DNA of 64,000 nt from Acidobacteriota bacterium. Lineage in GTDB: Bacteria > Acidobacteriota > Terriglobia > UBA7540. Position 1 is the first letter of the stretch. The number at the start of each line of letters is the position of its first letter. Location: positions 124,001 through 188,000 of the forward strand of contig SCRD01000018.1 of assembly GCA_004298155.1 (NCBI GenBank). Reading direction: 5' to 3'. Shown piece after piece: positions 1 to 64,000 of the stretch. The position numbers were made by a program, and so were the translations under genes. Below the pieces are notes generated by a model that saw only the letters and a list, made by a program, of their open reading frames with translations, had not been told where the DNA came from and did not search any database.

Positions 1-131
1 TTGTGGATATGATGAATCAGCGTTGATATCCCCCAACCATCCGGCCGGAAGACCCATGAACCGGTTTGCCAGTTTTCAAGCTCAACACAACTTATTAGAA
101 GGCGGATTTGCTGAAACTGAGGAGGGATTCC

Positions 132-2597
132 ATGCGAGATACTATTGTTGGGCATTCTGTGGACCGCTGCTGTGACGGCAAGCGCCGGCCGTGGCGCGTG
201 GAGAAGTTCCTGGGACTGCTGGGGGTGCTGGTTGTTGTTCTCGGGTTCGCTCTCCCTGCCCGAGCGCCGCTCGATGGGCAGTCGCCGTCCGCAGGCGTTC
301 CAGTCTATCTGGACCCGAAGCAGCCGATCGACCGGCGGGTGGACGATCTGATGGGCCGGATGACGCTCAAGGAAAAAGTCGGGCAGCTCAATTTGCCCTG
401 CGTATATGTGGATGAACTGGGCAAGACGATCCCTGAAAAGATGGCTGCTTGCAGAAGATTCGCAGCCGGAACCTACACCAACGAGATTGGCCCGGGCTGC
501 GGCTTTTTCACGCTGGCCGATACGATTTTGCACGAAGGCGTCAGGCAGCAGGTCGAATATTTTAACGGACTGCAAAAAATCGCTCTTACCGAGACCCGCC
601 TGAAGATCCCCGTGCTTGAAGATGAGGAAGGGACGCATGGCGGGATGTTCTCGGGTGCGACCGTTTTCCCGGAAGGGCTTGCCATCGGCAGCACGTTTGA
701 CATGCCACTGGTGAAGTCGATCTACGCGGCATCGGCCCAGGAGTCGCGCGCGGTGGGCATCCACATTCTATCAACTCTTGTGCTGGAGCTTGATCGCGAC
801 CCGCGGATGGGACGCAACGAGGAAGCGTACACCGAAGACCCCTACCTTTATTCCCGCATTGCTGAGAACGTCGTGCGCGGCGCGCAAGGCTCAAACATCG
901 ATGCGCCTGATAAGACCATCGCGCTGATGACCGATTTCCCCACCCAGAGCGAACCGACGAGCGGCCTCGAGCGCGGAGCCATCGAACTTTCTGAACGCAA
1001 CCTGCGCGAGAACTACCTGTTGCCCTGGATTGCGGCCTTCCGGGCGGGGGCCCTGGGCGTGATGGCGGGCTATCCGGAAATCGAGGACGTGCCGGAACAC
1101 GGGTCTGTCAAGTGGAATGACACAATTCTCCGGCACGAACTGGGTTTTAAAGGAATTGAGGTGAGCGAAGGGGGCGGTTTTGAAACTCTGCTCTATGAGC
1201 ACATTGTCCCGACGCAAAAGGAAGCCGGTGCGCTGGCGCTGAAGGCCGGCGTGGATGTGAACATCACTTACGAACCCGCGTACATGGGCCCGCTGATTGA
1301 AAACATCGAGGAGGGGAAAGTTCCCATGTGGCTCGTGGACCGGGCGGTGCGGCGGGTGCTGGAGGTAAAGTTCCGGCTGGGGTTGTTCGAGCATCCTTAT
1401 GTGGACCTCGCGCAGGCCGAACGCGTGATGCACTCAAAAGAGCATCAGGAACTTGCGCTGAAGACGGCACGCGAGGGCATCGTTCTGCTGAAGAATGAAA
1501 ACAACCTGCTGCCGCTGAAGAAAAACTTGAAGTCGATTGCGGTGATCGGGCCCAACGCGAACGACGCTATCAACATGGTGGGTGATTACTCGGCCCAGGT
1601 TATCCTGCAACATATGGCGTCGATCCTTGACGCGATCAAAGCCAAAGCATCGCCCGGCACGCAGGTATTTTACGCCAGGGGATGCGCTGTAAACGATCAG
1701 AACAAGAGCGGCATTGCGGCGGCCGTCGAGGCGGCCAAAAAGGCAGGCGTGGCGATTGTGGTGGTGGGCGAACAGGCGCGGCGGGAAGGCGAGCACAACC
1801 TGCCCGCGCCGACCGACGGCGAAGGCTACGATGTGGCGAGCCTGGACCTGACCGGAGTGCAGGAAGACCTGGTGCGGGCGGTAGCGGCGACAGGCACGCC
1901 GACAGTGCTGGTGATGATCAACGGCAGGCCGCTCTCGGTGCACTGGGAAGCAGAGCATCTGCCTGCGATTGTCGAGGCCTGGAACCCAGGCGAGGCGGGC
2001 GGGGAAGCAGTTGCCGACATTTTGTTTGGCGATACCAACCCAAGCGGCCGCCTGGCGATTACGATTCCGCGCAGCGTTGGCCAGTTGCCGGCCTATTATG
2101 ACTACAAACCATCGAAGGCTTATTGGATTGGCCGTGGTTGGGCGGAACACCAGAGGGGATATGTGGACATGCCCGGAACGCCGCTTTACCCCTTCGGTTA
2201 CGGATTGAGCTACACCGAGTTCCGATACAGCAACCTTCGCATCGACCCTCCGCAAGTTTACGGCCAGGGCGAGACGCACGTGAAAGTTGACGTTCAGAAC
2301 ACAGGGAAGCGCGCGGGAGTAGAAACGGTCCAGCTTTACCTGCACGAGCAGTACACTCCCGTGGCGACACCAGTGAAGCAGTTGCACGGGTTTGAGCGAG
2401 TGGCGCTTGAACCGGGACAGACGAAGACTGTGACGTTTACATTAGGGCCGGAAGACCTGCAACTGCTGGACCGGGATATGCACTGGGTGGTTGTGCCGGG
2501 AACGTTTGATATCATGGTTGGAAAATCTTCAGCGGATATCGCTCTGAAAGGAACGCTGGAGGTAAAGAATTCCGGCCTGCTGGGAGGCTATGAATAG
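132..2597 (+). CDS. Glycoside hydrolase family 3 (beta-glucosidase/xylosidase-like), exported
   Basis: An 821-residue protein with the usual GH3 order: N-terminal TIM barrel, alpha/beta sandwich, and C-terminal fibronectin-III-like domain. It should release monosaccharides from beta-glucosides or xylosides outside the cytoplasm. A hydrophobic stretch ending in PARA near residue 45 looks like a signal peptide. I chose ATG 132 because GGAGG lies just upstream; a TTG at 108 is also open. GH3 landmarks are TVFPEGLAIGSTFD, a GRNEEAYTEDPYLYS-type loop, and LYPFGYGLSYTEF near the end. The usual nucleophile segment (VSDW in most members) reads GIEVSEGGGF, so Glu346 stands where Asp is normal, and the canonical KHF-G motif is replaced by an ALMTDFPTQ segment. 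The fold is secure; the activity may be atypical. Confidence 0.9.
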   Translation: MRDTIVGHSVDRCCDGKRRPWRVEKFLGLLGVLVVVLGFALPARAPLDGQSPSAGVPVYLDPKQPIDRRVDDLMGRMTLKEKVGQLNLPCVYVDELGKTIPEKMAACRRFAAGTYTNEIGPGCGFFTLADTILHEGVRQQVEYFNGLQKIALTETRLKIPVLEDEEGTHGGMFSGATVFPEGLAIGSTFDMPLVKSIYAASAQESRAVGIHILSTLVLELDRDPRMGRNEEAYTEDPYLYSRIAENVVRGAQGSNIDAPDKTIALMTDFPTQSEPTSGLERGAIELSERNLRENYLLPWIAAFRAGALGVMAGYPEIEDVPEHGSVKWNDTILRHELGFKGIEVSEGGGFETLLYEHIVPTQKEAGALALKAGVDVNITYEPAYMGPLIENIEEGKVPMWLVDRAVRRVLEVKFRLGLFEHPYVDLAQAERVMHSKEHQELALKTAREGIVLLKNENNLLPLKKNLKSIAVIGPNANDAINMVGDYSAQVILQHMASILDAIKAKASPGTQVFYARGCAVNDQNKSGIAAAVEAAKKAGVAIVVVGEQARREGEHNLPAPTDGEGYDVASLDLTGVQEDLVRAVAATGTPTVLVMINGRPLSVHWEAEHLPAIVEAWNPGEAGGEAVADILFGDTNPSGRLAITIPRSVGQLPAYYDYKPSKAYWIGRGWAEHQRGYVDMPGTPLYPFGYGLSYTEFRYSNLRIDPPQVYGQGETHVKVDVQNTGKRAGVETVQLYLHEQYTPVATPVKQLHGFERVALEPGQTKTVTFTLGPEDLQLLDRDMHWVVVPGTFDIMVGKSSADIALKGTLEVKNSGLLGGYE

Positions 2598-2649
2598 CCG
2601 GTAAACCGATTGAAAACTATTGCGTAAGAGAAAACTTGAAGGTGAAAGA

Positions 2650-3963
2650 ATGCCAGAAACCAAGGATAAGAGAACTTCCCTCGAGACCGGCAAGCCCGTG
2701 CGAAGCGAGCCGCTGCCGCTGGAATTTCCGGGTGCGCAACATTATGACCAGGAGGAAGTGGACGCGGTCGTGCGCGTGTTGAAGAGCCGTTCGCCCTACC
2801 GCTACTACGGACTGAACCCGCAGCGCGAGGTGGAGAACTTTGAGGAAGAGTTCGCCGCTTTTCTGGGTGTTCCATACGCGGTTGCCGTCAGCAGTGGGAC
2901 CGGGGCACTGCACGTTGCTCTCTCAGCCCTCGGTGTCGGCCCGGGGAAAGAGGTCATTATTCCTGCCTACATGTGGGTTTCCGTGATTGCCGCGGTGGTA
3001 AACCATGGTGCGATTCCCGTGCTGGCGGACATTGACGAAACCTTCGGACTGAATCCTGGCGCTGTGGAAAGACAGATCACGCCGCGCACGGCGGGAATCA
3101 TTGCGGTCCACATGAGCGGGGCTCCGATCGATGTTTTGGAAATCCGCAAGGTGGCCCGCGCGCACCATCTCTTCCTGCTGGAAGACTGTGCCCAATGCTG
3201 CGGAGGCCGTGTGGGCGGCCAGCCGGTGGGAACCTTTGGCGAAATGGGAATCTATAGTTTCCAGCTCAACAAGAACATGACCAGCGGGGAAGGCGGCTGC
3301 GTGGTAACCCGCGACGAACGTCTTTATCGGCGCGCTGTGGCTGCGCAGGATGTGGGCTATCCGCGGGAGGCCACGGGCCGGCTGCTTCAGAACGATCCCA
3401 CGGCGCGGCTGTGGGGACGGGGCTACCGGATGGATGAAATAAGGGCGGCCGTCCTGCGCGTTCAATTGCGCAAGCTGCCGCACGTCATCGAGTCGATGCA
3501 CAGGAGCAAGTACCGCATACGGAAAGCGCTGGAAGCGTACCCGACGGTTCAACTGCGCAGGGTCGTGGACCCGGCAGGAGACACGGGCTGCTTTCTGATT
3601 ACCACCTACCCGGACGCTCAAACGGCGCAGGAAGTCTGCGGGGCGCTGCGGGCGGAAGGAATCCTGACGTACCCGCAGGGAATGTCGAACATCGTCATGA
3701 CAGACTGGGGCCTGCACCTCTATAGCAACAATACGAGCCTGCAACAACGAGCCAGTGTTGATGGCCGAGGATTTCCATGGGACCTGGAGGAGAACGCGGA
3801 GTCGCATCCGAACTACAACATCGGGGCCTGCCCCAGGGCCGACAACCTCTTCGAACGCAGCATCATCATTGCCATCCCATCTTGCCTGACTGCCCAGGAC
3901 GAAGCGGAGATCATTCGGGCGTTTGAAAAGGTTTTGAGCGAGGCCCATGCTGCATCAATGTAA
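2650..3963 (+). CDS. DegT/DnrJ/EryC1/StrS-family PLP aminotransferase
   Basis: A 437-residue fold-type I PLP enzyme of the family that aminates keto-sugars or supplies 3-amino-5-hydroxybenzoate-type precursors. It shows SSGTGALHVALSALGVGPG for phosphate binding, EDCAQCCGG with the cofactor Asp, and FQLNKNMTSGEGG with the Schiff-base Lys208. ATG 2650 follows a purine-rich stretch; a longer start at 2620 is possible. It lies 52 bases after the GH3 gene on the same strand, so both may be one transcript in sugar metabolism. The substrate cannot be read from the sequence. The next feature downstream is tRNA-Gly, and mobile DNA begins there. Confidence 0.88.
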   Translation: MPETKDKRTSLETGKPVRSEPLPLEFPGAQHYDQEEVDAVVRVLKSRSPYRYYGLNPQREVENFEEEFAAFLGVPYAVAVSSGTGALHVALSALGVGPGKEVIIPAYMWVSVIAAVVNHGAIPVLADIDETFGLNPGAVERQITPRTAGIIAVHMSGAPIDVLEIRKVARAHHLFLLEDCAQCCGGRVGGQPVGTFGEMGIYSFQLNKNMTSGEGGCVVTRDERLYRRAVAAQDVGYPREATGRLLQNDPTARLWGRGYRMDEIRAAVLRVQLRKLPHVIESMHRSKYRIRKALEAYPTVQLRRVVDPAGDTGCFLITTYPDAQTAQEVCGALRAEGILTYPQGMSNIVMTDWGLHLYSNNTSLQQRASVDGRGFPWDLEENAESHPNYNIGACPRADNLFERSIIIAIPSCLTAQDEAEIIRAFEKVLSEAHAASM

Positions 3964-4211
3964 GTGGCGGTGAGAGATATGGAGTGACCATTTCGCCAGT
4001 GACCTGCCAGGTCGTTTTGAGAATAAGAAACAAGAGCGCCTCGAAGGGGATATCGGCGCGGGCATTTCCCCATCGAAGGCGTTATTCTTCATGATATACT
4101 GCGAATTTGTGAGGGATTTATTTCTGTAATTGGCAAATGTGAACCTGATTGAAGGAGCCTATCTCAAGATCATAGCCCTTTCAGAATCAGCCGGTTGCCA
4201 GATGCTCGCAA

Positions 4212-4295
<84 letters not shown>

Positions 4296-4319
4296 TAACT
4301 TAGGAAAGCTCCTCAAATC

Positions 4320-4338
4320 TGTACTCCATCTGTACTCC
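4320..4338 (+). promoter_or_regulatory. Candidate integrase arm-binding sites (left end, element A)
   Basis: Two TGTACTCC copies lie 11 bp apart, one helical turn, directly beside the integrase stop codon. Equivalent pairs occur at 52036, 52239 and 55955, always near an att core. Conserved paired octamers at fixed distances from a tyrosine-recombinase core fit arm-type sites; binding is inferred. Confidence 0.65.
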
Positions 4339-4340
4339 AT

Positions 4341-5432
4341 TTACACCGTGCGCAGGGCCGATTCCAGCGTTTCCACCGCTTCTTTCCGCCGCCCGAGCCC
4401 TGTCTTGCTGTACACGTTCAAATTCACGTCCACCGAATGTCCAAGCTGGTCGGCGACGATTTTCGGATCGACGGCGAGCTCCCGCATGAGCGATGCGTGC
4501 GTGCGCCGCATCACCTGGAAGTTTACCCATTCGAGGCCAGCCGCTCGGAGCGTCGGTGCGATCCACCGCCGCCAGCAATTGTCCTTTGCCAGCGGCGTGC
4601 GCCTATTCTCCGAAGGGAATACCCAGGCGTCCGCCACCGGATCGCCGCACAACGAACGCCAGGCGGCAATCGCGGACTGCAGATCCCTGGAAAATGCCAC
4701 GCTCCGCCGCGACTGGTTGGTTTTTGGAGAATCGATCTTTCCCCGGTAAAGCCGTTGCTCGATCTCAATATGGTCAGATTCGATGTGCTTCCATTTGAGC
4801 GCGAAGATTTCTCCGGGGCGCATCCCCGCAATCGTTGCGAGCATGCAAACCAGGAGCTCCCTGGCATCGAGGACCGAAAAGAGCTTTTTAACATCCTGCC
4901 AGGTCATAACGCGGGCTATGCCGCGCACGGCATGTTGCGGCGTGAAAAGCAGCGTGGCCGGGTTCCGGTGTACGCAGTCTTCAATCACGGCCATCTCGAA
5001 GACCTGCCGGAGGTCCCACCGCAGGTGGTCCACCGTGCTGAACGACAGGCCCGCTGCCGCTTTGCGGTCAAGGAAATCCTGCAACTCATCCCGCGTGAAG
5101 GAGCGCAACGGGCGCCCGCCGAATTCCGAACTGAGGTGATGCCGGAGGCGGTCGAGGTTCGATGCGGCGGTCGAACTCTTCCACTTGCGGCGATAGAAAG
5201 GTAAATAGACCTGGTTCACGAAATCACCGAATTCCCAGTCTTGCGGCTGGCCCTCCTGAAGCGCATTGATCGGGGCAACGATTTCCGCGAGCTTCCGCTT
5301 CGCCTGGGCTTTGGTGATCTTGCTGACTTCTCCGACAATCTTGTTGCGGCGGTGCCCCGCTTCCCACCATTGGGCGATCCAATTTCCGCGGATTTCCTTG
5401 AGGCTTCCGCGCTGATACCGTTTACGACGCAT
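4341..5432 (-). CDS. int: Tyrosine recombinase integrase of element A
   Basis: A 363-residue phage-type integrase. Residues 1-60 form an AP2-like arm-binding start (RRKRYQRGSLKE...WIAQWWEAGHRR), then a SAM-like core-binding domain, then the catalytic domain with GMRPGEIFALKWKH (first Arg), QVMRRTHASLM (second Arg; the usual box II His appears as Gln), LGH, and the nucleophile Tyr in VNLNVYSK. It should join the circular element to tRNA-Gly. It is encoded at the very left end reading toward the tRNA, the normal place for such genes. The HTH gene upstream overlaps its start by 11 bases. A truncated relative is at 52273-52578. Confidence 0.93.
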   Translation of the reverse strand: MRRKRYQRGSLKEIRGNWIAQWWEAGHRRNKIVGEVSKITKAQAKRKLAEIVAPINALQEGQPQDWEFGDFVNQVYLPFYRRKWKSSTAASNLDRLRHHLSSEFGGRPLRSFTRDELQDFLDRKAAAGLSFSTVDHLRWDLRQVFEMAVIEDCVHRNPATLLFTPQHAVRGIARVMTWQDVKKLFSVLDARELLVCMLATIAGMRPGEIFALKWKHIESDHIEIEQRLYRGKIDSPKTNQSRRSVAFSRDLQSAIAAWRSLCGDPVADAWVFPSENRRTPLAKDNCWRRWIAPTLRAAGLEWVNFQVMRRTHASLMRELAVDPKIVADQLGHSVDVNLNVYSKTGLGRRKEAVETLESALRTV

Positions 5433-5718
5433 GAGACTCTCCTCTCACGGGTCGTACGGCGTCGATTTCCGGCAATGCCATCATAGCACCGAGGCCGCCC
5501 CGCTCGTTCGCTCTTTTCCAGCGTTCCAGGGAGCTCCGGCGCACGAGTTTCCGTCGGCCCATCGGAATCGCGGGAAGGGGCGTGACGCCCGCGAGCTTGC
5601 CGTTAATAGCGTTATGGACGTGCGCCTTAGAGCATCGCAGTTCGGCGGCGACTTCCGCGACGGTCAGCATTTCGTCCTGGACGGGCATAGCGCACCGTGT
5701 GTGGATTTCTGAAGCCAT
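5422..5718 (-). CDS. Excisionase-like helix-turn-helix protein
   Basis: A small protein with a MerR/excisionase-type winged helix: LTVAEVAAELRCSKAHVHNAING followed by a wing ending in RRKLVRRSSLERWKRANE. Such proteins bind attachment-site arms and set the direction of recombination. The gene overlaps the integrase start, so the two are co-transcribed and probably translationally coupled. ATG 5718 is chosen; GTG 5739 and ATG 5688 are alternatives with no clear ribosome-binding site to decide. Confidence 0.75.
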   Translation of the reverse strand: MASEIHTRCAMPVQDEMLTVAEVAAELRCSKAHVHNAINGKLAGVTPLPAIPMGRRKLVRRSSLERWKRANERGGLGAMMALPEIDAVRPVRGESHAS

Positions 5719-5769
5719 GAAAGGAAACTGGCCGCCCACCCGCCGGGGCGCGATTGCCCCGGCAAAACC

Positions 5770-6459
5770 TCATCCGACCACAATGCCGGTGACGTTACCG
5801 TCACCGCCCTTCTTGCGGTTTTCATCGGAGAACCTCCTCATCAGGCCCGCCATAAAGGCACCAAACGCTTCGCTGCGTTTCTTCTCGGCATGGTGAAGCT
5901 CCGCTGGAGTTTTCGACCTTGATGGAGTCGTATTCACGATTTTCACCTGAGACGGATCAAGCTCCAGAACAACCCTGCCATTCTCGGAATACCATTCGAC
6001 GTAAGGGTAAGCCACGTAGGGGTAGTACAGGTCTCCTGCGTCGATGTGCCGGCGATACCGGTCGGCGTATTCCCGCCTGCGGGTTTCGCGCTCGTCGCTC
6101 GGGAGGCCGAGGTCATCCCAGATGAGCTCATTTTGCGCCATGAGCTTTTGGGCTAGTTCCTCGGTCCAAGGGCCAAGCGGAAGCCCGGCGGTGATGTCGC
6201 CGACCGCGCCGCTCTGCACCGGCGCGAGACCGTCCACGTGAGAACCCTCGCTGTCGGGGGCATCCCAGTCGGAAGGGTTGGGATTCGAGAGCCGGATCAG
6301 TGTCCCGCGGATGTCTTCGTGAAAGTCTCCACTTAGATCGAATGTGACTTTGAGCGGAGATCCGTTCCTGCGGAAGAAGCGCATCCAGCCGGTTACCTTT
6401 CCAGGGACCGTATTGTCGAGTTCCCCGTCCATGAGGTTTTCATAAGGCCGCCAAGCCAT
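5770..6459 (-). CDS. Unrecognised conserved-looking mobile-element protein
   Basis: About 229 residues, starting MAWRPYENLMDGELDN from ATG 6459. The open frame reaches 6759, but the extra N-terminal part is Arg-rich and overlaps the next gene, so it looks non-coding. The product is soluble, with no membrane segment or signal. It has a beta-rich first half (VTGWMRFF...KVTFDLSGDF), a charged middle (SDERETRRREYADRYRRHID) and an alpha-helical C-terminus. The first lines read as a small beta domain that might bind a ligand or protein. It stands between the integrase/excisionase pair and other unknown genes, in the same orientation. No function can be assigned. Confidence 0.6.
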   Translation of the reverse strand: MAWRPYENLMDGELDNTVPGKVTGWMRFFRRNGSPLKVTFDLSGDFHEDIRGTLIRLSNPNPSDWDAPDSEGSHVDGLAPVQSGAVGDITAGLPLGPWTEELAQKLMAQNELIWDDLGLPSDERETRRREYADRYRRHIDAGDLYYPYVAYPYVEWYSENGRVVLELDPSQVKIVNTTPSRSKTPAELHHAEKKRSEAFGAFMAGLMRRFSDENRKKGGDGNVTGIVVG

Positions 6460-6688
6460 ACGGTTGTGGGAATCGTTTATCCCGGGCCCGTGCGCCCGGC
6501 GGGTGAGCGAGATCAATTTCAAGGGGAAGCCTCTGTCTTTCCGCCGCCGTGAAGGCCGTTTCGCTGGCGGCGTGCACGGTGGACAGATCAACCTTTGGCT
6601 TCCCCCTTTCCGTCCCCGGCTGCGCACGGCGAAAGCGAGAACCTCGCATGAGAGATCGCGCCATCTGCGCGCAGCCGCGGACAAACTT

Positions 6689-7744
6689 GAGAACTGCCCT
6701 CCGAAGAGGCGGACAAACGGCTTCAGGTTAGTCGAAGTTAGCCATAGCGCCGCCGCCACTCAACGTATAAGCAGCGCCAACGATGTTATGGACCATTTGG
6801 TGCCAGCGGAATCCGAGGTCGAGGTCCTGATGCTCACTTTTCACGTGCGTGAGCACTCCGCGGGCAAAGACCTCGCCCTTGCGCGGGCCGCCCCGGTAGA
6901 TGACAGCCTCTTCGAGCTGGTGATGGCCGTCCCGCCCGAGCACGTGGCGCTCGCGGTAAACCGCAACGCCGCGCTCCACGTCCCGCATCAATTCCGACGT
7001 GAGGAAATTTGTCGGAATCGCGAACCACTCCCCCTGGCGTTTCACGTAGGCTCCACGAGCCTCCGCCTCCTGAACGATCTTCGGCTTCAAGGCGGTAAAC
7101 GCCTCCGCAAGCGATTGAGGCGCCCGGTCGGTGAGAAGTTCCGCCAGGAAGTACATGCCGTTGCCCCATCGCCCGGTCGGGTCCACGGCGGACAGGTAAT
7201 ACCGGTCATGCACCCGGATAACGCTGTCGCCCAAGGTATGGACCTGCCTGGTCTGGACACGGCCGTGCTTATCCTTTTCGGTCACTTCCTGCCACCGTTC
7301 GCCTCCGCTCGGGACGACGATCCCCACCTCGCGCTGGAGATCGCGGGAAGGAATCGGCTTCTGGTTCCACTCGCGGACTTTGCCGCCCGTAAAAGCGGCG
7401 ACGATCGAGTGAAACGGAACCACGCCGAATGCGCCCGAGGGATGTTGGAGAGCGTCGAGGACGTGCCGCTGGTGTCGGTTCATGGGCCAATCGAGCCGGG
7501 CGCCGTTCACGAGCAGGCTCCCGTCCCGAAGCCGTACAGCAAGCGGGGTGGAACGCCCCGCCAGGCTGTACGAACCGCGATAGTACCGAGGGAACGTCGA
7601 ACTGAGAACGTCCGTGTCGGCTCTCATGTATGTGCCGCGCCCACCGTTCCCGTGGTGGACGAATTGATCTACGAGTTGTGTGTGTTGCATTTGGGTTGAG
7701 ACTAACCTGTATTCCGTCGTCCGCCTCTTCGGAAGGCAGCTCTC
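6689..7744. repeat. 45-bp inverted repeats bracketing one gene
   Basis: Bases 6689-6733 (read on the minus strand) and 7700-7744 (plus strand) match at about 37 of 45 positions. They share GACTAACCTG and a central block with GTCCGCCTCTTCGG. The pair brackets the gene at 6728-7690 almost exactly: one copy overlaps its stop codon and the other starts 10 bases before its start. Neither copy is explained by coding constraint. Confidence 0.75.
6728..7690 (-). CDS. Unrecognised protein flanked by inverted repeats
   Basis: A 320-residue soluble protein from ATG 7690. The frame stays open to 8383, but that upstream part is an out-of-frame reading of the next gene. It has no signal or membrane segment. 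The visible features are a YYRGSYSLAGRSTPLAVRLRDG opening, a His/Arg-rich RHQRHVLDAL helix, and a conserved-looking end, RGVLTHVKSEHQDLDLGFRWHQMVHN, with several His residues that could bind metal. The repeats on either side suggest it could move as a cassette. Function unknown. Confidence 0.65.
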   Translation of the reverse strand: MQHTQLVDQFVHHGNGGRGTYMRADTDVLSSTFPRYYRGSYSLAGRSTPLAVRLRDGSLLVNGARLDWPMNRHQRHVLDALQHPSGAFGVVPFHSIVAAFTGGKVREWNQKPIPSRDLQREVGIVVPSGGERWQEVTEKDKHGRVQTRQVHTLGDSVIRVHDRYYLSAVDPTGRWGNGMYFLAELLTDRAPQSLAEAFTALKPKIVQEAEARGAYVKRQGEWFAIPTNFLTSELMRDVERGVAVYRERHVLGRDGHHQLEEAVIYRGGPRKGEVFARGVLTHVKSEHQDLDLGFRWHQMVHNIVGAAYTLSGGGAMANFD

Positions 7745-7787
7745 TTCGATGGCAATACTCCATTCAGAAAAAATCTTTCGTGGCACG

Positions 7788-7807
7788 TGCCGGACGCGCG
7801 TCCGGCA
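7788..7807. terminator. Perfect 20-bp palindrome after the 7810 gene
   Basis: TGCCGGACGCGCGTCCGGCA is a perfect 20-bp palindrome 2 bases beyond the stop of the minus-strand gene. On that strand it is followed about 15 bases later by a run of six T. It may be a terminator or a dyad binding site; the spacing to the T run is long for a classical terminator. Confidence 0.45.
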
Positions 7808-7809
7808 GG

Positions 7810-8250
7810 TCACGAGGGAAGCTCGCGACCATGCTTCGCGAGGAGCTTTCGGGCTTCCGCAAGATCGGCCTCGCGCTGAAGGGCTTGGGCAGCGGTGATG
7901 AGCTTCGGGATATACGGCGCGGCTTCCTCGATCATCGCCTTCGCCAGATCCCCGTAATCTCCTTCGCGCCATATGGTCATCCCATACTCCACCGACCGGC
8001 ATTCCCCCCGACCATCGAACTGAGAAAGGAACCGCAAAGTATCCTCTCCGCGCTCGAAATAGGTCCGGTAGAAACCCGCCCGGTCGTAGTGGGCGATGAA
8101 CTGGCAGTGAAGGTGGAGATGCTGGTAAAGGCGGCGGCTGAAGTCCTCGAACCGCAACCCGTTTTTCATGAACCGCACCCAGGCCTTGAGAACGAGCCCT
8201 TTCTCGCGGGCGGTCATAAACTCCGCGTCGCGAAACTGGTACTGCTTCAT
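7810..8250 (-). CDS. Unrecognised small soluble protein
   Basis: About 146 residues from ATG 8250 (MKQYQFRDAEFMTAREKG); an upstream ATG at 8328 adds 26 residues that look less conserved. The body contains RFEDFSRRLYQHLHLHCQFIAHYDRAGFYRTYF, a His- and Tyr-rich stretch, followed by charged helices ending in KLLAKHGRELPS. I see no signal peptide or membrane segment. It lies in a run of co-oriented unknown genes in the left arm of the element, and may be accessory to transfer or replication. No family recognised. Confidence 0.6.
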   Translation of the reverse strand: MKQYQFRDAEFMTAREKGLVLKAWVRFMKNGLRFEDFSRRLYQHLHLHCQFIAHYDRAGFYRTYFERGEDTLRFLSQFDGRGECRSVEYGMTIWREGDYGDLAKAMIEEAAPYIPKLITAAQALQREADLAEARKLLAKHGRELPS

Positions 8251-8452
8251 AGCGCCCCGACACGTGGGCCTTCTGACACGCGTCGGCACGTACCACGAAA
8301 CTTTGAGAACTCCGTCTATCATAAACACGACACGAACAATTCATCTCTGACGCCTTCCTAATAGCCCTGCGGTCATGTCTCATAACTTATGGAAAGCACA
8401 TGACTTGGTTTGTCCAACCTCTCCTCACGAGAGGAGACCCTGAGAGGAGACC

Positions 8453-9190
8453 TTAATCAATCGCCTCCTCATCGTTATTTTCAAAAATCTTTCGCGGAGT
8501 CCGCCGCGGCAGCTCCACAAACTCCGCATCGAAAAGTCCCGTCTGGCGAATCGCCTCAAGCGTGGAAACCAGGACCGGCACCGTCAATCCCTCCCGCCGT
8601 ATTTCCTTCGCCAAAAGATCGAGCCGCCGCGACTCTTCGGTCACGATGAGGACCGCATCGAAGGGAAACCCCTCCAGGCCATCCGCGTATCGGCGAAGCT
8701 TCACCAAAAGCTTGTCAAGCGTCTCCGTTCCCCGGTCGTATTCGCCGAGAAACGTCCGCCGACCGGGAGTCCGCACGGCGAAGACAGTGTCGGGGATCAC
8801 CGGGAACCGCCACCCGAGGTCGGCAAGCTCCCAGTAGGCAAAAAAGTACACCACCGGCATCGAAGCCAGTTCGACGGCCAGCCGTACCTCATTCACGCCC
8901 CAGAGGTGCTCCGCCTGGCGTGGCACGTCACTCGCCGCCATGGCCGCCACCCCTTTTTCCTTCACCAAAGGCGCCCCTTTCGGCCCCGCCGCGTGGAAGC
9001 TTTCGGCCGTCGGATGTTCCCGGTACGAGCGCAGGTAGCCGGCATCGGCAAGCTTCCGCAACCGTTTCTGGACGGCGTTCAAGGTAGCTTCGGGAAAATA
9101 CAGGCGCTGCAACTGGTCCGTTGTGAGCCACCGGCAGAGGGCGCACTTTACAAGCAGGCACGTATCGCGTTCGGTCAAACGGACGGCCAT
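8453..9190 (-). CDS. Replication-relaxation-like protein
   Basis: 245 residues. Residues 1-60 form a winged helix (LTERDTCLLVKCALCRWLTTDQLQRLYF...LRKLADAGYL) that is characteristic of the Replic_Relax family, found beside FtsK/TraD-like ATPases on Gram-positive plasmids and integrative elements. The rest resembles a restriction-endonuclease-like fold: FAVRTPGRRTFLGEYDRGTETLDKLLVKLRRY has the D-E-type spacing often seen in the family. The likely role is DNA binding in replication or transfer start. It is the last gene of a tight run, one base after the zinc-ribbon gene. A short inverted repeat (CTCCTC/GAGGAG near 8427) follows it. Confidence 0.75.
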   Translation of the reverse strand: MAVRLTERDTCLLVKCALCRWLTTDQLQRLYFPEATLNAVQKRLRKLADAGYLRSYREHPTAESFHAAGPKGAPLVKEKGVAAMAASDVPRQAEHLWGVNEVRLAVELASMPVVYFFAYWELADLGWRFPVIPDTVFAVRTPGRRTFLGEYDRGTETLDKLLVKLRRYADGLEGFPFDAVLIVTEESRRLDLLAKEIRREGLTVPVLVSTLEAIRQTGLFDAEFVELPRRTPRKIFENNDEEAID

Positions 9191-9493
9191 TCATGACGCC
9201 TCCGGGAGCTTGGTGGTCACGCCGCACTGGTAGCAACGGACCACGCAAGGGGTCGTAAGGCAGACAGGGCATGGCCTGAGTAGGTGCCCTCTATAAACCC
9301 AAGAATTACATGAGCATTTCCAGATGCCGACCAGGGGCACTTCCGCACCGCACTCGCAGACAATGGCGGGAGCCATGGCGAGCCGAAAGAACCGGTAGCA
9401 TTCGGCTGCCCGCCGCGAGGCTTTGAGCGCGAGAATCGGGCTGGCCAGCACGAACAGCACGCCATCCATCCAGAGATTTTTCACGCCTGCCAT
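9191..9493 (-). CDS. Membrane-anchored zinc-ribbon protein
   Basis: 100 residues: an amphipathic or membrane-associated N-terminus (DGVLFVLASPILAL), then eight cysteines in four pairs (CECG, CSC, CPVC, CYQC) that could hold two zincs as a double zinc ribbon. It overlaps the end of the ATPase gene by 13 bases and directly abuts the replication-relaxation gene, so all three should be co-expressed and may act as one complex. The specific function is unknown. Confidence 0.65.
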   Translation of the reverse strand: MAGVKNLWMDGVLFVLASPILALKASRRAAECYRFFRLAMAPAIVCECGAEVPLVGIWKCSCNSWVYRGHLLRPCPVCLTTPCVVRCYQCGVTTKLPEAS

Positions 9494-11097
9494 GCGCTGC
9501 GCTCCTCTTGATATTTCTTCTCAAAACGGTCGGGAAGTGTCGACTCCTCCTGCGGTTCCCGCCACTCGCGGTCACGTTCCTCGATAACCCGTTCGTACTC
9601 CTGCCGGGACAGCCGCCCGCCCAAACGGGGCTCCTCGCGGAGCGCGTCCACGGCTTCCCGGAACGCTTCGCCTTCCGGGAGGTTTAAGCCTCGCGTCTGA
9701 ATCTTTAAGGCTTCGGGGGAGCGTGTCTTGAGCCAGAAATAGCCCGTGCGGTCGGGCAAGTGTGCGATGCCTTCAAGCAAGAGCGCCCGCTCCTCTTCAG
9801 GGGAATAAAAAGAACGCTCGCGAAAGGGGTTCGAATCGGGACGTGGACGCCGGCCGGTGACTGGAAGCGCCGCCCGCAAGAACTGCGCATCACGCGGCGT
9901 TCCACGAAGCGTCAAGCTCAGCTTGATGTTCGTGTGCAGCGTCTCAAGGATGCGCGTATCGGGAATCGCCGTGGTGAGGTTCTGGCACAAAAAGGAAAAG
10001 AACGACCCGAACGAGCGCGCCATTGTCAAAACATCCGTCATGTCGTCTTGCTGTTGCTTGGTGCGAAAGAAATTTTGCGCTTCGTCCGCTATCCAAAGGT
10101 ACGTTACGGGGGGATTGTTGGGCCGCGCGAAAATGGACGCCCGAACATCCGACAAAATGAGGCCCTGGAGCAATAAGCGGACGCCACGGGTGATGGAAGG
10201 TCCGGATAGGTTGACCAAAACAAGCTTCCCTTCGTTCTGCAGCCGTGTGAAGTCAGGGGCGGTTGGCCCGGCAAGCGCCATGCGGACGCCCTCGGAAGCG
10301 AAGAGTGATTCCATGCGTGCGCGGAGGGCGGCGACGGTAGTCCGGCCTTCCTGCGCGAAATGGTGGCCAAAATACAGTTTCACTTCCGGGTTTTTCGACC
10401 GGCTCAAGAGCCTGGAGCGGAACGGCTCTGCCTCCAATACCTGTGTAAGGTACGTGAGCGGCAAGCCGAATTCGGCAAGGAGTGCCAGGACATTTTTGAG
10501 GACTTCGCCGCCGCGCAGCGACAGCTTGTCGCCTGAAGGCAGGAGTTCGCGCAAAGTTTCAAGGCGGCTCGTTACGAAATAGTCCGGTTCGGCATAGGGC
10601 CAGCGCGACAGGATGTTGTAGGAACTCACCGCTTGCCGCGCAGAGAAATCAATCACCACAATTCGCTTCAGCAGCTCTTCCCGCGCCTCTTCGTCAAGCG
10701 ACTTAAGCCGCACAGCGAGCAAATAGAGTGCCCGGTCGAAAAGCTCACCCTTGGGATCAATCAAACCGAAGGCCATCGACCGAAGCTCGGGCAGGCAGGC
10801 GATCAGGGCATCCAGAATAAGGCAGGCGGCCATGGTCTTGCCGCTCCCCATGCCACCCGTCAGCACCGAGCACGATTTGATGAGTTCGACGAGCGGGATG
10901 ATGACCGGCTCGCCCCATGCAGTCTCACCGAGCGTGACCTTAGGACCAGGATGGGCGCGAAGTTGGCGGAGGAGACCGTTCGCCAGGTGGCGCGAGGCGT
11001 GCGTCGGCCCTTGGGCAAGCGTCGCAAGATGCTGCGACGTCTCGCGTGCGATACGCCGCCTGGAAAGCTTGTCGGCCAGCCAAGCCAAATTACTCAT
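9481..11097 (-). CDS. TraD/VirD4-like DNA-pumping ATPase
   Basis: 538 residues from ATG 11097, inside an ATGAGTAA overlap with the upstream gene; the longer open frame is not needed. Walker A is GGMGSGKTMA, a Walker B-type LWIADEAQNFF follows, and LIDPKGELFDRALYLL is typical of the TraG/TraD/VirD4 coupling-protein family. These hexameric ATPases bring DNA to a transfer channel or pump it between cells. No N-terminal membrane segments are seen; the neighbouring small membrane protein may supply the anchor. Context (replication-relaxation protein, zinc ribbon, membrane proteins) supports a mobilisation module. Confidence 0.82.
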   Translation of the reverse strand: MSNLAWLADKLSRRRIARETSQHLATLAQGPTHASRHLANGLLRQLRAHPGPKVTLGETAWGEPVIIPLVELIKSCSVLTGGMGSGKTMAACLILDALIACLPELRSMAFGLIDPKGELFDRALYLLAVRLKSLDEEAREELLKRIVVIDFSARQAVSSYNILSRWPYAEPDYFVTSRLETLRELLPSGDKLSLRGGEVLKNVLALLAEFGLPLTYLTQVLEAEPFRSRLLSRSKNPEVKLYFGHHFAQEGRTTVAALRARMESLFASEGVRMALAGPTAPDFTRLQNEGKLVLVNLSGPSITRGVRLLLQGLILSDVRASIFARPNNPPVTYLWIADEAQNFFRTKQQQDDMTDVLTMARSFGSFFSFLCQNLTTAIPDTRILETLHTNIKLSLTLRGTPRDAQFLRAALPVTGRRPRPDSNPFRERSFYSPEEERALLLEGIAHLPDRTGYFWLKTRSPEALKIQTRGLNLPEGEAFREAVDALREEPRLGGRLSRQEYERVIEERDREWREPQEESTLPDRFEKKYQEERSAWQA

Positions 11098-11428
11098 CAG
11101 CGCTCTCCTCGTCATGGCTGGGCAGGACCGGCATTCGCTCCGCCCCGCGTCGCGGGACCATGCGCCTCTGCGGGCCGCCGCGCCTGGCTTCCCAGACAAG
11201 GTAAGCAGTGGCCATAATTCCAAGTCCGAGAAGCATGAGCGCTAGCGGCCCGATGTGAACCGAGAATTGCCGCAAAAGGCACAGGCCCACCAGCGCGCCG
11301 CCGAGAAAAAACGCGAGACGCTGGAGCAGTTCGCTGCCGTGCTTGGGGCTTACGATATAAACGAGCGCGGCGAGGATCAGGACGATGGCGGAAACCACGC
11401 CCACTAAACTGCTAAGCCAAGGAATCAT
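11090..11428 (-). CDS. Small membrane protein of the transfer cluster
   Basis: 112 residues with three hydrophobic helices (about residues 4-27, 36-53, 58-78) and a basic then acidic tail ending HDEESADE. It overlaps the preceding gene by 4 bases and the ATPase by 8 bases, so the three are translationally coupled. It could be the membrane anchor of the coupling ATPase, which lacks its own. That role is inferred from position; no family recognised. Confidence 0.65.
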   Translation of the reverse strand: MIPWLSSLVGVVSAIVLILAALVYIVSPKHGSELLQRLAFFLGGALVGLCLLRQFSVHIGPLALMLLGLGIMATAYLVWEARRGGPQRRMVPRRGAERMPVLPSHDEESADE

Positions 11429-12237
11429 TGTCTTCCCTCCCTAAGCGCTCTCAAATCCTGTGCCTCACGTGGGCCAGGAACAGACGGCTGCGGGCAATAG
11501 GGCTCGAACCGCACAAGTTCCGGGCGGACGAAGAGAGACCGCCAGACGGCCTGGAGGCGGGAATCTAGGCGCGGACCTCGCGCCACCGCCGTTTTGATCT
11601 CACGGCCGGAAGGCCCGACAATACGGCCGGCGGTCTGGGCGAAGCCGCAGAAAGCCACCCAAACTCCACGGTTATCGAGCCTTCGCGGGAGCGGAGCTTC
11701 CGCAGCACGGAAACCGCGCAGCCGGGCTTCGAGGGCGCGGTCGGCGTTTTCTTCGAGGTCCGTGGCCACCCACAAACCGCAGCGTGAGCCTGCCTTGCAG
11801 CCCTTCGCTCGAAGGTCAGCAAGGGCCTGCTGGACGCCGAGGTAGATGGGCGTGACCAACGTGGGGTGGACCGAACGGCATTTCTCCCAGAGGTCTCGGA
11901 GGAGTCGTCGCCGGCGCTCGATACCAGCCTGCTTCCCCTCGATGACCTTACGGCTAGCAGGGATTGAGTACGTGGTCAGCCGGCGAGGCTCATAAGCCGT
12001 GGAAGCGTCGCCCAAAGCCAAAACGGCCAGGGTTGAAACCGCCGACACGCCGGGATCACGGAATACTTCGTCGGCAGAACCCACTACAGCCCCGCAACCA
12101 CCCGTAAAGGAAAGCGACGGGTCGTAGATCTCCTCGAAAGCGCTCGCGGGATCATCTTTCATTGCGTGAACGCGCCAGGCGATGAAGCTGACAGATGCAA
12201 TCGAAGCCGCAATCAAAATGATAAGTGGATGTTTCAT
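11425..12237 (-). CDS. Membrane-anchored protein, possibly von Willebrand A-like
   Basis: 270 residues with an N-terminal signal-anchor helix (LIILIAASIASVSFIAW). The body contains STLAVLALGDASTAYEP, which resembles the first strand and metal site of a vWA fold, and GLWVATDLEENADR, like the later Asp strand. Four or more cysteines lie outside the membrane. The gene overlaps both neighbours by 4 bases. It probably faces the periplasm and may scaffold the transfer complex; the vWA assignment is tentative. Confidence 0.55.
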   Translation of the reverse strand: MKHPLIILIAASIASVSFIAWRVHAMKDDPASAFEEIYDPSLSFTGGCGAVVGSADEVFRDPGVSAVSTLAVLALGDASTAYEPRRLTTYSIPASRKVIEGKQAGIERRRRLLRDLWEKCRSVHPTLVTPIYLGVQQALADLRAKGCKAGSRCGLWVATDLEENADRALEARLRGFRAAEAPLPRRLDNRGVWVAFCGFAQTAGRIVGPSGREIKTAVARGPRLDSRLQAVWRSLFVRPELVRFEPYCPQPSVPGPREAQDLRALREGRQ

Positions 12238-13283
12238 AATGGCCTCCCGTTAGCGCCGCGCAGGCGGCCAAGATTTTCATTGATGCCCGCGTTGTAGCCG
12301 TCGAGCACGGCCTTGATGGCGACGGCCTCCAATTCCGGCAGGTGAACACAGCGATGGGCGCGGTCCTCGACGTAGGCGATCTTGCGATCGATGGCGTCGC
12401 AAACCTCCTGCAACTGCTCTTGGCGCCGTGTGAGGTTGGCGAGTTCGGCGTCGCGGGCGGCGGTTGCTTTATCTTCCGCCAGCTTGATGACCTGCCATTC
12501 GGCCTCCCGCGTGCGTAGCCCGCTGGCGAGCCATTCGAGCAGCAGGACCGCACTCACCTCCAAAATCGTGAGCCCGACGGCAAACAGCACTTCGGCCGGC
12601 CCTTGAGCCGAGGACAGCCGGAGTGCGCCAAGGCCCAAGCCAACGACGATCCCGGCAACGACTCCAGCCCAAGTCCACTTCGTTCGCCGCCCTGAGAGGA
12701 TGGCGAACGTCAGCATGGAGGCGATAAACGCGGCGCAGATTGACGAACCGAACCAAGCCAGCATTTGATCGGGGACTGTGAAGAAGAGGAAATCGTGGAG
12801 GGTGGGAGCGACAGTGACCGTGATGGCCACGATGAAAGCCGCCGCCAGCCAAGTATTTATTTCCGGCTTCGAGCCAGCGTTCGCTGTCATCGCGAGTATT
12901 CTTTCGGCGTCGCGTACGTTGGCCTGGGCGTGGGCCACGCCCTTTTCGGCCTCGTCGCGCAAATCCAGGAGGCGCTCATACTCGGCCTGATGCATCTTGT
13001 CATGCGCGTTTTTCACGGGATCAAACTGGTCGCGGTACGTGTCGCGCACAATCGAGCGTGCATGTTCTTCGAGCGACTGGATGTCTTCCGGGACAGACTT
13101 AGCGGTTCCGCTCAACCGGCTTCGGTTCCGCCCCATTTCGAACAGGCCGGTTTGCATCTGTAAGATAGGCCCGATCTGTGGGTCAGGCGAGAAAACGTGA
13201 TCGAGCGGGTGAAGGGGTTGGTCCGGAGTGGCAGAGCCATCGTGATTATGATTCGACTCATGTTTTCGGTTGTTTAGGTTCAT
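12234..13283 (-). CDS. Multi-pass membrane protein with coiled coils
   Basis: 349 residues from ATG 13283, preceded by AGGAG. The order is: polar N-terminus rich in Asn/His, a long coiled coil (NAHDKMHQAEYERLLDLRDEAEKGVAHAQA), four hydrophobic helices around residues 140-250, and a second coiled coil (EDKATAARDAELANLTRRQEQLQEV). This is the first gene of the tight run that ends at 8453. The layout suits a structural subunit of a membrane complex. I do not recognise the family. Confidence 0.65.
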   Translation of the reverse strand: MNLNNRKHESNHNHDGSATPDQPLHPLDHVFSPDPQIGPILQMQTGLFEMGRNRSRLSGTAKSVPEDIQSLEEHARSIVRDTYRDQFDPVKNAHDKMHQAEYERLLDLRDEAEKGVAHAQANVRDAERILAMTANAGSKPEINTWLAAAFIVAITVTVAPTLHDFLFFTVPDQMLAWFGSSICAAFIASMLTFAILSGRRTKWTWAGVVAGIVVGLGLGALRLSSAQGPAEVLFAVGLTILEVSAVLLLEWLASGLRTREAEWQVIKLAEDKATAARDAELANLTRRQEQLQEVCDAIDRKIAYVEDRAHRCVHLPELEAVAIKAVLDGYNAGINENLGRLRGANGRPL

Positions 13284-13302
13284 ATACTCTCCTGTGCGAA
13301 AA

Positions 13303-13614
13303 TTAAGAAACCAGTTGAACCTCCTGGAAGAGATTTGATTCGGATGGAAGCAGACCCGCGAAAATAAGTTCATCTTTCGCTGAAGAAATGAGCGCAGCTT
13401 GCAGCGCAGGGACAAGAACAGATGCAGGACTAGAAACCAGGCCCGCAGAGCGAGTCCGATCCCGTCCCGAGCGAAAGCACTGGAAGCAGAGATTGTGCTG
13501 CCGATCCCACTTCACTCGTCCCGCATAACGGAAACGCGCCCGCCGCTTGTGGCAAGCGACGCACGCCTTTCTTAGGAGCCTGATCTCGCAGCGCTTCTTG
13601 TGGGCAACTTTCAT
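13303..13614 (-). CDS. Small double-CxxC zinc-finger protein
   Basis: About 103 residues from ATG 13614. CVACHKRRARFRYAGR and LCFQCFRS give two CxxC pairs 23 residues apart in a basic setting, as in a treble-clef or zinc-ribbon nucleic-acid-binding fold. It lies 19 bases upstream of the membrane-protein operon, in the same direction. It may be a regulator or DNA-binding helper; no more specific function is visible. Confidence 0.6.
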   Translation of the reverse strand: MKVAHKKRCEIRLLRKACVACHKRRARFRYAGRVKWDRQHNLCFQCFRSGRDRTRSAGLVSSPASVLVPALQAALISSAKDELIFAGLLPSESNLFQEVQLVS

Positions 13615-13690
13615 AAACACTACCCCGTTGGCGCGGCGGCTTGACAAGTGCCCCGCGAACCATTACAAAGAACACAGTTGTATTAAAAAC

Positions 13691-14524
13691 TCACAAGCGC
13701 AGCAGCCTGTCCTCCATCCACAGTTCAGCTGGCATAGGAGTCGAGTAGACTCGCCGTAACCCCTCGACGCGGGCCGGACTGACTTGGCATTTCTTTTCCA
13801 GATCACGCAACGCTTTCAATTGCGCCGCCGTCGGATTCTGTTTCCAGATGCGGTGGTACTCTCGCACCAGACGAACTTCTTTTCCTCCAGCCTTTTTCTC
13901 GCCAAGCTTGATTAGCTTCACTTCGAATTCAATCTCGGACCGACGGAGCGCGAGGTCAGCAATCACCGATTTGACCGGTAAGGCGTTATATTGTGACCTG
14001 GCCTGGCGCAGGATGATTCCTGCCTTGTCGAACTCATCGTGCAGCACCCAGTACGCCGCCTCGTCGCGCGCCGTCACTATCGCCGGTATTGGAGAATCAC
14101 TTTTCTCCGCCAACTCGTGCAGACGCTTGAAATCTTCCTCGATCGCCTCAGCGTCCAATTCCCTCTCCGGGAGGTAGAACGTGCGCAATCGTACTTTCCA
14201 GGACAGTGTCTGGTGCAAAAGAAGATTCACGATCCTCCAATTTTCATCCTGCGATAATCCCCGCAAGAGGTAGTCAGCTCCGTTAATCAGCTTCATCGCG
14301 GCGCGCTCGCGTCCTTTCCGTTGCCGATAGAGGCTCGCCCGTGCCAGTACAGCACGTACGTAGTCGAGGCGACTCCCCGGCGTATCCCATTTCTCTTCAA
14401 TCTCCCTCGCCCGACTTTCCGTTCGCAAGAAACCGCTCTCCGAAGCTGCGTCAACGCTCTCAGCCGACCAATCGGCAATTTCGCCCACATCGCGAAGCAG
14501 TTCCTCACAGTGCGTCTGCACCAC
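13691..14524 (-). CDS. Unrecognised helical protein, possibly the second half of a split gene
   Basis: About 277 residues from GTG 14524, highly helical and rich in Arg/Glu; it ends PAELWMEDRLLRL. No ATG lies near the start. The same frame continues upstream with plausible coding sequence (ARQALLQGDRVSVINDV...) to a TAG at about 14626, directly joined in frame to the preceding gene. It may therefore be the distal part of a gene cut by an amber codon, or a separately started gene. The sequence gives no function. Confidence 0.55.
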   Translation of the reverse strand: MVQTHCEELLRDVGEIADWSAESVDAASESGFLRTESRAREIEEKWDTPGSRLDYVRAVLARASLYRQRKGRERAAMKLINGADYLLRGLSQDENWRIVNLLLHQTLSWKVRLRTFYLPERELDAEAIEEDFKRLHELAEKSDSPIPAIVTARDEAAYWVLHDEFDKAGIILRQARSQYNALPVKSVIADLALRRSEIEFEVKLIKLGEKKAGGKEVRLVREYHRIWKQNPTAAQLKALRDLEKKCQVSPARVEGLRRVYSTPMPAELWMEDRLLRL

Positions 14525-14623
14525 GAATGCAAATGCCGATTTGTCCCTCCCCAGTAATGCTTGGAGAACAGCGACATCGTTGATGACGGAAACGCGGTCA
14601 CCTTGGAGGAGGGCTTGGCGCGC

Positions 14624-14983
14624 CTATTCAAGCCTCCTGGCGACTTCTTCATGTTTGGCGGTCCGAGTGAGTGGCCAGGCATCACACTGGCTACCCAGAA
14701 GGTAGATAGCAGTTCCCGCCAACGCGCTCCCGCAGAAGCCGCGCCGACTGAGCCGCTCACGGCCAAGGAAACGGTAGGCATTCCGCTGGTAGGTCTTGAG
14801 CTCCGGGTAATCCATAGACTGCTTGTTGGAATACCGTCTGACTGCTTCCCTCACTTGCGCAAGCCGGAACTCGTACGCACAAGAGGGTCCACAGTACGCC
14901 CACCTGCCACGGCCACGGAGATCCTTACCACAGTTACGACAACGCCGAACAACGTCGTCTGGTGAAGCATTAGGGAGCTGCAT
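14624..14983 (-). CDS. Small zinc-finger protein upstream of an in-frame amber stop
   Basis: About 119 residues from ATG 14983, preceded by GAGGTGA. An N-terminal CRNCGKDLRGRGRWAYCGPSC is a treble-clef-like zinc finger; a short hydrophobic stretch (FCGSALAGTAIYLLG) follows. It ends at TAG in the same frame as the next gene, with no frame change and seemingly coding sequence after the stop. It could be an independent small protein or the front half of an interrupted gene. Confidence 0.55.
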   Translation of the reverse strand: MQLPNASPDDVVRRCRNCGKDLRGRGRWAYCGPSCAYEFRLAQVREAVRRYSNKQSMDYPELKTYQRNAYRFLGRERLSRRGFCGSALAGTAIYLLGSQCDAWPLTRTAKHEEVARRLE

Positions 14984-15065
14984 ACATTCACCTCGGGTTC
15001 TGGTCACGAGTGAGGCGGCTGGAGCGGCTTGGCGGTCAGTCGGTGTCTCGGTAGGAGTGCTTCCT

Positions 15066-15170
15066 CTTCAGTTCCGATTGAACCGGAACTGAAGCGGGGG
15101 TGATCCTGGCTTGGACGCCGTTTGTCCATGTCGCCACGAGCTCGCAACTCGTGTCCTCGGGGATCACCCC
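15066..15170. other. Structured non-coding region: hairpin plus three-way junction
   Basis: Inside a gap of about 400 bases without a gene (14984-15381) there is an 11-bp perfect hairpin (15066-15076 with 15084-15094, loop ATTGAAC). Directly after it, 15097-15106 pairs with 15161-15170 over 10 bp and encloses two more hairpins: TGGAC/GTCCA (15112-15128) and CACGAG/CTCGTG (15135-15153). The layout is a three-way junction. It may be a small RNA, an origin of transfer or a single-strand initiation site. The rest of the gap to 15381 shows nothing I can name. Confidence 0.6.
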
Positions 15171-15381
15171 TATATTTCGGGGGAAATCGACCCGAAGAGT
15201 ACTTACGCCACTATTCCTACACCCCAACTAGGGCAGTTGCAATCCGACTGTCACTAATCAAAGTTCTATTGCGTCGCCGCGCAGCAAAGGAGCCCCTCTC
15301 GTCACGGGGATCTGTGGACTTTTCAAAGAGGCGAATCGAGGAAGGGAATGGGACGAAAAAGAGCCTTCGTTTGCTGATGGA

Positions 15382-16575
15382 TTACACGCCCGACGTTGCT
15401 TGCGGTTCGATCGTTTCTGCACTGAACGGTTGCGTGACCGCACCGTTGACCATGAGCTTGATGTATATCGAGTAGTTCGGCAGCCGAATCAAATCTTCCT
15501 TTGAGAACTCCGGCCAGAATTCTTTGCCAATAATCTCCGCGTCGGCCAAGCCGAGGCGGAATGAAATGATCGTACCTACATTTCCCAAGATAGCATCGCG
15601 TACTTGTGGAGCAAGCTGTGCAAGATGTTGATGGCAGAGCACTAAGCTGCAAGCATACTTTCTCAATTCACTGAGCATGTTAGCTAGGCTCAACGTGGCA
15701 AATGACCAGAATTCGTCCAAATAGACGATGAAGCTTCGTCGCTCATTTTCCGGCACGTCCGCACGGCTCAAGCCTGCCAGCCCAATCCGCGAAACCAGCA
15801 ATGCCCCTAGCAAGGCGGCGCTATCTTCACCAATCTTTCCCTTGGCTAGGTTGACGAAAAGCAGCCCGTCCTCGTCCATGATGCGGCGGAGATCGAAAGC
15901 ACTTTTCGGCTGCGTCAGGATGGCGTTCAAGACTGGATCAGCCAGGAACGCGCCCACCTTGTTTTGGACCGGCGCAATCGCTTCGGCGCGGAAGCGCACG
16001 GGATAGCCTTCGAATTCGCGGAGCCAAAAGTTTCTGACCTGCGCGTTGCGCACTCGCGATGCGGCAATTCTCCGGAAGGCCGGCTCATCCATCAATCGCA
16101 GAATGTCGGCCAAAGTCGCTGCGGGTTGGTCGAGTAAAGCTAACAGTGCATTTCTTAGAACGTGTTCCAGGCGCGGCCCCCAGCTCTCCGCCCAGATCTT
16201 CTTTAAAACCTCCAGGATTCCCGCCGCCGTGACCGCCCGCTTCGTAATCGGCACACTTTCGAGTGGATTAAAACCGAGCGGGTGAGCGGCGTCGGGGACA
16301 TTGAAGTAAACGAGGTCTTGTTTTCGCTCCTCAGGCACTGCAAGCAGCATGCGCTCGACAAGATCGCCGTGGGGATCAAAGACCGCGAGCCCACGGCCCG
16401 CCTCGATATCCTGCCGGACCATGGTCTCCAAAAGCGTGGATTTTCCCGTTCCGGTCTTTCCGAGCACATACATGTGGGCGCGCCGGTCCGCCTGCCGGAT
16501 GCCGAAAACCATCCCCTGGTTGCGGAAGTTCGTACGGCCCAGAAACGTGATGGGATTGTCGTTGCCGTTCGTCAT
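15382..16575 (-). CDS. HerA/TraD-like DNA-translocating ATPase
   Basis: 397 residues from ATG 16575. Walker A GKTGTGKSTLLE, AVFDPHGDLVERML, and Walker B SFIVYLDEFWSF define a VirD4/TraD-HerA-type ATPase with the type IV secretion DNA-binding domain. NMLSELRKYACSLVLCHQHLAQL is the family's sensor region. It is a second such motor in the left arm and is separated from the first by several genes. With that motor it suggests DNA transfer; it could otherwise serve in defence or replication. It is divergent from the VapBC pair. Confidence 0.82.
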   Translation of the reverse strand: MTNGNDNPITFLGRTNFRNQGMVFGIRQADRRAHMYVLGKTGTGKSTLLETMVRQDIEAGRGLAVFDPHGDLVERMLLAVPEERKQDLVYFNVPDAAHPLGFNPLESVPITKRAVTAAGILEVLKKIWAESWGPRLEHVLRNALLALLDQPAATLADILRLMDEPAFRRIAASRVRNAQVRNFWLREFEGYPVRFRAEAIAPVQNKVGAFLADPVLNAILTQPKSAFDLRRIMDEDGLLFVNLAKGKIGEDSAALLGALLVSRIGLAGLSRADVPENERRSFIVYLDEFWSFATLSLANMLSELRKYACSLVLCHQHLAQLAPQVRDAILGNVGTIISFRLGLADAEIIGKEFWPEFSKEDLIRLPNYSIYIKLMVNGAVTQPFSAETIEPQATSGV

Positions 16576-16776
16576 TGCCCTTATGCTGCCGATCAGGGAT
16601 AGCTTGGCAAGGTGGCTTTTCTTGCCGGCTTGCGCCACGGCACTGGACCCGTCTTCAAAAAAAGCCGGCTGGTGGCCCTTGGTAGGGTCCCAGATTGACG
16701 TGTTTCCACCACGCTGCTACCCTTACCCTAGCTCTTCGCAATATCATCTGAATAGGGAGAGCCAAGGAGGTGTGCT

Positions 16777-17013
16777 ATGAGTGGGACGATACGCGCCCGC
16801 GTCAAGGGGGGTGTTTTGGAGCCGCTAGAAAAACTGGACCTGCCCGAAGGGGAAGAAGTGCTCGTGACTGTCGTCGCGGCCCCGCCGCGACGGACCGGTG
16901 AGGGATTGCGGCGCTCCTTCGGAAGCTGGAAGGGAACGATTGACGCCGACAAGCTGATCCGCGACATTTATGCGGACCGCCTGATCTCCACCCGCCCGGA
17001 GCCGAAGCTATGA
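16777..17013 (+). CDS. Antitoxin, AF2212/DUF104-like
   Basis: 78 residues: IRARVKGGVLEPLEKLDLPEGEEVLVTV is the short beta-rich domain typical of DUF104/AF2212 antitoxins, followed by a charged tail that would cover the toxin. It overlaps the PIN gene by 4 bases (ATGA), the usual order for VapBC-like pairs, and likely binds its own promoter. Confidence 0.8.
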   Translation: MSGTIRARVKGGVLEPLEKLDLPEGEEVLVTVVAAPPRRTGEGLRRSFGSWKGTIDADKLIRDIYADRLISTRPEPKL

Positions 17014-17411
17014 GCGGGAGCTACCTGGTGGATACGGATTGGGCCATTAACCATCTGAACGGACAGGAGCGAACCCGGCAACGCCTGGAGGAACTTGTAG
17101 CCAGTGGCCTTTGGTTTTCCACTATTTCGCTGGCCGAGGTCTACGAGGGCATCTATTACTCCAACAACCCCGCGGGAAACGAAAAGTCACTCGTTGAATT
17201 TTTGCAGGACGTGACCGTTATCAGTGTCGACGAAGAGACCTCCCGGCTGTTTGGAAAAGAACGGGGCCACCTCCGTTCCGTAGGACAAATGATCAGCGAC
17301 TTTGATCTCATGATTGGCGTCACCGCCCTCCAGCACAACTTCACCCTTCTCACCAACAACCGCAGACACTTCGAAAACATCGAAGGGCTGCGGATCGAAA
17401 GCCTTACTTAA
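17010..17411 (+). CDS. vapC: PIN-domain ribonuclease toxin (VapC-like)
   Basis: 133 residues with the PIN fold: YLVDTDWAINHL (first Asp pair), SLAEVYEGI (Glu), and DFDLMIGVTALQHNFTLLTNN (acidic pair). Such enzymes cut RNA, mostly initiator tRNA or rRNA, when released from the antitoxin encoded just before. It likely stabilises the mobile element. A hairpin with a T run follows at 17423. Confidence 0.87.
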   Translation: MSGSYLVDTDWAINHLNGQERTRQRLEELVASGLWFSTISLAEVYEGIYYSNNPAGNEKSLVEFLQDVTVISVDEETSRLFGKERGHLRSVGQMISDFDLMIGVTALQHNFTLLTNNRRHFENIEGLRIESLT

Positions 17412-17422
17412 CCATTCTTTTG

Positions 17423-17451
17423 TGAGCCTCTGTCCGGGGCTCATCTTTTTT
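17423..17451 (+). terminator. Rho-independent terminator after vapC
   Basis: A TGAGCC/GGCTCA perfect 6-bp stem is followed by TCTTTTTT, 12 bases past the vapC stop. It separates the toxin-antitoxin pair from the SWIM-protein operon. Confidence 0.7.
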
Positions 17452-17553
17452 GCCCGTTCCGGCAAAAAAGCCCCCCTAGTCAGCCGCCGTGCGTCTCCTA
17501 GGCTGAGATTGGTTCTTCGAGAACCCAATTTCACAACAAGGAGAAATTCAGTC

Positions 17554-18459
17554 ATGACTGAAATACAGCTTGAAGCACGGCAAGAGCGCGCCGGAAACGG
17601 AGCGCTGGTCGTTTCGAAGACGGAAGAAGGCTTCCGCGTCTATTCCGTGAACCACCCTTCCCACCTCTATCTCGTCCGGCAGGAAGGCGAACGCTGGACC
17701 TGCACCTGCCCGGACTTTGAGTACCACCAGGCCGACACCACCTGGCGCTGCAAGCACATCCTGGCGGTCGCCCCGTGGAACGGCAGCCCAGTGGGCGAAG
17801 CCCCGAACGAACCCGCGGCTGAGCCGACCGTGGTCGCTGAGAATGCTGAAAAACCGCCCCGCAGGCGGAAGACGCAGCCGGACCAACAACCGATCCCGCC
17901 CGTTCCCGTTCAAATGATCATGAAACGCAGCGTGAGTCCGGACGGCCGAATCGATTCGGTTTCCGTCGAGTTTTCGCTGCCGGTCTCGGGCTATTCGAAC
18001 GACGAGATCAAGCAGCGAGCGCTCTCTACGCTCGAACTCCAGAAGGAGATCGTGGGCTCGTTCTTGAAGCTCAACGGCTCGAAGGCATCACCGGTCCTGA
18101 CGCAGAACCAGCCCCAACCTCCGAAGTCCACGAACGGCGACGCCAAGCCGGTCTTCGCCCGCCTCATCGATATCGGTAAGGTGAACGGCAAGTGGGGCGA
18201 GCGGCTCACGCTCAATGTCCAGATCAATGGCCGTACCTCACGTTTGTTCGGATCGGCCAAGCAGCTTGCTGAGCATATCCAGGCGGCCGGCTATGAGGTC
18301 GATCCTGCCAACCTCGAACCCGGCCTCCGGCTCAACCTCGCCTGCCGCGTGGTCACGAAACCGAGCGACGACGGCAAATACCTCAACGTCGAGCGGGTGC
18401 TGCCGGTCGGCAAAAGCGTCCAGGCGGGAGGGAACCATGATGGCCCCATCCCGTATTAA
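17554..18459 (+). CDS. SWIM zinc-finger protein
   Basis: 301 residues from ATG 17554, with AAGGAG 11 bases upstream. Near residues 50-70, CTCPDFEYHQADTTWRCKH is a SWIM-type CxCxnCxH zinc finger, used to bind DNA or protein. A Pro-rich linker follows, then two regions of alternating strand pattern that could be an OB-like or small beta domain. The end overlaps the next nuclease gene by 23 bases, so the two are coupled. A role in recombination or repair is likely, but not shown. Confidence 0.68.
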   Translation: MTEIQLEARQERAGNGALVVSKTEEGFRVYSVNHPSHLYLVRQEGERWTCTCPDFEYHQADTTWRCKHILAVAPWNGSPVGEAPNEPAAEPTVVAENAEKPPRRRKTQPDQQPIPPVPVQMIMKRSVSPDGRIDSVSVEFSLPVSGYSNDEIKQRALSTLELQKEIVGSFLKLNGSKASPVLTQNQPQPPKSTNGDAKPVFARLIDIGKVNGKWGERLTLNVQINGRTSRLFGSAKQLAEHIQAAGYEVDPANLEPGLRLNLACRVVTKPSDDGKYLNVERVLPVGKSVQAGGNHDGPIPY

Positions 18460-19234
18460 CGATCCTGATGAAGCCCTCGACCAAACCCCCAATCTCTCCT
18501 TCTCCCGCATCAACCGCTACCTCACCTGCCCGGAACAGTACCGGCTCTACTACCTCGAAAGGCTGAGGCCCAAGGTGGAGAGCGGGGGACTGGTCTTCGG
18601 GGCCAGGATTCACCTTGCATTGGCCGATCTCTTCCGTTCTGGGGTTGACCCGGTCGAGACCTTCCAAAAAGACTGGGAAAGCCTTAAGGAAATCGATCTC
18701 GATTACGGCAAGCGTGATTCCTGGGAAAGCCTCCGGGAGAAAGGCGCCAAGCTGCTCGAAAAGTTCCTCAAAAGAGAAGCGCCGAAGATCCGCGAGATCG
18801 AGAGTGTCGAAAAGAAGTTCGAACTGAGGGTCACCCTGCTGGATTTGCTCTTTGTGGGAATTGCCGATCTCGTGGCGCAAGTCAACGGTCAGAAGACGGT
18901 CGTGGACTTCAAAACCTCCGGCTCAGATTACGACAACCACGAGGTCGTCCTCTCGGACCAGTTGACCGCTTACTGGCTAGCCGATCCTGAAGCCGAAAGA
19001 GTAGCGTTCTGCGTGCTCGTCAAGACCAAAGACCCGCACATTGAGTGGCACTTTGCCGAACGGGATGCGGAGCGCCTCACCGAATACCTGGCCAAGGTCC
19101 AAATCATCGCCGAGGACATCACCCGCGGCAAGTTCTACAAGCGGCCGGGGAAATGGTGTTCGTATTGCGATTTCCTGCCGGTGTGCCTGGGGGACAAAAA
19201 GAAGGTCCAGGAGACACTGGTGAGCATCTCGTAA
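18437..19234 (+). CDS. Cas4/RecB-like PD-(D/E)XK nuclease with Fe-S cysteines
   Basis: 265 residues. The opening LSFSRINRYLTCPEQYRLYYLERL has the lone N-terminal Cys, GIADLV...TVVDFKTSG gives the D-(x)n-DFK nuclease site, and WCSYCDFLPVCL supplies three more Cys. Together these are the Cas4/AddB layout: a 4Fe-4S-bound exonuclease that processes DNA ends. ATG 18437 sits inside the preceding gene. There is no CRISPR array or cas gene nearby, so an element-borne recombination or repair role is more likely than adaptation. Confidence 0.82.
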   Translation: MMAPSRINDPDEALDQTPNLSFSRINRYLTCPEQYRLYYLERLRPKVESGGLVFGARIHLALADLFRSGVDPVETFQKDWESLKEIDLDYGKRDSWESLREKGAKLLEKFLKREAPKIREIESVEKKFELRVTLLDLLFVGIADLVAQVNGQKTVVDFKTSGSDYDNHEVVLSDQLTAYWLADPEAERVAFCVLVKTKDPHIEWHFAERDAERLTEYLAKVQIIAEDITRGKFYKRPGKWCSYCDFLPVCLGDKKKVQETLVSIS

Positions 19235-19242
19235 CCTTTTAC

Positions 19243-19276
19243 AGAGCCATGCAAGATAATGCGTGGCTCTTCTTTT
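19243..19276 (+). terminator. Terminator after the first nuclease gene
   Basis: AGAGCCATGC pairs with GCGTGGCTCT (one wobble) around AAGATAAT and is followed by TCTTTT, just past the stop at 19234. It lies between this gene and the oppositely oriented 19336-19992 gene. Confidence 0.72.
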
Positions 19277-19335
19277 GTACAAAACGACGAATGTTGCCAA
19301 CCCGCATGAATGTCGCCTTGCACCAGCAAAAGGGC

Positions 19336-19992
19336 CTACCCCTCAATGCGCTCCGGGCATTCGCTCTTGGCGATGTCGCAGAATTTGCACTCGTTGCGGC
19401 TGGGAACTTTTATGGCGGCCGCCTCGGAGCCGATGACATCCAGGAAGTATTCGAAATTCTCGGCGAAAGATTCATCCACGGCTTCCGCGGGAATCTCGAC
19501 GCGGGAGTCGTTGTACACAACGCATCCTGTGGGCCGCATTCCTCGATAGGCAGGAATAGCTTGGGGAAGAAGGTGCATGTAGAGCATCACTTGGACTTCA
19601 TTCGACGATCTCGGTTGACCGGTTTTCACATCATAAATTTTTGGCGCACCGTTCCTGACCGAAATGAGGTCGGGTTTGCCGGCAACGATCATGCCCTGAG
19701 GCGACGCACAGCGGATTTGATTTTCCCCCTCGACAAACACCCGCTCCCCGAGCTTTTGCCGCTGCAGGCGAAGCTCCCGGAGCCTCCGGGTATGTTCAAT
19801 CTTCCATTTGGCTATGTCGAAATCGCTCGGAACCTTGGCGTAGTTTTCATGGTGCGCCTTGAACCAGCTCGCCCACTCGCACGCGTGCTCGCCGGCCATG
19901 ACCTTCGAAAGCCAGGTGATCCAAATGAAAACTTCGTCTCGCTTCTCTGCCATCGCAGCTTCTTTGCCGCCAACGCCATTGACAGCGGTCAT
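19336..19992 (-). CDS. Second Cas4-like PD-(D/E)XK nuclease
   Basis: 218 residues. GKPDLISVRNGAPKIYDVKTGQ gives the D...DVK catalytic set, then QVMLYMHLLP helix and a CKFCDIAKSEC cluster near the end, the Fe-S pattern of Cas4-type nucleases. It points toward the first nuclease gene (convergent) and shares a 58-base divergent promoter region with the XRE gene. The start may be ATG 19992 or ATG 19950. Two different nucleases of one class within 1.6 kb is unusual. Confidence 0.75.
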   Translation of the reverse strand: MTAVNGVGGKEAAMAEKRDEVFIWITWLSKVMAGEHACEWASWFKAHHENYAKVPSDFDIAKWKIEHTRRLRELRLQRQKLGERVFVEGENQIRCASPQGMIVAGKPDLISVRNGAPKIYDVKTGQPRSSNEVQVMLYMHLLPQAIPAYRGMRPTGCVVYNDSRVEIPAEAVDESFAENFEYFLDVIGSEAAAIKVPSRNECKFCDIAKSECPERIEG

Positions 19993-20005
19993 CGTTCGCT
20001 GATAC

Positions 20006-20023
20006 GCTGGTCAGCAGATTAGC
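20006..20023. promoter_or_regulatory. Candidate XRE operator between divergent genes
   Basis: GCTGGTC-AGCA-GATTAGC is an imperfect inverted repeat in the 58-base space between the divergent nuclease and XRE genes. Its right half and spacer are nearly the same as the perfect dyad at 21116. An AT-rich TATTATACT block follows and could hold the -10 of the XRE gene. Confidence 0.55.
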
Positions 20024-20050
20024 ATATTATACTACAGGGAAAGGAACCAC

Positions 20051-20368
20051 ATGAAAAAAACCGTTGGCCAGATAATCAGGGAAGCCCGCGTCAAGGCAGG
20101 GATGACCCAAAAAGAGCTGGCAGCGAGAATCATGCGGAAAGAGGAAGGCCGAGAGGAAGAGAAGCCGATAACGCCGCAATATCTGAACGACATCGAGCAT
20201 GACAGGCGGACCCCGCCCGAATACATTATTCGTCAGATTGCCAAGATACTGAACCTGGACGCAGACCATCTCGTGTTCTTGGCGGGGTCGGTGCCCCAAC
20301 ACCTGATTCCGGGGATTACCGAGGAGGCCGTCAAGGAGGCGGTCAGGCTTTTTCGAAAGGCCAAGTGA
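20051..20368 (+). CDS. XRE-family regulator
   Basis: 105 residues with a Cro/C1-type HTH: VGQIIREARVKAGMTQKELAARI...ITPQYLNDIEHDRR. The insert MRKEEGREEEK lengthens the turn. It is followed at 10 bases by an ImmA/IrrE metallopeptidase gene, the classic repressor-plus-protease pair that controls integrative elements. The operator-like repeats at 20006 and 21116 fit autoregulation and control of the following operon. Confidence 0.85.
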   Translation: MKKTVGQIIREARVKAGMTQKELAARIMRKEEGREEEKPITPQYLNDIEHDRRTPPEYIIRQIAKILNLDADHLVFLAGSVPQHLIPGITEEAVKEAVRLFRKAK

Positions 20369-20377
20369 GGGCGATCA

Positions 20378-21094
20378 ATGATTTGGGTACGTGATATAAC
20401 CGGCCGCTTTGCGGAACGGCCCCATTACGAGCCGGAAGAACTCGATAATGATTGCGAAGCCATCGTGGAAGATGTCCTTCTGCGCCGTCACGGAGAAGTG
20501 GTCTATCCCGTTCTGACGGATGATCTGTTCTTCATGCTGGAGCAGACCGCCTGCGTGGACCCGTATGCGGAATTCGACCCGGCCGAGGGCGAAATTTGGG
20601 GTGAGTCTGAATTTCGTCCGGGCGAGCAACCCAGAGTTTTTATCCGTCACGAACTTTCCGAAAATCCCCGTTACGAAAATCCCTTGCGCACCACGCTAAC
20701 CCACGAATTCAGCCATGTCCATTATCACGGCCCGCTTTTCGAGCTGGAGCGGTCTCGGGGGGAGTCATTCGAAGACGGTCGCAATAAAACCTGGGTGTGC
20801 AAGCGCGACCATGTTGAAGGGCATAGGAAGAGAGATTGGACGGAGTGGCAGGCCAGCTATTGCTCGGGCGCCCTGCTGATTCCGAAACGCGCCCTCCGAG
20901 AAGCCGTCAAGGAGTTCCTCGGATCCCACGAGCTCATTCCGGGTCAGGTGATGAGGGATACGCTGGACGAAATCGAACTCGTGTCGGAAGTGGTGAGGCG
21001 GTTTGCGGTCTCGCGCGAAGCGGCAGCCGTCCGGTTGAGGCAGCAGCGACACGTCGTCGAAGGAATGCCCTCCGGCGAAGCGTTTCGGGCTTGA
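20378..21094 (+). CDS. ImmA/IrrE-family metallopeptidase
   Basis: 238 residues with LTHEFSHVHYHG, the HExxH zinc-protease motif. The family cleaves cognate XRE repressors after a stress signal. The partner repressor is encoded immediately upstream. The C-terminal third (EVVRRFAVSREAAAVRLRQ) is a second helical domain usual for the family. Activation would derepress the genes downstream, here the ubiquitin-like operon; this link is inferred from the shared operator motif. Confidence 0.85.
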   Translation: MIWVRDITGRFAERPHYEPEELDNDCEAIVEDVLLRRHGEVVYPVLTDDLFFMLEQTACVDPYAEFDPAEGEIWGESEFRPGEQPRVFIRHELSENPRYENPLRTTLTHEFSHVHYHGPLFELERSRGESFEDGRNKTWVCKRDHVEGHRKRDWTEWQASYCSGALLIPKRALREAVKEFLGSHELIPGQVMRDTLDEIELVSEVVRRFAVSREAAAVRLRQQRHVVEGMPSGEAFRA

Positions 21095-21115
21095 CTTTTT
21101 TTTCGACCGATGTTA

Positions 21116-21135
21116 CGCTAATCAGCGGATTAGCG
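21116..21135. promoter_or_regulatory. Perfect dyad operator in front of the ubiquitin-like operon
   Basis: CGCTAATC-AGCG-GATTAGCG is a perfect 8-bp inverted repeat with a 4-bp spacer, 35 bases before the first small gene. A TTGACT box at 21091 with a TACGCT 17 bases downstream could be the promoter, overlapping the dyad. The same half-site occurs at 20017-20023, so the neighbouring XRE protein probably binds both. Confidence 0.6.
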
Positions 21136-21169
21136 GTTTAACGGATAAGAGATTGAAGAGGTAAGTTCG

Positions 21170-21304
21170 ATGAGCAATAGTCATGAAAACCAGGGTCAGA
21201 ACGATGGGCAGCGGCGCGACATTGACCACCGCCCGCCGGAAGTTCCACCGAAGGAACCGCCGGGCAAGGTCATAAAGCCGCGACCATCCCACGGCGGCAG
21301 GTAG
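21170..21304 (+). CDS. 44-residue disordered peptide ending HGGR
   Basis: A short gene with GAAGAGGTAAG before ATG 21170. The product is all polar, rich in Pro, Asn, Gln and Lys, with no predicted secondary structure by eye, and ends SHGGR. It is the first gene after the operator dyad and sits 22 bases before the E2-like gene. A small disordered protein with a C-terminal di-Gly recalls Pup- and ubiquitin-like modifiers, but no similarity is evident beyond that. It may also be a regulator or non-functional. Confidence 0.5.
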   Translation: MSNSHENQGQNDGQRRDIDHRPPEVPPKEPPGKVIKPRPSHGGR

Positions 21305-21326
21305 GAAGGGTTGCGAGGGTACCGCG

Positions 21327-21992
21327 ATGAGTTCTCGATTGGAGAAAAGCATCGAGGAGATGGGCATATTCTGCCCGAACCTTGTCTTCGAGGCCAAATC
21401 CCTCTCCGCGAATGGCGGAGGGGCCTGGAGCGGGCCGATCCAGCCCATTGCATCGCAGGAGGGACTTGGCCCGCTCCTTGACGACATAGCGCACAACCGT
21501 CCGATTTATTGTGCGCCTCGGGGCGAACTCAGGCATCTTGCTGCATGCCAGGGTTCCCATTGTCGTCACTCATGGATGGACCGGGTCGACGATTTGCGTG
21601 CGCCGTTCGAGGTGACGATTACGTACTCCGGCGGGCGGGACCACCCCAGATGTTGGGTTGTTTCGCCATCCATCTCTCCCGACAAGCGCCGACACATGTG
21701 GGGTGACGGCTCAATCTGCCCGTTTCTCGCCTCGGACGATACATGGGTGTGGGATCACGACACGGTAGCGGACTACGTTCCGCACATTTCAGTTTGGCTC
21801 GTAACTTGGCTCGTGTTTGACCGGACGGGCGAGTGGATCGTCGGAGAACACCTCGGGACGCCGCAGTACCATCTAGCGGTCATTAAACCCAATGACCAAT
21901 GCTGGTGCCGCTCCGGGCGCAAATACCGCAAGTGCCATATGCGCGAGGATCAAATCCAGGCTGTCCGCCAAGGATTTCGAGGTTTGCGGTGA
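21327..21992 (+). CDS. E2-like (UBC fold) protein with C-terminal SEC-C zinc motif
   Basis: 221 residues. Residues 90-175 read HMWGDGSICPFL...WVWDHDTVADYVPHISVWLVTWLVFDRTGEW. The His-x3-GDGS-I-C pattern followed by a Trp-rich helix resembles the E2 half of CBASS Cap2-type proteins, with Cys131 as the likely catalytic residue. CWCRSGRKYRKCHM (C192, C194, C203, H204) is a SEC-C zinc motif. The N-terminal half is unrecognised. It stands in front of the ubiquitin-like, E2-like and E1 genes on the same strand. The E2 assignment is by pattern only. Confidence 0.62.
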   Translation: MSSRLEKSIEEMGIFCPNLVFEAKSLSANGGGAWSGPIQPIASQEGLGPLLDDIAHNRPIYCAPRGELRHLAACQGSHCRHSWMDRVDDLRAPFEVTITYSGGRDHPRCWVVSPSISPDKRRHMWGDGSICPFLASDDTWVWDHDTVADYVPHISVWLVTWLVFDRTGEWIVGEHLGTPQYHLAVIKPNDQCWCRSGRKYRKCHMREDQIQAVRQGFRGLR

Positions 21993-22182
21993 AGACGAAA
22001 GGAGGTGGCAAGGCGGCAGCGCAAAGCGACGCTGCCGATAAACTTGCGTTCAGCACATAGACTTCCTGGGCGGAAATGGTAGGATGCGAGGCAAGCGGAA
22101 ACCCGCAGGATAACTCTCCCTCGTGGAAACTTTTTCGGCATGTCAGAAAAGGTCGTGACCTCACAACAAAGGGGAATAAAAC

Positions 22183-22431
22183 ATGAATCACAACACACAA
22201 GTCGAGATGTTCATCGACAAAAAGCGGTACGAATCGCCGAATCCGACGACCGGCGCGGCGTTATATCTTCTGGGCAAAGTCGATCCAAATACCTACGACC
22301 TTTATCTGGAGGTCCGCGGTAAAGGAGATGACGAATTGATCCCCAACGACAACACCGGCATTAGTCTGAAAAACGGTGATCATCTGTTCACTGTTCAGAA
22401 AAAGCTGAATCCCGGTGGCGAATGTCACTGA
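22183..22431 (+). CDS. Ubiquitin-like protein (multiubiquitin family, one domain)
   Basis: 82 residues of beta-grasp pattern: VEMFIDKKRYESPNPTTGAALYLLG...DLYLEVRGKGDDELIPNDNTGI...GDHLFTVQKKLNPGG. This fits the prokaryotic multiubiquitin family, which occurs as one to several copies; here there is one. It ends GGECH, so the di-Gly at 78-79 carries a three-residue tail that a JAB peptidase could remove. The end overlaps the next gene by 10 bases. It is likely the modifier of the conjugation operon. Confidence 0.8.
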   Translation: MNHNTQVEMFIDKKRYESPNPTTGAALYLLGKVDPNTYDLYLEVRGKGDDELIPNDNTGISLKNGDHLFTVQKKLNPGGECH

Positions 22432-22790
22432 TACCGGAAAGCGACATTGAGTTTCTGAAGGAGAAGGGGTACGACTACGAACTTCTTCAATCCGGGACGG
22501 AGGTCCACCTTGTTATCCACTGTTTTCCCTTCGAGCGTTATGTCCCGAAAGAGACTGATTTGCTCATCCGGCTTCTTTCGGGATATCCGCAGACCGCGGT
22601 GGACATGTTCTATACGATTCCCAACGTGAAGCTTCCCTCGGGCGCTTTCCCGCAGAATTGCAATCAACACCCGATGATCGGCGACAGGCCGTGGCAGCAA
22701 TGGTCGCGCCATTACAAATGGCGCTCGGGCATTGACAACCTTCGCACATATCTGGCCGCCGTGGCAGCCGAGGTGAGTAAGGGCATTTGA
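22422..22790 (+). CDS. Prokaryotic E2-like conjugating protein (Prok-E2_E type)
   Basis: 122 residues: VIHCFPFERYVPKETDLLIRLLSGYPQTAVDMFY...LPSGAFPQNCNQHP...WQQWSRHYKWRSGIDNLRTYLAAV. The order of strands and the W-RSGID-L helix match the E2-like family linked to multiubiquitin operons. Cysteines exist only at 34 and 80. Ser102 occupies the WRSGID position near the place of a catalytic residue, so transfer may not use a Cys thioester. It likely passes the ubiquitin-like protein from the E1 to a target. Confidence 0.75.
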   Translation: MSLIPESDIEFLKEKGYDYELLQSGTEVHLVIHCFPFERYVPKETDLLIRLLSGYPQTAVDMFYTIPNVKLPSGAFPQNCNQHPMIGDRPWQQWSRHYKWRSGIDNLRTYLAAVAAEVSKGI

Positions 22791-22794
22791 AAAC

Positions 22795-24183
22795 ATGCGG
22801 TTTACGCTTACTTTCCTTCAGGATGATTTCGAACGCCTCACGGGCCATCTTTTCCGTTCCGAAAATGAGGAGGCCGCCTACCTACTTTGCGGGATGTCAA
22901 CGGCTCCGAACGAAACCAGGCTGCTTGTGCGGGAAGTCATTCCAGTTCCGGCGACAGAGATCGACGAATCCTCGCAACTGCACATGCAGATTCAGCAACC
23001 GTCATTCCTGCGGCCTATCAAGGGCGCGGCCGAGCGCGGCCTCTGCTTTGTGTTCGCGCATTCGCATCCGCCAACGGTTCCCGAACACTCTCCCCAGGAC
23101 GACCGGACCGAGGAAAGCCTGTTCCGGACTGCCTACAACCGCATTCATAATGAGAACGCGATTCACGGCAGCATGGTATTTTCATCTAAGGAAAAACCTG
23201 TCGGTCGAATCTCGCTGCCGGACGGTACGAGGGTTCCCATGGAACGCATCCGCGTCGTCGGCAGACGGTTTCGATTCGCAATGGATGTCTCCAGGACCAA
23301 TATCCGGCTAAACTTCTTTTCCCGGCAAATTTTGGTATTCGGCGATGAACTCCAAAAGCTGCTGCGCCACTTGACGATTGGCATCGTCGGAATGGGCGGC
23401 ACCGGTTCGGCGGTGGCCGAACAACTCGTAAGGCTCGGCGTGGGGAGAATCATCGCCGCCGACGCCGAAACCCTGGAGGATTCGAATGTCACGCGGGTAT
23501 ATGGCTCCCATGTCCGTGACGTGGGTGCAGGCAAAGTGGAGCTTCTGCGGCGCCATGCGGAAGCCATCGGTCTGGGAACAATCGTTGAGGGAATCGCCGG
23601 AAACATTACGGACCAAGCCGTTGCCAGGCGGTTCAGAGAGTGCGATGTTATCTTCGGATGCGTTGACCGGGAGCGCGGACGCGCCATTCTGACGCAGTTT
23701 GCCCTGCAATATTTGGTGCCGGTGTTTGATCTCGGCGTAAAGGTGGAGTCCGAAGGCGGAGACGTCAAAGCGGTTGAGGGCCGGATCACGACCCTCTTGC
23801 CGGGCGCCGCCTGCCTTTTCTGCCGAGGACGCATCTCAGGAGACGTTCTTGCGGCCGAGACACTGGCGGAAGCCGATCCCGCCGAGTACGAGCGTCTTAG
23901 GCTGCAGGGTTACGTCCCGGAACTCCAGACTAACGCCCCTGCGGTCATCCCTTTTACCTCGTCTGTGGCCTCATTTGCCGTGACCGAATTGCTCCATCGG
24001 CTGAGTGGCTATATGGGCGAGGACCGGACGAGCACTGAACTTTTCCTGCTCTTTGACGACTCCAAGATCATCCGTAATTCGACGCCGCCGTTGCCTCAAT
24101 GCCGGTGCGCTGATCCCAAGAGCTGGGGGCAAGGCGATAGCGAACCGTTTCTCGGCCTCACCTGGCCCAGCGAAAACCCATGA
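22795..24183 (+). CDS. JAB metalloprotease-ThiF/E1 fusion
   Basis: 462 residues. Residues 1-130 form a JAB/JAMM domain: Glu25/26, H89-S-H91-x10-D102. Residues 180-400 form a ThiF/E1 adenylation domain with GIVGMGGTGSAVAE, AADAETLEDSNVTR (Asp223, Asn231, Arg234), Lys247, and zinc ligands CLFC (340, 343) and QCRC (436, 438). No Cys lies in the 344-435 stretch where the canonical E1 thioester Cys would be expected. It should trim the ubiquitin-like protein and activate its C-terminus. Only 4 bases separate it from the E2-like gene. Confidence 0.88.
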   Translation: MRFTLTFLQDDFERLTGHLFRSENEEAAYLLCGMSTAPNETRLLVREVIPVPATEIDESSQLHMQIQQPSFLRPIKGAAERGLCFVFAHSHPPTVPEHSPQDDRTEESLFRTAYNRIHNENAIHGSMVFSSKEKPVGRISLPDGTRVPMERIRVVGRRFRFAMDVSRTNIRLNFFSRQILVFGDELQKLLRHLTIGIVGMGGTGSAVAEQLVRLGVGRIIAADAETLEDSNVTRVYGSHVRDVGAGKVELLRRHAEAIGLGTIVEGIAGNITDQAVARRFRECDVIFGCVDRERGRAILTQFALQYLVPVFDLGVKVESEGGDVKAVEGRITTLLPGAACLFCRGRISGDVLAAETLAEADPAEYERLRLQGYVPELQTNAPAVIPFTSSVASFAVTELLHRLSGYMGEDRTSTELFLLFDDSKIIRNSTPPLPQCRCADPKSWGQGDSEPFLGLTWPSENP

Positions 24184-24548
24184 ACTGCCCATCTCTATCG
24201 AAGAGGTTCAGGTGGAGGGCACCCGCCAAGTACTTCGTGGGTATCAAGCGCGTGGAGCGGATATCTGAAGTTCCGGAAGGAATCGCGCGGGATTTCTATA
24301 TTGTGCATCGAAACGGCCGAGATATGTGGGCGGTTTTCCGGTGTCCATGCGAACGCGGCCATACATTGAATATCAACCTATCGAGGCAGAGACGGCCGTA
24401 TTGGAGGGGTAGGATCAAAAGGGGAGAAGTAAGTCTGTTTCCGTCAATATGGCTCAGGTATGAATGCAGGTCTCACTTCTGGGTTTTCAATAGTCGGATA
24501 TATTGGGCGAGTGATTTTGTTCCGGTAAAGGCAAAAGACGTCGCCTAA
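24180..24548 (+). CDS. DUF6527-like protein
   Basis: 122 residues: FRCPCERGHTLNINLSRQRRPYWRG...EVSLFPSIWLRYECRSHFWVFNSRIYWA. The Cys pair and CRSHFW motif with His may hold a metal. The family is often the last gene of multiubiquitin/JAB-E1 operons. It overlaps the E1 gene by 4 bases (ATGA). It could be a target-binding or ligase-like factor; the role is not established. Confidence 0.75.
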   Translation: MNCPSLSKRFRWRAPAKYFVGIKRVERISEVPEGIARDFYIVHRNGRDMWAVFRCPCERGHTLNINLSRQRRPYWRGRIKRGEVSLFPSIWLRYECRSHFWVFNSRIYWASDFVPVKAKDVA

Positions 24549-24569
24549 ATCAACCTTTCCTAAGCACTT

Positions 24570-24892
24570 TCATAGCTGACATTTTTCTTCTTTTTCCCCA
24601 AACATGCTTTCCACCGCTTGCGCTCTCCCACGTACAACATCTCTATGGATCAGCAGAAACCCCACGACCAGAAGGCCCATCGCCAGCATTTGCGTCGCGA
24701 GATAGAAGGTGGATGATCGGATGAGCAGCAAGGCAAAAGCGGGGAATACAGGGTGACCTTTTCGATGTAGAAGGCGTATCGTGCGAGGGAAACGAGGACG
24801 GACCCCATGAGCGCGACCAGCCCCCGCCGGGCAGGCGCGGTTGTGAGGCAATCCTTTTTCCGGTACCCGGCCCAAAGAGCCGAGAGGTTCAT
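24570..24892 (-). pseudogene. Frameshifted inner-membrane protein remnant
   Basis: Two overlapping minus-strand frames each carry half of what reads as one membrane protein. One frame holds MNLSALWAGYRKKDCL...SLARYAFYIEKVTLY; the other continues HPVFPAFALLLIRSSTFYLATQMLAMGLLVVGFLL to a charged end. The switch lies near 24750. Each half alone has an implausible remainder. A single frameshift mutation (or sequencing error) explains it. Confidence 0.5.
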
Positions 24893-25148
24893 GAGCTGTA
24901 CGGGAACGAGGAAGAAGGCCGCGGAGGCGAGAAGCCCAAAGCGGCTCTCGACCGCCCCGGCGCCCCAAAGCGATCAACTGCCGTGGCTCAAACGGCCCTT
25001 GTAGTTTGGCTTAGGTGCCCGAATCGTAGGGGAATATTGAAGCCGGGGCTGCCAGAATCTCTTACCGGATTTCATGAAGTAGGTTCGAATGGAGTTCAGA
25101 CGCCCGCGCGCAACTAACGGCAGTTCGGCGCCGGCTGATGTCCAACTC

Positions 25149-25174
25149 AAAAGGCCCCCGTGAGGGGGCCTTTT
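25149..25174. terminator. Bidirectional terminator after the S-layer-like gene
   Basis: AAAAGGCCCCC-GTGA-GGGGGCCTTTT is a perfect 11-bp stem, with A and T tracts on both sides, so it can end transcription from either strand. It lies 49 bases past the stop of the large minus-strand gene. Confidence 0.85.
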
Positions 25175-25222
25175 GCTTTCGTCTCCGTCACAAGCGGAGA
25201 GGAAAACGCTAACCGATCGGCG

Positions 25223-28200
25223 TTACGAGCTGTACGAGACCGTTACGATCTGCAGCGGTACGATGGTAACTGGCAAGCTGATAGTGCTGCCAGTAGCCTG
25301 GCTGTTGTCGTAGTAGGTCATGTCGCCCGTTCCGTTGATCACCGCGTTGATGCTCACCGGGTTCTGGCCGGTTGCAGTCGCGAAGTCAGCGCTGTTGAAC
25401 CGAAGGGTGAACGTTTGCGACCCTCCGCCCGTTACGACCACCGCCGAATTGGTGGTGCTCGTCGGGAACGTCCAGGTAAGGGAGCACGGGCTCGCAGAAC
25501 ACGTGCCAGTCACCGACGCGCCCAATCCACTGTTAGCCGTCGACGTAGTCACGTCAACGCTGTTGTAGAGAAGGGCGAAGTCAGACACCGATGTGGAGGC
25601 GGTGATGGCGCTGCCGCTGAAGGTAAGCTTCAACGACCTCAGCACCGCAGAGCCGCCACTCGCAGCCGTGACCGTGATGGTCGCAGCGTTGTCGACCGAC
25701 TTCCTGACGTTACCCGTCGCTGGATCGATAGCGACCGCGCTCGGAGTAAGCGTCGTTTGGAGGACCGTCATCACATTGCCGGTCGGAGTGCCGCTCACGA
25801 CCGCCGCCTTTTGAGAGCCGGCGGTCAGTGCCGTGACATCCGACGTCGCCGCAAAGCCGAAGGTGGATGTCGTGTTGTCCGCAACACCACCCGAGCTGTA
25901 CGGAGGCACGTCACCCTTCAAGGTCAACACCAGCGTTCTGTTCTGCGGAACCTGCGGAGCCGTTGAGAAGTGGAACGTGTACGTCCAGCCGGCAGAAGAC
26001 GTCGCCGCCACGCCCGTACCCAGGTTCGTAGACCCGTTGTAAAGGGTCACGTTGCCGAAGTCCTGCGCGGACGAGCTCGTGTTCTGCGTTACCTTGAGGT
26101 CCGTGATGTTCACGTTCGCCACGTTGGAGGTTTCCGTGAAGCGGAAGGCCGCCAATGTGTTCCCCGTGGTATTTGCTACGAGCTGGCTCGCTGCCGGAGC
26201 GGAGGAGTCAAGCCCCACCGTCACGTTAGCGCCAGCGCTCGAAGCCGTAACGCTCTGGCCGGTCACTGCTCCGCTCGGGCAAGAGACCGAGTTGTACGAG
26301 ACAACGCTCGTGCCAGTGCAAGCGGTAACTTCGGACGCCGTCTGGGCCGTGGTCGTCGCACCGGATAGGAGGTCAGCGTAAACATCCACATTCGTGGTGC
26401 CGCCGGCCGGGATCGTAAACGGAGAGCCGGAGAAGGTGTACGTGCTCTGGTCCGTCACGACGGGCTGCGTCGTGCCGAATTGTGTGCCGCCGATCATGAG
26501 CTTCAGGTTCGCAATGTCATTGGAACCCGAGGCGCTCGGATAGACCTTCACGCTCACCGTGTTCATCTGTACGCCGCTCGCGGACGAAGCCGAGAACGAG
26601 TAAGAACCGATCTTCACGTTCGACGTGCCAGGCTGGATGGTCTGGTTGCCGTAGGACGTATTCTCGGTGACCGTGAGCAAACCGGTCTGCAGCGTGAGAG
26701 CGCTGCCGTTTGTCGCGGCCGACGAGTTCGTCTGGCTCGACGTCAAACCCTGGAGGTTGCTCGTGTCGCCGTTAAGCTTCGCCTGGACCGTCGCAAACGT
26801 GGCGCCGGACTGGATGTCCGCTTTGAGCGAGAGGACGCGGGTCGTGTTCGCCGGAACAATGTAGTTAATCGGCGAAGCAGACGTGCCGAAGCAGTCCTTG
26901 TAGGTTCCCGTTGAGGTCGAGTACGCAGCCGTCTTGTTCGTTGCGCAGTCATTCGTCGACGGCGGATTATTGATCGTCGAGCCAACCTGACCGCCCGCAT
27001 CGTCAACCAACGCGATGTTCTGTACCGCGTCGGAGAGCGTGGCTTTCAATGTCGGGTTGCTCGTCGAGGTCGTGAAGTCGAGCTCGAAGTCGAGGAACTT
27101 GACCTTGACCGGCTCACCGGCCGCGTAGATGTCGAACTTCGCGAGCGTGACGCCCGACTGGCCGACCGCAATGTTGCCGGTCGGAGTCGCGGAGTCAGCC
27201 GTAACCGTGATCGTGCCTTTGGCGATGGACACATCCGTGCCCGAACCGCCATTGGCCGTCACCGAGATCGGCACATTGTACTGCGAGTCGACCGCGTACA
27301 CGTCATAGGAGTTCAAGATCTCGAAAGCGAAATCTTTCGAGGGAGAACCCATGACATCAGCGTAGACCTGCAGGTTATTGCTGCCGGTGTTGATCGACGC
27401 CGGCGAGGACGAGAGGTCGAAGTAAGCGACCCCGTTCGAGCCAACCGTGGCGAGCGTCGGGCCGACCTGCGTACCGTTGATGTTCAGCTTCACGTTCCGG
27501 ATGTCGGCATCGTTCGCCGAGCCAATGACCTCAAACTTGAGGCCCTTGAGGTAGACCAGGCTGTTCGAACCGGTAAGCTGCCAAGCGCTCACGATGTTGT
27601 TCTGAGTGCCCGCCGTCACCTGCGTGCCGACTGGCGTAGAAGTTACTGTGAGCTGGGCCAAGCTCGGGTTCGAGACCGTGGTTACGGTGAAGATGCTGCC
27701 GTTCAACGGGAACGAACCGGATGCAGTCACCGAGTTGTTGCTCGAGTCAACCGCCGTCACGTCCGAAGCCGCATTCATGGCAAAGCTCACCGTGTTGCCG
27801 GCTTGAAGACCCGATGAAGGATCAATTGCCAGCTGGAGCTCTTCCGTCTGCCCCGCAGGAACCGTAAGGTTCATGCTGGAGAAGTCGATCACGCCGTTGT
27901 TAAGCGACGTGTACTGGTAGAGCACCTGGCCGTTCTGGATCAGATACGCGCCAGAGATCGAGCTATCCGAAAGGACGCCCGTCTTGTGGAATTTGAGGTC
28001 CGTTACCGTCACCGCGCCGGAGTTCGACGCCGTGAGGTTCACCGAAAGGACCGGCACGCGGGCCGCTGTTCCACCCGTCGAACCGCTAGCCGTGGTGATG
28101 AGCGAACCGGCCGACGGGTTGTTGGACGCCAAGGAAACCGCAAGACCCGTCGTCGGAGGCGTTACCGTCGTCGACGTGCTCGAGCCCGTGCCAGTTCCCG

Positions 28201-28636
28201 TTCCCGTGCCCGCACCTGCAACGCTCGATGAAGCGATGAAGGCGCGAGTGATGGGCCCAAAGTAGCCGGCTGCCGGCTTCACGCCGTTCGCCGCCTGATA
28301 CTTCGCAAGAGCCGCCTTGGTCATAGAACCGAAGTAGGCCGTCGGTGCCGAGATCTTCAAATATCCGGCGTTGATCAGGACCTGCTGGAGCGCGCTCACA
28401 TCGGCGCCCTTGCTGCCCACGGTGAGGTCGCGGGTAAAGCTGTAGGACGTGGACGTTGACGTGCCCTTCGCAGAATTCAACTGGGCCTGTAGCTGTTGGA
28501 TCTGCGCGAGCAAAGCCGCGATCTGAGCCTGAAGGCTCGCCGTGGTCTGTGCGTTCGCGAGAGGCAACGTTGCAATTCCCAAGCCCCACACAACGGTGGT
28601 AGCCGTGAGAACTACAGAAACCAATTTTTTATTCAT
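25223..28636 (-). CDS. Giant S-layer-like secreted protein, Patescibacteria/CPR style
   Basis: 1137 residues. The signal peptide is MNKKLVSVVLTATTVVWGLG...PLANA. A short coiled coil of LQAQIAALLAQIQQLQAQL follows, then a peptidoglycan-binding domain 1 (DVSALQQVLINAGYLKI...YFGSMTKAALAKYQAANGVKPAAGYFGPITRAFI), a low-complexity Gly/Thr/Ser linker and about 900 residues of Ser/Thr/Val-rich repeated beta domains. This whole order is the typical surface-layer protein of Parcubacteria-type CPR bacteria. It is very unlike anything around it. Its codon use also looks different, with few of the RR/ER runs seen in the neighbours. It has its own leader and terminator. Confidence 0.8.
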   Translation of the reverse strand: MNKKLVSVVLTATTVVWGLGIATLPLANAQTTASLQAQIAALLAQIQQLQAQLNSAKGTSTSTSYSFTRDLTVGSKGADVSALQQVLINAGYLKISAPTAYFGSMTKAALAKYQAANGVKPAAGYFGPITRAFIASSSVAGAGTGTGTGTGSSTSTTVTPPTTGLAVSLASNNPSAGSLITTASGSTGGTAARVPVLSVNLTASNSGAVTVTDLKFHKTGVLSDSSISGAYLIQNGQVLYQYTSLNNGVIDFSSMNLTVPAGQTEELQLAIDPSSGLQAGNTVSFAMNAASDVTAVDSSNNSVTASGSFPLNGSIFTVTTVSNPSLAQLTVTSTPVGTQVTAGTQNNIVSAWQLTGSNSLVYLKGLKFEVIGSANDADIRNVKLNINGTQVGPTLATVGSNGVAYFDLSSSPASINTGSNNLQVYADVMGSPSKDFAFEILNSYDVYAVDSQYNVPISVTANGGSGTDVSIAKGTITVTADSATPTGNIAVGQSGVTLAKFDIYAAGEPVKVKFLDFELDFTTSTSNPTLKATLSDAVQNIALVDDAGGQVGSTINNPPSTNDCATNKTAAYSTSTGTYKDCFGTSASPINYIVPANTTRVLSLKADIQSGATFATVQAKLNGDTSNLQGLTSSQTNSSAATNGSALTLQTGLLTVTENTSYGNQTIQPGTSNVKIGSYSFSASSASGVQMNTVSVKVYPSASGSNDIANLKLMIGGTQFGTTQPVVTDQSTYTFSGSPFTIPAGGTTNVDVYADLLSGATTTAQTASEVTACTGTSVVSYNSVSCPSGAVTGQSVTASSAGANVTVGLDSSAPAASQLVANTTGNTLAAFRFTETSNVANVNITDLKVTQNTSSSAQDFGNVTLYNGSTNLGTGVAATSSAGWTYTFHFSTAPQVPQNRTLVLTLKGDVPPYSSGGVADNTTSTFGFAATSDVTALTAGSQKAAVVSGTPTGNVMTVLQTTLTPSAVAIDPATGNVRKSVDNAATITVTAASGGSAVLRSLKLTFSGSAITASTSVSDFALLYNSVDVTTSTANSGLGASVTGTCSASPCSLTWTFPTSTTNSAVVVTGGGSQTFTLRFNSADFATATGQNPVSINAVINGTGDMTYYDNSQATGSTISLPVTIVPLQIVTVSYSS

Positions 28637-28839
28637 TCTGTAAGTTAATTTATTGACTAAGTTTTTAGGTTATCGACCTTTGGGATCCTTTAATGGATTC
28701 AAAGGACGTCGACCTTTTTTGTTTTTATGCTTTTCCGGGGCCGTTCTCTCCACCCTTATCCGCAATCGCCGTGAGGTTGCGACGGCGGGAAGGATGAAGA
28801 AACCGGGGTCTTTATCGGTGGGGATTAAAAAGAAAAAAA

Positions 28840-28926
28840 CTCGCTATTGGCGAGGCTGGTTTCCTTAACAAACCTGCGGTTGCCTTCCTGCGGCAGCCAC
28901 TATCCTTGCATTCAAGGCCCAGCCTC
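28840..28926 (-). promoter_or_regulatory. Structured leader with attenuator-like terminator
   Basis: On the minus strand, GAGGCTGG (28919-28926) can pair with CCAGCCTC (28852-28859), enclosing a CCTTG/CAAGG hairpin and a TGCC/GGCA hairpin. The next hairpin, CTCGC-CAATA-GCGAG, is followed by seven T. Its 5' half shares three bases with the closing stem, so the two compete. This is the architecture of a leader that controls transcription by attenuation, about 190 bases before the S-layer gene. A small RNA ending here is the other possibility. Confidence 0.55.
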
Positions 28927-28945
28927 ACACTGAACCTTTCCGAGA

Positions 28946-28951
28946 ATTATA
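28946..28951 (-). promoter_or_regulatory. Candidate -10 box TATAAT for the leader
   Basis: A perfect TATAAT on the minus strand lies about 20 bases before the first leader hairpin. No good -35 is seen 17 bases upstream (TAACCT-like). It is a plausible start for the structured leader RNA. Confidence 0.4.
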
Positions 28952-29153
28952 ACGGAAAATTCATGAAAAGGTTACCCCGTTGGGGATATCACGTAAAGGC
29001 CAGGGCGGGAGGCCCCACAACACATCTCTCGGGAGCACAGCGACCCTGGCAGGGCAAGGGGGATCTTGTCGGCCCGGCCTTTCCAGTTTGCTAATGAGCT
29101 TCATGCATCTCAAAGTTCACAGACCGCATGGCAGCGCGGTCTCGCTGTGATCC

Positions 29154-29203
29154 GGCAAAACGGCAAATCCCTAATCCGGCAATTGCCAGATTGCCGCATT
29201 GCC
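29154..29203. repeat. Phased 8-bp repeat array beside the serine recombinase
   Basis: GGCAAA begins at 29154 and 29162, GGCAATTGCC starts at 29178, and ATTGCC begins at 29182, 29190 and 29198. All copies lie on one 8-bp register, so GGCAAW and its complement alternate over 50 bp. It lies in the 606-base gap between the S-layer-like and recombinase genes, 40 bases past the recombinase stop. A regulatory or recombination-site role is possible. The rest of the gap outside the leader holds no recognised gene. Confidence 0.5.
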
Positions 29204-29242
29204 GAATTATGTCACACGTTACCGCAAGGGAAGTGCCCCTTC

Positions 29243-30949
29243 TTAGCCGAGCGCTGACGCTGGATCTTGAGCAGCCATAACGACGCCCGCCGCGCGCTTT
29301 CTGCGGATCGCTTTAGGCAATAGATGAGCCCTGAGAAACAGCGAAGAGATACTATTGCGAGTCTTCAGTGAAGGCTGCTGTCCTGCAATAGCACTATTTG
29401 ACGGCAGCCGGACTTCGATTTCCAAGTCGTTCCCTCGAACCGCAACCGAATTGAGAAACGTCCGGAATACTTCCTTCTTCACTTCATCAGAAGCGCCTTC
29501 CAGCTTGTCCCTATATTGTTCGTAGAGCTTCTGAATCGAGCCCTCGATAGAGGTTATTTGCTCGGCCGAAATCATCAAGGCTTCCAGCCGATTTAGCTCC
29601 CGGTTCGCCTGGTCCGTCTGGTTAAGAAGTTTATGACGCTCTCGATCGTAGAAGGTTTTATCCACCGCCCCGGTAACATACACTTCGGCCAAGCGCCGGA
29701 GCCGCTCCCCGGTCTTTTCCTTGCTTTTCTCCAACTCATCCTTCTTTGCCTCGGCGTCCGAGATCATCGTTTTCTCTTTTTGATACTCTGATAACTGCCG
29801 GAGGACGAAGGCCGGGTTCGTCAGCAGCTCCTTGAGCTTTTGCCAAATAGGCAGCACCAACCGGTCTTCCCGGACCCTACGTGATTGGCAACGAACTGCC
29901 GCATGAGCTTTGTCGGTGGCCATGCAGTAATAGTATTTGACATCCTTCCCATTCTTGCCGCCGGGCATCGTGTGCGCCTGCATCCTTCTTCCATCATTGC
30001 CGCAAACAAGCAGCTTGCCCAGGATGTAAAGCCGCTTGGTATTTCTTGGAGAATTAGCGATGCTCTCGGCACGCTGTTTCTGGGCCAGATTGAAGATTTC
30101 GTCCGAAATAATGCGCGGCGTTTCAATCGCGATCCAGTCTTCTTTCGGGCGCAGGTTGATTTCTCTCCGAGCCAGGCCCCACCTTTTGTATTTGCGCAGC
30201 ATCATGCGCCCCACGTAGCTTTCATTTTCAAGGATTCTTCCGACGACCCGCGTGCCCCACCATCCTTTTGTTCCGGTCCGTTTCTTGCGGCCCAGCCGAT
30301 CGTATTTCGTCGGAACGCGCATGTCATTCAGCCGGCATTGAATTTTGTAAAGGCTTAGTTTTTCATCCACGTACCAGTGGAAAATCTGACTTACGACGGC
30401 GGCTTCCTCGCCGTCGATCAACAGGTTTTTTTCGGCCTTGTCGTACCTGTACCCGTAAGCCGGATTGCTCACCCCGCATACCAGAGATCCTCTTCTCGCG
30501 GCCGCAATGCGGCCCGAGTACATCCGCAGGTTGATGTCCTTCCGCTCCTTCTCAGCACCGGCAGCAAAAATAGTAAGCAAGAAGCGACCATTCGAATCAT
30601 GGGTAAAGCTTTCCTGAACGGATCGGAATTTAATGTTCAGAGCTGCCAGTTCGTCCACGGTTTGCAAGGTGAGCTTGGTATCACGGAAAAGGCGGTCCAA
30701 CTTCCAGACGACCAGCACCTCAAATCTCCTGTCTCGCGCCCATTCCATCATTTCGCGGAAGCCCGGTCGGTCTGGAGTGCTACCGGAATAGCCCTCATCG
30801 CGAAATACCCGGAGAAGCTCCAGGCTATTGCGTTCGCAAAATGTCCGGATATCCTCCTCCTGAAATTTCAGCCCGTACCCGCCGCGCGCCTGCTCTTCCG
30901 TGCTAACCCGTACGAGCGCACAGGCGCGCTTTTGCTGACTGGTTTCCAT
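29243..30949 (-). CDS. Large serine recombinase
   Basis: 568 residues. Residues 8-150 form the resolvase catalytic domain (ALVRVSTEEQ with the nucleophile Ser; VVWKLDRLFRDTKLTLQ), then a recombinase domain (GYRYDKAEKNLLIDGEEAAVVSQIFHWY), a zinc ribbon (LLVCGNDGRR...YYCM...RCQSRR), a coiled coil and a C-terminal extension. Such enzymes insert and excise phages or transposons without host factors. It may have brought the neighbouring S-layer gene. No paired att core was recognised. TTGCTGACTGG occurs twice around its start, about 30 bases apart. Confidence 0.92.
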   Translation of the reverse strand: METSQQKRACALVRVSTEEQARGGYGLKFQEEDIRTFCERNSLELLRVFRDEGYSGSTPDRPGFREMMEWARDRRFEVLVVWKLDRLFRDTKLTLQTVDELAALNIKFRSVQESFTHDSNGRFLLTIFAAGAEKERKDINLRMYSGRIAAARRGSLVCGVSNPAYGYRYDKAEKNLLIDGEEAAVVSQIFHWYVDEKLSLYKIQCRLNDMRVPTKYDRLGRKKRTGTKGWWGTRVVGRILENESYVGRMMLRKYKRWGLARREINLRPKEDWIAIETPRIISDEIFNLAQKQRAESIANSPRNTKRLYILGKLLVCGNDGRRMQAHTMPGGKNGKDVKYYYCMATDKAHAAVRCQSRRVREDRLVLPIWQKLKELLTNPAFVLRQLSEYQKEKTMISDAEAKKDELEKSKEKTGERLRRLAEVYVTGAVDKTFYDRERHKLLNQTDQANRELNRLEALMISAEQITSIEGSIQKLYEQYRDKLEGASDEVKKEVFRTFLNSVAVRGNDLEIEVRLPSNSAIAGQQPSLKTRNSISSLFLRAHLLPKAIRRKRAAGVVMAAQDPASALG

Positions 30950-30976
30950 GGGGAAAAAAGTTGCTGACTGGCATAG

Positions 30977-31174
30977 TTAGTTGTGCATCCCGCCCTTTTG
31001 GTTACATGGTAACCCTTCAAGGCGTTTTCGCAAGGGTCGAGGCACAAGGTTCTGGTCCAGCCCAAGCAAATCGAAGATGTGAAAGAAGCTCTTTTGAAGC
31101 TGGTTCTCAGTGATTGCGGAATGTTTCACGCGAACTGCCAGATTGGCTTGCCGCTCGCGATTTCTGTTTTTCAT
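30977..31174 (-). CDS. Small basic protein upstream of the serine recombinase
   Basis: 65 residues from ATG 31174, preceded by GAGAGGA. The sequence starts KNRNRERQANLAVRVKHSAITENQLQKSFFHIFDLLGLDQN and is basic and helical. It is co-oriented with the recombinase and ends 27 bases before it. It is divergent from the primase operon across the operator at 31214. A regulator of the recombinase is plausible; no family recognised. Confidence 0.6.
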   Translation of the reverse strand: MKNRNRERQANLAVRVKHSAITENQLQKSFFHIFDLLGLDQNLVPRPLRKRLEGLPCNQKGGMHN

Positions 31175-31213
31175 TCCTCTCACTGTGATGAGGCGGGAGA
31201 TGCTTTCCAAGGC

Positions 31214-31244
31214 GGGCACACTTACCGCTCCGGTAAGTGTGCCC
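31214..31244. promoter_or_regulatory. Perfect 14-bp inverted repeat operator
   Basis: GGGCACACTTACCG and CGGTAAGTGTGCCC are perfect complements around CTC. The core CTTACCG-CTC-CGGTAAG recurs at 37437-37459 with CTG in the middle. It is located between the divergent recombinase and primase operons. A dimeric regulator, perhaps the HTH protein at 37512, is the likely ligand. Confidence 0.7.
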
Positions 31245-31281
31245 TCCTTGGCGGATTGTCCGCGAGCCCTACGCTCAAAAG

Positions 31282-32226
31282 ATGGCCTCGGCAATCGACC
31301 TCCATGACGAAGCGCTCGCCTTCCACCAGCGCCTTCCGCAACGGCTTTGGAAATACCTCAACGGGCGCGGCATTCCCGACGCGATGATTCACAAGCATCT
31401 GCTTGGCTGGAACGGGCAGCGGATTACGATTCCGATTTCAGACCGCATGGGCAAGTTTACGTTCTTCAAGCTGGCCAAGGACCCTAGGGATAAAACGGAG
31501 AGTCCAAAGATGCTCTCCACGCGCGGTGCGCACGCAGAACTCTACGGCTGGGAGCAGGCGGCAGCGAAGCCCGATCAGATCATCATCTGCGAGGGCGAGT
31601 TCGACAGGCTGGTCCTGGAGGGTCAGGGTTTCGCCGCGGTGACTTCCACGGGCGGGGTGATGGCGTTCCGGCCGGAATGGGCCGAGGCGATCAAAGAGAT
31701 TCGCGATATTTTCATCTGCTTTGATAACGACACGGCGGGAAGATTGGGAACTGAGCGCGTGGCGAGGCTGCTCCCGCAGGCCCGTGTGGTCCGGTTGCCG
31801 GAAGAAGTGGGCGAGGGCGGCGACGTGACGGATTTCTTTGTATGCTTGGGTAAAAGCCGCGAGGAGTTTATGCGGCTGTTGAAAGCGGCCCAGACAATGC
31901 CACTGAAAGAGCCCGTATCGCCGCCGGACCTGGAGGGTAACCTGATTCCCACCACGCCGGACGAAGAAGTTGCCCTGCTCAAATCCCTCGTGGCCATCGA
32001 AGACCTCGTTGGCCAATGCGTTGCCTTGCGACGGCAGGGGAAGAACTTTATTGGCCACTGTCCCTTTCACGATGACCAGCATCCTTCCTTCCTGGTCTAT
32101 CCCGCGACCCGTAGTTTTTATTGTTTTGCCTGCCGCGCCTCCGGCGACGCGATCAGCTTCCTCATGAAGGCCGAACATCTGACTTTTCCGGAAGCCCTCA
32201 AAGTTCTCCGGGAGTTCGCCCGCTGA
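31282..32226 (+). CDS. DNA primase with Toprim before CHC2 zinc finger
   Basis: 314 residues from ATG 31282 (a GTG at 31237 is possible but would overlap the operator). Residues 90-190 hold a Toprim domain (IIICEGEFDRLVL...IFICFDNDTAG). The CHC2 zinc finger is at the C-terminus: GHCPFHDDQHPSFLVYPATRSFYCFACRASGDAISFL. Bacterial DnaG has the zinc finger first, so the order here is reversed. No RNA-polymerase core is seen between them, so it may need the following ATPase. It ends 1 base before the helicase-like gene. Confidence 0.85.
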   Translation: MASAIDLHDEALAFHQRLPQRLWKYLNGRGIPDAMIHKHLLGWNGQRITIPISDRMGKFTFFKLAKDPRDKTESPKMLSTRGAHAELYGWEQAAAKPDQIIICEGEFDRLVLEGQGFAAVTSTGGVMAFRPEWAEAIKEIRDIFICFDNDTAGRLGTERVARLLPQARVVRLPEEVGEGGDVTDFFVCLGKSREEFMRLLKAAQTMPLKEPVSPPDLEGNLIPTTPDEEVALLKSLVAIEDLVGQCVALRRQGKNFIGHCPFHDDQHPSFLVYPATRSFYCFACRASGDAISFLMKAEHLTFPEALKVLREFAR

Positions 32227-32227
32227 G

Positions 32228-33619
32228 ATGGACGAAAAACTGAAAACAACGGTGGAGAAAGCCAAGAAACAGAGCGCCCGGCCAACGGTCTCGGCGGTCC
32301 TACCGGACGGCTCGCTGGCCGAGATGCTCTGTCGCCTAGAAGAACATCGGACCTTGTTTTGTGTTTGGAAAGGCAACGAAATCCGCTACGAAACCAATCT
32401 TCTGGTCAACGGCCAGCGCTTGGTGCCTTACTCGCCCCGCAACAACCTGCTGGCCAACGAAGTGGTCCTGTTTCCGTCGGAACCTGCGGAATACGGAACC
32501 GAGCAGGAACTTGTCGAAAATATCCGTGCCTTCGTTCACCGCTATGTCGATATCTCGCCGCTCTTTGAGCAGATCGCAAGTTACTATGTGCTCTTTACCT
32601 GGGTTTACGATGCCTTCAACGAACTGCCCTATCTCCGGCTTCGCGGCGATACCGGCTCCGGCAAGACCCGGTTCCTCTTAACCGGCGGATCGCTCTGTTA
32701 TAAGCCAATCTTTGCAAGCGGGGCATCGACCGTGTCGCCACTTTTCCGCATCCTCGACGAAATGCGGGGAACGCTGATTATCGACGAGGGCGATTTCCGG
32801 TTTTCGGACGAAAAGGCCGAGATCGTGAAGATCCTGAATAACGGCAATGCCCGTGGATTTCCCGTTTTGCGCAGCGAATCGGTCAATGGCCGGGAGTTCA
32901 GCCCACGCGCCTACACGGTCTTTGGGCCGAAACTGGTCTCCACACGCGGCTTCTTTCAGGATCGGGCGCTCGAAAGCCGCTGCCTCACCGAAGAAACCGG
33001 CGGGCGAAAACTCCGTGAGGATATTCCCATCAACCTGACGGCGGCCTACAAGCAGGAAGCCCTGGAGCTTCGCAACAAGTTGCTGATGTTCCGGCTGCGG
33101 AACTTCGGCAAGCGCCAGATTGATCCGGCGCTCGTTGACCGCTCGATTGAGCCGCGCCTGGCTCAGATCTTCGTTCCACTGCTGAGCGTAATCGAGGATT
33201 TCGAGGCCCGGAATGCCCTCTGCCAAGTGGCGCGCGATTATCACCGGGATATGGTGGCGGACCGGGGCATGGACGTTGAGGCCCAGGTGCTCGAAATCAT
33301 TCAGGAGCTTCAGCAGGAGCCATTTTCACCGGGCCTGGCCGTTAAAGAGATCGCCGAACGGTTCATTGCGCGGCATAGTGAGGATTTTGAGCGCAAGATC
33401 ACGCCGCATTGGGTGGGAGGCGTGATTCGCCGGAAACTGGGGCTCAAGACGGAAAGGCATCACGGGAACTACTTCGTCGCCGTCTCTGAAGGCCCGAAGC
33501 TTGTCCGCTTGTTTGAAAAGTACGGTGTCGACACAGATTCAGGGGACTTGGGGGACTCTGGGGACTCTGTTCGGAAAGAGCGTGGAGAGGAAAGCCCGCA
33601 AGGATTGCCTTTACTTTAA
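32228..33619 (+). CDS. Replicative helicase-like ATPase
   Basis: 463 residues with Walker A GDTGSGKTRFLL near residue 145 and Walker B GTLIIDEGDF. The sensor and Arg-finger region SPRAYTVFGPKLVSTRGFFQDRALESR is as in primase-associated helicases of plasmids and phages. A winged-helix-like C-terminus follows. Directly after the Toprim-CHC2 primase, it likely unwinds DNA for element replication. The coding end has a run of GDSGD repeats from GGGGACT repeats in the DNA. Confidence 0.78.
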   Translation: MDEKLKTTVEKAKKQSARPTVSAVLPDGSLAEMLCRLEEHRTLFCVWKGNEIRYETNLLVNGQRLVPYSPRNNLLANEVVLFPSEPAEYGTEQELVENIRAFVHRYVDISPLFEQIASYYVLFTWVYDAFNELPYLRLRGDTGSGKTRFLLTGGSLCYKPIFASGASTVSPLFRILDEMRGTLIIDEGDFRFSDEKAEIVKILNNGNARGFPVLRSESVNGREFSPRAYTVFGPKLVSTRGFFQDRALESRCLTEETGGRKLREDIPINLTAAYKQEALELRNKLLMFRLRNFGKRQIDPALVDRSIEPRLAQIFVPLLSVIEDFEARNALCQVARDYHRDMVADRGMDVEAQVLEIIQELQQEPFSPGLAVKEIAERFIARHSEDFERKITPHWVGGVIRRKLGLKTERHHGNYFVAVSEGPKLVRLFEKYGVDTDSGDLGDSGDSVRKERGEESPQGLPLL

Positions 33620-33675
33620 AGGGAACCCTTACTGTCGTGTACCGGAATAAAGTCTCCCAAGTCCCCGGAGTCCCC
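33542..33675. repeat. GGGGACT repeats with matching inverted copy past the stop
   Basis: Tandem GGGGACT-type units (33542-33566) at the coding end are complementary to CCCAAGTCCCCGGAGTCCCC at 33656-33675; an 11-bp perfect match links 33542-33552 with 33656-33666. The hairpin spans the stop codon at 33617 and could slow or end transcription. Confidence 0.5.
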
Positions 33676-33795
33676 GGTTTAACTGCGGAGCGCAGTCACT
33701 CCTTGCTCAGGCAGCTCGCCAACTTCATAGGAAGCCATTTTACTTATCTTTGCCAGAATCATCCCGTCATCTAGCATGAAACGTCGAGGCCTTCG

Positions 33796-33990
33796 TCAGT
33801 TTTCGAAGCCGTACTTGCACTTAACTTTCGCCCAACATTCCTCACAGATTCCTGTCTCGTACTCAGGCGTGAATTTCCCAGCCCCCAACATTATGGATGC
33901 TCTCAGTTTGACCGTAACCGGCTTAGCGCATTGCTTCCCGGTCGGATGGCCACAAATCTCATCGGTGCATCTGCACGGGACATCTGCCAT
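33796..33990 (-). CDS. Small cysteine-rich protein
   Basis: 64 residues from ATG 33990. CRCTDEICG, CAKP and CEECWAK give six cysteines in pairs, enough for one or two zinc sites. It is isolated between the primase-helicase operon and the kinase gene, on the minus strand. The role is unknown, perhaps DNA- or protein-binding. Confidence 0.5.
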   Translation of the reverse strand: MADVPCRCTDEICGHPTGKQCAKPVTVKLRASIMLGAGKFTPEYETGICEECWAKVKCKYGFEN

Positions 33991-34105
33991 GATGAACCTC
34001 CCAAATCCCAAGTTGGCGAACAGGAGACGACCGCACAAGGTTCGGACGAGCAACAGGATCACAAAGCATCAGCATTTCGCACAGGAATCGTGTGGGCATC
34101 GGAAA

Positions 34106-36541
34106 TTAATTCGGGATATCCTCGTCCGTTGGCCCCGGCCCAGGTCGCGCGAGCTTGCTCACCTTGCGCATGTTTTCCAAAGCGTCGATGAACTCCGGAT
34201 CGATTTCCAACGCTTTGTCAAAACACTTCATAGCCTCGTCGAACCGACTCACCTCGGCCAAAGCTTTGCCCCTGTAAACCCAAACATGATGGTCTTGCGG
34301 ATCGATCTCCAGGATCTCCGTGTAGCAGCCGATGGCTTCGTCATGTCGACCTAGAGCATCCAGAGCCATTCCGGTATTTTTCCAGCAAATGACATCTTGT
34401 GGGTTCAATTCCAAGCCTCTAGTTGAGGATTCTATGGCCTCGCCGTAGCGACCGAGGATTCCGAGCAGCTGACCCTTGTGGCCCCAAGCACCAGTAAATG
34501 ACGGCTCGATTTCGAGGGTTCGGTTACAACATGCGAGGGCCTCCTCGAAGCGCCCGAGAAATCCGAGTGCGATGGCCTTGCTATCCCAGGCAGATGCGGA
34601 TAACGGATCAATTCCAAGGACTTGGCTATAGCATCTGACGGCCTCCTCGTAGCGTCCCAAATTGTGGAGGGCATCACCCATGTTGAGCCACGCAGCCCCA
34701 TATCGCGGATCGATCTCCAGGGCCTTGGCAAAGCACGTTACGGCGTCATCGTACTTACCTGGCTGAAACAGCGTCATGCCCTGATCGGCCCAAGCAGCCG
34801 CTCCGGGTTCGAACGTGACGAGAGCCATCTCGCGATCGACGCGTTCCGCAGCAATCCTGTTCCGATCGTCTCGGCACTGAGGATCGATTTCTGCATCGGT
34901 CCTGTTCCAATCGTCTCGGATCTGAGGATCGATTTCTGCGGCCTTCGCTAGGCAGGTTTTGGCCTCCTCGAGTCGGTCTAGCTCATTCAGGGCCGCGGCC
35001 CGAGCCGTCCACGCGCTGGCATTGTGCGGGTCGATCCGAACGGAATTGTCAAAGCAACCAAGCGCCTCCTCGTAGCGCTCGAGTTCGCAAAGGATGTTAC
35101 CCTCGTTTTTCCAACTTATCGGGCTCTGGCTATCAATCTCTAACGCATTTGCATAGAAGGCGAGGGCCTCTTGGTAGCGCCCGAGCTTTTTGAGGACATT
35201 CCCCTTGTTGTTCCATGCCGCAGCGCACTTCGGATCAGTTCTAAGCGCTTCGTCATAACAAGTCATGGCTTCTTGAATGCGACCTAACGCAACATGCGCG
35301 ATTCCTTTGCTATTCCAAGCGCCGACATCGTGAGGATCAAGTTCGATTGCTTTGTCGAAACAAACGATGGCATCTTCGTGTCGCCCAAGCTCGTGGAGCG
35401 ACATGCCTTTGATGGTCCAAAAGCCTGAAATACGATCTGCGTCTTTAGGGAGTTCCACGGCGCGCCCCGTCCGCCGGAAAAGGATTTGCTCCAGTTCGAG
35501 CCGCAACTCGTTGAAGCTCTCATAACGCCGTGAAGGTTCCGATGCAAGACAACGCTCGATGGCCATTTGCATTGGTCCTCCCGAAGGAGGTGCTTGCCCT
35601 TTGATCTGTTGCTCAAGTACTCTCTGTAAATAGTCATCCATGTTTGCAGCCTTGCTATAAGGTACCTGGAACGGTGGAGCGTGACTGCCCTTTGCCATTT
35701 GCCACAATACCAGTCCAAAGCTGTAAATATCGCTTCGGACACCAGCAGTTCCCCCAAGAAGTACCTCTGGTGCAATGTAACCCGGCGTCCCGCAAATCCT
35801 CTTGCCCTCGGTTACGAGCAAACTCAACCCGGCGCCGCCTTTACCGTTGTCAGTGGCTACCGGACCAGTCTCCTCTTTCCAGGCCATCTCTGCTGCTAGA
35901 GCCAACCCAAAGTCGCTGATTTTGAGATTCCCGTCCGGAGCGATCAAGATGTTCGTCGGTTTGATATCCCTGTGGCACCTGATGCCTCGCTGAAAAGCGT
36001 GTTCCATTCCATAACAGAACTGTATCGCCCACTTGAGAGAATCAACTGAATCGATTGGCCCACTCGTACAGGCGAGATGGTCTGCTAAACTCACTCGTCC
36101 GTTCGCGTCGGGGGCTATATAGTCCATATTCACAAACAAACGCCGCGAAAACTCGTGCACGACTCGGGCAGCCACAATGAACGGATGATCCTCGAGATTG
36201 ACCCAGAGGAGGGCCTCTTTCTTAAAAGCTTTCCTGGACGCAGGATGCGGAAGAAGATCTGAACGAATTGTCTTGAGTGCGCAAAGCCATTTGCCCTCCA
36301 AGAAGTGCGCTAAGTACACTTCTCCGAAGCCGCCTCTGCCAACCAGCTTGTGTATCGTGTATTTGTATTCGCCACCAATGACGTCACCATCTTTCAACGC
36401 TGCAAATGGTCTCTGGTTGTCGTTAGTCCATCCGGCGGCCCTTAGTGGAGACATCGATTCCCCGCTGGGTTCGGCAGCGTCTGCCTTCGCTGATTCACCG
36501 AAAATGCGCTTGAGGAGTTCCTCTGCGTCTTCGTTGTGCAT
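34106..36541 (-). CDS. Ser/Thr protein kinase with TPR array
   Basis: 811 residues. Residues 60-355 form a Hanks-type kinase: GRGGFGEVY, Lys90, HRDIKPTN (Asp192), DFG (Asp210), APE-like region. Residues 380-800 are about a dozen TPR repeats of the form AW-N-G-AL-LGR-EEA. The catalytic residues are all present. No membrane segment is seen. Together with the next-but-oppositely placed metabolism-like gene it resembles a signalling or defence pair carried by mobile elements. It would phosphorylate a partner bound by the TPR face. Confidence 0.88.
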   Translation of the reverse strand: MHNEDAEELLKRIFGESAKADAAEPSGESMSPLRAAGWTNDNQRPFAALKDGDVIGGEYKYTIHKLVGRGGFGEVYLAHFLEGKWLCALKTIRSDLLPHPASRKAFKKEALLWVNLEDHPFIVAARVVHEFSRRLFVNMDYIAPDANGRVSLADHLACTSGPIDSVDSLKWAIQFCYGMEHAFQRGIRCHRDIKPTNILIAPDGNLKISDFGLALAAEMAWKEETGPVATDNGKGGAGLSLLVTEGKRICGTPGYIAPEVLLGGTAGVRSDIYSFGLVLWQMAKGSHAPPFQVPYSKAANMDDYLQRVLEQQIKGQAPPSGGPMQMAIERCLASEPSRRYESFNELRLELEQILFRRTGRAVELPKDADRISGFWTIKGMSLHELGRHEDAIVCFDKAIELDPHDVGAWNSKGIAHVALGRIQEAMTCYDEALRTDPKCAAAWNNKGNVLKKLGRYQEALAFYANALEIDSQSPISWKNEGNILCELERYEEALGCFDNSVRIDPHNASAWTARAAALNELDRLEEAKTCLAKAAEIDPQIRDDWNRTDAEIDPQCRDDRNRIAAERVDREMALVTFEPGAAAWADQGMTLFQPGKYDDAVTCFAKALEIDPRYGAAWLNMGDALHNLGRYEEAVRCYSQVLGIDPLSASAWDSKAIALGFLGRFEEALACCNRTLEIEPSFTGAWGHKGQLLGILGRYGEAIESSTRGLELNPQDVICWKNTGMALDALGRHDEAIGCYTEILEIDPQDHHVWVYRGKALAEVSRFDEAMKCFDKALEIDPEFIDALENMRKVSKLARPGPGPTDEDIPN

Positions 36542-36550
36542 CTTGCCGCC

Positions 36551-37165
36551 CTACTCCACCTCAAACAGTATTCCGGCCAAGACTGCATCCTTCCAGCCTT
36601 TTCTCTTACGTACCATCTTTCGGACTACTGTCTGAATTCGGGGAGGAGTGTTGGTAATGTACTCACGCGTGCGGTTATAAGCCGAAGTTGCATTGTCCTT
36701 CGCGCGCTCCACGTCATCAAGATACTGAAGTGCGTCTTCGGGTGTAAACTCCTTTCCTCGCTTCTCCAGCCAATTCGTCGCCAAACCTGTCCACACTGCA
36801 CCCTGAATTTCTTGCCGGCCCTTGAGCCACTCGCGTATCCGCTCAGAGACTGTTGCGTCGACCACTCCCTTCCACCCTTCACTTCGGCCACCAACTGTCA
36901 GCGCGTGAACATAGTCCAGATTCGTCGTGCCCTCTCGTTTTCCGAGGTTCTTCCGGACGCCGCTCAAGGTTTTGAACTCGCTAACTGCCCAATATGTCCG
37001 CTGCGCGGCTGAACCGAGGTGAATCACGAGGGTCAATCGTTTATCGCTGGATATTCGAGCGAACTCAATGGGCAGCCTTGGTCCGTCTGAGTACCATCGA
37101 CTTTTTGTTCGAAGGCAACCGGGGTGCCAGATGAGCGATCCCCATCCGATCACGGCTATTTGCAT
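36551..37165 (-). CDS. Gamma-glutamylcyclotransferase-like protein
   Basis: 204 residues beginning MQIAVIGWGSLIWHPGCL, the YGSL-type substrate-binding motif of the GGCT/AIG2 fold. The rest is longer than the core GGCT domain and includes helices with basic residues. It ends 9 bases before the kinase gene's start, so the two are probably co-transcribed with this gene first. The family opens gamma-glutamyl links to 5-oxoproline, but the substrate here is unknown. Confidence 0.72.
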   Translation of the reverse strand: MQIAVIGWGSLIWHPGCLRTKSRWYSDGPRLPIEFARISSDKRLTLVIHLGSAAQRTYWAVSEFKTLSGVRKNLGKREGTTNLDYVHALTVGGRSEGWKGVVDATVSERIREWLKGRQEIQGAVWTGLATNWLEKRGKEFTPEDALQYLDDVERAKDNATSAYNRTREYITNTPPRIQTVVRKMVRKRKGWKDAVLAGILFEVE

Positions 37166-37436
37166 AAGATCGTCACTCCCCTCGTCCGCTGGCCGTTTTT
37201 GCTGACCACCATTCTAACTGTGGCAATGATCTGAGTAAACCGTACCTCGAGCCACAGGATCTCTTGCGATCGCCACATCATTTATGCGCTTGTATGTAGC
37301 CAGCGGAGCGAATGAGCCGTGAGGCTTTAAATATTCACAGCTTACCCACCGGCCATCCCCAAATCGTCCTGCCCCCGTTTAGTAAAATAAAGAGTCCGTG
37401 CCGAGCCGGGTCGAATTCGGCCTTTCTTTTGGCCTG

Positions 37437-37459
37437 AAACTTACCGCTGCGGTAAGTTT
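37437..37459. promoter_or_regulatory. Inverted-repeat operator before the HTH gene
   Basis: AAACTTACCG-CTG-CGGTAAGTTT is a perfect 10-bp dyad flanked by GGCC on both sides. Its core equals that of the operator at 31214-31244. It is 53 bases before the HTH gene in the 346-base gap 37166-37511, where no gene is seen. It is likely a common control site of the element's replication genes. Confidence 0.7.
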
Positions 37460-37511
37460 GGCCGCCTTTCTTGAAGCAGGGGGAAGCGTACCTTGAAAAC
37501 TAAATCCCATC

Positions 37512-37865
37512 ATGTCCGCTCCCCTCGAAAGCTATCTGAGAACCTATCGCAAACGGTCGGGCCTGTCCCAAGAGGAAGTCGCGTTCTTGATCGGCGCCGC
37601 CAACGGCGTGAATGTCGCACGCCATGAGCAGCTCGATCGCCAGCCGGATCTTCCCACGGCCCTTGCCTACGAAATCATCTTCCGCGCCCCGGTAAGAGAG
37701 CTCTTTGCCGGCCTCTATCAAAAGGTCGAAGCAGAAGCGATCGCGCGGGCTCGTTCTCTTGCCGACGGACTCAGCTCGTCAGGCGCTAGCCCGCTTACGC
37801 TCCGAAAGATTCTGGCCTTGCAATCCCTGTCGGCTCCCGCCACGGCAGGCAGCCTTCCTTCATGA
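37512..37865 (+). CDS. XRE-like HTH regulator
   Basis: 117 residues with LRTYRKRSGLSQEEVAFLIGAANGVNVARHEQ, a Cro/C1-type HTH, then a helical C-terminal part (YQKVEAEAIARARSLADGL). It overlaps the RuvC-like gene by 4 bases. The dyad immediately upstream and its copy at 31214 suggest that it represses itself and the primase operon. Confidence 0.75.
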   Translation: MSAPLESYLRTYRKRSGLSQEEVAFLIGAANGVNVARHEQLDRQPDLPTALAYEIIFRAPVRELFAGLYQKVEAEAIARARSLADGLSSSGASPLTLRKILALQSLSAPATAGSLPS

Positions 37866-38413
37866 ACCCTCCGTTCCAAGGCCCACGACGTGTCCTGGCA
37901 ATTGACCCTTCGCGCCGGGGCTTCGGCTTCGCGGTCCTCGACGGACCCGGCGCCCTCGTGGACTGGGGCCTCAAGCGAGCAAAAGGAAAAGGGAAATACC
38001 TTGAACGGGCCACGGCGTTGATCCGCCGCTATCAGCCCGAGGTTCTGGTCGTGGAGCGCACGAGCGACCAGGGCTGCCGGCGGCGCGGACGCGCCCTCCG
38101 GGTGATCAGAAACCTTCCTGCCCTAGCCCGCACTCGGCATCTCCGCACACGGCGAATCTCCAGACGCACGGTGCAACGTGGGTTTTCCGTAAGGGGATGC
38201 TCTACCAAGCGCCAGATCGCTGTCACCCTCAGCTCGCAATTCCCGGAGCTTGCGCCTTCCTTGCCGCCCGTGCGCAAGCCATGGATGAGCGAGGACGAGC
38301 GGATGGCCATCTTCGATGCCGTGGCCTTCGCCTATGTGTCTTATGAAACATGGCGCCGGGAGGGCCGAGCACTCTCCCTGCTTTCCCTCGAAACTCCACT
38401 CCCTTATGCCTAA
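37862..38413 (+). CDS. RuvC-like nuclease, first copy
   Basis: 183 residues of RNase H/RuvC fold: VLAIDPSRRGFGFAVLDG (first Asp), VLVVERTSD (Glu), MAIFDAVAFAYVSYE (late Asp). Holliday-junction-type resolvases of this kind resolve branched DNA. It overlaps both neighbours: 4 bases with the HTH gene, 8 with the second RuvC-like gene. Confidence 0.75.
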   Translation: MNPPFQGPRRVLAIDPSRRGFGFAVLDGPGALVDWGLKRAKGKGKYLERATALIRRYQPEVLVVERTSDQGCRRRGRALRVIRNLPALARTRHLRTRRISRRTVQRGFSVRGCSTKRQIAVTLSSQFPELAPSLPPVRKPWMSEDERMAIFDAVAFAYVSYETWRREGRALSLLSLETPLPYA

Positions 38414-38927
38414 GAAGCAAAGAATCCTGGCGATTGATCCCGGCACGCGCGAGATGGGCGTGGCCGTGCTTGAGCCTGGCACTCTGCTCTACAGCGGGGT
38501 TGAAACCTTCCGCAAACTCCCGTCGCCAGTGGAACGACTCCGGCAGGTCCGGGCGACGGTAGCGCGGCTGATCCGGGATTTCCGGCCTGCCGCACTCGCG
38601 GTCGAGAAGACTTTTGTCGGCAGGAGCCACCGCCATGCTGCGATCCTGAGTTTCCTGGCCAGTGAGATCACGGCTCTGGCCCGGCGCAAGGGGATCACCG
38701 TGGTGAGCCTCGCTGCCAACACCGTCAAAAAGGCCGTGGCCGGAAACGGCTGGGCGACCAAGGAGGAAGTGGCCCAAGCCGTGGCCCGCCAGTTTCCCAA
38801 GCTCGCCGCCTTCCTTCCTCCCGACCGGAACTGGAAACGCCGCCATGTGCTTAACATGTTCGACGCCGTAGCCCTGGCGCTGGCCTGTTCCGCCGCAAGA
38901 AGCTCCCGTCCCTTACGCCACTTTTGA
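38406..38927 (+). CDS. RuvC-like nuclease, second copy
   Basis: 173 residues: RILAIDPGTREMGVAVLEPG (Asp), AALAVEKTFVGR (Glu), NMFDAVALALACS (Asp), with a basic helix between. Same fold as the gene before it, but the two are clearly diverged rather than a recent duplication. ATG 38406 lies in an ATGCCTAA overlap. Two adjacent resolvases may form a heterodimer or act at different steps of replication or excision. Confidence 0.78.
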   Translation: MPKKQRILAIDPGTREMGVAVLEPGTLLYSGVETFRKLPSPVERLRQVRATVARLIRDFRPAALAVEKTFVGRSHRHAAILSFLASEITALARRKGITVVSLAANTVKKAVAGNGWATKEEVAQAVARQFPKLAAFLPPDRNWKRRHVLNMFDAVALALACSAARSSRPLRHF

Positions 38928-39025
38928 TTCCGGGCCGAACGTCCGCGGCAGGGGGGTGACCCCACCGCCCTCTGCCACGGGCGCTCGCGCCCGAAATCGC
39001 ACCTTAACAACAAGGAGAAAAACCT

Positions 39026-39751
39026 ATGGACCAAACCTCTCAGCTCATCGCCCACGCGGGCGCGCGCAAGCTTTCGCGCGAAGAATTGAAAGCCCTGCCC
39101 ACCCCGGAACCGACAGCCACCCACCGCCCCGTGCCGCACTTCGAAATCGTGGAAGCCTTGGCTGAAACCCTGAGCTTCCGCCACATTGGGGTCGTCCGGG
39201 ACGAATACGCCGTCTCCAGCGACGGCATGAAGATGTTCGGCGTGCTGGACCTTGAAACCAGCTTCGATGGCTGCCGGTTCTCGATCGGTGTCCGCAACGC
39301 CAACGACAAGTCCATGCGCCTGGCGCTCACGGTCGGCTACCGCGTCTTTGTCTGCGACAACATGGCCTTCCACGGCGACTTCACGCCCGTGCTCGCCAAG
39401 CACTCGAAGCACTTCAGCCTGGTGGACGCCCTTTCGGTCGGCGTCGACCGGATGCAGCGCAACTTCGAGCCCATGCGACGGCAGATCGAAGCCTGGAAAA
39501 GCCTCCAACTTCCGGAGACCGAGGCCAAACTCCTCATCTACCGGGCGTTCATCGAAGAGAAACTCGACGCGCCCAAGCACCTGGCCCGGAAAGTCCACGA
39601 CCTCTACTTCAATCCGTCCTTGGAGGACTTCGCCCCGCGCACCATGTGGAGCCTCTCAAACGCCTTTACGTCCGCCTTCAAGGAGCTCGATCCCATCCCG
39701 CAGTTCAAGGCGACAGCGAAGTTGGGCGCCTTCCTTTCGGGGATCGCCTGA
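39026..39751 (+). CDS. DUF932-like plasmid protein
   Basis: 241 residues with the layout of the DUF932 family: PVPHFEIVEALAETLSFRHIGVVRDEYAVSSDGMKMFGVLDLETSFDG, then a CDNMAFHGD motif and a helical end. The family is very common on plasmids and phages, function unknown. ACAAGGAG lies 10 bases before ATG 39026. The 98-base gap after the RuvC-like gene holds no gene. Confidence 0.75.
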   Translation: MDQTSQLIAHAGARKLSREELKALPTPEPTATHRPVPHFEIVEALAETLSFRHIGVVRDEYAVSSDGMKMFGVLDLETSFDGCRFSIGVRNANDKSMRLALTVGYRVFVCDNMAFHGDFTPVLAKHSKHFSLVDALSVGVDRMQRNFEPMRRQIEAWKSLQLPETEAKLLIYRAFIEEKLDAPKHLARKVHDLYFNPSLEDFAPRTMWSLSNAFTSAFKELDPIPQFKATAKLGAFLSGIA

Positions 39752-39767
39752 CCTGAAAGGAGACCCT

Positions 39768-40145
39768 ATGAGCCAGGCCGAATACGACGTCCTCCGCAGG
39801 CGAGGCTTCGGCCTTGCCACTTGCCCCACCTGCCGTGCACGAACCTGGTTCACGCACGACAGCCACGGCAACGTGTTCTGCATCTCCTGCGGCCACGAAG
39901 CCGAGGCCTCGGAGAAGGCAGGCCCGGCGGAGCGCGTGAATCCGCACCTTTACCAGAATCTTGTCGTCCAGATGGAATCGCAATGCGAGGCGTGGAACCG
40001 CGAAGCTGTCCGGCAGCCGAACCCGGAAGAAGCCCAGCGGCTTTGGCAAGAGGCCGAAGGCCTCCAGTACGCCCTGCAGGTGCTCTACGCCTTCAAGCCT
40101 GAGTTCGATGACCTCGTTCGGGCCGCCATTCCAACCATCCAGTAA
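39768..40145 (+). CDS. Zinc-ribbon protein
   Basis: 125 residues: CPTCRARTW...VFCISCGHEAE is a classical zinc ribbon, followed by helices (LYQNLVVQMESQCEAWNREA, WQEAEGLQYALQVLYAF). It begins 16 bases after the DUF932 gene, with AAGGAGA upstream. A nucleic-acid- or protein-binding accessory of the replication module; no specific function. Confidence 0.6.
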   Translation: MSQAEYDVLRRRGFGLATCPTCRARTWFTHDSHGNVFCISCGHEAEASEKAGPAERVNPHLYQNLVVQMESQCEAWNREAVRQPNPEEAQRLWQEAEGLQYALQVLYAFKPEFDDLVRAAIPTIQ

Positions 40146-40246
40146 CCCAGAGAAGTAATCCATTCAGTTCTTTGAAAAACGGGTTGGCCTTTATCCCTTT
40201 TCCCAAAACGGCCCATCCCTAATTCCCTTGAAAGGAGAAAATCGAA

Positions 40247-41893
40247 ATGAGTACGACCGAAGTTGTTGTATTACCCGAAAACCGAAACACCGATCATGCC
40301 CTGGCCGAGGAAATCCCTCTCGGCCAGATCCATCCCTCGAAAGCGAATCCGCGGCGTCGGAAAGACGAGAAAGCCCTGGTTGAACTCACCGCAAACGTCA
40401 AAGCCCACGGCGTCCTGCAGCCGATTCTCGTCCGCCCTCGCAATGAGAGCGACTACGAGATCGTCTGCGGCGAGCGGCGCTGGGAAGCCTCGCGCGCGGC
40501 CAAAAAGCCCACCATCCCCGCCCGCATCGTGAACCTCAGCGATGCCGAAGCCTTGGAAATTGGCGTCATCGAGAATGTTCAGCGCGAAAGTGTGCACGAG
40601 CTCGATGAAGCCCTCGGCTATCAAGAACTCATGCGGCAGAATCCCGAGCTCTATACCGTAGAAGTCCTCGCCTCCAAAATTGGCCGGAGTCCGAAATACA
40701 TATACGCTCGCCTGAAATTGGCCGACCTCACGCCCAACCTCCAGGCCGCTTTTTACGCAGGCAAGCTCACCGTGGGCCATGCGAACGAAATCGCCCGGTT
40801 GGAGCCTAAATATCAGGAGATGGCCTTGCAGGAATGCTTTCCGGGCCGTCGCACGGCGAAAGCCATCCTCAAGGACAAGGATCCGCGCCCCATCAGCGTT
40901 CGCGAACTCCGGGACTGGATCGAACGCGAAATCCATCTGAGCCTCGCGCAAGCGCCCTTCGACGCGAACGACCCGAACCTGGTTCCCGCCGCCGGGCCTT
41001 GCTCGACTTGCCCCAAGCGGTCCGGGTCGAATCCGTTGCTTTTTGCGGACAGCATTAAGAAGGCCGATGTATGCGTTGATCCTGAGTGCTATAGCCAGAA
41101 AGAGGCAGCGCTCGTCACGCTCCGCCTCAAGGAACTGGAAGCGGCGGGCGAGAAGCCGGTCAAGGTTTCTGACTCGTTCCTCTATTACGGCCACAAGCCC
41201 CAGCCCGGCGTCCTTTACCGGCCCGACTACAACGAAGCGAAGGCAGGGGAATGCTCGACCACTACCGCTGCCGTCGTCATTAAAGGGAACCGCACCGGAA
41301 CGAAGCTTTATGTCTGCACGGACAAGAAGTGCAGGACTCATGCGCCTCACCGGACGCCGCTCACCACGAGACAGAAGGCCGAGCGGAAGAAGCAAGCCTT
41401 GGCGCTTCGTGTCCAGCAAGCCTACCGCAGGCGGCTTTTAGAAGAGGTGTACAAGCGCGTGCCGAGCCCCTTGGGACGGCATGAACTGGATCTCGTGGCG
41501 GTGAGCCTGTTTCAGCAAATCGGCCACGACAGCCAGCAGCGCTTGGTCAAATTCTTCGGCTGGGATGAGACAAAGACCAAAGCCGCGAACGGCGGTTACT
41601 CGGACTATCCGAAACTCGCCAGCGCCAAGCTCGACCGGATGGCTGCGGCGGAAATCGGTAAGTTCCTGATGGTTTGCGCACTGGCCGGAGAACTGTACTT
41701 CCCGACGTACTGTTCCGGGATCACCTTGGCGAAAGACTCCGCACTTGCGAGAGAGGTCGTGCATTACAAGATCAACACCAAGGGGATTGTTCGCGAGGTG
41801 ACGGAGAAACTTGCGAAGAAAACTCCAAAACAAGAAAGTCAATCCAAACGACCGCTGTCCCGAAGGCTCAAGCGGAAGCCAAAAGACGGCTAA
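40247..41893 (+). CDS. parB: ParB/RepB-like partition protein
   Basis: 548 residues. The ParB N-terminal CTPase domain is clear: IPLGQIHPSKANPRRR, GVLQPILVRP, YEIVCGERRWEASRAAKK, then VIENVQRESVHELDEALGYQELM and the HTH KIGRSPKYIYARLKLADL. A Cys-rich middle (CSTCPKRSG, CVDPECYSQK) and a long basic tail follow. It should load on parS-like sites for element maintenance, or act as a regulator. No partner ParA gene is seen nearby. Confidence 0.85.
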   Translation: MSTTEVVVLPENRNTDHALAEEIPLGQIHPSKANPRRRKDEKALVELTANVKAHGVLQPILVRPRNESDYEIVCGERRWEASRAAKKPTIPARIVNLSDAEALEIGVIENVQRESVHELDEALGYQELMRQNPELYTVEVLASKIGRSPKYIYARLKLADLTPNLQAAFYAGKLTVGHANEIARLEPKYQEMALQECFPGRRTAKAILKDKDPRPISVRELRDWIEREIHLSLAQAPFDANDPNLVPAAGPCSTCPKRSGSNPLLFADSIKKADVCVDPECYSQKEAALVTLRLKELEAAGEKPVKVSDSFLYYGHKPQPGVLYRPDYNEAKAGECSTTTAAVVIKGNRTGTKLYVCTDKKCRTHAPHRTPLTTRQKAERKKQALALRVQQAYRRRLLEEVYKRVPSPLGRHELDLVAVSLFQQIGHDSQQRLVKFFGWDETKTKAANGGYSDYPKLASAKLDRMAAAEIGKFLMVCALAGELYFPTYCSGITLAKDSALAREVVHYKINTKGIVREVTEKLAKKTPKQESQSKRPLSRRLKRKPKDG

Positions 41894-41900
41894 CCTTACA

Positions 41901-41932
41901 GGGGTAGAGCGCCGCGTGCTTTACCCCTTTTT
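41901..41932 (+). terminator. Terminator after the ParB-like gene
   Basis: GGGGTAGAGC pairs with GCTTTACCCC (one wobble) around GCCGCGT, followed by TTTTT. It closes the replication operon before the restriction-type island. Confidence 0.85.
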
Positions 41933-42092
41933 CCCATTCGCAAGAGCAGACGTTGATGCCAATGATTTCAATTCTAGAAGCAAATTGTCGACTTCAGCGG
42001 CACTCGCTTATTGTTGAAAGCTTCAGGTTTTTGCGTTAGTTTACACTGGTTAAGATCCGATCGATCAGACGGAGGAATTCTCGTTTGCCCGG

Positions 42093-44972
42093 ATGAGCAC
42101 TGCATACCATGCGAAGTATTTCGCCCACGAACTAACTAAGCGATGTGCCTCAAACAACCCGGAAAAGATTGCCGCCTCGCTTGCCGACGCACAGGTTGAC
42201 CTGAATCCCCACCAAGTAGAGGCGGCTCTGTTTGCATTCCGATCGCCGCTGTCGAGAGGGGCTGTACTCGCCGACGAAGTCGGTTTGGGCAAGACAATCG
42301 AGGCTGGCATCCTTCTCTCTCAAAGGTGGGCGGAGCGGAAACGCCACCTGCTGGTGATCGTTCCGGCAAGCCTGCGAAAGCAATGGAATCAGGAGCTGGC
42401 AGACAAGTTCTTTCTCCCCTCGTTTATTCTCGAAACAAGAAGACTCAATGAAGAGATCAAGCAAGGGAATCTTAACCCCTTTGATCGGAATGGAGTGGTT
42501 ATCTGCTCGTACCAATTCGCCCGGTCCAAGGAAGCGTATATCCGGCAGACTCCGTGGGATTTGATCATTATTGACGAAGCTCACCGGCTGCGGAATGTCT
42601 ACAAACCCTCAAATAAGATCGGCAACGCCATTAAGGCGGCGGCTGCTCCCTATCCGAAGGTCCTCCTGACAGCCACACCACTGCAGAACAGCATCCTTGA
42701 ACTTTATGGCCTTGTGAGTGTCATTGATGACTTTACATTCGGCGATCTGAGAAGTTTCAAATCTCAATTCTCCAACCTGAGCACGGAGCGTGATTTTGAA
42801 GCGCTCAGGCAGCGCCTCAAGCCCATCTGCCAAAGAACTTTACGGCGGCAGGTAAAGGAACACATCAAGTTTACAAACCGGATTGCCTTGGTTGAGGAAT
42901 TTGTTCCCAGCGATGCCGAACAGAAGCTTTACCACCTCGTTTCGGACTACCTGCAACGAGAGAATCTCTTCGCCCTTCCGCGAAGCCAGCGCAAGCTGAT
43001 GACGCTGATTCTCCGGCGATTACTGGCCTCCTCAACCTTCGCCATCGCTGGAACACTCGAGGGCCTTGGGAACAAGCTACAGGTTATTTCCAATAACCAG
43101 GAGCAGGCGGCTCAAGTTCCGCAGGAAGTGATGGAGAGCTTCGAGGTATTCGATGAAATGGCGGATGAATGGGCGGAGGAAGACGAAGAAGAAATCGACG
43201 CCGCAAAAGAGGAAAAGAGCTATAGCCCGGATGAACTCCGCCAGTTGCGTGAAGAGCTGGCATCATTACGCCAATTCGCTATGCTTGCCAAGTCGATACT
43301 CAAGAATTCGAAGGGCGAAAGGCTCCTCACGGCGCTCAAGCGTGGGTTCGCCGAAACCAGGAAAAAGGGTGGGAGCGAAAAGGCGATTATCTTTACCGAA
43401 TCAACCCGAACGCAGGAGTATCTCCGTTCGATCCTGGAAGAAACCGCCTATAAGGGCAAAATTGTTCTCTTCAACGGGTCTAACAATGACGCTAAATCCA
43501 AGGAAATTTATAAAAACTGGCTAGAAAAGCACGCCGGCACAGACCGGATTACGGGGTCTCGGACGGCGGATCTGCGTGCTGCCCTGGTCGATTACTTCCG
43601 CGACGAAGCCAGCATCATGATCGCTACCGAGGCCGCCGCCGAAGGCATCAACCTTCAGTTCTGTTCGCTGGTCATCAATTACGACCTTCCCTGGAACCCC
43701 CAGCGCATTGAACAACGCATCGGGCGCTGCCACCGTTACGGGCAGCGCCATGACGTTGTGGTAGTGAATTTCCTGAACAAGAAGAATGCGGCCGATCAGC
43801 GCGTCTATCAGCTTTTAGACGAAAAGTTCAAGCTCTTTAGCGGAGTGTTCGGAGCAAGTGACGAGGTGCTGGGAAGCATTGAATCCGGCGTTGATTTCGA
43901 AAAGCGCATTGCGGATATCTATCAAGAATGCCGAACGGAGGAACAAATCCAGTTCAATTTTGATCAGTTGCAGCTGGAGATGGAGCAACAGATCGATGAA
44001 CGGATAAAGATTACGCGACAGAAACTCCTCGAAAACTTTGACGAAGAGGTCCACGAGAAACTTAGGACCAGTTTGCGGGAAAGCAACGAGGTCCTGGGCA
44101 AGTATGATTCCTGGCTATGGCGACTGACCCGTTACTATCTTGCTCCGTACGCGGAATTCAATGATGGCGGCAACGCATTCACGCTAATTAAGAATCCTTT
44201 CCCCGAGGAGCACATTCACCCCGGTCCATATCGCAGCGGCAGAAACGTTGAAGATGCGAACCTTTACAGGCTTGGCCATCCCCTGGCCCAGCGTCTGATA
44301 TCTGAATGCAAGAAACTCGATCTCCCCCTCAAGGATCTCACTTTCCGATACTCCGACTCGGCGAAACGGATTTCGATTGTTGAGCCTCTTGTGGGTCAGC
44401 GTGGAATTCTTCGAGTTCTCTTGTTGACTGTAACGGCCTTCGAGAGTGAAGATTACCTCCTGCTTGCTGGTTTGTGTGATGACGGCGCCGCTTTGGATGT
44501 CGATCAGTGCCAGCGACTCTTTTCGTTAGAAGCTGAAGAAACAGACCCATCTGAAGTCCCCGATGGGCAGCAGTCGGTTAAATTAAAAGAGCAATTAGAA
44601 GGCCAACGGGATGCCATCCTTGCGGAGCTCGGACAAAGGAACTCGGCTTATTTTGAGGGCGAACTTGAAAAGCTGGAAAAATGGGCAGATGACCTGAAAT
44701 CGGGGCTTGAGCTTGATTTGAAGGAATTGGATGCAGAAATCAAAACGATGAAGCGTAGTGCGAAGTTGGAAGTTGCACTGGAGGCCAAACTTGAACTCCA
44801 TCGCAAGATTAAAGATCTGGAAAGCAACCGTTCTAAGAAGAGACGTGCCTTATTCGAGGCGCAAGATGAGATTGACAACCGCAAAGAGAACTTAATTTCC
44901 GACGTGGAAACGCGGTTGCGGCAGAGTGTGACAACCGAAGATCTCTTTACAATCAAATGGCGCGTTGAATAA
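42093..44972 (+). CDS. SNF2/RapA-like helicase
   Basis: 959 residues. SNF2 motifs: NPHQVEAALFAFRSPL, LADEVGLGKTIEAG (Walker A), IIIDEAHRLRN (DEAH box), LLTATPLQN, then ATEAAAEGINLQFCSLVINYDLPWNPQRIEQRIGRCHRYGQ. The last 200 residues are a long coiled coil with acidic and basic runs. Such motors remodel protein-DNA complexes and often occur in defence islands (DISARM DrmD is one relative). It is the first gene of a tight five-gene operon that ends at 52014. Confidence 0.9.
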   Translation: MSTAYHAKYFAHELTKRCASNNPEKIAASLADAQVDLNPHQVEAALFAFRSPLSRGAVLADEVGLGKTIEAGILLSQRWAERKRHLLVIVPASLRKQWNQELADKFFLPSFILETRRLNEEIKQGNLNPFDRNGVVICSYQFARSKEAYIRQTPWDLIIIDEAHRLRNVYKPSNKIGNAIKAAAAPYPKVLLTATPLQNSILELYGLVSVIDDFTFGDLRSFKSQFSNLSTERDFEALRQRLKPICQRTLRRQVKEHIKFTNRIALVEEFVPSDAEQKLYHLVSDYLQRENLFALPRSQRKLMTLILRRLLASSTFAIAGTLEGLGNKLQVISNNQEQAAQVPQEVMESFEVFDEMADEWAEEDEEEIDAAKEEKSYSPDELRQLREELASLRQFAMLAKSILKNSKGERLLTALKRGFAETRKKGGSEKAIIFTESTRTQEYLRSILEETAYKGKIVLFNGSNNDAKSKEIYKNWLEKHAGTDRITGSRTADLRAALVDYFRDEASIMIATEAAAEGINLQFCSLVINYDLPWNPQRIEQRIGRCHRYGQRHDVVVVNFLNKKNAADQRVYQLLDEKFKLFSGVFGASDEVLGSIESGVDFEKRIADIYQECRTEEQIQFNFDQLQLEMEQQIDERIKITRQKLLENFDEEVHEKLRTSLRESNEVLGKYDSWLWRLTRYYLAPYAEFNDGGNAFTLIKNPFPEEHIHPGPYRSGRNVEDANLYRLGHPLAQRLISECKKLDLPLKDLTFRYSDSAKRISIVEPLVGQRGILRVLLLTVTAFESEDYLLLAGLCDDGAALDVDQCQRLFSLEAEETDPSEVPDGQQSVKLKEQLEGQRDAILAELGQRNSAYFEGELEKLEKWADDLKSGLELDLKELDAEIKTMKRSAKLEVALEAKLELHRKIKDLESNRSKKRRALFEAQDEIDNRKENLISDVETRLRQSVTTEDLFTIKWRVE

Positions 44973-44982
44973 GCAGGGAAAC

Positions 44983-45189
44983 ATGAATCATCAAAATGAA
45001 GGCTTTAAAGCACCGGATGAGGAGCTCGCAAACCGGATCACCGATGCAATTGGAAAGACCCAGATCGTCAGCAAGGATAAGCTCGACAGCATCAGGGAAG
45101 GCCTTTGCCGAGGGAACCTTTCGAGTGCCGATTGGAAACTGCTGGTTGAATTGGGATCTGCCAAAGTCGGAGGCCCAGATCACAAATGA
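44983..45189 (+). CDS. Small linker protein of the helicase-restriction operon
   Basis: 68 residues from ATG 44983 (an earlier ATG at 44965 overlaps the helicase). It is acidic and helical (DEELANRITDAIGKTQIVSKDKLDSIREGL). Its stop overlaps the start of the ATPase gene by 4 bases (ATGA), so it is coupled to it. It may be a small subunit of the complex; no family recognised. Confidence 0.6.
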   Translation: MNHQNEGFKAPDEELANRITDAIGKTQIVSKDKLDSIREGLCRGNLSSADWKLLVELGSAKVGGPDHK

Positions 45190-47555
45190 AGATGCCGATG
45201 CGACGATTGTTCCTCAGTGGATTCCGTGGAGCAACGAATTCAGTCGAAATCATCTTTGATGGCAAACCCGTTGTCCTGATCTTCGGTGAAAACGGCACCG
45301 GCAAGTCGACGATTGTTGACGCTATCGATTTCGTTTGCAACGAACATCCTGGACCGCTTGCGGAAAGACAATCGACTCCTGTAAAGGAATTTTTGCCGGC
45401 ACTGGGCTGCGACGTCAAGAACTTAAAAGTTGAGCTCGAATGGTTAGGCCAAAAGTGGAAAGGAGTACTGTCCGGTGCCAAGCCTAAGGTGACAGGTCCG
45501 ATGCAGCGCCCCAATGCAATCATACTCCGGAAGGGCCAAATTCTTGCCGTGGTAGATGCCCAACCCGCCAAACGTTATGAAGCATTCAGCCGCTTTGTTG
45601 CGGTTCCGAACGTAGAGGAATCGGAGAACAGCCTCCGCGAGGCGGTGCGTCAGGCCGAGTCAGAATTCAACGAAACAACTCGGGTATTGACGGAAGCTTT
45701 GGATACGTTGAAAGAGCTCTGGGAGGCGGACGGGTCTCCGGACGGAGATTGTCTCGCCTGGGCTAAAAAGAGAGCTTCTGCCGATTCGAAATCCCTGGCG
45801 GCGAGTTTACAAGAACTTTCAAGTTTACTCTACGAACTTGACTCCATATCGGGAGCTTTTTCCAGGGTTGAAAGAGAAAAGAAGCAGGATGTGACAAACC
45901 AGGCCCTACTCGATAAGGCGAATTCGGATTTGAAGGCGGCTCAGGAAGCCCAGGCTTCCACTGAAAACGAACTTCTCAAGCTTTTGGAAAGCGCGGAGGC
46001 TTACCTAAAACCACGTCCGCACGTTCAGGAATGCCCTGTCTGCGAGCAGAAGATAGATAATGCGGCAGTCTTGGTGCGGATCGCAGTCAGGAAGGCCGCC
46101 GGAGATGCGGTCATTAAGGCAGGTCACGGGGTAACAAAGGCTGCCAGAGCCAAGGGACTCAGTGAAGCGCGCTTGAAGTCCGAACGCGACGATTTCCGCT
46201 CAGCCGCCGCGAAACTGGCCGTTGCTTTCCGAGATTCTCAGTCTTCAGCAGTAGTTAATCAGAAGATTCCTTGGGTTGATTTCAATCTCCTGCTGGGAGT
46301 CGTGCCGGAGAATCGGGCGGACGAGGCAAATGCTCTGGCAGCAAAACTGTTTGTCCTCTGCGAAGACTGTAGAAAGGCATTACAGGATGAGCGGCAACTC
46401 GTCGACTCGCGGCTGCAAGGTTTGAAAGCAATTAAGCTCCAATGGGAGCGAGTTGCACAACACACAATCCAGGCGCGGGAAAGAGGTGAACTGGCAAAAC
46501 GCCTTAAGGCCGTACTTACAATCGTTGAAAATGAAAGAAAGAAGTTCGTTGAGGAGGCGCTCGGCGCGATTACGACGCGGGCAGATACACTTTACCGTGA
46601 GCTACACCCAAATGAGGGGCTCGGCGATATCAAATTTCTGTTGGACCCGAACCGCCGTGGAAGCCTAAATGTTTCAAGCACGTTTCAGTCGGTTTGCGAT
46701 GTTCCCCCGCAGGCTTACTACAGCGAGGCCCACCTTGATACGCTGGGGATTTGTATTTTCATTGCCCTTGCCGAGGGATACGCGGGTCAGAATACCTTGC
46801 TCGTTTTGGACGACGTGCTTACCTCGACGGACCAGGCGCACGTGGATCGGTTCATCGAGATCATCCACAAGGTTTGCGGCAAGCTTCCTGTGCTAATTAC
46901 GACGCATTACAGGCCCTGGCGAGATCGATACCGGTTTGCAAAGGGACCCACTGCAAATGTGCAGCTAATTGAACTATTGCGTTGGTCGCAGATTCGAGGC
47001 ATCCGGCACACGAAGACAACGCTGGAGGTAGAAGAGTTAAAAGACTTTGTGGCAAGAGAGCCGGTGGACCGGCAGGCGGTGGCGTCAAAGGCGGGAATTC
47101 TGCTGGAGGCCGCGCTGGAATATCTTTGCGCACTTTATCAGTGCCGACTGCCGCACAAGCCCGGCAGCAGCCACACGTTGGGAGAGTACCTTTGCGGTAT
47201 AGATACCAAGCTTCGGAAGCTTCTGAAGAGCGTTGCAGTGAGCGGCGTTAGCGGTCCTGAGCAAGGGACCAAAAGTGAGATGCCAATGCAGCCGTTGCTG
47301 GAGCGGATCGAAGCGATGGCATGGATTCGCAATGTCGTGGGGGCGCACTTCAACCTGGACGGAATGGAAGCATCTGATGCGGAGGTGATGGCACTCGGGA
47401 CGTGTACCGTCGAACTGGTGGAGGCGCTGGTTTGTCCCCAATGCGGCGAGCTGCCGCGAAAGAACGCTGGATCATTTTATTCATGCGGGTGTGACGGTCG
47501 GCAATTGCATCCGCTCACAATTCCTGGAGCGCAGCCCGCTCAGATTGGCAACTGA
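45186..47555 (+). CDS. Rad50/RecN-like ABC ATPase with zinc hook
   Basis: 789 residues. Walker A is GENGTGKST near residue 40. A coiled coil follows, broken by ECPVCEQKIDNA, a Rad50-type zinc hook. After the second coil come the ABC signature region and LLVLDDVLTSTDQAHV (Walker B). A C-terminal zinc ribbon (CPQCGELP...CGC) ends the protein. Such proteins bridge or sense DNA ends. Its place between a SNF2 motor and a type III restriction pair suggests DNA surveillance. Confidence 0.85.
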   Translation: MKMPMRRLFLSGFRGATNSVEIIFDGKPVVLIFGENGTGKSTIVDAIDFVCNEHPGPLAERQSTPVKEFLPALGCDVKNLKVELEWLGQKWKGVLSGAKPKVTGPMQRPNAIILRKGQILAVVDAQPAKRYEAFSRFVAVPNVEESENSLREAVRQAESEFNETTRVLTEALDTLKELWEADGSPDGDCLAWAKKRASADSKSLAASLQELSSLLYELDSISGAFSRVEREKKQDVTNQALLDKANSDLKAAQEAQASTENELLKLLESAEAYLKPRPHVQECPVCEQKIDNAAVLVRIAVRKAAGDAVIKAGHGVTKAARAKGLSEARLKSERDDFRSAAAKLAVAFRDSQSSAVVNQKIPWVDFNLLLGVVPENRADEANALAAKLFVLCEDCRKALQDERQLVDSRLQGLKAIKLQWERVAQHTIQARERGELAKRLKAVLTIVENERKKFVEEALGAITTRADTLYRELHPNEGLGDIKFLLDPNRRGSLNVSSTFQSVCDVPPQAYYSEAHLDTLGICIFIALAEGYAGQNTLLVLDDVLTSTDQAHVDRFIEIIHKVCGKLPVLITTHYRPWRDRYRFAKGPTANVQLIELLRWSQIRGIRHTKTTLEVEELKDFVAREPVDRQAVASKAGILLEAALEYLCALYQCRLPHKPGSSHTLGEYLCGIDTKLRKLLKSVAVSGVSGPEQGTKSEMPMQPLLERIEAMAWIRNVVGAHFNLDGMEASDAEVMALGTCTVELVEALVCPQCGELPRKNAGSFYSCGCDGRQLHPLTIPGAQPAQIGN

Positions 47556-47557
47556 CC

Positions 47558-49303
47558 TTGGTAGAGAAAAAACAAAAGCTTGAGCTGACATGGATTGGAA
47601 AGGAAAACCGGCCACGGCTGGAGCCGCGAGTCCTACTGGAAGGCCCCTCCAAATCCTATCATGCCGGCACACGCGTAACCGACCATGACATCTTTGACAA
47701 TCGGCTGATCCACGGTGACAACTTGCTCGCACTGAAGTCACTCGAACGTGAATTTGCAGGAAAGATTAAGTGCGTTTTCATTGATCCTCCCTACAACACA
47801 GGTATTGCATTCGAGCAGTATGAAGACGGCCTTGAGCATTCAATCTGGCTGAGTCTGATACGGGATCGGTTGGAATTACTGAGGAGGCTTCTTGCTCCAG
47901 AAGGTAGCCTATGGGCGACTCTCGACGACAATGAGGCTCACTATTTCAAGGTCTTGGGCGACGAGGTTTTTGGGCGAGACTGCTTTATTGCCGATATTGC
48001 GTGGCAGAAGCGAGACGGCCCGCCTAATGACAGGCGGATTGGCTCAATCCACGACCACGTACTAGTTTGGGGACGGGAAAAACTTGGGAATTCCAAGAAA
48101 ACTCTTGCCGAGGAGCAATTCAACTTGATGCCTCGAACGGCGAAGGCCGATGCACAATATCAAGTGTTCAGGGAACCCGACGGCCCAGACGAACGTGGCC
48201 CTTTTCGGAAGATCGATACTACAGCAAACGGAAAGGGAGGGCGGTTCGTAGAAAGCCTCTTTTATGCAATTGTGAATCCCTACACAAAAGAAGAGGTCTG
48301 GCCTCGTAAAGGAACATGCTGGAGGCACAGCCGGGAGGAGATGCAGCGCCTCCAAAGTGAGAGAAGGCTCTATTGGGGTGCTGGCGGAAAAGCAACAACT
48401 CCGATGCGGAAGTTATTCAAGAGCGAGGCTAAGGCGGGAATGACAACACCGTCGATCTGGACTGAACTGGCATTGAATCAACACGCCAGTTCTGAAATGG
48501 AGATGCTGTTCGGAGAAAAAGCATTCTTCGAGACTCCGAAGCCCGAAGGATTGCTCGCTCGCATAATCCACATAGCTTCAAATCCCAATGAGTGGGTTTT
48601 AGATTCGTTTGCAGGCTCAGGAACAACCGGAGCAGTAGCTCACAAGATGCGACGTAAGTGGATCATGGTGGAGCTTGGAGAACACTGCCACACCCACATA
48701 GTTCCCCGTTTAAAGCAAGTGGTGGACGGAACCGATCAGGGCGGCGTAAGCAAACAACAAGGTTGGAATGGCGGAGGCGGTTTCCGCTATTATCGCATCG
48801 CGCCGTCACTACTAGAAAGGGATAAGTTCGGGAACTGGGTCATCAGCAAGCAGTTTAATGCGGCAATGCTTGCGGAAGCGATGTGCAAGCTGGAAGCTTT
48901 CACGTATGCGCCCAGTGATACGGAATATTGGATGCACGGCTATTCCACCGAGCGTGACTTCATATACGTCACCACCCAGACTCTCACCCGCGAACAGTTG
49001 CAGAAGCTGAGCGAGGATGTGGGCGAGAACCGATCTCTGCTCGTGTGCTGCTCCGCATTCCGGGCGCGCGACCTATCGCAGTTTCCAAATCTCACGGTGA
49101 AGAAGATCCCGAAGATGGTTTTGAACCGCTGCGAATGGGGCAAGGATGATTACAGTCTGGAAATCCGGAACCTGCCTCCTCCGCCGGAACTGTTCCCGGA
49201 GGCGGAATCTGCTGCCGAGCCCAGGGATGGCAAGAGATCAAGCAGCAACGGCTCAATGGACCTGTTTGCGAAGGCCACGGAAAGGGAGGGCGGCGGCAAG
49301 TGA
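47558..49303 (+). CDS. mod: Type III Mod-like DNA methyltransferase
   Basis: 581 residues from TTG 47558. FIDPPYNTG (motif IV) comes before DSFAGSGTTGAVA (motif I), the beta-class order of type III Mod. The target-recognition region lies between about 170 and 320. It should methylate adenine N6 in a non-palindromic site and guide the Res subunit. The start is 2 bases after the Rad50-like gene, and the stop overlaps res (GTGA). Confidence 0.9.
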   Translation: MVEKKQKLELTWIGKENRPRLEPRVLLEGPSKSYHAGTRVTDHDIFDNRLIHGDNLLALKSLEREFAGKIKCVFIDPPYNTGIAFEQYEDGLEHSIWLSLIRDRLELLRRLLAPEGSLWATLDDNEAHYFKVLGDEVFGRDCFIADIAWQKRDGPPNDRRIGSIHDHVLVWGREKLGNSKKTLAEEQFNLMPRTAKADAQYQVFREPDGPDERGPFRKIDTTANGKGGRFVESLFYAIVNPYTKEEVWPRKGTCWRHSREEMQRLQSERRLYWGAGGKATTPMRKLFKSEAKAGMTTPSIWTELALNQHASSEMEMLFGEKAFFETPKPEGLLARIIHIASNPNEWVLDSFAGSGTTGAVAHKMRRKWIMVELGEHCHTHIVPRLKQVVDGTDQGGVSKQQGWNGGGGFRYYRIAPSLLERDKFGNWVISKQFNAAMLAEAMCKLEAFTYAPSDTEYWMHGYSTERDFIYVTTQTLTREQLQKLSEDVGENRSLLVCCSAFRARDLSQFPNLTVKKIPKMVLNRCEWGKDDYSLEIRNLPPPPELFPEAESAAEPRDGKRSSSNGSMDLFAKATEREGGGK

Positions 49304-52014
49304 ATCCAATCGTAAACGCGATTTCAAACCGTTTGAGCCTGCGCGCCCCGCAGCGTGAGTCTTTGGAGATTCTCGACCGGGTGTGCGAGTCGCGTGCACT
49401 TGATCAATCGGTCAGCGGAGGCGGTGACATCGATCTGGCCCAGGCCCTGGAGACGATCAAGGGTGAGTTCCCGACGGTCACAGACTTTGAACGTGATTTT
49501 CCATCGCTGTGTTTTGCATTGGCAACCGGCGTGGGCAAAACACGGTTGATGGGGGCCTTTATCTCCTACCTGCATCGGATCAAGCTAAGCCGGCACTTCT
49601 TTGTGCTGGCTCCCAATCTTACGATCTATAACAAGCTGATTGCGGACTTCAGTCCGAATACCCCAAAGTACGTATTCGAGGGTATTGCAGAATTTGCAAC
49701 CAATCGGCCGGAAATCATCACGGGCGACAACTACGAGAGTGGCCGGGGAATTCGTGCTGAAGACTCACTGCAGGCCCGGCTGTTTGACACCAGCCCCATT
49801 CACGTCAACATCTTCAACATTTCAAAGATCAACAGCGAAGTCCGTGGTGGCAAGCCGCCTCGCATTAAACGCCTGAGCGAATATATCGGCGAGAGCTATT
49901 TCGAGTATTTGGCAGGCCTGAAGGATTTAGTATTGCTCATGGATGAGTCACACCGTTACCGGGCATCGGCGGGCGTCAGGGCGATCAATGAGTTGAAGCC
50001 GATTCTAGGGCTAGAGTTGACGGCGACACCGCAGATTGAGCGAAACGGAACGCCCGAGTCCTTCAAGAACATTATTTTCAGCTATCCTCTATCCAGCGCC
50101 ATGAATGATGGCTTTGTTAAAGAGCCCGCCGTGGCAACCCGCGAGAACTTCAACGTTAACAATTACAACGAAGATTCACTGGAAAAGCTCAAACTCGAAG
50201 ATGGCGTACGAGTCCATGAAAACACGAAAGTCGAGCTGGAGGTATATGCAAGGGATAACGGCAAACCTATCGTAAAGCCGTTTATTTTGGTCGTGGCCAA
50301 AGATACTAGCCATGCTGATGACCTGCGAAAAGTGATCGAAGCGGACGACTTTTTCGGCGGCCGGTATAAAGGCAAAGTCATCACGGTCCACTCGAACTTG
50401 CGCGGCGACGAAAAGGACGAGACCGTCCAACAATTGCTTTCGGTCGAAGATCGTGACAACTCGACAGAGATTGTGATCCACGTGAACATGCTGAAAGAGG
50501 GCTGGGATGTAACAAACCTCTACACGATTGTTCCGCTGCGAGCCGCGAACTCGAAGACCTTGGTCGAGCAGTCGATTGGGCGTGGGCTGCGGCTGCCCTA
50601 CGGCGGGCGTGTGGGCATTTCGGCTGTGGACAGGCTTACCATCGTTTCGCACGACAAGTTCCAGGAAATCATCGACGAAGCGAACAGGCCGGATTCGATT
50701 ATCCGGACCGGAGTGGTTATCGGGCGCGATATTCCCGATAAGGAAACGAAGGCTGTGGAAGTGTGCCCATTGATCATGACCGCAGTTACACCAGCTACGG
50801 CTGCCCCGGAGGGTATTGCTGAACAGAAACCGCTGTTCGATACCGAACGGGAGCGGGAAGTTGCACGCGCCACCTTGATGGCGATTCGGCCGATGGAACG
50901 GCTGGCAAGATCGGCCGATTTGAAGGCGCCCGAGAACATACAAAAACTGGTGGAGCGCGTTAAAGCAGCAACCGCGCCGGCGCAAGGAGTCTTGGAAGGC
51001 GCTGGTGAGCAGGTAAACGTTGAGGAAGTCGTCACGAAAACGGTGGACCTGTATGTGGAGAAGTCCATTGATATCCCGAAGATAGTTGTAGTGCCGAAAG
51101 GCGAGGTAACGGCGGGATACAGCGACTTCGGCCTTGACTTGCGTGGTGTCCAGCTTCAGCCCGTAGCCAAGGATATTCTGATCGCTCACCTGCACGATCA
51201 CTCGCGCTACAGGCTGGTGAGCGGCGATGGAATCGCGCCAGAAGCCCGTTTGGAAGACTACCTTGTTCGAGGGCTGATGGATTTTGATGACATCAGTTAC
51301 GACGACCACGCGGAACTTCTTTACAAGCTGGCGGGACAGGTGGTTGACCACCTTAAGTCATATTTGGCCAACGAGGATGACGTAATAAATGTGCTTCAGT
51401 ACCACCAGGACCAGCTTGTGGAAATAATCCACCTACAAATGCAGGATCATTACGAGGAAAAGGCCACGGAATACGAAGTTCACGTCACACGCGGGTTTAC
51501 GACACTGCGACCGAACAATTACTCCATTCCGGCCGGTGAGGCCCCGAGGAGCTTCCGGGTACCCATTGATGAGAAACTAATGATCCGAGGCATGTTATTC
51601 GGCGGGTTTAGGAGATGCCTCTACCCGGCACAGCGTTTCCAGTCTGACTCGGAGCGTAGGTTCTCGGTGATCCTTGAAGACGATCCTGACGTGTTGAAGT
51701 GGTTTAAACCCGGCAAAGGCGATTTCCAGATTCGCTACAAGGGCGACATTGCGTATGAACCAGATTTTGTGGTGGAAACGAAAACCGCCAAGTTGATCTG
51801 TGAACCCAAGCGAGCAAGTGAAATGAAGGACAAAACGGTGTTAGCCAAGGCAGATGCCGCTGCCGTTTGGTGCGAGCATGCCAGCCGTCACGAGCAAGAA
51901 CACGCCGGCAAGCCTTGGTCGTATCTGTTGATTCCTGATGAGGTCATTAACGAAGCAATGACTCTCCAAGGATTGTGTGCGGCCTACACAGTAGGAATCG
52001 AGGCTGGCGTTTGA
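49300..52014 (+). CDS. res: Type III restriction Res-like helicase-nuclease
   Basis: 904 residues. Walker A ALATGVGKTRLMGA, LLMDESHRYR (DExH), NMLKEGWDVTNLYTIVPL and QSIGRGLRLPYG are the family's SF2 motifs. The C-terminal nuclease site is YEPDFVVETKTAKLICEPK, the PD-(D/E)XK pattern with Asp, Glu and Lys. GTG 49300 overlaps the mod stop. With Mod it forms a type III enzyme that cuts unmodified DNA after ATP-driven movement. The last gene of element A before its right end. Confidence 0.92.
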   Translation: MNPIVNAISNRLSLRAPQRESLEILDRVCESRALDQSVSGGGDIDLAQALETIKGEFPTVTDFERDFPSLCFALATGVGKTRLMGAFISYLHRIKLSRHFFVLAPNLTIYNKLIADFSPNTPKYVFEGIAEFATNRPEIITGDNYESGRGIRAEDSLQARLFDTSPIHVNIFNISKINSEVRGGKPPRIKRLSEYIGESYFEYLAGLKDLVLLMDESHRYRASAGVRAINELKPILGLELTATPQIERNGTPESFKNIIFSYPLSSAMNDGFVKEPAVATRENFNVNNYNEDSLEKLKLEDGVRVHENTKVELEVYARDNGKPIVKPFILVVAKDTSHADDLRKVIEADDFFGGRYKGKVITVHSNLRGDEKDETVQQLLSVEDRDNSTEIVIHVNMLKEGWDVTNLYTIVPLRAANSKTLVEQSIGRGLRLPYGGRVGISAVDRLTIVSHDKFQEIIDEANRPDSIIRTGVVIGRDIPDKETKAVEVCPLIMTAVTPATAAPEGIAEQKPLFDTEREREVARATLMAIRPMERLARSADLKAPENIQKLVERVKAATAPAQGVLEGAGEQVNVEEVVTKTVDLYVEKSIDIPKIVVVPKGEVTAGYSDFGLDLRGVQLQPVAKDILIAHLHDHSRYRLVSGDGIAPEARLEDYLVRGLMDFDDISYDDHAELLYKLAGQVVDHLKSYLANEDDVINVLQYHQDQLVEIIHLQMQDHYEEKATEYEVHVTRGFTTLRPNNYSIPAGEAPRSFRVPIDEKLMIRGMLFGGFRRCLYPAQRFQSDSERRFSVILEDDPDVLKWFKPGKGDFQIRYKGDIAYEPDFVVETKTAKLICEPKRASEMKDKTVLAKADAAAVWCEHASRHEQEHAGKPWSYLLIPDEVINEAMTLQGLCAAYTVGIEAGV

Positions 52015-52035
52015 GAGGGAACCGCCGCGCTTTTC

Positions 52036-52054
52036 TGTACTCCGTTTGTACTCC
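52036..52054 (+). promoter_or_regulatory. Candidate integrase arm sites (right end, element A)
   Basis: A second pair of TGTACTCC sites, 11 bp apart, lies 123 bases before the att core at 52159. The same pair occurs at 55955, 122 bases before the core at 56077. An identical spacing at two right ends argues for integrase arm binding. Confidence 0.65.
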
Positions 52055-52158
52055 ATTAAGGAAGCCGGAAAAAGAATTCTTTGAAACTGGGAGAGTTAAA
52101 AGCCGCCGGAAATCAACGCCGTAGACCCTATGTTTTGTATTTTCAATCTAGGGTCAAT

Positions 52159-52212
52159 TTCCCAAGCTGGACGTCGCGGGTTCGATCCCCGTCCCCCGCT
52201 CCATCTTTTCAA
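52159..52212 (+). repeat. Attachment site between elements A and B
   Basis: Exact copy of the 54-bp tRNA-Gly 3' end (4242-4295). It lies after a conserved approach (GACCCTATG...TCAATCTAGGGTC, about 52120-52155) that is also present before 56077. It is the right end of A and the left end of B. Confidence 0.9.
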
Positions 52213-52238
52213 GAACCTGGCGAAACTGACCATGGGGC

Positions 52239-52255
52239 GTACTCCAAAATACTCC
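52239..52255 (+). promoter_or_regulatory. Candidate arm sites (left end, element B)
   Basis: GTACTCC at 52239 and TACTCC at 52250 are 11 bp apart and 18 bases before the end of the integrase fragment, just as the sites at 4320 lie beside the intact integrase. One octamer has decayed (AATACTCC). Confidence 0.55.
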
Positions 52256-52272
52256 ATTAAGGGTTCATCACA

Positions 52273-52578
52273 TCACTTGAAAGCTGATTCGAGGCCGTCC
52301 AAGGCTTCCTTGCGGGGGCCTAATGCGGTCCTCGTGTAAACGTTGATGTTCACGTCCACTGAGTGGCCTAGCTGGTCGGCAACGATTTTGGGATCAACGT
52401 TCAGTTCTCGCATAAGGGATGCGTGCGTGCGGCGCATAACCTGGAAATTTACCCATTCGAGGCCAATCTTCTTCAGCCTGAGGGCAATCCACCTCCTCCA
52501 GCGGTTGTCTTTCGACAGTGGAGTTTTCAGGGTCTCCGAAGGGAACACCCAAGACTCCGCGCCGGGATTGCCAGATAG
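52273..52578 (-). pseudogene. Truncated tyrosine integrase of element B
   Basis: Encodes only the C-terminal third of an integrase: SLSGNPGAESWVFPSE...KIGLEWVNFQVMRRTHASLMREL, LGHSVDVNINVYTRT with the Tyr. It is closely similar to the end of the 4341-5432 integrase. Upstream of about 52578 the similarity stops at unrelated sequence, so the N-terminal two thirds are deleted. Element B therefore cannot move by itself. Confidence 0.85.
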
Positions 52579-52629
52579 TGATTTCTGGACTAACTACCAG
52601 ATCGTGAGCGAAAGTTCTTGAGGAAAAGG

Positions 52630-52680
52630 GGTAACACTCCAAAGGAGAGGTTCCCAGGAGGAACCGGAAGGAGTGTTACC
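52630..52680. repeat. Nested hairpin at the deletion junction
   Basis: GGTAACACTCC (52630-52640) is a perfect complement of GGAGTGTTACC (52670-52680), with GGTTCC/GGAACC nested inside. An ATG with the start of a basic ORF (MESTRKVQGKKK) follows directly. It is probably the end of an inserted element now fused to the rhs segment at about 52740. Confidence 0.5.
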
Positions 52681-52742
52681 AATGGAAAGCACCAGGAAGG
52701 TTCAGGGTAAGAAGAAGAGGAATCGCCCCCCGAGGGGGGCGG

Positions 52743-54269
52743 CGCGACGATCCAACGGCCAGCACCATCAATTACACCTACGATGCCGGAAGCCGGCTCA
52801 CCCAGGCGGTCGATTCGACATCGGGCATCTTCACGCGGAGCTATGACGGCCTCGACCGGCTCACGCAGGAGCAGGGACCCGAGGGGACCGTCGGCTATAC
52901 TTATGATGCTGATGGCCGGCGCACGCAAATGACGGTTTCTAACCAGTCCAATGCCGTTGCCTATGGGTATGACAATGGCGGGCGCTTGATCAAAGTTAAT
53001 CAGGGAACATCGAACGTATCGTTTACCTACGACTCAGCGAACCGCCGCACCTCGATAACCCTGCCAAACGGCATTGTGGCAGGCTATAGCTATGACACCG
53101 CGTCCGAGCTTTCGGGCATTAACTACCAACTCGCCGGGGCAATGCTTGGAAACCTGACATACTCCTACGACGGCGGCGGTCGCCGTAGCCAGATGGGCGG
53201 AACATGGGCACGCATGTCCCTCCCGACACCAACGAGCGGTGCCGTTTACAATGCCGCAAACGAGTTGACGCAGTGGAACGGCGTCAATCTGACTTATGAC
53301 CCCAACGGTAACCTGACCAGCGACAGGCTGAACAACTACACCTGGAATGAGCGAAACCAGTTGGCTACGGTCAAAGACGCCAGCACTGGAACAACGTTGG
53401 CCAGCTTCGTCTACGATCCTTTCGGAAGGCGGCTGCAGAATAGCGGCGGCGACGGGGTGCTTTATGACGGGGCGAACGAGGCGCAGGAGCTCTCGGGTAC
53501 GACTCCCGTGGTCAACCGGCTGACGGGAGGGGTGGATGAATTCTTCTCTCGGACGGATTCGGCCGGGACCACTTTCCCGCTGACCGACGCCTTGGGCAGC
53601 ACCATCGCCTTAACGGACTCGACAGGGACCGTCCAAACCCAATACACGTACGACCCGTTTGGCGGAAGTACGTCGAGCGGCGCGATGAGCACGAACACGT
53701 ACCAATTCACCGGTCGAGTGAATGACGGCACGGGCTTATACTACTATCGGGCACGGTACTATAGCCCAGTTACCATGAGATTTATAAGCCAGGATCCGCT
53801 AGGGCTTGCCGGGGGAGTGAACCCATATATTTATGCCGATGATAATCCAACTAATTTGGTTGACCCGTTGGGACTGTCCAGTCTTCTCTTCTGCAGACAG
53901 GAGAACAAGTTGTACCTTCTGGATGACGAATACAGGACGGTGGGCGTCTTTGATGCCGCCAACAATGTGCAAAGGGGCTTTCACCCTTGGCCGAGTCGCA
54001 GTTATGAGCCGTATGTATATGTCAGGTACCATCCGCATCGGGAAGCGGCCAACCCGAACAGCTCATACGGATCAAACGGAGCGTTTGAGTTTAATGTCCC
54101 GGGTGGTCGGACGGGCATGGAAGTCCATTCAGGCCAAGCTAACAAAGGAGGGTACCGGCATGTGACTCATGGGTGCGTCCGGACGACAGACGAAGCCACA
54201 AAGGCCATAAAGGACCTGAATGAAACGGATCCCCTCAACACTATCGATGTGGAGGACAGTTGCCAGTGA
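52743..54269 (+). CDS. Rhs-repeat polymorphic toxin, 5' truncated, with L,D-transpeptidase-like tip
   Basis: In-frame Rhs/YD repeats are readable from about 52743 (INYTYDAGSRLTQ...), well before the first ATG at 52929; the 5' part of the gene is missing. The Rhs core ends with YYYRARYYSPVTMRFISQDPLGL...NPTNLVDPLGL, the usual self-cleavage block. The about 130-residue tip has His400, then T413-H414-G-C416-V-R, the L,D-transpeptidase HGC motif; the gap between the first His and THGC is 12, slightly shorter than usual. L,D-transpeptidase-like tips can attack peptidoglycan (Tlde1 is an example). Without its N-terminus and secretion parts it may now be a reserve tip or a relic. Confidence 0.75.
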   Translation, partial: RDDPTASTINYTYDAGSRLTQAVDSTSGIFTRSYDGLDRLTQEQGPEGTVGYTYDADGRRTQMTVSNQSNAVAYGYDNGGRLIKVNQGTSNVSFTYDSANRRTSITLPNGIVAGYSYDTASELSGINYQLAGAMLGNLTYSYDGGGRRSQMGGTWARMSLPTPTSGAVYNAANELTQWNGVNLTYDPNGNLTSDRLNNYTWNERNQLATVKDASTGTTLASFVYDPFGRRLQNSGGDGVLYDGANEAQELSGTTPVVNRLTGGVDEFFSRTDSAGTTFPLTDALGSTIALTDSTGTVQTQYTYDPFGGSTSSGAMSTNTYQFTGRVNDGTGLYYYRARYYSPVTMRFISQDPLGLAGGVNPYIYADDNPTNLVDPLGLSSLLFCRQENKLYLLDDEYRTVGVFDAANNVQRGFHPWPSRSYEPYVYVRYHPHREAANPNSSYGSNGAFEFNVPGGRTGMEVHSGQANKGGYRHVTHGCVRTTDEATKAIKDLNETDPLNTIDVEDSCQ

Positions 54270-55093
54270 ATGTGAAATTCTCCTCGAATGACGCTAGCTC
54301 CGCAAATTTCCCTGGCCGTCGCGGAGCCGCGTCGGCGCGCGGGCGGTGGGCTGGTTTGTTTATTTGTTGCTTGCTGTGCTCTGCCACGGGTCTTTTTGCC
54401 GGCTCCTCCGGCTGCATGCTGCCGAAGGGCCTTTACCAGGAGTGGTGGCGGCCCGCGGGAGATCATTATCGAGTCGAGCGGCTGTACTATGCGTTTGCGC
54501 GTTCGCTGGCCGAGGCTTCACTGAGGGGGGACGAGGAGAATTACCATCGATGCTTGGCTCTCGCCAAAGGCGATCCGTTCACTTTCCTGGTGGCAGCGCT
54601 TGTAGAATATCAGCGTAATGGGCGGAAGTGCCCCTCGGCGTTCATCGCATCCTTCCCCCGAAGCAAGCGCCAGCTTGCAGATTTCTGGAGTTTGGACAAA
54701 TTGGTCGGGCCGCCAGGGGGAGGCGAAACGACCTTGCCGGGCATTCCTCTGCCGGACGGGTTAGCCGAAAAGTTCATTACTGAGCTGTTCTCGCTCGTTC
54801 AAAGCAGGAACCGAGCAGCGGCTCGAGAATATTTCTTTCTGTACGGACACGCAGATGGCAGCTACTCAGAGTTCATGATGGACCAGATCGAGAACTTGGT
54901 TGTAAATCAGCCTCAAGTAATTCTTCGTCAGTGGCAAGCCGTCCGGCCGTACGCCGAACGGATCGCTTCCGACCTGCGAGGGGATGCTGAATATTCTCCC
55001 CAAGATTGGCGAAACGAGGTTGGCAGTCTCAGAGCCGCCTGCCGGAAGCATCCCTACCCGAGCTGTGCCGAGGCGCTTCGCATCTTCCATTGA
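54260..55093 (+). CDS. Exported protein, likely immunity to the Rhs tip
   Basis: 277 residues. The start overlaps the rhs stop by about 10 bases (TTG 54260, or GTG 54266 with GGAGG at 54251). A basic N-terminus and hydrophobic GLFICCLLCSATGLFAGSSGC look like a signal peptide, perhaps with lipid attachment at Cys. The rest is helical without a known domain. Immunity proteins usually follow their toxin directly. Export matches a toxin that would act on the cell wall in the periplasm. Confidence 0.6.
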   Translation: MPVNVKFSSNDASSANFPGRRGAASARGRWAGLFICCLLCSATGLFAGSSGCMLPKGLYQEWWRPAGDHYRVERLYYAFARSLAEASLRGDEENYHRCLALAKGDPFTFLVAALVEYQRNGRKCPSAFIASFPRSKRQLADFWSLDKLVGPPGGGETTLPGIPLPDGLAEKFITELFSLVQSRNRAAAREYFFLYGHADGSYSEFMMDQIENLVVNQPQVILRQWQAVRPYAERIASDLRGDAEYSPQDWRNEVGSLRAACRKHPYPSCAEALRIFH

Positions 55094-55137
55094 GCCGGAG
55101 CGAGGCCGGCCTTTCAATCTGGCCTCGAACAAGGACA

Positions 55138-55625
55138 CCAACACTGGAGCGAGACTGGCCAGCTTCGTCTACGATCCTTTCGGAAGGCGGCTGCAGAACA
55201 GCAGCGGCGACGGGGTGCGTCGGTGGGAAGCTTTCTCCGACAGACTCGCTGAGGCGGATTACGTCGTAGTCGTGGGGTATTCGCCGCCAGAATCAGACTC
55301 ACTCGCGCGTTCCAAGATAGTGACCGCATTTCAAGTCAATCAGGCGTGCAAGTGGCTTCTGATTGATCCTTCCGAAGGTGTGGGACGCCGCTATCGAAGA
55401 CTCCTGGGCCAAGAACGACTGAAAATTAGGCAAATGACCCTAGCGGCATTCAACAACGAGATACGAGCTAACCTTCAAGATGCATTTCCAGATGTTGGCT
55501 TTTCCGAACCGCCCCGCAAGCACAACCCGTGCCAGTCTGAAAATTCCCTTACTTTAATTTGGAGGCAGAAGGTCGGGAAATTAAGGTTCTGGGGTCGTAG
55601 ACCTGACTCTCCGTGCCACCGCTGA
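55138..55625 (+). pseudogene. Displaced Rhs fragment joined to SIR2-like C-terminus
   Basis: Bases 55157-55217 repeat 53399-53459 of rhs with two mismatches (ASFVYDPFGRRLQN). Directly after it, the frame changes character to EAFSDRLAEADYVVVVGYSPPESDSLARSKI...KWLLIDPS, the last part of a SIR2-like (NAD-binding) domain. There is no proper start codon and the SIR2 N-terminus is missing. It looks like a recombination scar that brought in another protein end. Confidence 0.65.
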
Positions 55626-55922
55626 GCGCAACCCTTTCTCGGCTAAATAGCGCCCGTAGGTGTCCAGCTTGTCGAAGCCGGGGACCTGCCGTCGGAGTAC
55701 TTCTTTGATGGCCATTCCTTGTTGCATCATTCGGACTGCGGAATCGATGCTGGGGTCGTTGGGGCGACCGGGACGGGGCGGTAGATGTCGTCTGACAAGT
55801 CTTACAACTTGCTTCTTGAACTCCGCTGGCTGCTTTTCGCTTTGTTCCCGGAAACGACATCTAAGTTCCAAAATAAAGTCACTGATCACGTTCTCGATGT
55901 CCCTTATTGATGCTGGTTTCAT
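55581..55922 (-). CDS. Small HTH-like basic protein at the right end of element B
   Basis: 113 residues from ATG 55922 (the open frame reaches 56009 across the arm sites). GRPNDPSIDSAVRMMQQGMAIKEVLRRQVPGFDKLDTYGRYLAEKGLR resembles a basic two-helix DNA-binding segment. It lies just inside the arm sites at 55955. It could be an element regulator or a remnant. Family not known to me. Confidence 0.5.
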   Translation of the reverse strand: MKPASIRDIENVISDFILELRCRFREQSEKQPAEFKKQVVRLVRRHLPPRPGRPNDPSIDSAVRMMQQGMAIKEVLRRQVPGFDKLDTYGRYLAEKGLRSAVARRVRSTTPEP

Positions 55923-55954
55923 ATGCTTGGTCGCACGGCTCTCGGATTTCAATT

Positions 55955-55973
55955 TGTACTCCGTTTGTACTCC
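55955..55973 (+). promoter_or_regulatory. Candidate arm sites (right end, element B)
   Basis: Two TGTACTCC sites, 11 bp apart, are 122 bases before the core at 56077. This copies the right-end design of element A (52036). Confidence 0.65.
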
Positions 55974-56076
55974 ATTAACGAGAGTCTTGGAGTAAGCCCA
56001 TGAAAACATAGATGTTGAGATCGCCGGAAATCAACGCCATAGACCCTATGTTTTTTATTTTCAATCTAGGGTCATT

Positions 56077-56123
56077 TTCCCAAGCTGGACGTCGCGGGTT
56101 CGATCCCCGTCCCCCGCTCCATC
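56077..56123 (+). repeat. Attachment site attR, right end of element B
   Basis: A 47-bp copy of the tRNA-Gly 3' end; one mismatch (C for T) breaks the match just past CCATC. Host sequence begins here. Confidence 0.9.
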
Positions 56124-56363
56124 CTTTCAGCAGCTTCAAAACAGGCATAAAAAGCCATTGTTCTGAATTCGAATTGACTGAAGGTTTTCACACTCCTTCC
56201 GGGCTCCAGCATCACGCCCAGATTTTAAAAGGGCCTGCGAAGCTGAGGCTTTGAGGAACATCAATCGCATTTCAAAACCATGCAGGATTGTTTACGGGTT
56301 CTCTCGAGTTGCATTTAGCAGGGCAAGCTCAAGAGGCGCACGCAGAATGCACTTTGCGGCCAT

Positions 56364-56864
56364 TCAGGTTATCCCTGCGTGCCGCAATACGGAATGAATG
56401 GCCCGCTGCAAGGGTCCGTCGGGGTTTGTGATCCAGTCGGTGCTCCACTCATACGACCGCTTCCATGAGCCTGGCTTGCCCCATGCACTTCGAAGTTTTT
56501 GCCAGCATGGAGCGCTGGCGGGTGATGTTTTTCGTGACCCGCTCTTAAGTCTTGGCGGGGGGCTCTGCGGCAGTTCACTTCCGTAAGGGTAGACCTTTTG
56601 CAAGAAGATAACGGCATAGTCCCAGCACTCACGGGCCAGTTGCTCTTGAGATCCATTTTCGGTGGCGTCGTCATTGTGACCCGTCTCTACCAGAAATAAT
56701 GGCGGGTCTGGCCGCAGGCGCATAACTGGACGGATCGACTCGGCTATGAAGAAACAAGTGATGGTTAACAGAACATACAGCCACGCATGACCCTTGCCCC
56801 CATGTGGACGATTTTCCGGGGCCGCTCCGTACATGTCAGCGATGGGGGAGTATCTTCTGTCCAT
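56364..56864 (-). CDS. Hypothetical membrane-anchored protein
   Basis: 166 residues with one hydrophobic helix (AWLYVLLTITCFFIAE, about 27-42) and a polar C-terminal domain containing ARECWDYAVIFLQKVYPYG. It is likely bitopic. It stands alone on the host side of the element. The end at 56364 lies about 240 bases past attR, a gap with no gene. Confidence 0.5.
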   Translation of the reverse strand: MDRRYSPIADMYGAAPENRPHGGKGHAWLYVLLTITCFFIAESIRPVMRLRPDPPLFLVETGHNDDATENGSQEQLARECWDYAVIFLQKVYPYGSELPQSPPPRLKSGSRKTSPASAPCWQKLRSAWGKPGSWKRSYEWSTDWITNPDGPLQRAIHSVLRHAGIT

Positions 56865-57217
56865 TTGCCCACTCGCTTTCGGCGAACAAACGGTTTTATG
56901 ATCCTATCTTGACACGAATTCTAGGATTCCGTAAGTCGTAACGACCCCGCCACCACTTCAGGTTTTTCAACGCCGTCTTGTACTCGACCAGGCAGAGATT
57001 CCTTGCCACCTGATTTAGTCACTACGCCATTAGCATTTGAAGGGTTCTTGTTTCTCTGCATGGACAGCTTAAGGATTCTTTCATGCAGGCCAGGGCAGAC
57101 CTGATATCAGGAAGAAGTTGAAGCAAAGCGCAAGAAATCCTTCCCCAAAGAGCAAAGATTATGATAGGTTTTCAGGTTGTATTTTGCAGTTAACGTTAAT
57201 CAGAGGTCATCAAAAAG
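56865..57217. other. Intergenic region before the sugar cluster
   Basis: 353 bases without a convincing gene, repeat or strong hairpin. The promoter of the DUF1080 gene should be here, but I could not pick a clear -10/-35 pair. Confidence 0.4.
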
Positions 57218-57874
57218 ATGAAGCGAACGAGTGTTGTTGTGTGCGGATTGGTGCTGGCATGCGCGCTGGGGGCATTCTGGGGGATGCGGAGCTACGCTGC
57301 TCCACGGGGCGCGGGCAAATGGACGCCGTTATTTAACGGGAAGAACTTGAATGGATGGCAAGCATTTGGGACAGAGAAGTGGGTGGCTGACCATGGAACA
57401 ATTCTTGGCGAAAGTGTCACCGATAAGTATGGCTATCTGATGACTAAGAAAGATTACAAGAACTTCGAGATCAGGCTGAAGTTCAATTGCACATCGGAAG
57501 GAAACAGTGGGCTCTTCTTCCACTCGAAGATTACGGGCGAGAACCCCAAATGGGGACCGGACATCGAGGGCATGCAGGCAGAGATTGATCCGGCTCGGCA
57601 CACCGCAGGTATTTACGAAAGCGGTGGGCACGGCTGGGTGGCCCTGCCAACAGCCGAGGGCGAAAAGGCGATCAAGCCGGTTGGCCAGTGGAACAGCATG
57701 GACCTTCGCGTTGAAGGAAATCACATTGTAACCCATCTGAATGGTGTCAAGATTGTGGATTATACGTATGAGCCGGCAAAGTACACAGACGGGCAGATCG
57801 GATTGCAGATTCACACCGGTATGCACGGATTCAGAATCCGGTTCAAGGATATTCAAATCCGGACGCTTCCCTAG
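57218..57874 (+). CDS. DUF1080 protein (3-keto-disaccharide hydrolase family), exported
   Basis: 218 residues with a signal peptide ending SYAA near residue 30. The body is a concanavalin-like beta-sandwich: WTPLFNGKNLNGWQAFGTEKW, EGNSGLFFHSK, QWNSMDLRVEGNHIVTHLNGVKIVDY, IGLQIHTGMHGFRIRFKDIQIRTLP, all family landmarks. Several members hydrolyse 3-keto-glycosides in the periplasm. It heads a co-oriented sugar cluster with isomerase and oxidoreductase genes, which supports that pathway. Confidence 0.85.
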   Translation: MKRTSVVVCGLVLACALGAFWGMRSYAAPRGAGKWTPLFNGKNLNGWQAFGTEKWVADHGTILGESVTDKYGYLMTKKDYKNFEIRLKFNCTSEGNSGLFFHSKITGENPKWGPDIEGMQAEIDPARHTAGIYESGGHGWVALPTAEGEKAIKPVGQWNSMDLRVEGNHIVTHLNGVKIVDYTYEPAKYTDGQIGLQIHTGMHGFRIRFKDIQIRTLP

Positions 57875-57948
57875 TCGGAAGGTCCTGCAGGATTGGACAC
57901 CGTTCTCAGGAATGGCGATTTTGAGGATAGAGGATAAAGGACAGAGGA

Positions 57949-58941
57949 ATGACAAAGAACAATCGCAGGGATTTTCTGAAACTATCGACGGCGGCTGCCG
58001 TGACGGCGGCTGGATTGGGCGGCGCAGAGAAAGCTCTGGCGGCAGCGGGAGCTTTGTCAATGCCCGGCCCTTCTGCAGCGCCATCACCCGTTCCTGCTCC
58101 GCCGCGCAAATTTGAACCCTTCGCACTGGGGATCATGACGGGAATCGGAAATGATCCGGAAGCAGCGATGTCCAAGGTGCACAGCCTGGATATGCACACC
58201 TGCCAGATCGACTCGGATCTCTTAAGCGATGAGATGATCGAACGGCTTGGGGAGGCGCTCGACAAGTACAATATTGCGGTGACGGCCATGGGGACGGATG
58301 GTCCGGGCCCCTATATTTACAATTTCTACGACGGGCCTCTCACCCTGGGCCTGATTCCCCGCACCTATCGCGGGCTGCGTCTCGAGAAGCTGAAAACTTA
58401 TTCGGACCAGGTCAAGAAACTGAATGTACCTGCCATTCGCATTCACGCAGGCTTTATCCCGGAGGACCCCAATACCGAACTGTATTGGGAATCGGTAGAG
58501 GCGCTCAAGGATATGGTTAGCCATTGCAAGCGCAATGGGCAGGACTTCCTGTACGAAACGGGGACGGAGACTCCCATTGCCTTGCTGCGAGCGATGAAGG
58601 ACATCGGGCTGGACGGCGAACTCGGCAACCAGGGAGTGAATCTCGATACGGCAAACCTCATACTCTATGGCAAGGCGAACCCGCTGGATGCGCTGGATGT
58701 TCTGGGTCCTTACGTGAAGAACACGCATGCCAAAGACGGTTTGTATCCCACGAATCCCCGCGACCTGGGGAAGGAGGTTGCGATTCCAACTGGGAAGGTA
58801 AATTTTCCCAAGATTATCGCGAAGCTGAAGGAACTGAACTATCAGGGTCCGATCACAATCGAGCGCGAGATTTCCGGCCCTCAACAACTGGAAGACGTGA
58901 AACGAGAGAGAGATTATCTGAAAAAGCTGATCGAGTCCTAA
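57949..58941 (+). CDS. Tat-exported sugar phosphate isomerase/epimerase-like TIM barrel
   Basis: 330 residues. N-terminal RRDFLKLSTAAAVTAAGLGG is a twin-arginine signal. The rest is an AP-endonuclease-2/xylose-isomerase-like barrel: HSLDMHTCQIDSD, PAIRIHAGF, NLDTANLIL, YVKNTHAKDG, ITIEREI provide the usual metal ligands (His, Asp, Glu). A role in 3-keto-glycoside or inositol-type turnover is likely from the neighbours. AGAGGA lies before ATG 57949. Confidence 0.85.
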   Translation: MTKNNRRDFLKLSTAAAVTAAGLGGAEKALAAAGALSMPGPSAAPSPVPAPPRKFEPFALGIMTGIGNDPEAAMSKVHSLDMHTCQIDSDLLSDEMIERLGEALDKYNIAVTAMGTDGPGPYIYNFYDGPLTLGLIPRTYRGLRLEKLKTYSDQVKKLNVPAIRIHAGFIPEDPNTELYWESVEALKDMVSHCKRNGQDFLYETGTETPIALLRAMKDIGLDGELGNQGVNLDTANLILYGKANPLDALDVLGPYVKNTHAKDGLYPTNPRDLGKEVAIPTGKVNFPKIIAKLKELNYQGPITIEREISGPQQLEDVKRERDYLKKLIES

Positions 58942-58993
58942 GAGTTGGTTCGTAAGGCTGAAGCGGCAAGGACATATTAAGGAGGGAAGAAAA

Positions 58994-60277
58994 GTGAGTG
59001 AAGATTCCGGCAAGAAAGTAGGACGACGAGAATTTATGGGCGCGGCTGCTGCGACAAGCTTTATGATCATGGCTCCGCAACTGGTGCGCGGGACAGCGGC
59101 AAATTCCGCACTGCGGGTCGGGCTGCTGGGCTGCGGCGGCCGTGGGACGGCGGACGCGGAATACACAATCGAGACTGGCAAGGCTCGCCTGGTGGCGCTG
59201 GCGGATATTTTTCAGGACCAGTTGGACAAGGCGAAGGCGCATTTTGACAAATTTCAGAAGGCCAAAGGTTATGCAGCGATCGAGCGCAGCCTGATGTTCA
59301 AAGGGCCGACCGCGTATCAGGAGATCGCGCATTCGAAGGAAGTGGATGTTGTAATTATTACGACTCCTCCCTACTTCCACCCGCAGCACCTGGCTGAAGT
59401 GGTGACGGCGGGCAAGCATGTTTATTGTGAAAAGCCGGTTGCTGTGGACCCTGCGGGCTGCACCTCTGTTCTTGACTCTGGAAGGAGGGCGCAGGGGCGC
59501 TTGAGCCTGGAGGTTGGTTTCCAGCTTCGGAACGCTCCGCCCTATGTGGAGCAGGTGAAGCGGATTCACGCCGGCGCGCTGGGCGATATCGTATCGGGAA
59601 CCGGGCACTATTTTTCGGGATACATTGACAGGCCCTCCTGGCCGGGCGCCTCTCGTGACGAACACCGGCTGCGTAACTGGGTCCATTACCGCATCCTCTC
59701 GGGGGACATCATTGTGGAACAGAACATCCACGTGATTGACGTCTGCAACTGGATTCTCCAGGGGCATCCCATCAAGGCCTCAGCATCGGGCAGTAATCTC
59801 CACAGGCCTGACCAGGGCGATTGCTATAACAATTATAGTGTCGCTTTTGAATACCCCAACAGCGTAAGCATGACGTTCGGTTCCACCCAGTTCAACAAGG
59901 GCTGGTGGGATGTGGGATGGCAATTCTTCGGCACCAAGGGCGTCTCAGAAACGCACTATAACGGGCCGGTGGCCATCTATGGCGATAACGCCTGGAAATA
60001 CGGTGAGGGCGGTTCCCAGGCGGGAGGTGGACAATTCTCTGCGGCGGGAGTTTTCCATGGCAACCTTGACGAGGCGGACCCGGAGAAAAAGAAATCCTTT
60101 GTGGAAAGCATTCTGAACAACCAGTTCCACAACCAGGCCCAGCAGGGCGTGGAATCAGCTATCAGTTGCATGATGGCCCGCCAGGCGGCCTATACCAGCC
60201 AGGAAGTCAGCTACGAGCAGATGGCTACTTCTGGGGAGCGGTGGGTCAATGATATTGACCTCACGCAATTTGCCTGA
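58994..60277 (+). CDS. Tat-exported Gfo/Idh/MocA oxidoreductase
   Basis: 427 residues from GTG 58994 with AAGGAGGG upstream. RREFMGAAAATSFMIMAP is a Tat signal. The Rossmann fold begins RVGLLGCGGRGTAD, and HVYCEKPVAVDP carries the catalytic Lys. Enzymes of this type oxidise sugars at C3 or C1 with tightly bound NAD(P). Between two TIM-barrel isomerase genes on one strand, it fits a periplasmic keto-sugar route. Confidence 0.87.
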   Translation: MSEDSGKKVGRREFMGAAAATSFMIMAPQLVRGTAANSALRVGLLGCGGRGTADAEYTIETGKARLVALADIFQDQLDKAKAHFDKFQKAKGYAAIERSLMFKGPTAYQEIAHSKEVDVVIITTPPYFHPQHLAEVVTAGKHVYCEKPVAVDPAGCTSVLDSGRRAQGRLSLEVGFQLRNAPPYVEQVKRIHAGALGDIVSGTGHYFSGYIDRPSWPGASRDEHRLRNWVHYRILSGDIIVEQNIHVIDVCNWILQGHPIKASASGSNLHRPDQGDCYNNYSVAFEYPNSVSMTFGSTQFNKGWWDVGWQFFGTKGVSETHYNGPVAIYGDNAWKYGEGGSQAGGGQFSAAGVFHGNLDEADPEKKKSFVESILNNQFHNQAQQGVESAISCMMARQAAYTSQEVSYEQMATSGERWVNDIDLTQFA

Positions 60278-60300
60278 GAAACGGCGGAAAGGTAAAACCG

Positions 60301-61203
60301 ATGAGCAATGAGACATCAAGGCGGGATTTTCTGAAGCTGACGGTTGCTGGGACGGCGGCGCTCAGTGCGCTGCCTGCCTCGCTCGCCGCAAAGCCGGCGC
60401 GGGGCAGCAGCAAGCTATCGCTCCACAAGGGTCTTGTTTACAGCATGCTGCCCAAAGAAATGAGCGTGGCAGACCGCTTCAAGCTGGCTCGGGACACGGG
60501 CTTCAAGGTGGTGCAGGCGCCCACGACGCCGGACAAGAACGAGGCGGAAGAATTCAAGAAGGCGGCCGATGCGGCGGGTGTGCGGATTGACTCAGTGATG
60601 AACATGGCCCACTGGGAGTATCCTCTTTCCTCTTCCGATCTCTCCGTCGTGGCAAAGAGCCTGGATGGGATGCGGACCTCGTTGCACAATGCCAGGCTGT
60701 GGGGATCAGACGCCGTGCTGCTGGTGCCAGCCGTGGTAAATCCTCAGACCAGTTATCACGATGCATGGGTGCGCTCGCAGAAGGAGATTCGCAAACTAAT
60801 TCCTTTGGCAGAGGAATTGAAAATCGTGATTGCCATTGAAGAAGTCTGGAACAAGTTCCTGCTGAGCCCGCTGGAAATGCGAACCTACATTGAACAGTTC
60901 CGCAGCCCGTGGGTAAAGGCCTGGTTCGATGTAGGTAACGTGGTCCTTTATGGTTATCCACAGGATTGGATCCACACGTTAGGGAAGCAGATCGTTAAAC
61001 TCCACCTGAAAGACTTCAAGGTTGACCATAGCCGTTACGAATGGGTCAATCTGGGAGACGGACAGGTGATGTGGCCAGCCGTCCGGCAGGCGCTGATCGA
61101 AATCGGTTATTCCGGGTCGGCAATCTGCGAACTGGAAAGCGGTGACGAGGCCTACCTGCGAGATGTCAGCAACCGAATTGACCGGCTCTTGATTCAGGGC
61201 TGA
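60301..61203 (+). CDS. Second Tat-exported sugar isomerase/epimerase-like protein
   Basis: 300 residues. SRRDFLKLTVAGTAALSALPASLAA is a Tat signal. The TIM barrel shows AVLLVPAVVN, VIAIEEVWN, KAWFDVGNVVLYG, IVKLHLKDFK, AICELESG with the metal-binding Glu, Asp, His. It starts 23 bases after the oxidoreductase. It is clearly related in fold to the gene at 57949, but not a close copy. Confidence 0.85.
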   Translation: MSNETSRRDFLKLTVAGTAALSALPASLAAKPARGSSKLSLHKGLVYSMLPKEMSVADRFKLARDTGFKVVQAPTTPDKNEAEEFKKAADAAGVRIDSVMNMAHWEYPLSSSDLSVVAKSLDGMRTSLHNARLWGSDAVLLVPAVVNPQTSYHDAWVRSQKEIRKLIPLAEELKIVIAIEEVWNKFLLSPLEMRTYIEQFRSPWVKAWFDVGNVVLYGYPQDWIHTLGKQIVKLHLKDFKVDHSRYEWVNLGDGQVMWPAVRQALIEIGYSGSAICELESGDEAYLRDVSNRIDRLLIQG

Positions 61204-61764
61204 AGTCCCCGGGTCCTGCTGGTCCCAGATGCGATGGCCGGGAAGTGTCGCCGGGCATGGCTTTCTGATTGGCAGTGGCACTCCAGGAACCTTTACTGTG
61301 CCAGGCCGCGTTTTCAATTGCGGCCTTGAAGCACAGGCTCTCTCGCTCTGGAATCCTTTCAGTCCGACTGGTTTTTTGCGGGAGCATGCCCGGCGCCCGT
61401 GGATGCCTGGAAATGCCCGGTTATCCGGGAACTTCGCGTCCCTCAGGGCACATGAAAAATCTGCGGGAGGGTTTGAATTTGCGAATCCAATTGTCAAGAA
61501 TCATATTGACAACTTTCTTAAGATAATGACAGGCTTTCAACCTTCCGTGGGAGGCGTGTCATTTAATTCCATCCTGGAATTAGAGTGGCAGTGGATGCAC
61601 GTCGTTGCTTATAACATGTTTATTTACAATGATATAAAGTTTTGCATGCAATTCAATCTTACTCTGCAGAGTCATGAAATGGTGCATAATCGATTCAATG
61701 TAGGCTCCCTATCTTGATCCAGTAGATGCTTGCAGAATCTATACTGACAAAGGTGAAAAAGGCG

Positions 61765-61794
61765 TTGACACCTTTCACGTATTCCAGTTAGACT
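61765..61794 (+). promoter_or_regulatory. Candidate promoter of the TonB-dependent transporter
   Basis: In the 733-base gap 61204-61936, TTGACA (61765) is followed at 17 to 18 bases by TTAGACT. It would give a leader of about 140 bases before ATG 61937. Apart from this I see no gene or strong repeat in the gap. Confidence 0.45.
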
Positions 61795-61936
61795 TTACGT
61801 CTTTAGGTAGTACAGGGGCATTCCTATAGCATTACTGCTGCTTGTGGTGGGGCCAACCTGGTTTTATTCTCCGGCCAAACCTTGCGTCACTCTTTGGGTC
61901 CTTCATCAAATGTTCAAATATTGGGAGGTGTTTTAC

Positions 61937-64000
61937 ATGCGATATAGGGCTGTATCTCGACTTGCTCTATGGCTCATCGCAGTCGCCGTTGTCGGATTCT
62001 GTTCAGCTCAACGTTTGAATGGGCAGATTCTCTATGGTTCCGTTGCCGGAACAGTTTCCGACCAGACAGGAGCAGTAGTGCCTGGGGCGGCTATCACGAT
62101 TGTCAACAACGACACAGGCTTTACTCGAAATACCACTTCGGCGTCGGCCGGTGATTACCGCCTCACCGATCTTCCCGGGGGAACCTACACGCTGACAGTG
62201 ACGGCACAAGGTTTCAAGCCGGTCAAACAGACAGGCATTAGCGTTGCCGCCGGCTCAGTAAACCAACAGAATGTGCAATTGAGCGTGGGAGCTGTGACGC
62301 AGGAGGTAACCGTTTCCGGCGCTGCTGCTACGCTGCAAACTCAGCAGGCAAACGTTCACACGACCATTTCGAATTACGCCGTGCAGAACTTGCCGCTGAA
62401 CATCTACCACAATTTCCAAAGCGTTGAACTGCTCGCTCCCGGTGTTGTATCTCTTTCATCCATTTCGGGCAGCTACCCCAACTCTTTGGCTGATACGCCG
62501 GACCGCTCATTTGCCATCAACTCGAACGGCCTGCCGCAGCACATCAACACTTCTCGTGTGGATGGCGCCACAAATGTGTTCTTGTGGCTGCCTGACCATA
62601 TGGTGATCATCCCTCCTGCAGCTACGGTCCAGGAAGTGAACGTCCAGACCTCCAATTACAACGTCCAAAAAGGGCTGACGATGGGGGCTGCAACCGATGT
62701 GATCACCAAAGGCGGAACAAACCAGTTCCATGGCCAGCTCTACGGATTTCACACCGATGCGGCACTTGGTGCCCAGAATGCTCTAGTCCATACTTCTAAT
62801 GGCAAGAAGCCGAAGAACATTCAGAACAACGACGGCGTGGCTGTCGGCGGACCCATCGTCAAGAACAAGTTGTTTTTCTTCGGCAACTGGGATGGATACT
62901 ACCAGCGCAATGAGGCTGCCGACCAGTTCCTGATTCCGCCCACAGATATGCGGAACGGAGACTTCTCGCAGTACCTCGGGGCGCCTCTCTATTCGGATGC
63001 TGCCCATACCAATCCGATCAACGTCTGCACCACCAGCGGTGGCACCACTCAATTGCGAGGGGGCATGATTTTTGATCCCACCACCGGCGATCCAAATACC
63101 GGTGCGAATCGCTGCGTCTTCACCGGGAATATTATTCCGACCAGCCGTATCTATCAGGGTGCCAGCAGCTTCTGGCAACTGATGGCGCCTTACACTCCGA
63201 ACTATACGCTGGGCCAGGCGTTTAGTGAAACTACTGCAGTCAACGACCTCCGCCTGCGCAATTCGGCCTGGAACCGGAACATCTATACCGGCAAGGTTGA
63301 CTACAATATCAGCGACCGCCAGACCGTGTGGGGCAAATACACTCTCCAGAAAGCCCTCCTGAATGACGGGGTTGATTACGGAATCGCGGGACGGGGCAAC
63401 GGCACTGGAATCAGCGACGACACTGCCCAGACCGTGACCATCGGGCACACGTGGACGGCAAAATCCAACCTTGTACTGACCGGACATATTGGCTTCACCC
63501 GCATGGGCGAAAAGAATTCGACGGCCGACTTCGGAAAGAACTACGGGCAGGACGTTCTCGGCCTTGCCAACAGCAACACTCCGACCAACGATCAACGGTA
63601 TAGCGGTATGCCCGGGATTGCCATAAGTGACTTCACCACTCTCGGGAATAATTCATCCTGGCAGCCGGTGCAGCGCAACGACTGGCAATTGACGCTGGAT
63701 GAAAATGGCACATGGATCAAGGGCAAGCACTCGATTGTGTTTGGCTTTGATGCGTCGCACAATCACATGAACCATTGGCAGCCGGAAATCGTCTGCTGCC
63801 CGCGTGGATATGTCATCACCTCGGATTACAATACGTTCCTGAATCTGACACCCGGAAATGCGGCGACCGTCTACGATGCTACCGGGAAGTCCAGCACCTT
63901 TAACCCTGCCATCTGGAACGGAGCGGCAGCGTTCGACCTTGGGCTGGCAAGTGAGGTTGAAAACGGCCAGCAGTTTATTAAGGCCACCAACAAGGATTGG
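61937..64000 (+). CDS. Oar-like TonB-dependent transporter with carboxypeptidase-regulatory domain (partial)
   Basis: The frame is open from ATG 61937 to the window edge (688 residues and continuing), with GGGAGG nine bases before the start. A signal peptide (LALWLIAVAVVGFCSA) is followed by a carboxypeptidase-regulatory-like domain (GTVSDQTGAVVPGAAITIVNNDTGFTRNTTS...GDYRLTDLPGGTYTLTV), then a plug-like domain and beta-barrel strands (NDGVAVGGPIVKNKLFFFGNWDGYYQRN). This is the Oar-type architecture greatly expanded in Acidobacteriota. Substrate unknown, but perhaps a sugar, as it follows the sugar cluster. Confidence 0.88.
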   Translation, partial: MRYRAVSRLALWLIAVAVVGFCSAQRLNGQILYGSVAGTVSDQTGAVVPGAAITIVNNDTGFTRNTTSASAGDYRLTDLPGGTYTLTVTAQGFKPVKQTGISVAAGSVNQQNVQLSVGAVTQEVTVSGAAATLQTQQANVHTTISNYAVQNLPLNIYHNFQSVELLAPGVVSLSSISGSYPNSLADTPDRSFAINSNGLPQHINTSRVDGATNVFLWLPDHMVIIPPAATVQEVNVQTSNYNVQKGLTMGAATDVITKGGTNQFHGQLYGFHTDAALGAQNALVHTSNGKKPKNIQNNDGVAVGGPIVKNKLFFFGNWDGYYQRNEAADQFLIPPTDMRNGDFSQYLGAPLYSDAAHTNPINVCTTSGGTTQLRGGMIFDPTTGDPNTGANRCVFTGNIIPTSRIYQGASSFWQLMAPYTPNYTLGQAFSETTAVNDLRLRNSAWNRNIYTGKVDYNISDRQTVWGKYTLQKALLNDGVDYGIAGRGNGTGISDDTAQTVTIGHTWTAKSNLVLTGHIGFTRMGEKNSTADFGKNYGQDVLGLANSNTPTNDQRYSGMPGIAISDFTTLGNNSSWQPVQRNDWQLTLDENGTWIKGKHSIVFGFDASHNHMNHWQPEIVCCPRGYVITSDYNTFLNLTPGNAATVYDATGKSSTFNPAIWNGAAAFDLGLASEVENGQQFIKATNKDW

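Follow-up and report, generated by a model that had tools for sequence, protein, structure and literature searches.

A short peptide gene and a cysteine-type E2 between a CapH/CapP-like switch and a Bub operon: a candidate second conjugation module in an acidobacterial mobile island

The window, i.e., the whole 64-kb stretch of DNA that was analysed, contains an integrative (mobile) island of ~48 kb, bounded by attL-like and attR-like sequences that form a perfect direct repeat of 54 bp and carrying a locus of regulatory and conjugation genes. An earlier note on this DNA had described a set of genes at this locus, and both the genes and their order are found where it placed them. The features considered here are the following:

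4242..4295, + strand: attL-like repeat, at the 3' end of a tRNA-Gly gene (tRNA 4212-4286)
4341-5432, - strand: tyrosine-recombinase-like gene, adjoining the attL-like repeat
20006..20023, + strand: operator O1 (GCTGGTCAGCAGATTAGC); TACGCT at 20003 overlaps it, and TTGAC lies at 19979
20051..20368, + strand: CapH-like XRE repressor, 105 aa (HTH_3, 7e-11; capH model, 0.002)
20378..21094, + strand: CapP-like ImmA/M78 metallopeptidase, 238 aa (Peptidase_M78, 8e-7; capP model, 9e-8)
21117..21134, + strand: operator O2, a perfect dyad (GCTAATC-AGCG-GATTAGC); TACGCT at 21114 overlaps it, and TTGAC lies at 21091
21170..21304, + strand: gene for a 44-aa proline-rich peptide (MSNSHENQGQNDGQRRDIDHRPPEVPPKEPPGKVIKPRPSHGGR), which may be a modifier handled by the E2 or its partner, with a homologue in genome G109
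21327..21992, + strand: Cys-type E2 of 221 aa, with a UBC fold and a C-terminal SEC-C motif (about residues 189-206)
22183..22431, + strand: BubA, ubiquitin-like protein of 82 aa ending in NPGGECH (Multi_ubiq, 9e-4)
22422..22790, + strand: BubB, Prok-E2_E E2-like protein (Prok-E2_E, 1e-26; Citrobacter BubB 9eae, 2e-11)
22795..24183, + strand: BubCD, JAB peptidase fused to a ThiF-type E1 (ThiF, 1e-31; Citrobacter BubCD 9ea4, 2e-34)
24180..24548, + strand: BubE-type DUF6527 protein (DUF6527, 5e-18)
52159..52212, + strand: attR-like repeat

No Rfam family was found within 19900-25300, and the 190 nt separating the E2 gene from BubA hold no listed gene.

The earlier proposal that an XRE/ImmA pair controls the locus is supported by domain and homologue matches, which place the two proteins in the CapH/CapP type. 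The repressor is related (phmmer, 4e-19) to an R. phaseoli homologue that adjoins a Bub operon, and the metallopeptidase to its own R. phaseoli homologue (phmmer, 2e-43). The layout is likewise that of CapH+CapP systems—an XRE repressor followed by an M78 peptidase, one operator ahead of the regulator and another ahead of the effector operon. The two dyads that had been described as matching do match: both share ACGCTRRTCAGCRGATTAGC, at 20004 and 21115, and this sequence occurs in the 64-kb window at these two sites only, not counting the second site read in reverse, where 0.03 occurrences would be expected by chance. The R. phaseoli counterpart of O2 reads TTGACT..TTACGCTAATTAGCGGATCGGCGG and represents the same promoter-operator element. 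CapH+CapP or CapW are present at 219 of 544 Bub operons, and control of Bub by such regulators has already been published (PMC13373217).

The genes from 22183 to 24548 form an ordinary Bub operon encoding BubA, BubB, BubCD and BubE; family profiles and the solved Citrobacter Bub proteins both bear out the Bub-type identity proposed for them. The Multi_ubiq match of BubA is below the Pfam cut-off, but the protein is related to the BubA of another operon (L048; phmmer, 4e-26) and occupies the expected gene position. The JAMM residues of BubCD (E25, H89, H91, S99 and D102) are intact, and S89 and H99 of the BubE-type protein are invariant. In BubB, the serine that never varies is S95, within WQRWSRH, which all 24 BubB proteins compared have; the earlier note had instead taken Ser102 to be conserved, which is incorrect, as this position is Pro in 16 of the 24, and S102 was accordingly rejected as the BubB nucleophile. 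Its statement that residues 344-435 of the E1 are free of Cys holds, with cysteines at 32, 84, 283, 289, 340, 343, 436 and 438, in line with a Bub-type JAB-E1 that lacks a catalytic Cys. Candidates for a conserved nucleophile in the crossover region of the E1 were also rejected: T388 is Thr in 19 sequences and Asn in 5, and at S389 21 of the 24 carry Thr or Ser, so that the comparison revealed no invariant Ser, Thr or Cys in this region. The ester-based transfer that the earlier note mentioned as proposed for a diverged type of such operons is reportedly that of the Bub (bacterial ubiquitination-like) operons of Ye et al. 2026, a study cited in PMC13373217.

Between the regulators and the Bub genes sits a module composed of the peptide gene and the E2-SEC-C gene. 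Profile search and structure prediction agree with the earlier reading of the 21327-21992 product as a UBC-fold E2 with Cys131 and a SEC-C motif: it matches the PADLOC CBASS E2 models (best, 8.5e-12) and Pfam SEC-C (1.6e-8), its predicted structure (pLDDT 82) has a UBC fold, and the catalytic C131 is invariant in 18 relatives; H123 is invariant too. The best structural match was 8yjy, the single E2 of a Serratia type II-short CBASS (Z 10.2, 131 aligned, 2.8 Å), and the profile match to the Serratia CdnG-partner E2 reached 4e-17; a Foldseek search of the PDB with the E2 model returned no match at E <= 0.001. The more specific label of a Cap2-type E2 is imprecise, given that the protein has no E1 domain and that the Cap2 structure 7to3 (Z 7.2) scores well below 8yjy. 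Its closest relative, 63% identical and the only close one found, is encoded in the Acidobacteria genome G109. A scan of genome contigs returned the G109 contig alone, no further copy was present among 12 searched genomes of the G109 family, and none was found in plasmids, phages or viral contigs. Upstream of a third member of the E2 family, in genome G246, there is no CD-NTase and no peptide that can be recognised.

The 44-aa gene, which the earlier note overlooked, ends 22 nt upstream of the E2 gene and carries a Shine-Dalgarno-like GAGG 9 nt ahead of its ATG. Its homologue in G109 (L002, 1489-1647, - strand) lies directly upstream of the homologous E2. Across a core of 24 codons, 20 residues are identical between the two genomes—15 of them encoded by codons with synonymous changes—and the other four positions show conservative changes; the core is under purifying selection at the protein level. 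The C-termini read PRPSHG-GR here and PRPSHG-SH in G109, so that the last two residues differ and neither peptide ends in Gly. No copy of the peptide was found in plasmids, or in viral contigs searched with a DNA pattern.

CBASS employs an entire nucleotide cyclase as a ubiquitin-like tag, by way of the C-terminal tail of that cyclase. The nearest CBASS member of the E2 family, L064 from the same phylum, has its CD-NTase gene directly upstream of the E2, in the place taken here by the peptide gene, and the tail of that CD-NTase (VPRPTFGSDE) can be set beside the peptide ends VIKPRPSHGGR and VIRPRPSHGSH. The C-terminal match to the L064 tail exceeds that of shuffled peptides (p = 0.001 and 0.0005 for the two peptides). 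Serratia-type CD-NTase tails have in common an aromatic/His-Gly-x(1-4) ending. The regular expressions for the tail were composed once the peptides had been seen and do not count as independent evidence. The fair test is a matrix built from CD-NTase tails alone, and here the signal is weak: the peptides score 4.4 and 3.9, a level reached by 25-31 of 1375 other C-termini, against at least 14 for true tails, including two that had been held out. No CD-NTase is present at the locus and none was detected in this genome with SMODS, DncV-like and L064 CD-NTase queries; an intact CBASS was rejected on this ground. A further CD-NTase in G109 was also set aside, as it belongs to a separate phospholipase-type CBASS and has an unrelated tail.

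We tentatively favour, at somewhat less than even confidence, a reading in which two separate conjugation modules—Bub on the one hand, the peptide with a CBASS-derived Cys-E2 on the other—are governed by one CapH/CapP switch and the E2 conjugates the peptide as a tag. DNA damage or phage ssDNA would activate CapP, CapH would be cleaved, the O1 and O2 promoters would open, and the peptide, the E2 and the Bub proteins would be made. BubCD would then trim and adenylate BubA, which would pass to S95 of BubB and on to targets, with BubE probably taking BubA off again. The E2 would recognise the CD-NTase-like tail of the peptide and trim it after SHG, and the trimmed peptide would be loaded on C131 and attached to lysines. 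Our best guess is that the peptide, a candidate known from two copies, is a free-standing tail and the conjugation substrate of the E2; as a free tag, it would take the role that a whole CD-NTase plays in type II-short CBASS. The retention of peptide and E2 together in G109, a genome in which Prok-E2_E was not detected, was counted in favour of the peptide as modifier, together with the purifying selection on its core, the L064 arrangement and pairwise tail match, the structural match of the E2 to the Serratia CdnG partner, and the failure to detect a CD-NTase in this genome. Counted against it were the existence of two copies only, the low tail-matrix scores, the variable end without Gly, the lack of a dedicated E1 and the G246 family member with neither CD-NTase nor recognisable peptide.

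The same likeness to CD-NTase tails would suit a pseudo-substrate equally well, and it is possible, if doubtful, that the peptide is not attached to anything but binds as a regulator or decoy, mimicking such a tail in the active site of the E2 and restraining its own or an incoming CBASS E2. The changeable last two residues and the missing terminal Gly would fit a ligand that is not conjugated, and the proline-rich, extended peptide resembles the PTAP-type peptides bound by UEV folds, which also match the E2 model. However, a decoy would not call for a catalytic Cys in the E2 that it pairs with, and both C131 and H123 have been kept.

Improbable, in our judgement, is a role for the Cys-E2 as a second Bub E2 that takes BubA from BubCD, even though its gene adjoins the Bub genes on the same strand and downstream of the shared operator O2. 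Neither this E2 nor the module as a whole occurs at the same position in any of 23 other Bub operons, among which the only E2 of this family is part of a neighbouring CBASS, and a regular place for it in Bub was rejected on that account; moreover, BubB is present and intact with its invariant S95. Because of this absence, and because BubB was not detected in the genome of the close relative, we consider the peptide and E2 a module separate from Bub, and the mixed thioester and oxyester pathway with two E2s suggested earlier is not supported. It is also unlikely that the E2 is what remains of a type II-short CBASS after loss of cyclase and effector, with the short gene being a leftover cyclase end or an unrelated peptide. 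The relatives of this E2 are CBASS genes and the G246 member stands without a CD-NTase; yet both genes are intact in two genomes, with E2s that are 63% identical and peptide changes that are mostly synonymous, and the peptide gene has a start of its own behind a Shine-Dalgarno-like sequence. Least probable of all is a stress-induced two-gene unit (e.g., toxin-antitoxin-like) employing the E2 fold for a role other than conjugation, since C131 and H123 are invariant with active CBASS E2s, although both genomes have an XRE/ImmA pair nearby, the two pairs differing in family and orientation.

Should the favoured reading of two modules with a tagging peptide be correct, two unrelated conjugation chemistries, one serine-based and one cysteine-based, would share a single damage-induced switch. 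In its most far-reaching form, the proposal is a two-gene tagging system with an unstructured 44-aa tail of CD-NTase type and a single Cys E2, co-induced with Bub and operating without a dedicated E1 or cyclic-nucleotide signalling, which we regard as conceivable rather than probable. If the tail is functional by itself as a peptide of 44 residues, tag and cyclase would be separable; the contribution of tagging itself to phage defence would become testable, a minimal E2-only conjugation system would be at hand, and few genetically encoded protein modifiers would be as small as this peptide, which would have no β-grasp fold. CD-NTases provide an accepted precedent for a modifier lacking that fold (PMC10449767). 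Pup is also short, like the candidate tag here, which is probably disordered; no relation in sequence between the two was seen. Pupylation depends on the ligase PafA and not on an E2; E2-only transfer in CBASS has reportedly been described by Yan et al. 2024.

Among known systems, type II-short CBASS (Serratia marcescens CdnG-E2, PDB 8yjy/8hsb; L064) shares with this locus the E2 fold, the catalytic Cys and His, the SEC-C tail seen in many members and a gene directly upstream, whose C-terminal tail is similar by pairwise match, but differs in having a CD-NTase gene where the 44-aa peptide gene is found here and a cyclic-nucleotide effector, which this locus lacks. The E2 half of Cap2, the E1-E2 protein of type II CBASS, has the same fold, whereas the protein described here consists of E2 and SEC-C only, with no JAB partner. 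Bub operons, including Citrobacter BubA-BubB-BubCD, have the same gene order with fused BubCD and DUF6527, the invariant BubB serine and a controller of CapH/CapP type known for Bub; what sets the present locus apart is the peptide, Cys-E2 and SEC-C module lying between the controller and the Bub genes. Lastly, E2-SEC-C genes also occur without a CD-NTase in MBL operons (Runella plasmid, L087), where their partners are metallo-β-lactamase-fold proteins rather than a short peptide.

The protein encoded at 21327–21992 matches the CBASS E2 models of PADLOC and the SEC-C motif. The earlier note had called it an E2, and correctly so: C131 is invariant among 18 E2s, as is H123, and an AlphaFold2 model of the protein (pLDDT 82, pTM 0.75, from a 10-sequence alignment) fits E2 structures. 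Structurally, the model aligned best to the E2 in the CdnG-E2 complex of Serratia marcescens (Z 10.2, 131 residues, 2.8 Å), with the TSG101 UEV, UFC1 and Cap2 ranking lower, and a profile built from 10 of these 18 E2s or their set recovers the Serratia E2 chain at 4e-17. No E1 or CD-NTase is fused or adjacent to the E2, and no CD-NTase was detected in searches of the genome. Immediately upstream of the E2 lies a small gene:

21170–21304: peptide gene of 44 codons, between operator O2 (21117–21134) and the E2 gene, with GAGG 9 nt 5' of the ATG

The closest match of the E2—and the sole close homologue found (63% identity)—lies in an Acidobacteria MAG, where a homologous gene of 45–52 aa sits directly upstream and, beyond that gene, a different kind of XRE/ImmA pair, which is divergent. 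Between the two copies, the 24 codons of the peptide core (DHRPP..PSHG) comprise 5 identical codons, 15 synonymous changes and 4 conservative replacements. This pattern marks the peptide as a protein under selection, conserved more than the E2. No Prok-E2_E was found in the homologue's genome, and E2s of this type are absent from 23 other Bub loci, save one in which the E2 belongs to a neighbouring CBASS. The peptide and E2 are thus a module separate from Bub, and the proposal that a Cys-E2 operates within the Bub pathway as mixed chemistry is not supported. The slot between regulator and Bub is variable, since in Rhizobium phaseoli a YegP-like DUF2188 gene lies there, between CapP and BubA (plasmid locus L076, 4100–4327). 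The peptide–E2 module is, in short, known parts in a new arrangement.

The nearest CBASS E2 (29% identity over the protein) belongs to a same-phylum locus, L064, in which a CD-NTase gene ending in VPRPTFGSDE, rather than a peptide gene, stands directly upstream. The two peptides end in VIKPRPSHGGR and VIRPRPSHGSH, and their ungapped match to the L064 tail exceeds that of shuffled peptides (p 0.001 and 0.0005). CD-NTases paired with Serratia-like E2s finish with an aromatic residue and Gly, then 1–3 residues (for example KNTFYGE, QNSFFGEE or KNTWYGN). Yan and colleagues reportedly showed in 2024 that, acting alone, the E2 of Serratia trims the end of the cyclase, loads it onto its own cysteine and passes it to lysine. 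The ubiquitin-like tag of type II CBASS is the CD-NTase itself, via a C-terminal Gly or Ala (PMC10449767). By analogy with this tagging and with the Serratia E2, the peptide may be a CD-NTase tail without its cyclase, a reading that calls for caution: a matrix from CD-NTase tails alone scored held-out tails strongly and the peptides weakly, and there are only two peptide sequences. The function of the module is testable and possibly important.

Related arrangements occur elsewhere, L038 being another junction between Bub-like and CBASS E2 genes:

L094 (genome G246), 5707–6381: orphan E2-SEC-C of the same subfamily, with no recognisable CD-NTase or peptide
L038 (genome G259), 6926–11246: DUF6791-ThiF and DUF6527 proteins, directly adjoining a type II-short CBASS with E2-SEC-C
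L081 (Nostoc plasmid), 4021–10184: Bub operon, then directly a type II-short CBASS (nucleotidyltransferase, E2, SAVED)

A Bub operon with CapH/CapP has been described before. Here its genes match Prok-E2_E (1e-26), ThiF (1e-31) with Prok-JAB, DUF6527 (5e-18) and, weakly, Multi_ubiq, and solved Citrobacter structures were matched by BubB (2e-11) and BubCD (2e-34). We aligned it with 23 further operons, 5 from same-phylum genomes and 18 on plasmids from Alphaproteobacteria, Gammaproteobacteria, Cyanobacteria and Planctomycetes. None of the JAMM residues varies in this alignment; the single invariant serine of BubB is S95 of WQRWSRH, and not Ser102 as previously suggested, a position occupied by Pro in 16 of the 24 proteins. 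No invariant Cys, Ser or Thr was found across these 24 in the E1 region expected for the catalytic cysteine, and C340/C343 with C436/C438 look like a zinc site. BubA ends in NPGGECH and its relatives end at PG or EG, or shortly beyond, so trimming is likely.

XRE and ImmA score against the HTH_VI/capH and capP models of PADLOC, and the pair closest to them adjoins an R. phaseoli Bub operon (phmmer, CapP 2e-43). The matching dyads noted at 20006 and 21116 were confirmed: a 20-bp element, ACGCTRRTCAGCRGATTAGC, is present at positions 20004 and 21115 (0.03 expected) and nowhere else in the 64-kb window, except as the reverse reading of the near-palindromic 21115 site. At both sites it overlaps TACGCT, 23–24 nt 3' of TTGAC; R. 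phaseoli has this element as well, after its ImmA gene (TTGACT..TTACGCTAATTAGCGGATCGGCGG). The regulatory part is known, given that CapH+CapP or CapW adjoin 219 of 544 Bub operons and that DNA-damage control exerted by these regulators is published (PMC13373217); phage protection by Bub is, according to the same source, not yet demonstrated.

Finally, the window lies within contig C18 of a 5.2-Mb genome, and the locus sits in a tRNA-Gly integrative island of ~48 kb, marked by perfect 54-bp direct repeats of the tRNA-Gly 3' end (4242–4295 and 52159–52212) and a tyrosine-recombinase-like gene adjoining the tRNA. A type III restriction-modification pair and further defence-like genes lie on the island too. 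Its genes include:

19336–19992 (−): Cas4/RecB-type PD-(D/E)XK nuclease that is divergent from CapH and adjoins operator O1 (20006–20023)
34109–36541 (−): kinase-like protein of 811 aa with a TPR-like stretch, matching the PADLOC mad6 and PD-T4-6 models
42093–52014: consecutive SNF2-type helicase (best PADLOC match DrmD, 2e-209), LmuB-like AAA ATPase, type III methyltransferase and type III restriction enzyme

The genes of the last row make up the island's second defence cluster. A third, 47-bp copy of the tRNA-Gly repeat (56077–56123) suggests a second element, nested or older.

Follow-up and report, generated by a model that had tools for sequence, protein, structure and literature searches.

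Long untranslated leaders are found on S-layer mRNAs, for example in lactobacilli, and to our knowledge the hosts and the gene exchange of the Patescibacteria are largely unknown. SLH-domain surface-layer proteins of other Patescibacteria are proposed to be involved in host-cell contact (PMC13059738), and a groundwater study contains a table of transfers into Patescibacteria, with neither "acidobacteri" nor "s-layer" in its main text (PMC12455944). Our literature searches, which covered few subscription journals, turned up neither a Patescibacteria coat gene carried by a mobile element of a different phylum nor the leader RNA considered here. We describe such a gene in a stretch of 64,000 nucleotides (the window) from a 392,556-base contig of an Acidobacteriota genome (5.21 Mb, 29 contigs, 97.6% complete, 1.6% contaminated), and our results make it very likely that Patescibacteria DNA was really transferred into an acidobacterial element. 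The 16S gene of this genome contains, without mismatch, the 17 bases of the Acidobacteria-specific primer 31F, and on this match the phylum was assigned in the analysis. The features on which the analysis rests are collected in Table 1.

Table 1. Positions in the window of the cassette, its control regions and the surrounding integrative element
Feature	Position	Strand	Remarks
tRNA-Gly	4212-4286		
Left attachment repeat	4242-4295	+	3' part of tRNA-Gly
Tyrosine integrase of the element	4344-5432	-	
TrwB/TraD-type coupling protein of the element	15385-16575	-	
Membrane-protein gene remnant of the element	24608-24951	-	residues 1-103 missing; 1-base frameshift at 24743/24744; intact (234 aa) in G002
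3' region with conserved GCTTGTGAC and intrinsic terminator	25142-25196	-	left limit of recognisable Patescibacteria DNA
Surface-layer-like protein, Patescibacteria type	25223-28636	-	signal-like start, coil, PG_binding_1, row of Ig-like beta sandwiches
CCUCAC, apical loop of second leader hairpin	28771-28776	-	complementary to the GUGAGG loop of the first hairpin
Terminator-like stem of leader, CAGCCUCGC-CAAUA-GCGAG-U7	28833-28858	-	5' arm complementary to GUGAGGCUG
First leader hairpin, GGUUCAG-U-GUGAGG-CUGGGCC	28916-28936	-	loop GUGAGG
TATAAT, presumed -10 element of cassette promoter	28946-28951	-	inferred from sequence, read by eye
Operator-like palindrome TCCGGCAATTGCC(A/G)GA with half sites	29175-29206	.	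right limit of recognisable Patescibacteria DNA
Large serine recombinase, 568 aa	29243-30949	-	Resolvase, Recombinase and Zn_ribbon_recom domains; divergent from primase
Primase-like backbone protein (Toprim, CHC2 zinc finger)	31282-32226	+	right flank of variable segment; 79% DNA identity to G002
Right attachment repeat	52159-52212	+	54/54 identical to left repeat
Further 53-base repeat copy	56077-56129		98%

The surface-layer-like gene is single-copy in its source genome and reads from an ATG start through 1137 codons with no internal stop. Read by eye, the protein begins like a signal peptide, ending in ANAQ, and continues with LQAQIAALLAQIQQLQAQL at residues 35-53, a stretch that the structure model places in a helix (32-55). 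The Pfam domain PG_binding_1 (PF01471) covers residues 77-132 (E 2.1e-10; score 41 bits, cut-off 23), and everything beyond it is predicted as beta sandwiches in a model built from 26 sequences (mean pLDDT 79.1, pTM 0.42). Foldseek matched the model to Ig-like arrays such as PrgB (8beg, E 9.1e-14), with TM-scores so low (0.12 for the best match) that these matches give the fold class and nothing beyond. No SLH family was among the Pfam matches of the protein at E 0.01. The plan of signal start, coil, PG-binding domain and beta repeats, which the sequence-only reading had proposed, is thus borne out by PF01471, the modelled helix and the beta sandwiches.

A search for relatives across the genomes of 84,980 species returned 12, of which 11 are titled as Patescibacteria lineages or "bacterium" and one belongs to an Armatimonadota MAG. 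Seven are full-length or nearly so, with 46-52% identity; six of these come from MAGs of 0.6-1.0 Mb named Ca. Liptonbacteria, "Patescibacteria group" or "bacterium", and the seventh lies on a 5.5-kb contig (L003) filed under a 3.6-Mb Armatimonadota MAG. A second transfer, into Armatimonadota, was considered for this contig and set aside: it carries a winged-helix gene of its own ahead of the surface-layer gene (locus L034), and we take it as probably misbinned Patescibacteria DNA. Of 244 genomes in the Patescibacteria order that includes Ca. Liptonbacteria, 210 have family matches, a count that takes in everything between full-length and single-domain matches, whereas a full-length match was found in one of 396 genomes of the window's phylum, the window genome itself. 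The other 395 genomes do not contain the family; two gave short matches, which fall on the peptidoglycan-binding region or just before it. No family match was found in 60 close and class-level relatives of the source genome, and no relative of the gene among plasmids, phages and IMG/VR viral contigs. Close homologues across Acidobacteriota, named beforehand as the finding that would have spoken against a foreign origin, were therefore sought in 395 and 60 genomes and did not appear.

The phylogeny agrees with this distribution. The tree was built from 31 proteins, that of the window and those of the 31 best loci except the 652-aa fragment L081. In it, the window protein is nested in the Patescibacteria family, inside a clade of eight rows with support 100/100. 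With 0.58 it has a longer end branch than any other row of the clade (0.16-0.33), which indicates that the true donor lineage is unsampled and which we count against the capture account given below. Judged by full-length homology and by nesting in the tree, the 1137-aa protein belongs to the surface-layer-like family of the order of Ca. Liptonbacteria, and the Patescibacteria-type origin claimed from the sequence holds. For the reverse direction, in which the family arose in Acidobacteriota and then passed to Patescibacteria, no supporting points were found; the two genome counts and the nested position of the window make it extremely improbable.

Recognisable Patescibacteria DNA extends beyond the gene to about 25142-29206 and comprises the palindrome, the -10 region, a structured leader of ~300 nt, the gene, the 3' region and the terminator. 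The 3' region is 87.5% identical to the equivalent place in L007, a locus of Ca. Liptonbacteria or a relative, and its GCTTGTGAC motif is found again in several Patescibacteria loci. Boxes resembling TATAAT precede the leader in several of these loci as well, and the window leader aligns with the leaders of Patescibacteria surface-layer genes. The earlier suggestion that the gene has its own leader and terminator was correct, as both align with Patescibacteria sequences, and on this sequence evidence the control regions appear to have travelled together with the gene.

The leader core is present in 23 of the 30 Patescibacteria-type loci with enough upstream sequence (one of the 30 is from the Armatimonadota-filed contig) and in the window, which has the GUGAGG hairpin, the terminator-like stem and the CCUCAC loop as well as the 3' region. 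In the first hairpin, five of the seven pairs show changes on both sides, and 79.8% of cells are paired, a value reached in 2 of 500 shuffles. In 16 of 23 leaders, that of the window among them, a stem of five or more pairs closes an apical loop that contains CCTCA(C/T), compared with 6% when the flanks are shuffled; the 24th leader, L079, is without the hexamer. The folding z of the window leader is -3.84. Rfam gave no match in the window leader, whether at gathering score or with E relaxed to 1, and the 18 Patescibacteria-type loci scanned gave none either. In the pairing scheme that we drew from complementarity and folding, GUGAGG would have two alternative partners, the 5' arm of the terminator-like stem and the CCUCAC loop downstream of it. 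As a conserved part of a widespread coat gene, the leader would count as a new family of structured RNA.

Upstream of the gene, the palindrome TCCGGCAATTGCCGGA, with two mismatches or fewer, is found in 13 of 31 surface-layer loci. The window has it at 29175, against an expectation of 0.06 matches over its whole length. It is absent from seven Patescibacteria stretches (L087-L093), and two host stretches (L094 and L095) have one copy each, with two mismatches. Most Patescibacteria loci have a winged-helix gene upstream, and in L060 the palindrome sits between this gene and the surface-layer gene; the window has no such gene, the palindrome alone being left. In most loci the palindrome seems to lie within the coding end of the winged-helix gene, and protein conservation may explain part of its conservation. 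The interval 29113-29211 was considered as a truncated, frameshifted copy of the winged-helix gene and was dropped, since the peptide MRQSGNCRIRDL, the best-scoring winged-helix-like peptide in 104 kb (E 0.003), is encoded by the palindrome. With this explanation of MRQSGNCRIRDL, a decayed winged-helix remnant as proof of long residence was also rejected.

The DNA around the cassette is an integrative element, with a tRNA-Gly gene, an adjacent tyrosine integrase and a far-end repeat of the tRNA 3' end. The exact 54-bp right repeat and the 98% copy that follows it imply an element of ~48 kb with a second unit behind it. Of a conjugation machinery, a coupling protein was found; a scan of 29 distinct proteins of the window showed neither a relaxase nor VirB4. 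A ubiquitin-like operon also lies on this element. The location of the gene on a mobile element, as read from the sequence, stands. The tyrosine integrase and the tRNA-Gly repeats led us to reject the large serine recombinase, which lies inside the element, as the integrase of the element. In a congener (G002), a 28-kb contig (C91) carries a backbone collinear with the window from 5726 to 33281, in blocks of 76-91% DNA identity, and has no surface-layer-like gene. In a further genome (G001), the tRNA-Gly is present together with some of the left chromosomal flank; nothing else in the 40 kb examined matches the element.

The two elements diverge in the segment bounded by the backbone pieces 24646-24951 and 31205-33281. 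The variable segment of G002 holds an intact 234-aa membrane-protein gene and a different serine recombinase, 28% identical to that of the window, and the window has in their place the cassette, a serine recombinase of its own and the membrane-protein gene remnant. A sequencing error could account for the frameshift in this remnant, and about 190 bases of unassigned origin (24952-25141) separate the remnant from recognisable Patescibacteria DNA; we count both as further points against the capture account. On the other side, Patescibacteria DNA ends 37 bp from the stop codon of the serine recombinase. The presence of this large serine recombinase next to the gene had been predicted correctly, and its resolvase, recombinase and zinc-ribbon domains were all found.

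Codon usage sets the gene apart from most genes of its host. Its codon log-odds (host minus Patescibacteria) is -0.041, with host genes ranging from 0.041 to 0.158 (5-95%), and its fraction of CTG among Leu codons is 0.16 vs 0.42 in the host. The codon comparison with CPR genomes proposed in the sequence-only reading thus finds the gene Patescibacteria-like, though codon bias alone is not decisive, since the log-odds are negative for four more genes of the window, with the tyrosine integrase lower still (-0.051). G+C content was rejected as proof of foreignness, as several donors are G+C-rich too. The window protein departs at 2 of the 102 columns that are invariant in the other 25 sequences, and the same treatment of the other rows gives 0-12; the protein shows no sign of decay. 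Patescibacteria-like codons and an undecayed protein mean that a real transfer would be recent. The same undecayed, unameliorated state fits a misassembled living Patescibacteria locus equally well, and an assembly artefact, in which a 4-kb Patescibacteria fragment of the same sample was joined into the contig at both ends, has to be weighed. It would account for a gene that is intact, unameliorated and constrained like living copies, and for the fact that neither the gene nor its junction was found in a second assembly among the 60 relatives, the 395 phylum genomes and the viral contigs, the last of which hold no copy of the cassette junction. However, both flanks of the cassette are parts of one element and lie 6.2 kb apart in the congener, so that misassembly would need two independent false joins, each of which would have to fall within a mobile element's variable segment. 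The adjoining gene of the element is frameshifted as well as cut, and the genome has a single 16S match and low estimated contamination (1.6%). We consider an artefact improbable.

Our account of the transfer builds on the family, the nesting, the conserved control regions, the element boundaries, the gene-free sister element and the lack of decay and of codon amelioration, which we take as established. It is likely that a Patescibacteria piece of ~4.1 kb was captured by an element that is integrated at tRNA-Gly in this acidobacterial genus, and that it entered the element's cargo spot. The donor would be a Patescibacteria chromosome from the order of Ca. Liptonbacteria and the piece exactly one regulated transcription unit, passed recently from Patescibacteria to the acidobacterium. 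The join may have been made by the neighbouring large serine recombinase or by illegitimate recombination of taken-up DNA, for which a lysed or attached Patescibacteria cell would have been the source. A different route, which we regard as rather unlikely, has the element or its serine recombinase once in a Patescibacteria cell, inserted upstream of the gene and excised imprecisely with the adjacent unit, the element losing its own end on leaving and so acquiring a truncated membrane-protein gene. The 37-bp distance to the recombinase stop codon, the element gene cut short at the other cassette edge and the serine-recombinase matches in 107 of 243 genomes of the Patescibacteria order agree with such a stay, but the codon usage of the recombinase is host-like (+0.121) and it has no close relative in that order, its best matches reaching 28% there and 31% in its own phylum. 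Moreover, the search for attachment sites of the recombinase, proposed from the sequence, came back empty: comparison of the junction zones with 104 kb of contig, for exact repeats of more than 12 bases excluding the terminator's own two arms, found no repeated site around the cassette, a result that we count against the capture account too. The likelihoods given here for capture, route and function overlap, because route and function are questions separate from the reality of the transfer.

In the donor, a promoter behind the operator-like palindrome would drive a regulated surface-coat gene, whose leader RNA would form two hairpins with loops, GUGAGG and CCUCAC, that may pair around the terminator-like stem. 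The protein would be exported through Sec, anchored to peptidoglycan at its N-terminus and extended as an Ig-like stalk. The promoter that belongs to the unit could drive its transcription in the acidobacterium, and in this two-membraned cell the protein would most likely be bound to peptidoglycan in the periplasm, or not be expressed. We somewhat favor the view that the cassette is a near-neutral recent passenger. That it works in the acidobacterium as an expressed coat or adhesion gene, changing the surface, for example against phages or epibionts, seems unlikely. The promoter, leader, gene and terminator are all complete, all but 2 of the 102 otherwise invariant residues are kept and the ubiquitin-like operon is on the same element, but recency explains the lack of decay equally well, and a PG-binding coat protein of monoderm type would have no obvious route across the outer membrane. 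Similarly doubtful is the broader proposal that epibionts of the Liptonbacteria order contact this acidobacterial lineage and that the element moves the epibiont's RNA-regulated coat unit, which is expressed and changes the surface; if true, the transfer record would identify a host for the order, for which we know of none. An element of a large-genome bacterium that carries the coat gene of a tiny, probably host-dependent bacterium of a distant phylum suggests DNA exchange between the two kinds of cell, and a transfer with clear limits, from Patescibacteria into an element of a defined type, would provide a host link that can be tested.

Compared with known systems, the window protein is closest in kind to the surface-layer-like proteins of Ca. 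Liptonbacteria and relatives (for example L008, MHLC01000030.1, and L007, JAJXZE010000004.1), with full-length homology (51-52% by tblastn for these two, 53-56% in a further comparison), the same domain plan and leader and terminator elements in common. However, those loci are chromosomal, mostly with a winged-helix gene upstream, whereas the window gene is found by itself, on a mobile element that belongs to a different phylum. The G002 element of the same genus shares with the window its collinear backbone, the coupling protein and the primase with a divergent serine recombinase, but has no cassette, another serine recombinase and the membrane-protein gene intact. Unlike the SLH-domain S-layer proteins of other Patescibacteria, the window protein has PG_binding_1 as its anchor and no SLH match. 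Its leader resembles those of the S-layer mRNAs of lactobacilli in being a long structured 5' leader on the mRNA of a coat protein, a likeness of general plan.

The leaders of Patescibacteria coat genes, which encode surface-layer-like proteins, form a candidate new family of structured RNA. These leaders are about 240-410 nt long and share an architecture in which a terminator-like stem is flanked by two hairpins, with complementary loops (GUGAGG and CCUCAC). On the 3' side of the hairpins and stem, ahead of the start codon, lie GGUCGACG and GGUCGAUA. The palindrome TCCGGCAATTGCCGGA, found upstream of the coat gene in the window and at other loci, is possibly an operator for the adjoining winged-helix regulator. 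A Patescibacteria-type coat gene is also carried by a contig included in an Armatimonadota MAG (L003, JAUSEB010000089.1), and this contig is probably misbinned.

The 3' end of tRNA-Gly occurs three times in the window, an arrangement of two integrated units in tandem. A ubiquitin-like operon (22183-24548) comprises multiubiquitin (a weak match), a prokaryotic E2 of family E, a ThiF-JAB protein and DUF6527, and a long TPR array is carried on a serine/threonine kinase at 34106-36541. At 40247-52014, a ParB-type gene precedes genes for an SNF2 helicase, an SMC/AAA ATPase and a type III restriction-like helicase, a possible cluster for defence or maintenance.

Features of the window and of loci with coat-gene relatives (L-numbers; position after colon)
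Feature	Position	Strand	Remarks
Candidate structured leader RNA	window 28637-28940	(-)	also leaders of L031, L033-L035, L059-L070 and others
Palindrome TCCGGCAATTGCCGGA	window 29175-29190		upstream of coat gene
Palindrome TCCGGCAATTGCCGGA, other loci	L007:7381, L031:5630, L060:5503, L069:5665, L076:892		upstream of coat gene
tRNA-Gly 3' end, three copies	window 4242-4295, 52159-52212, 56077-56129
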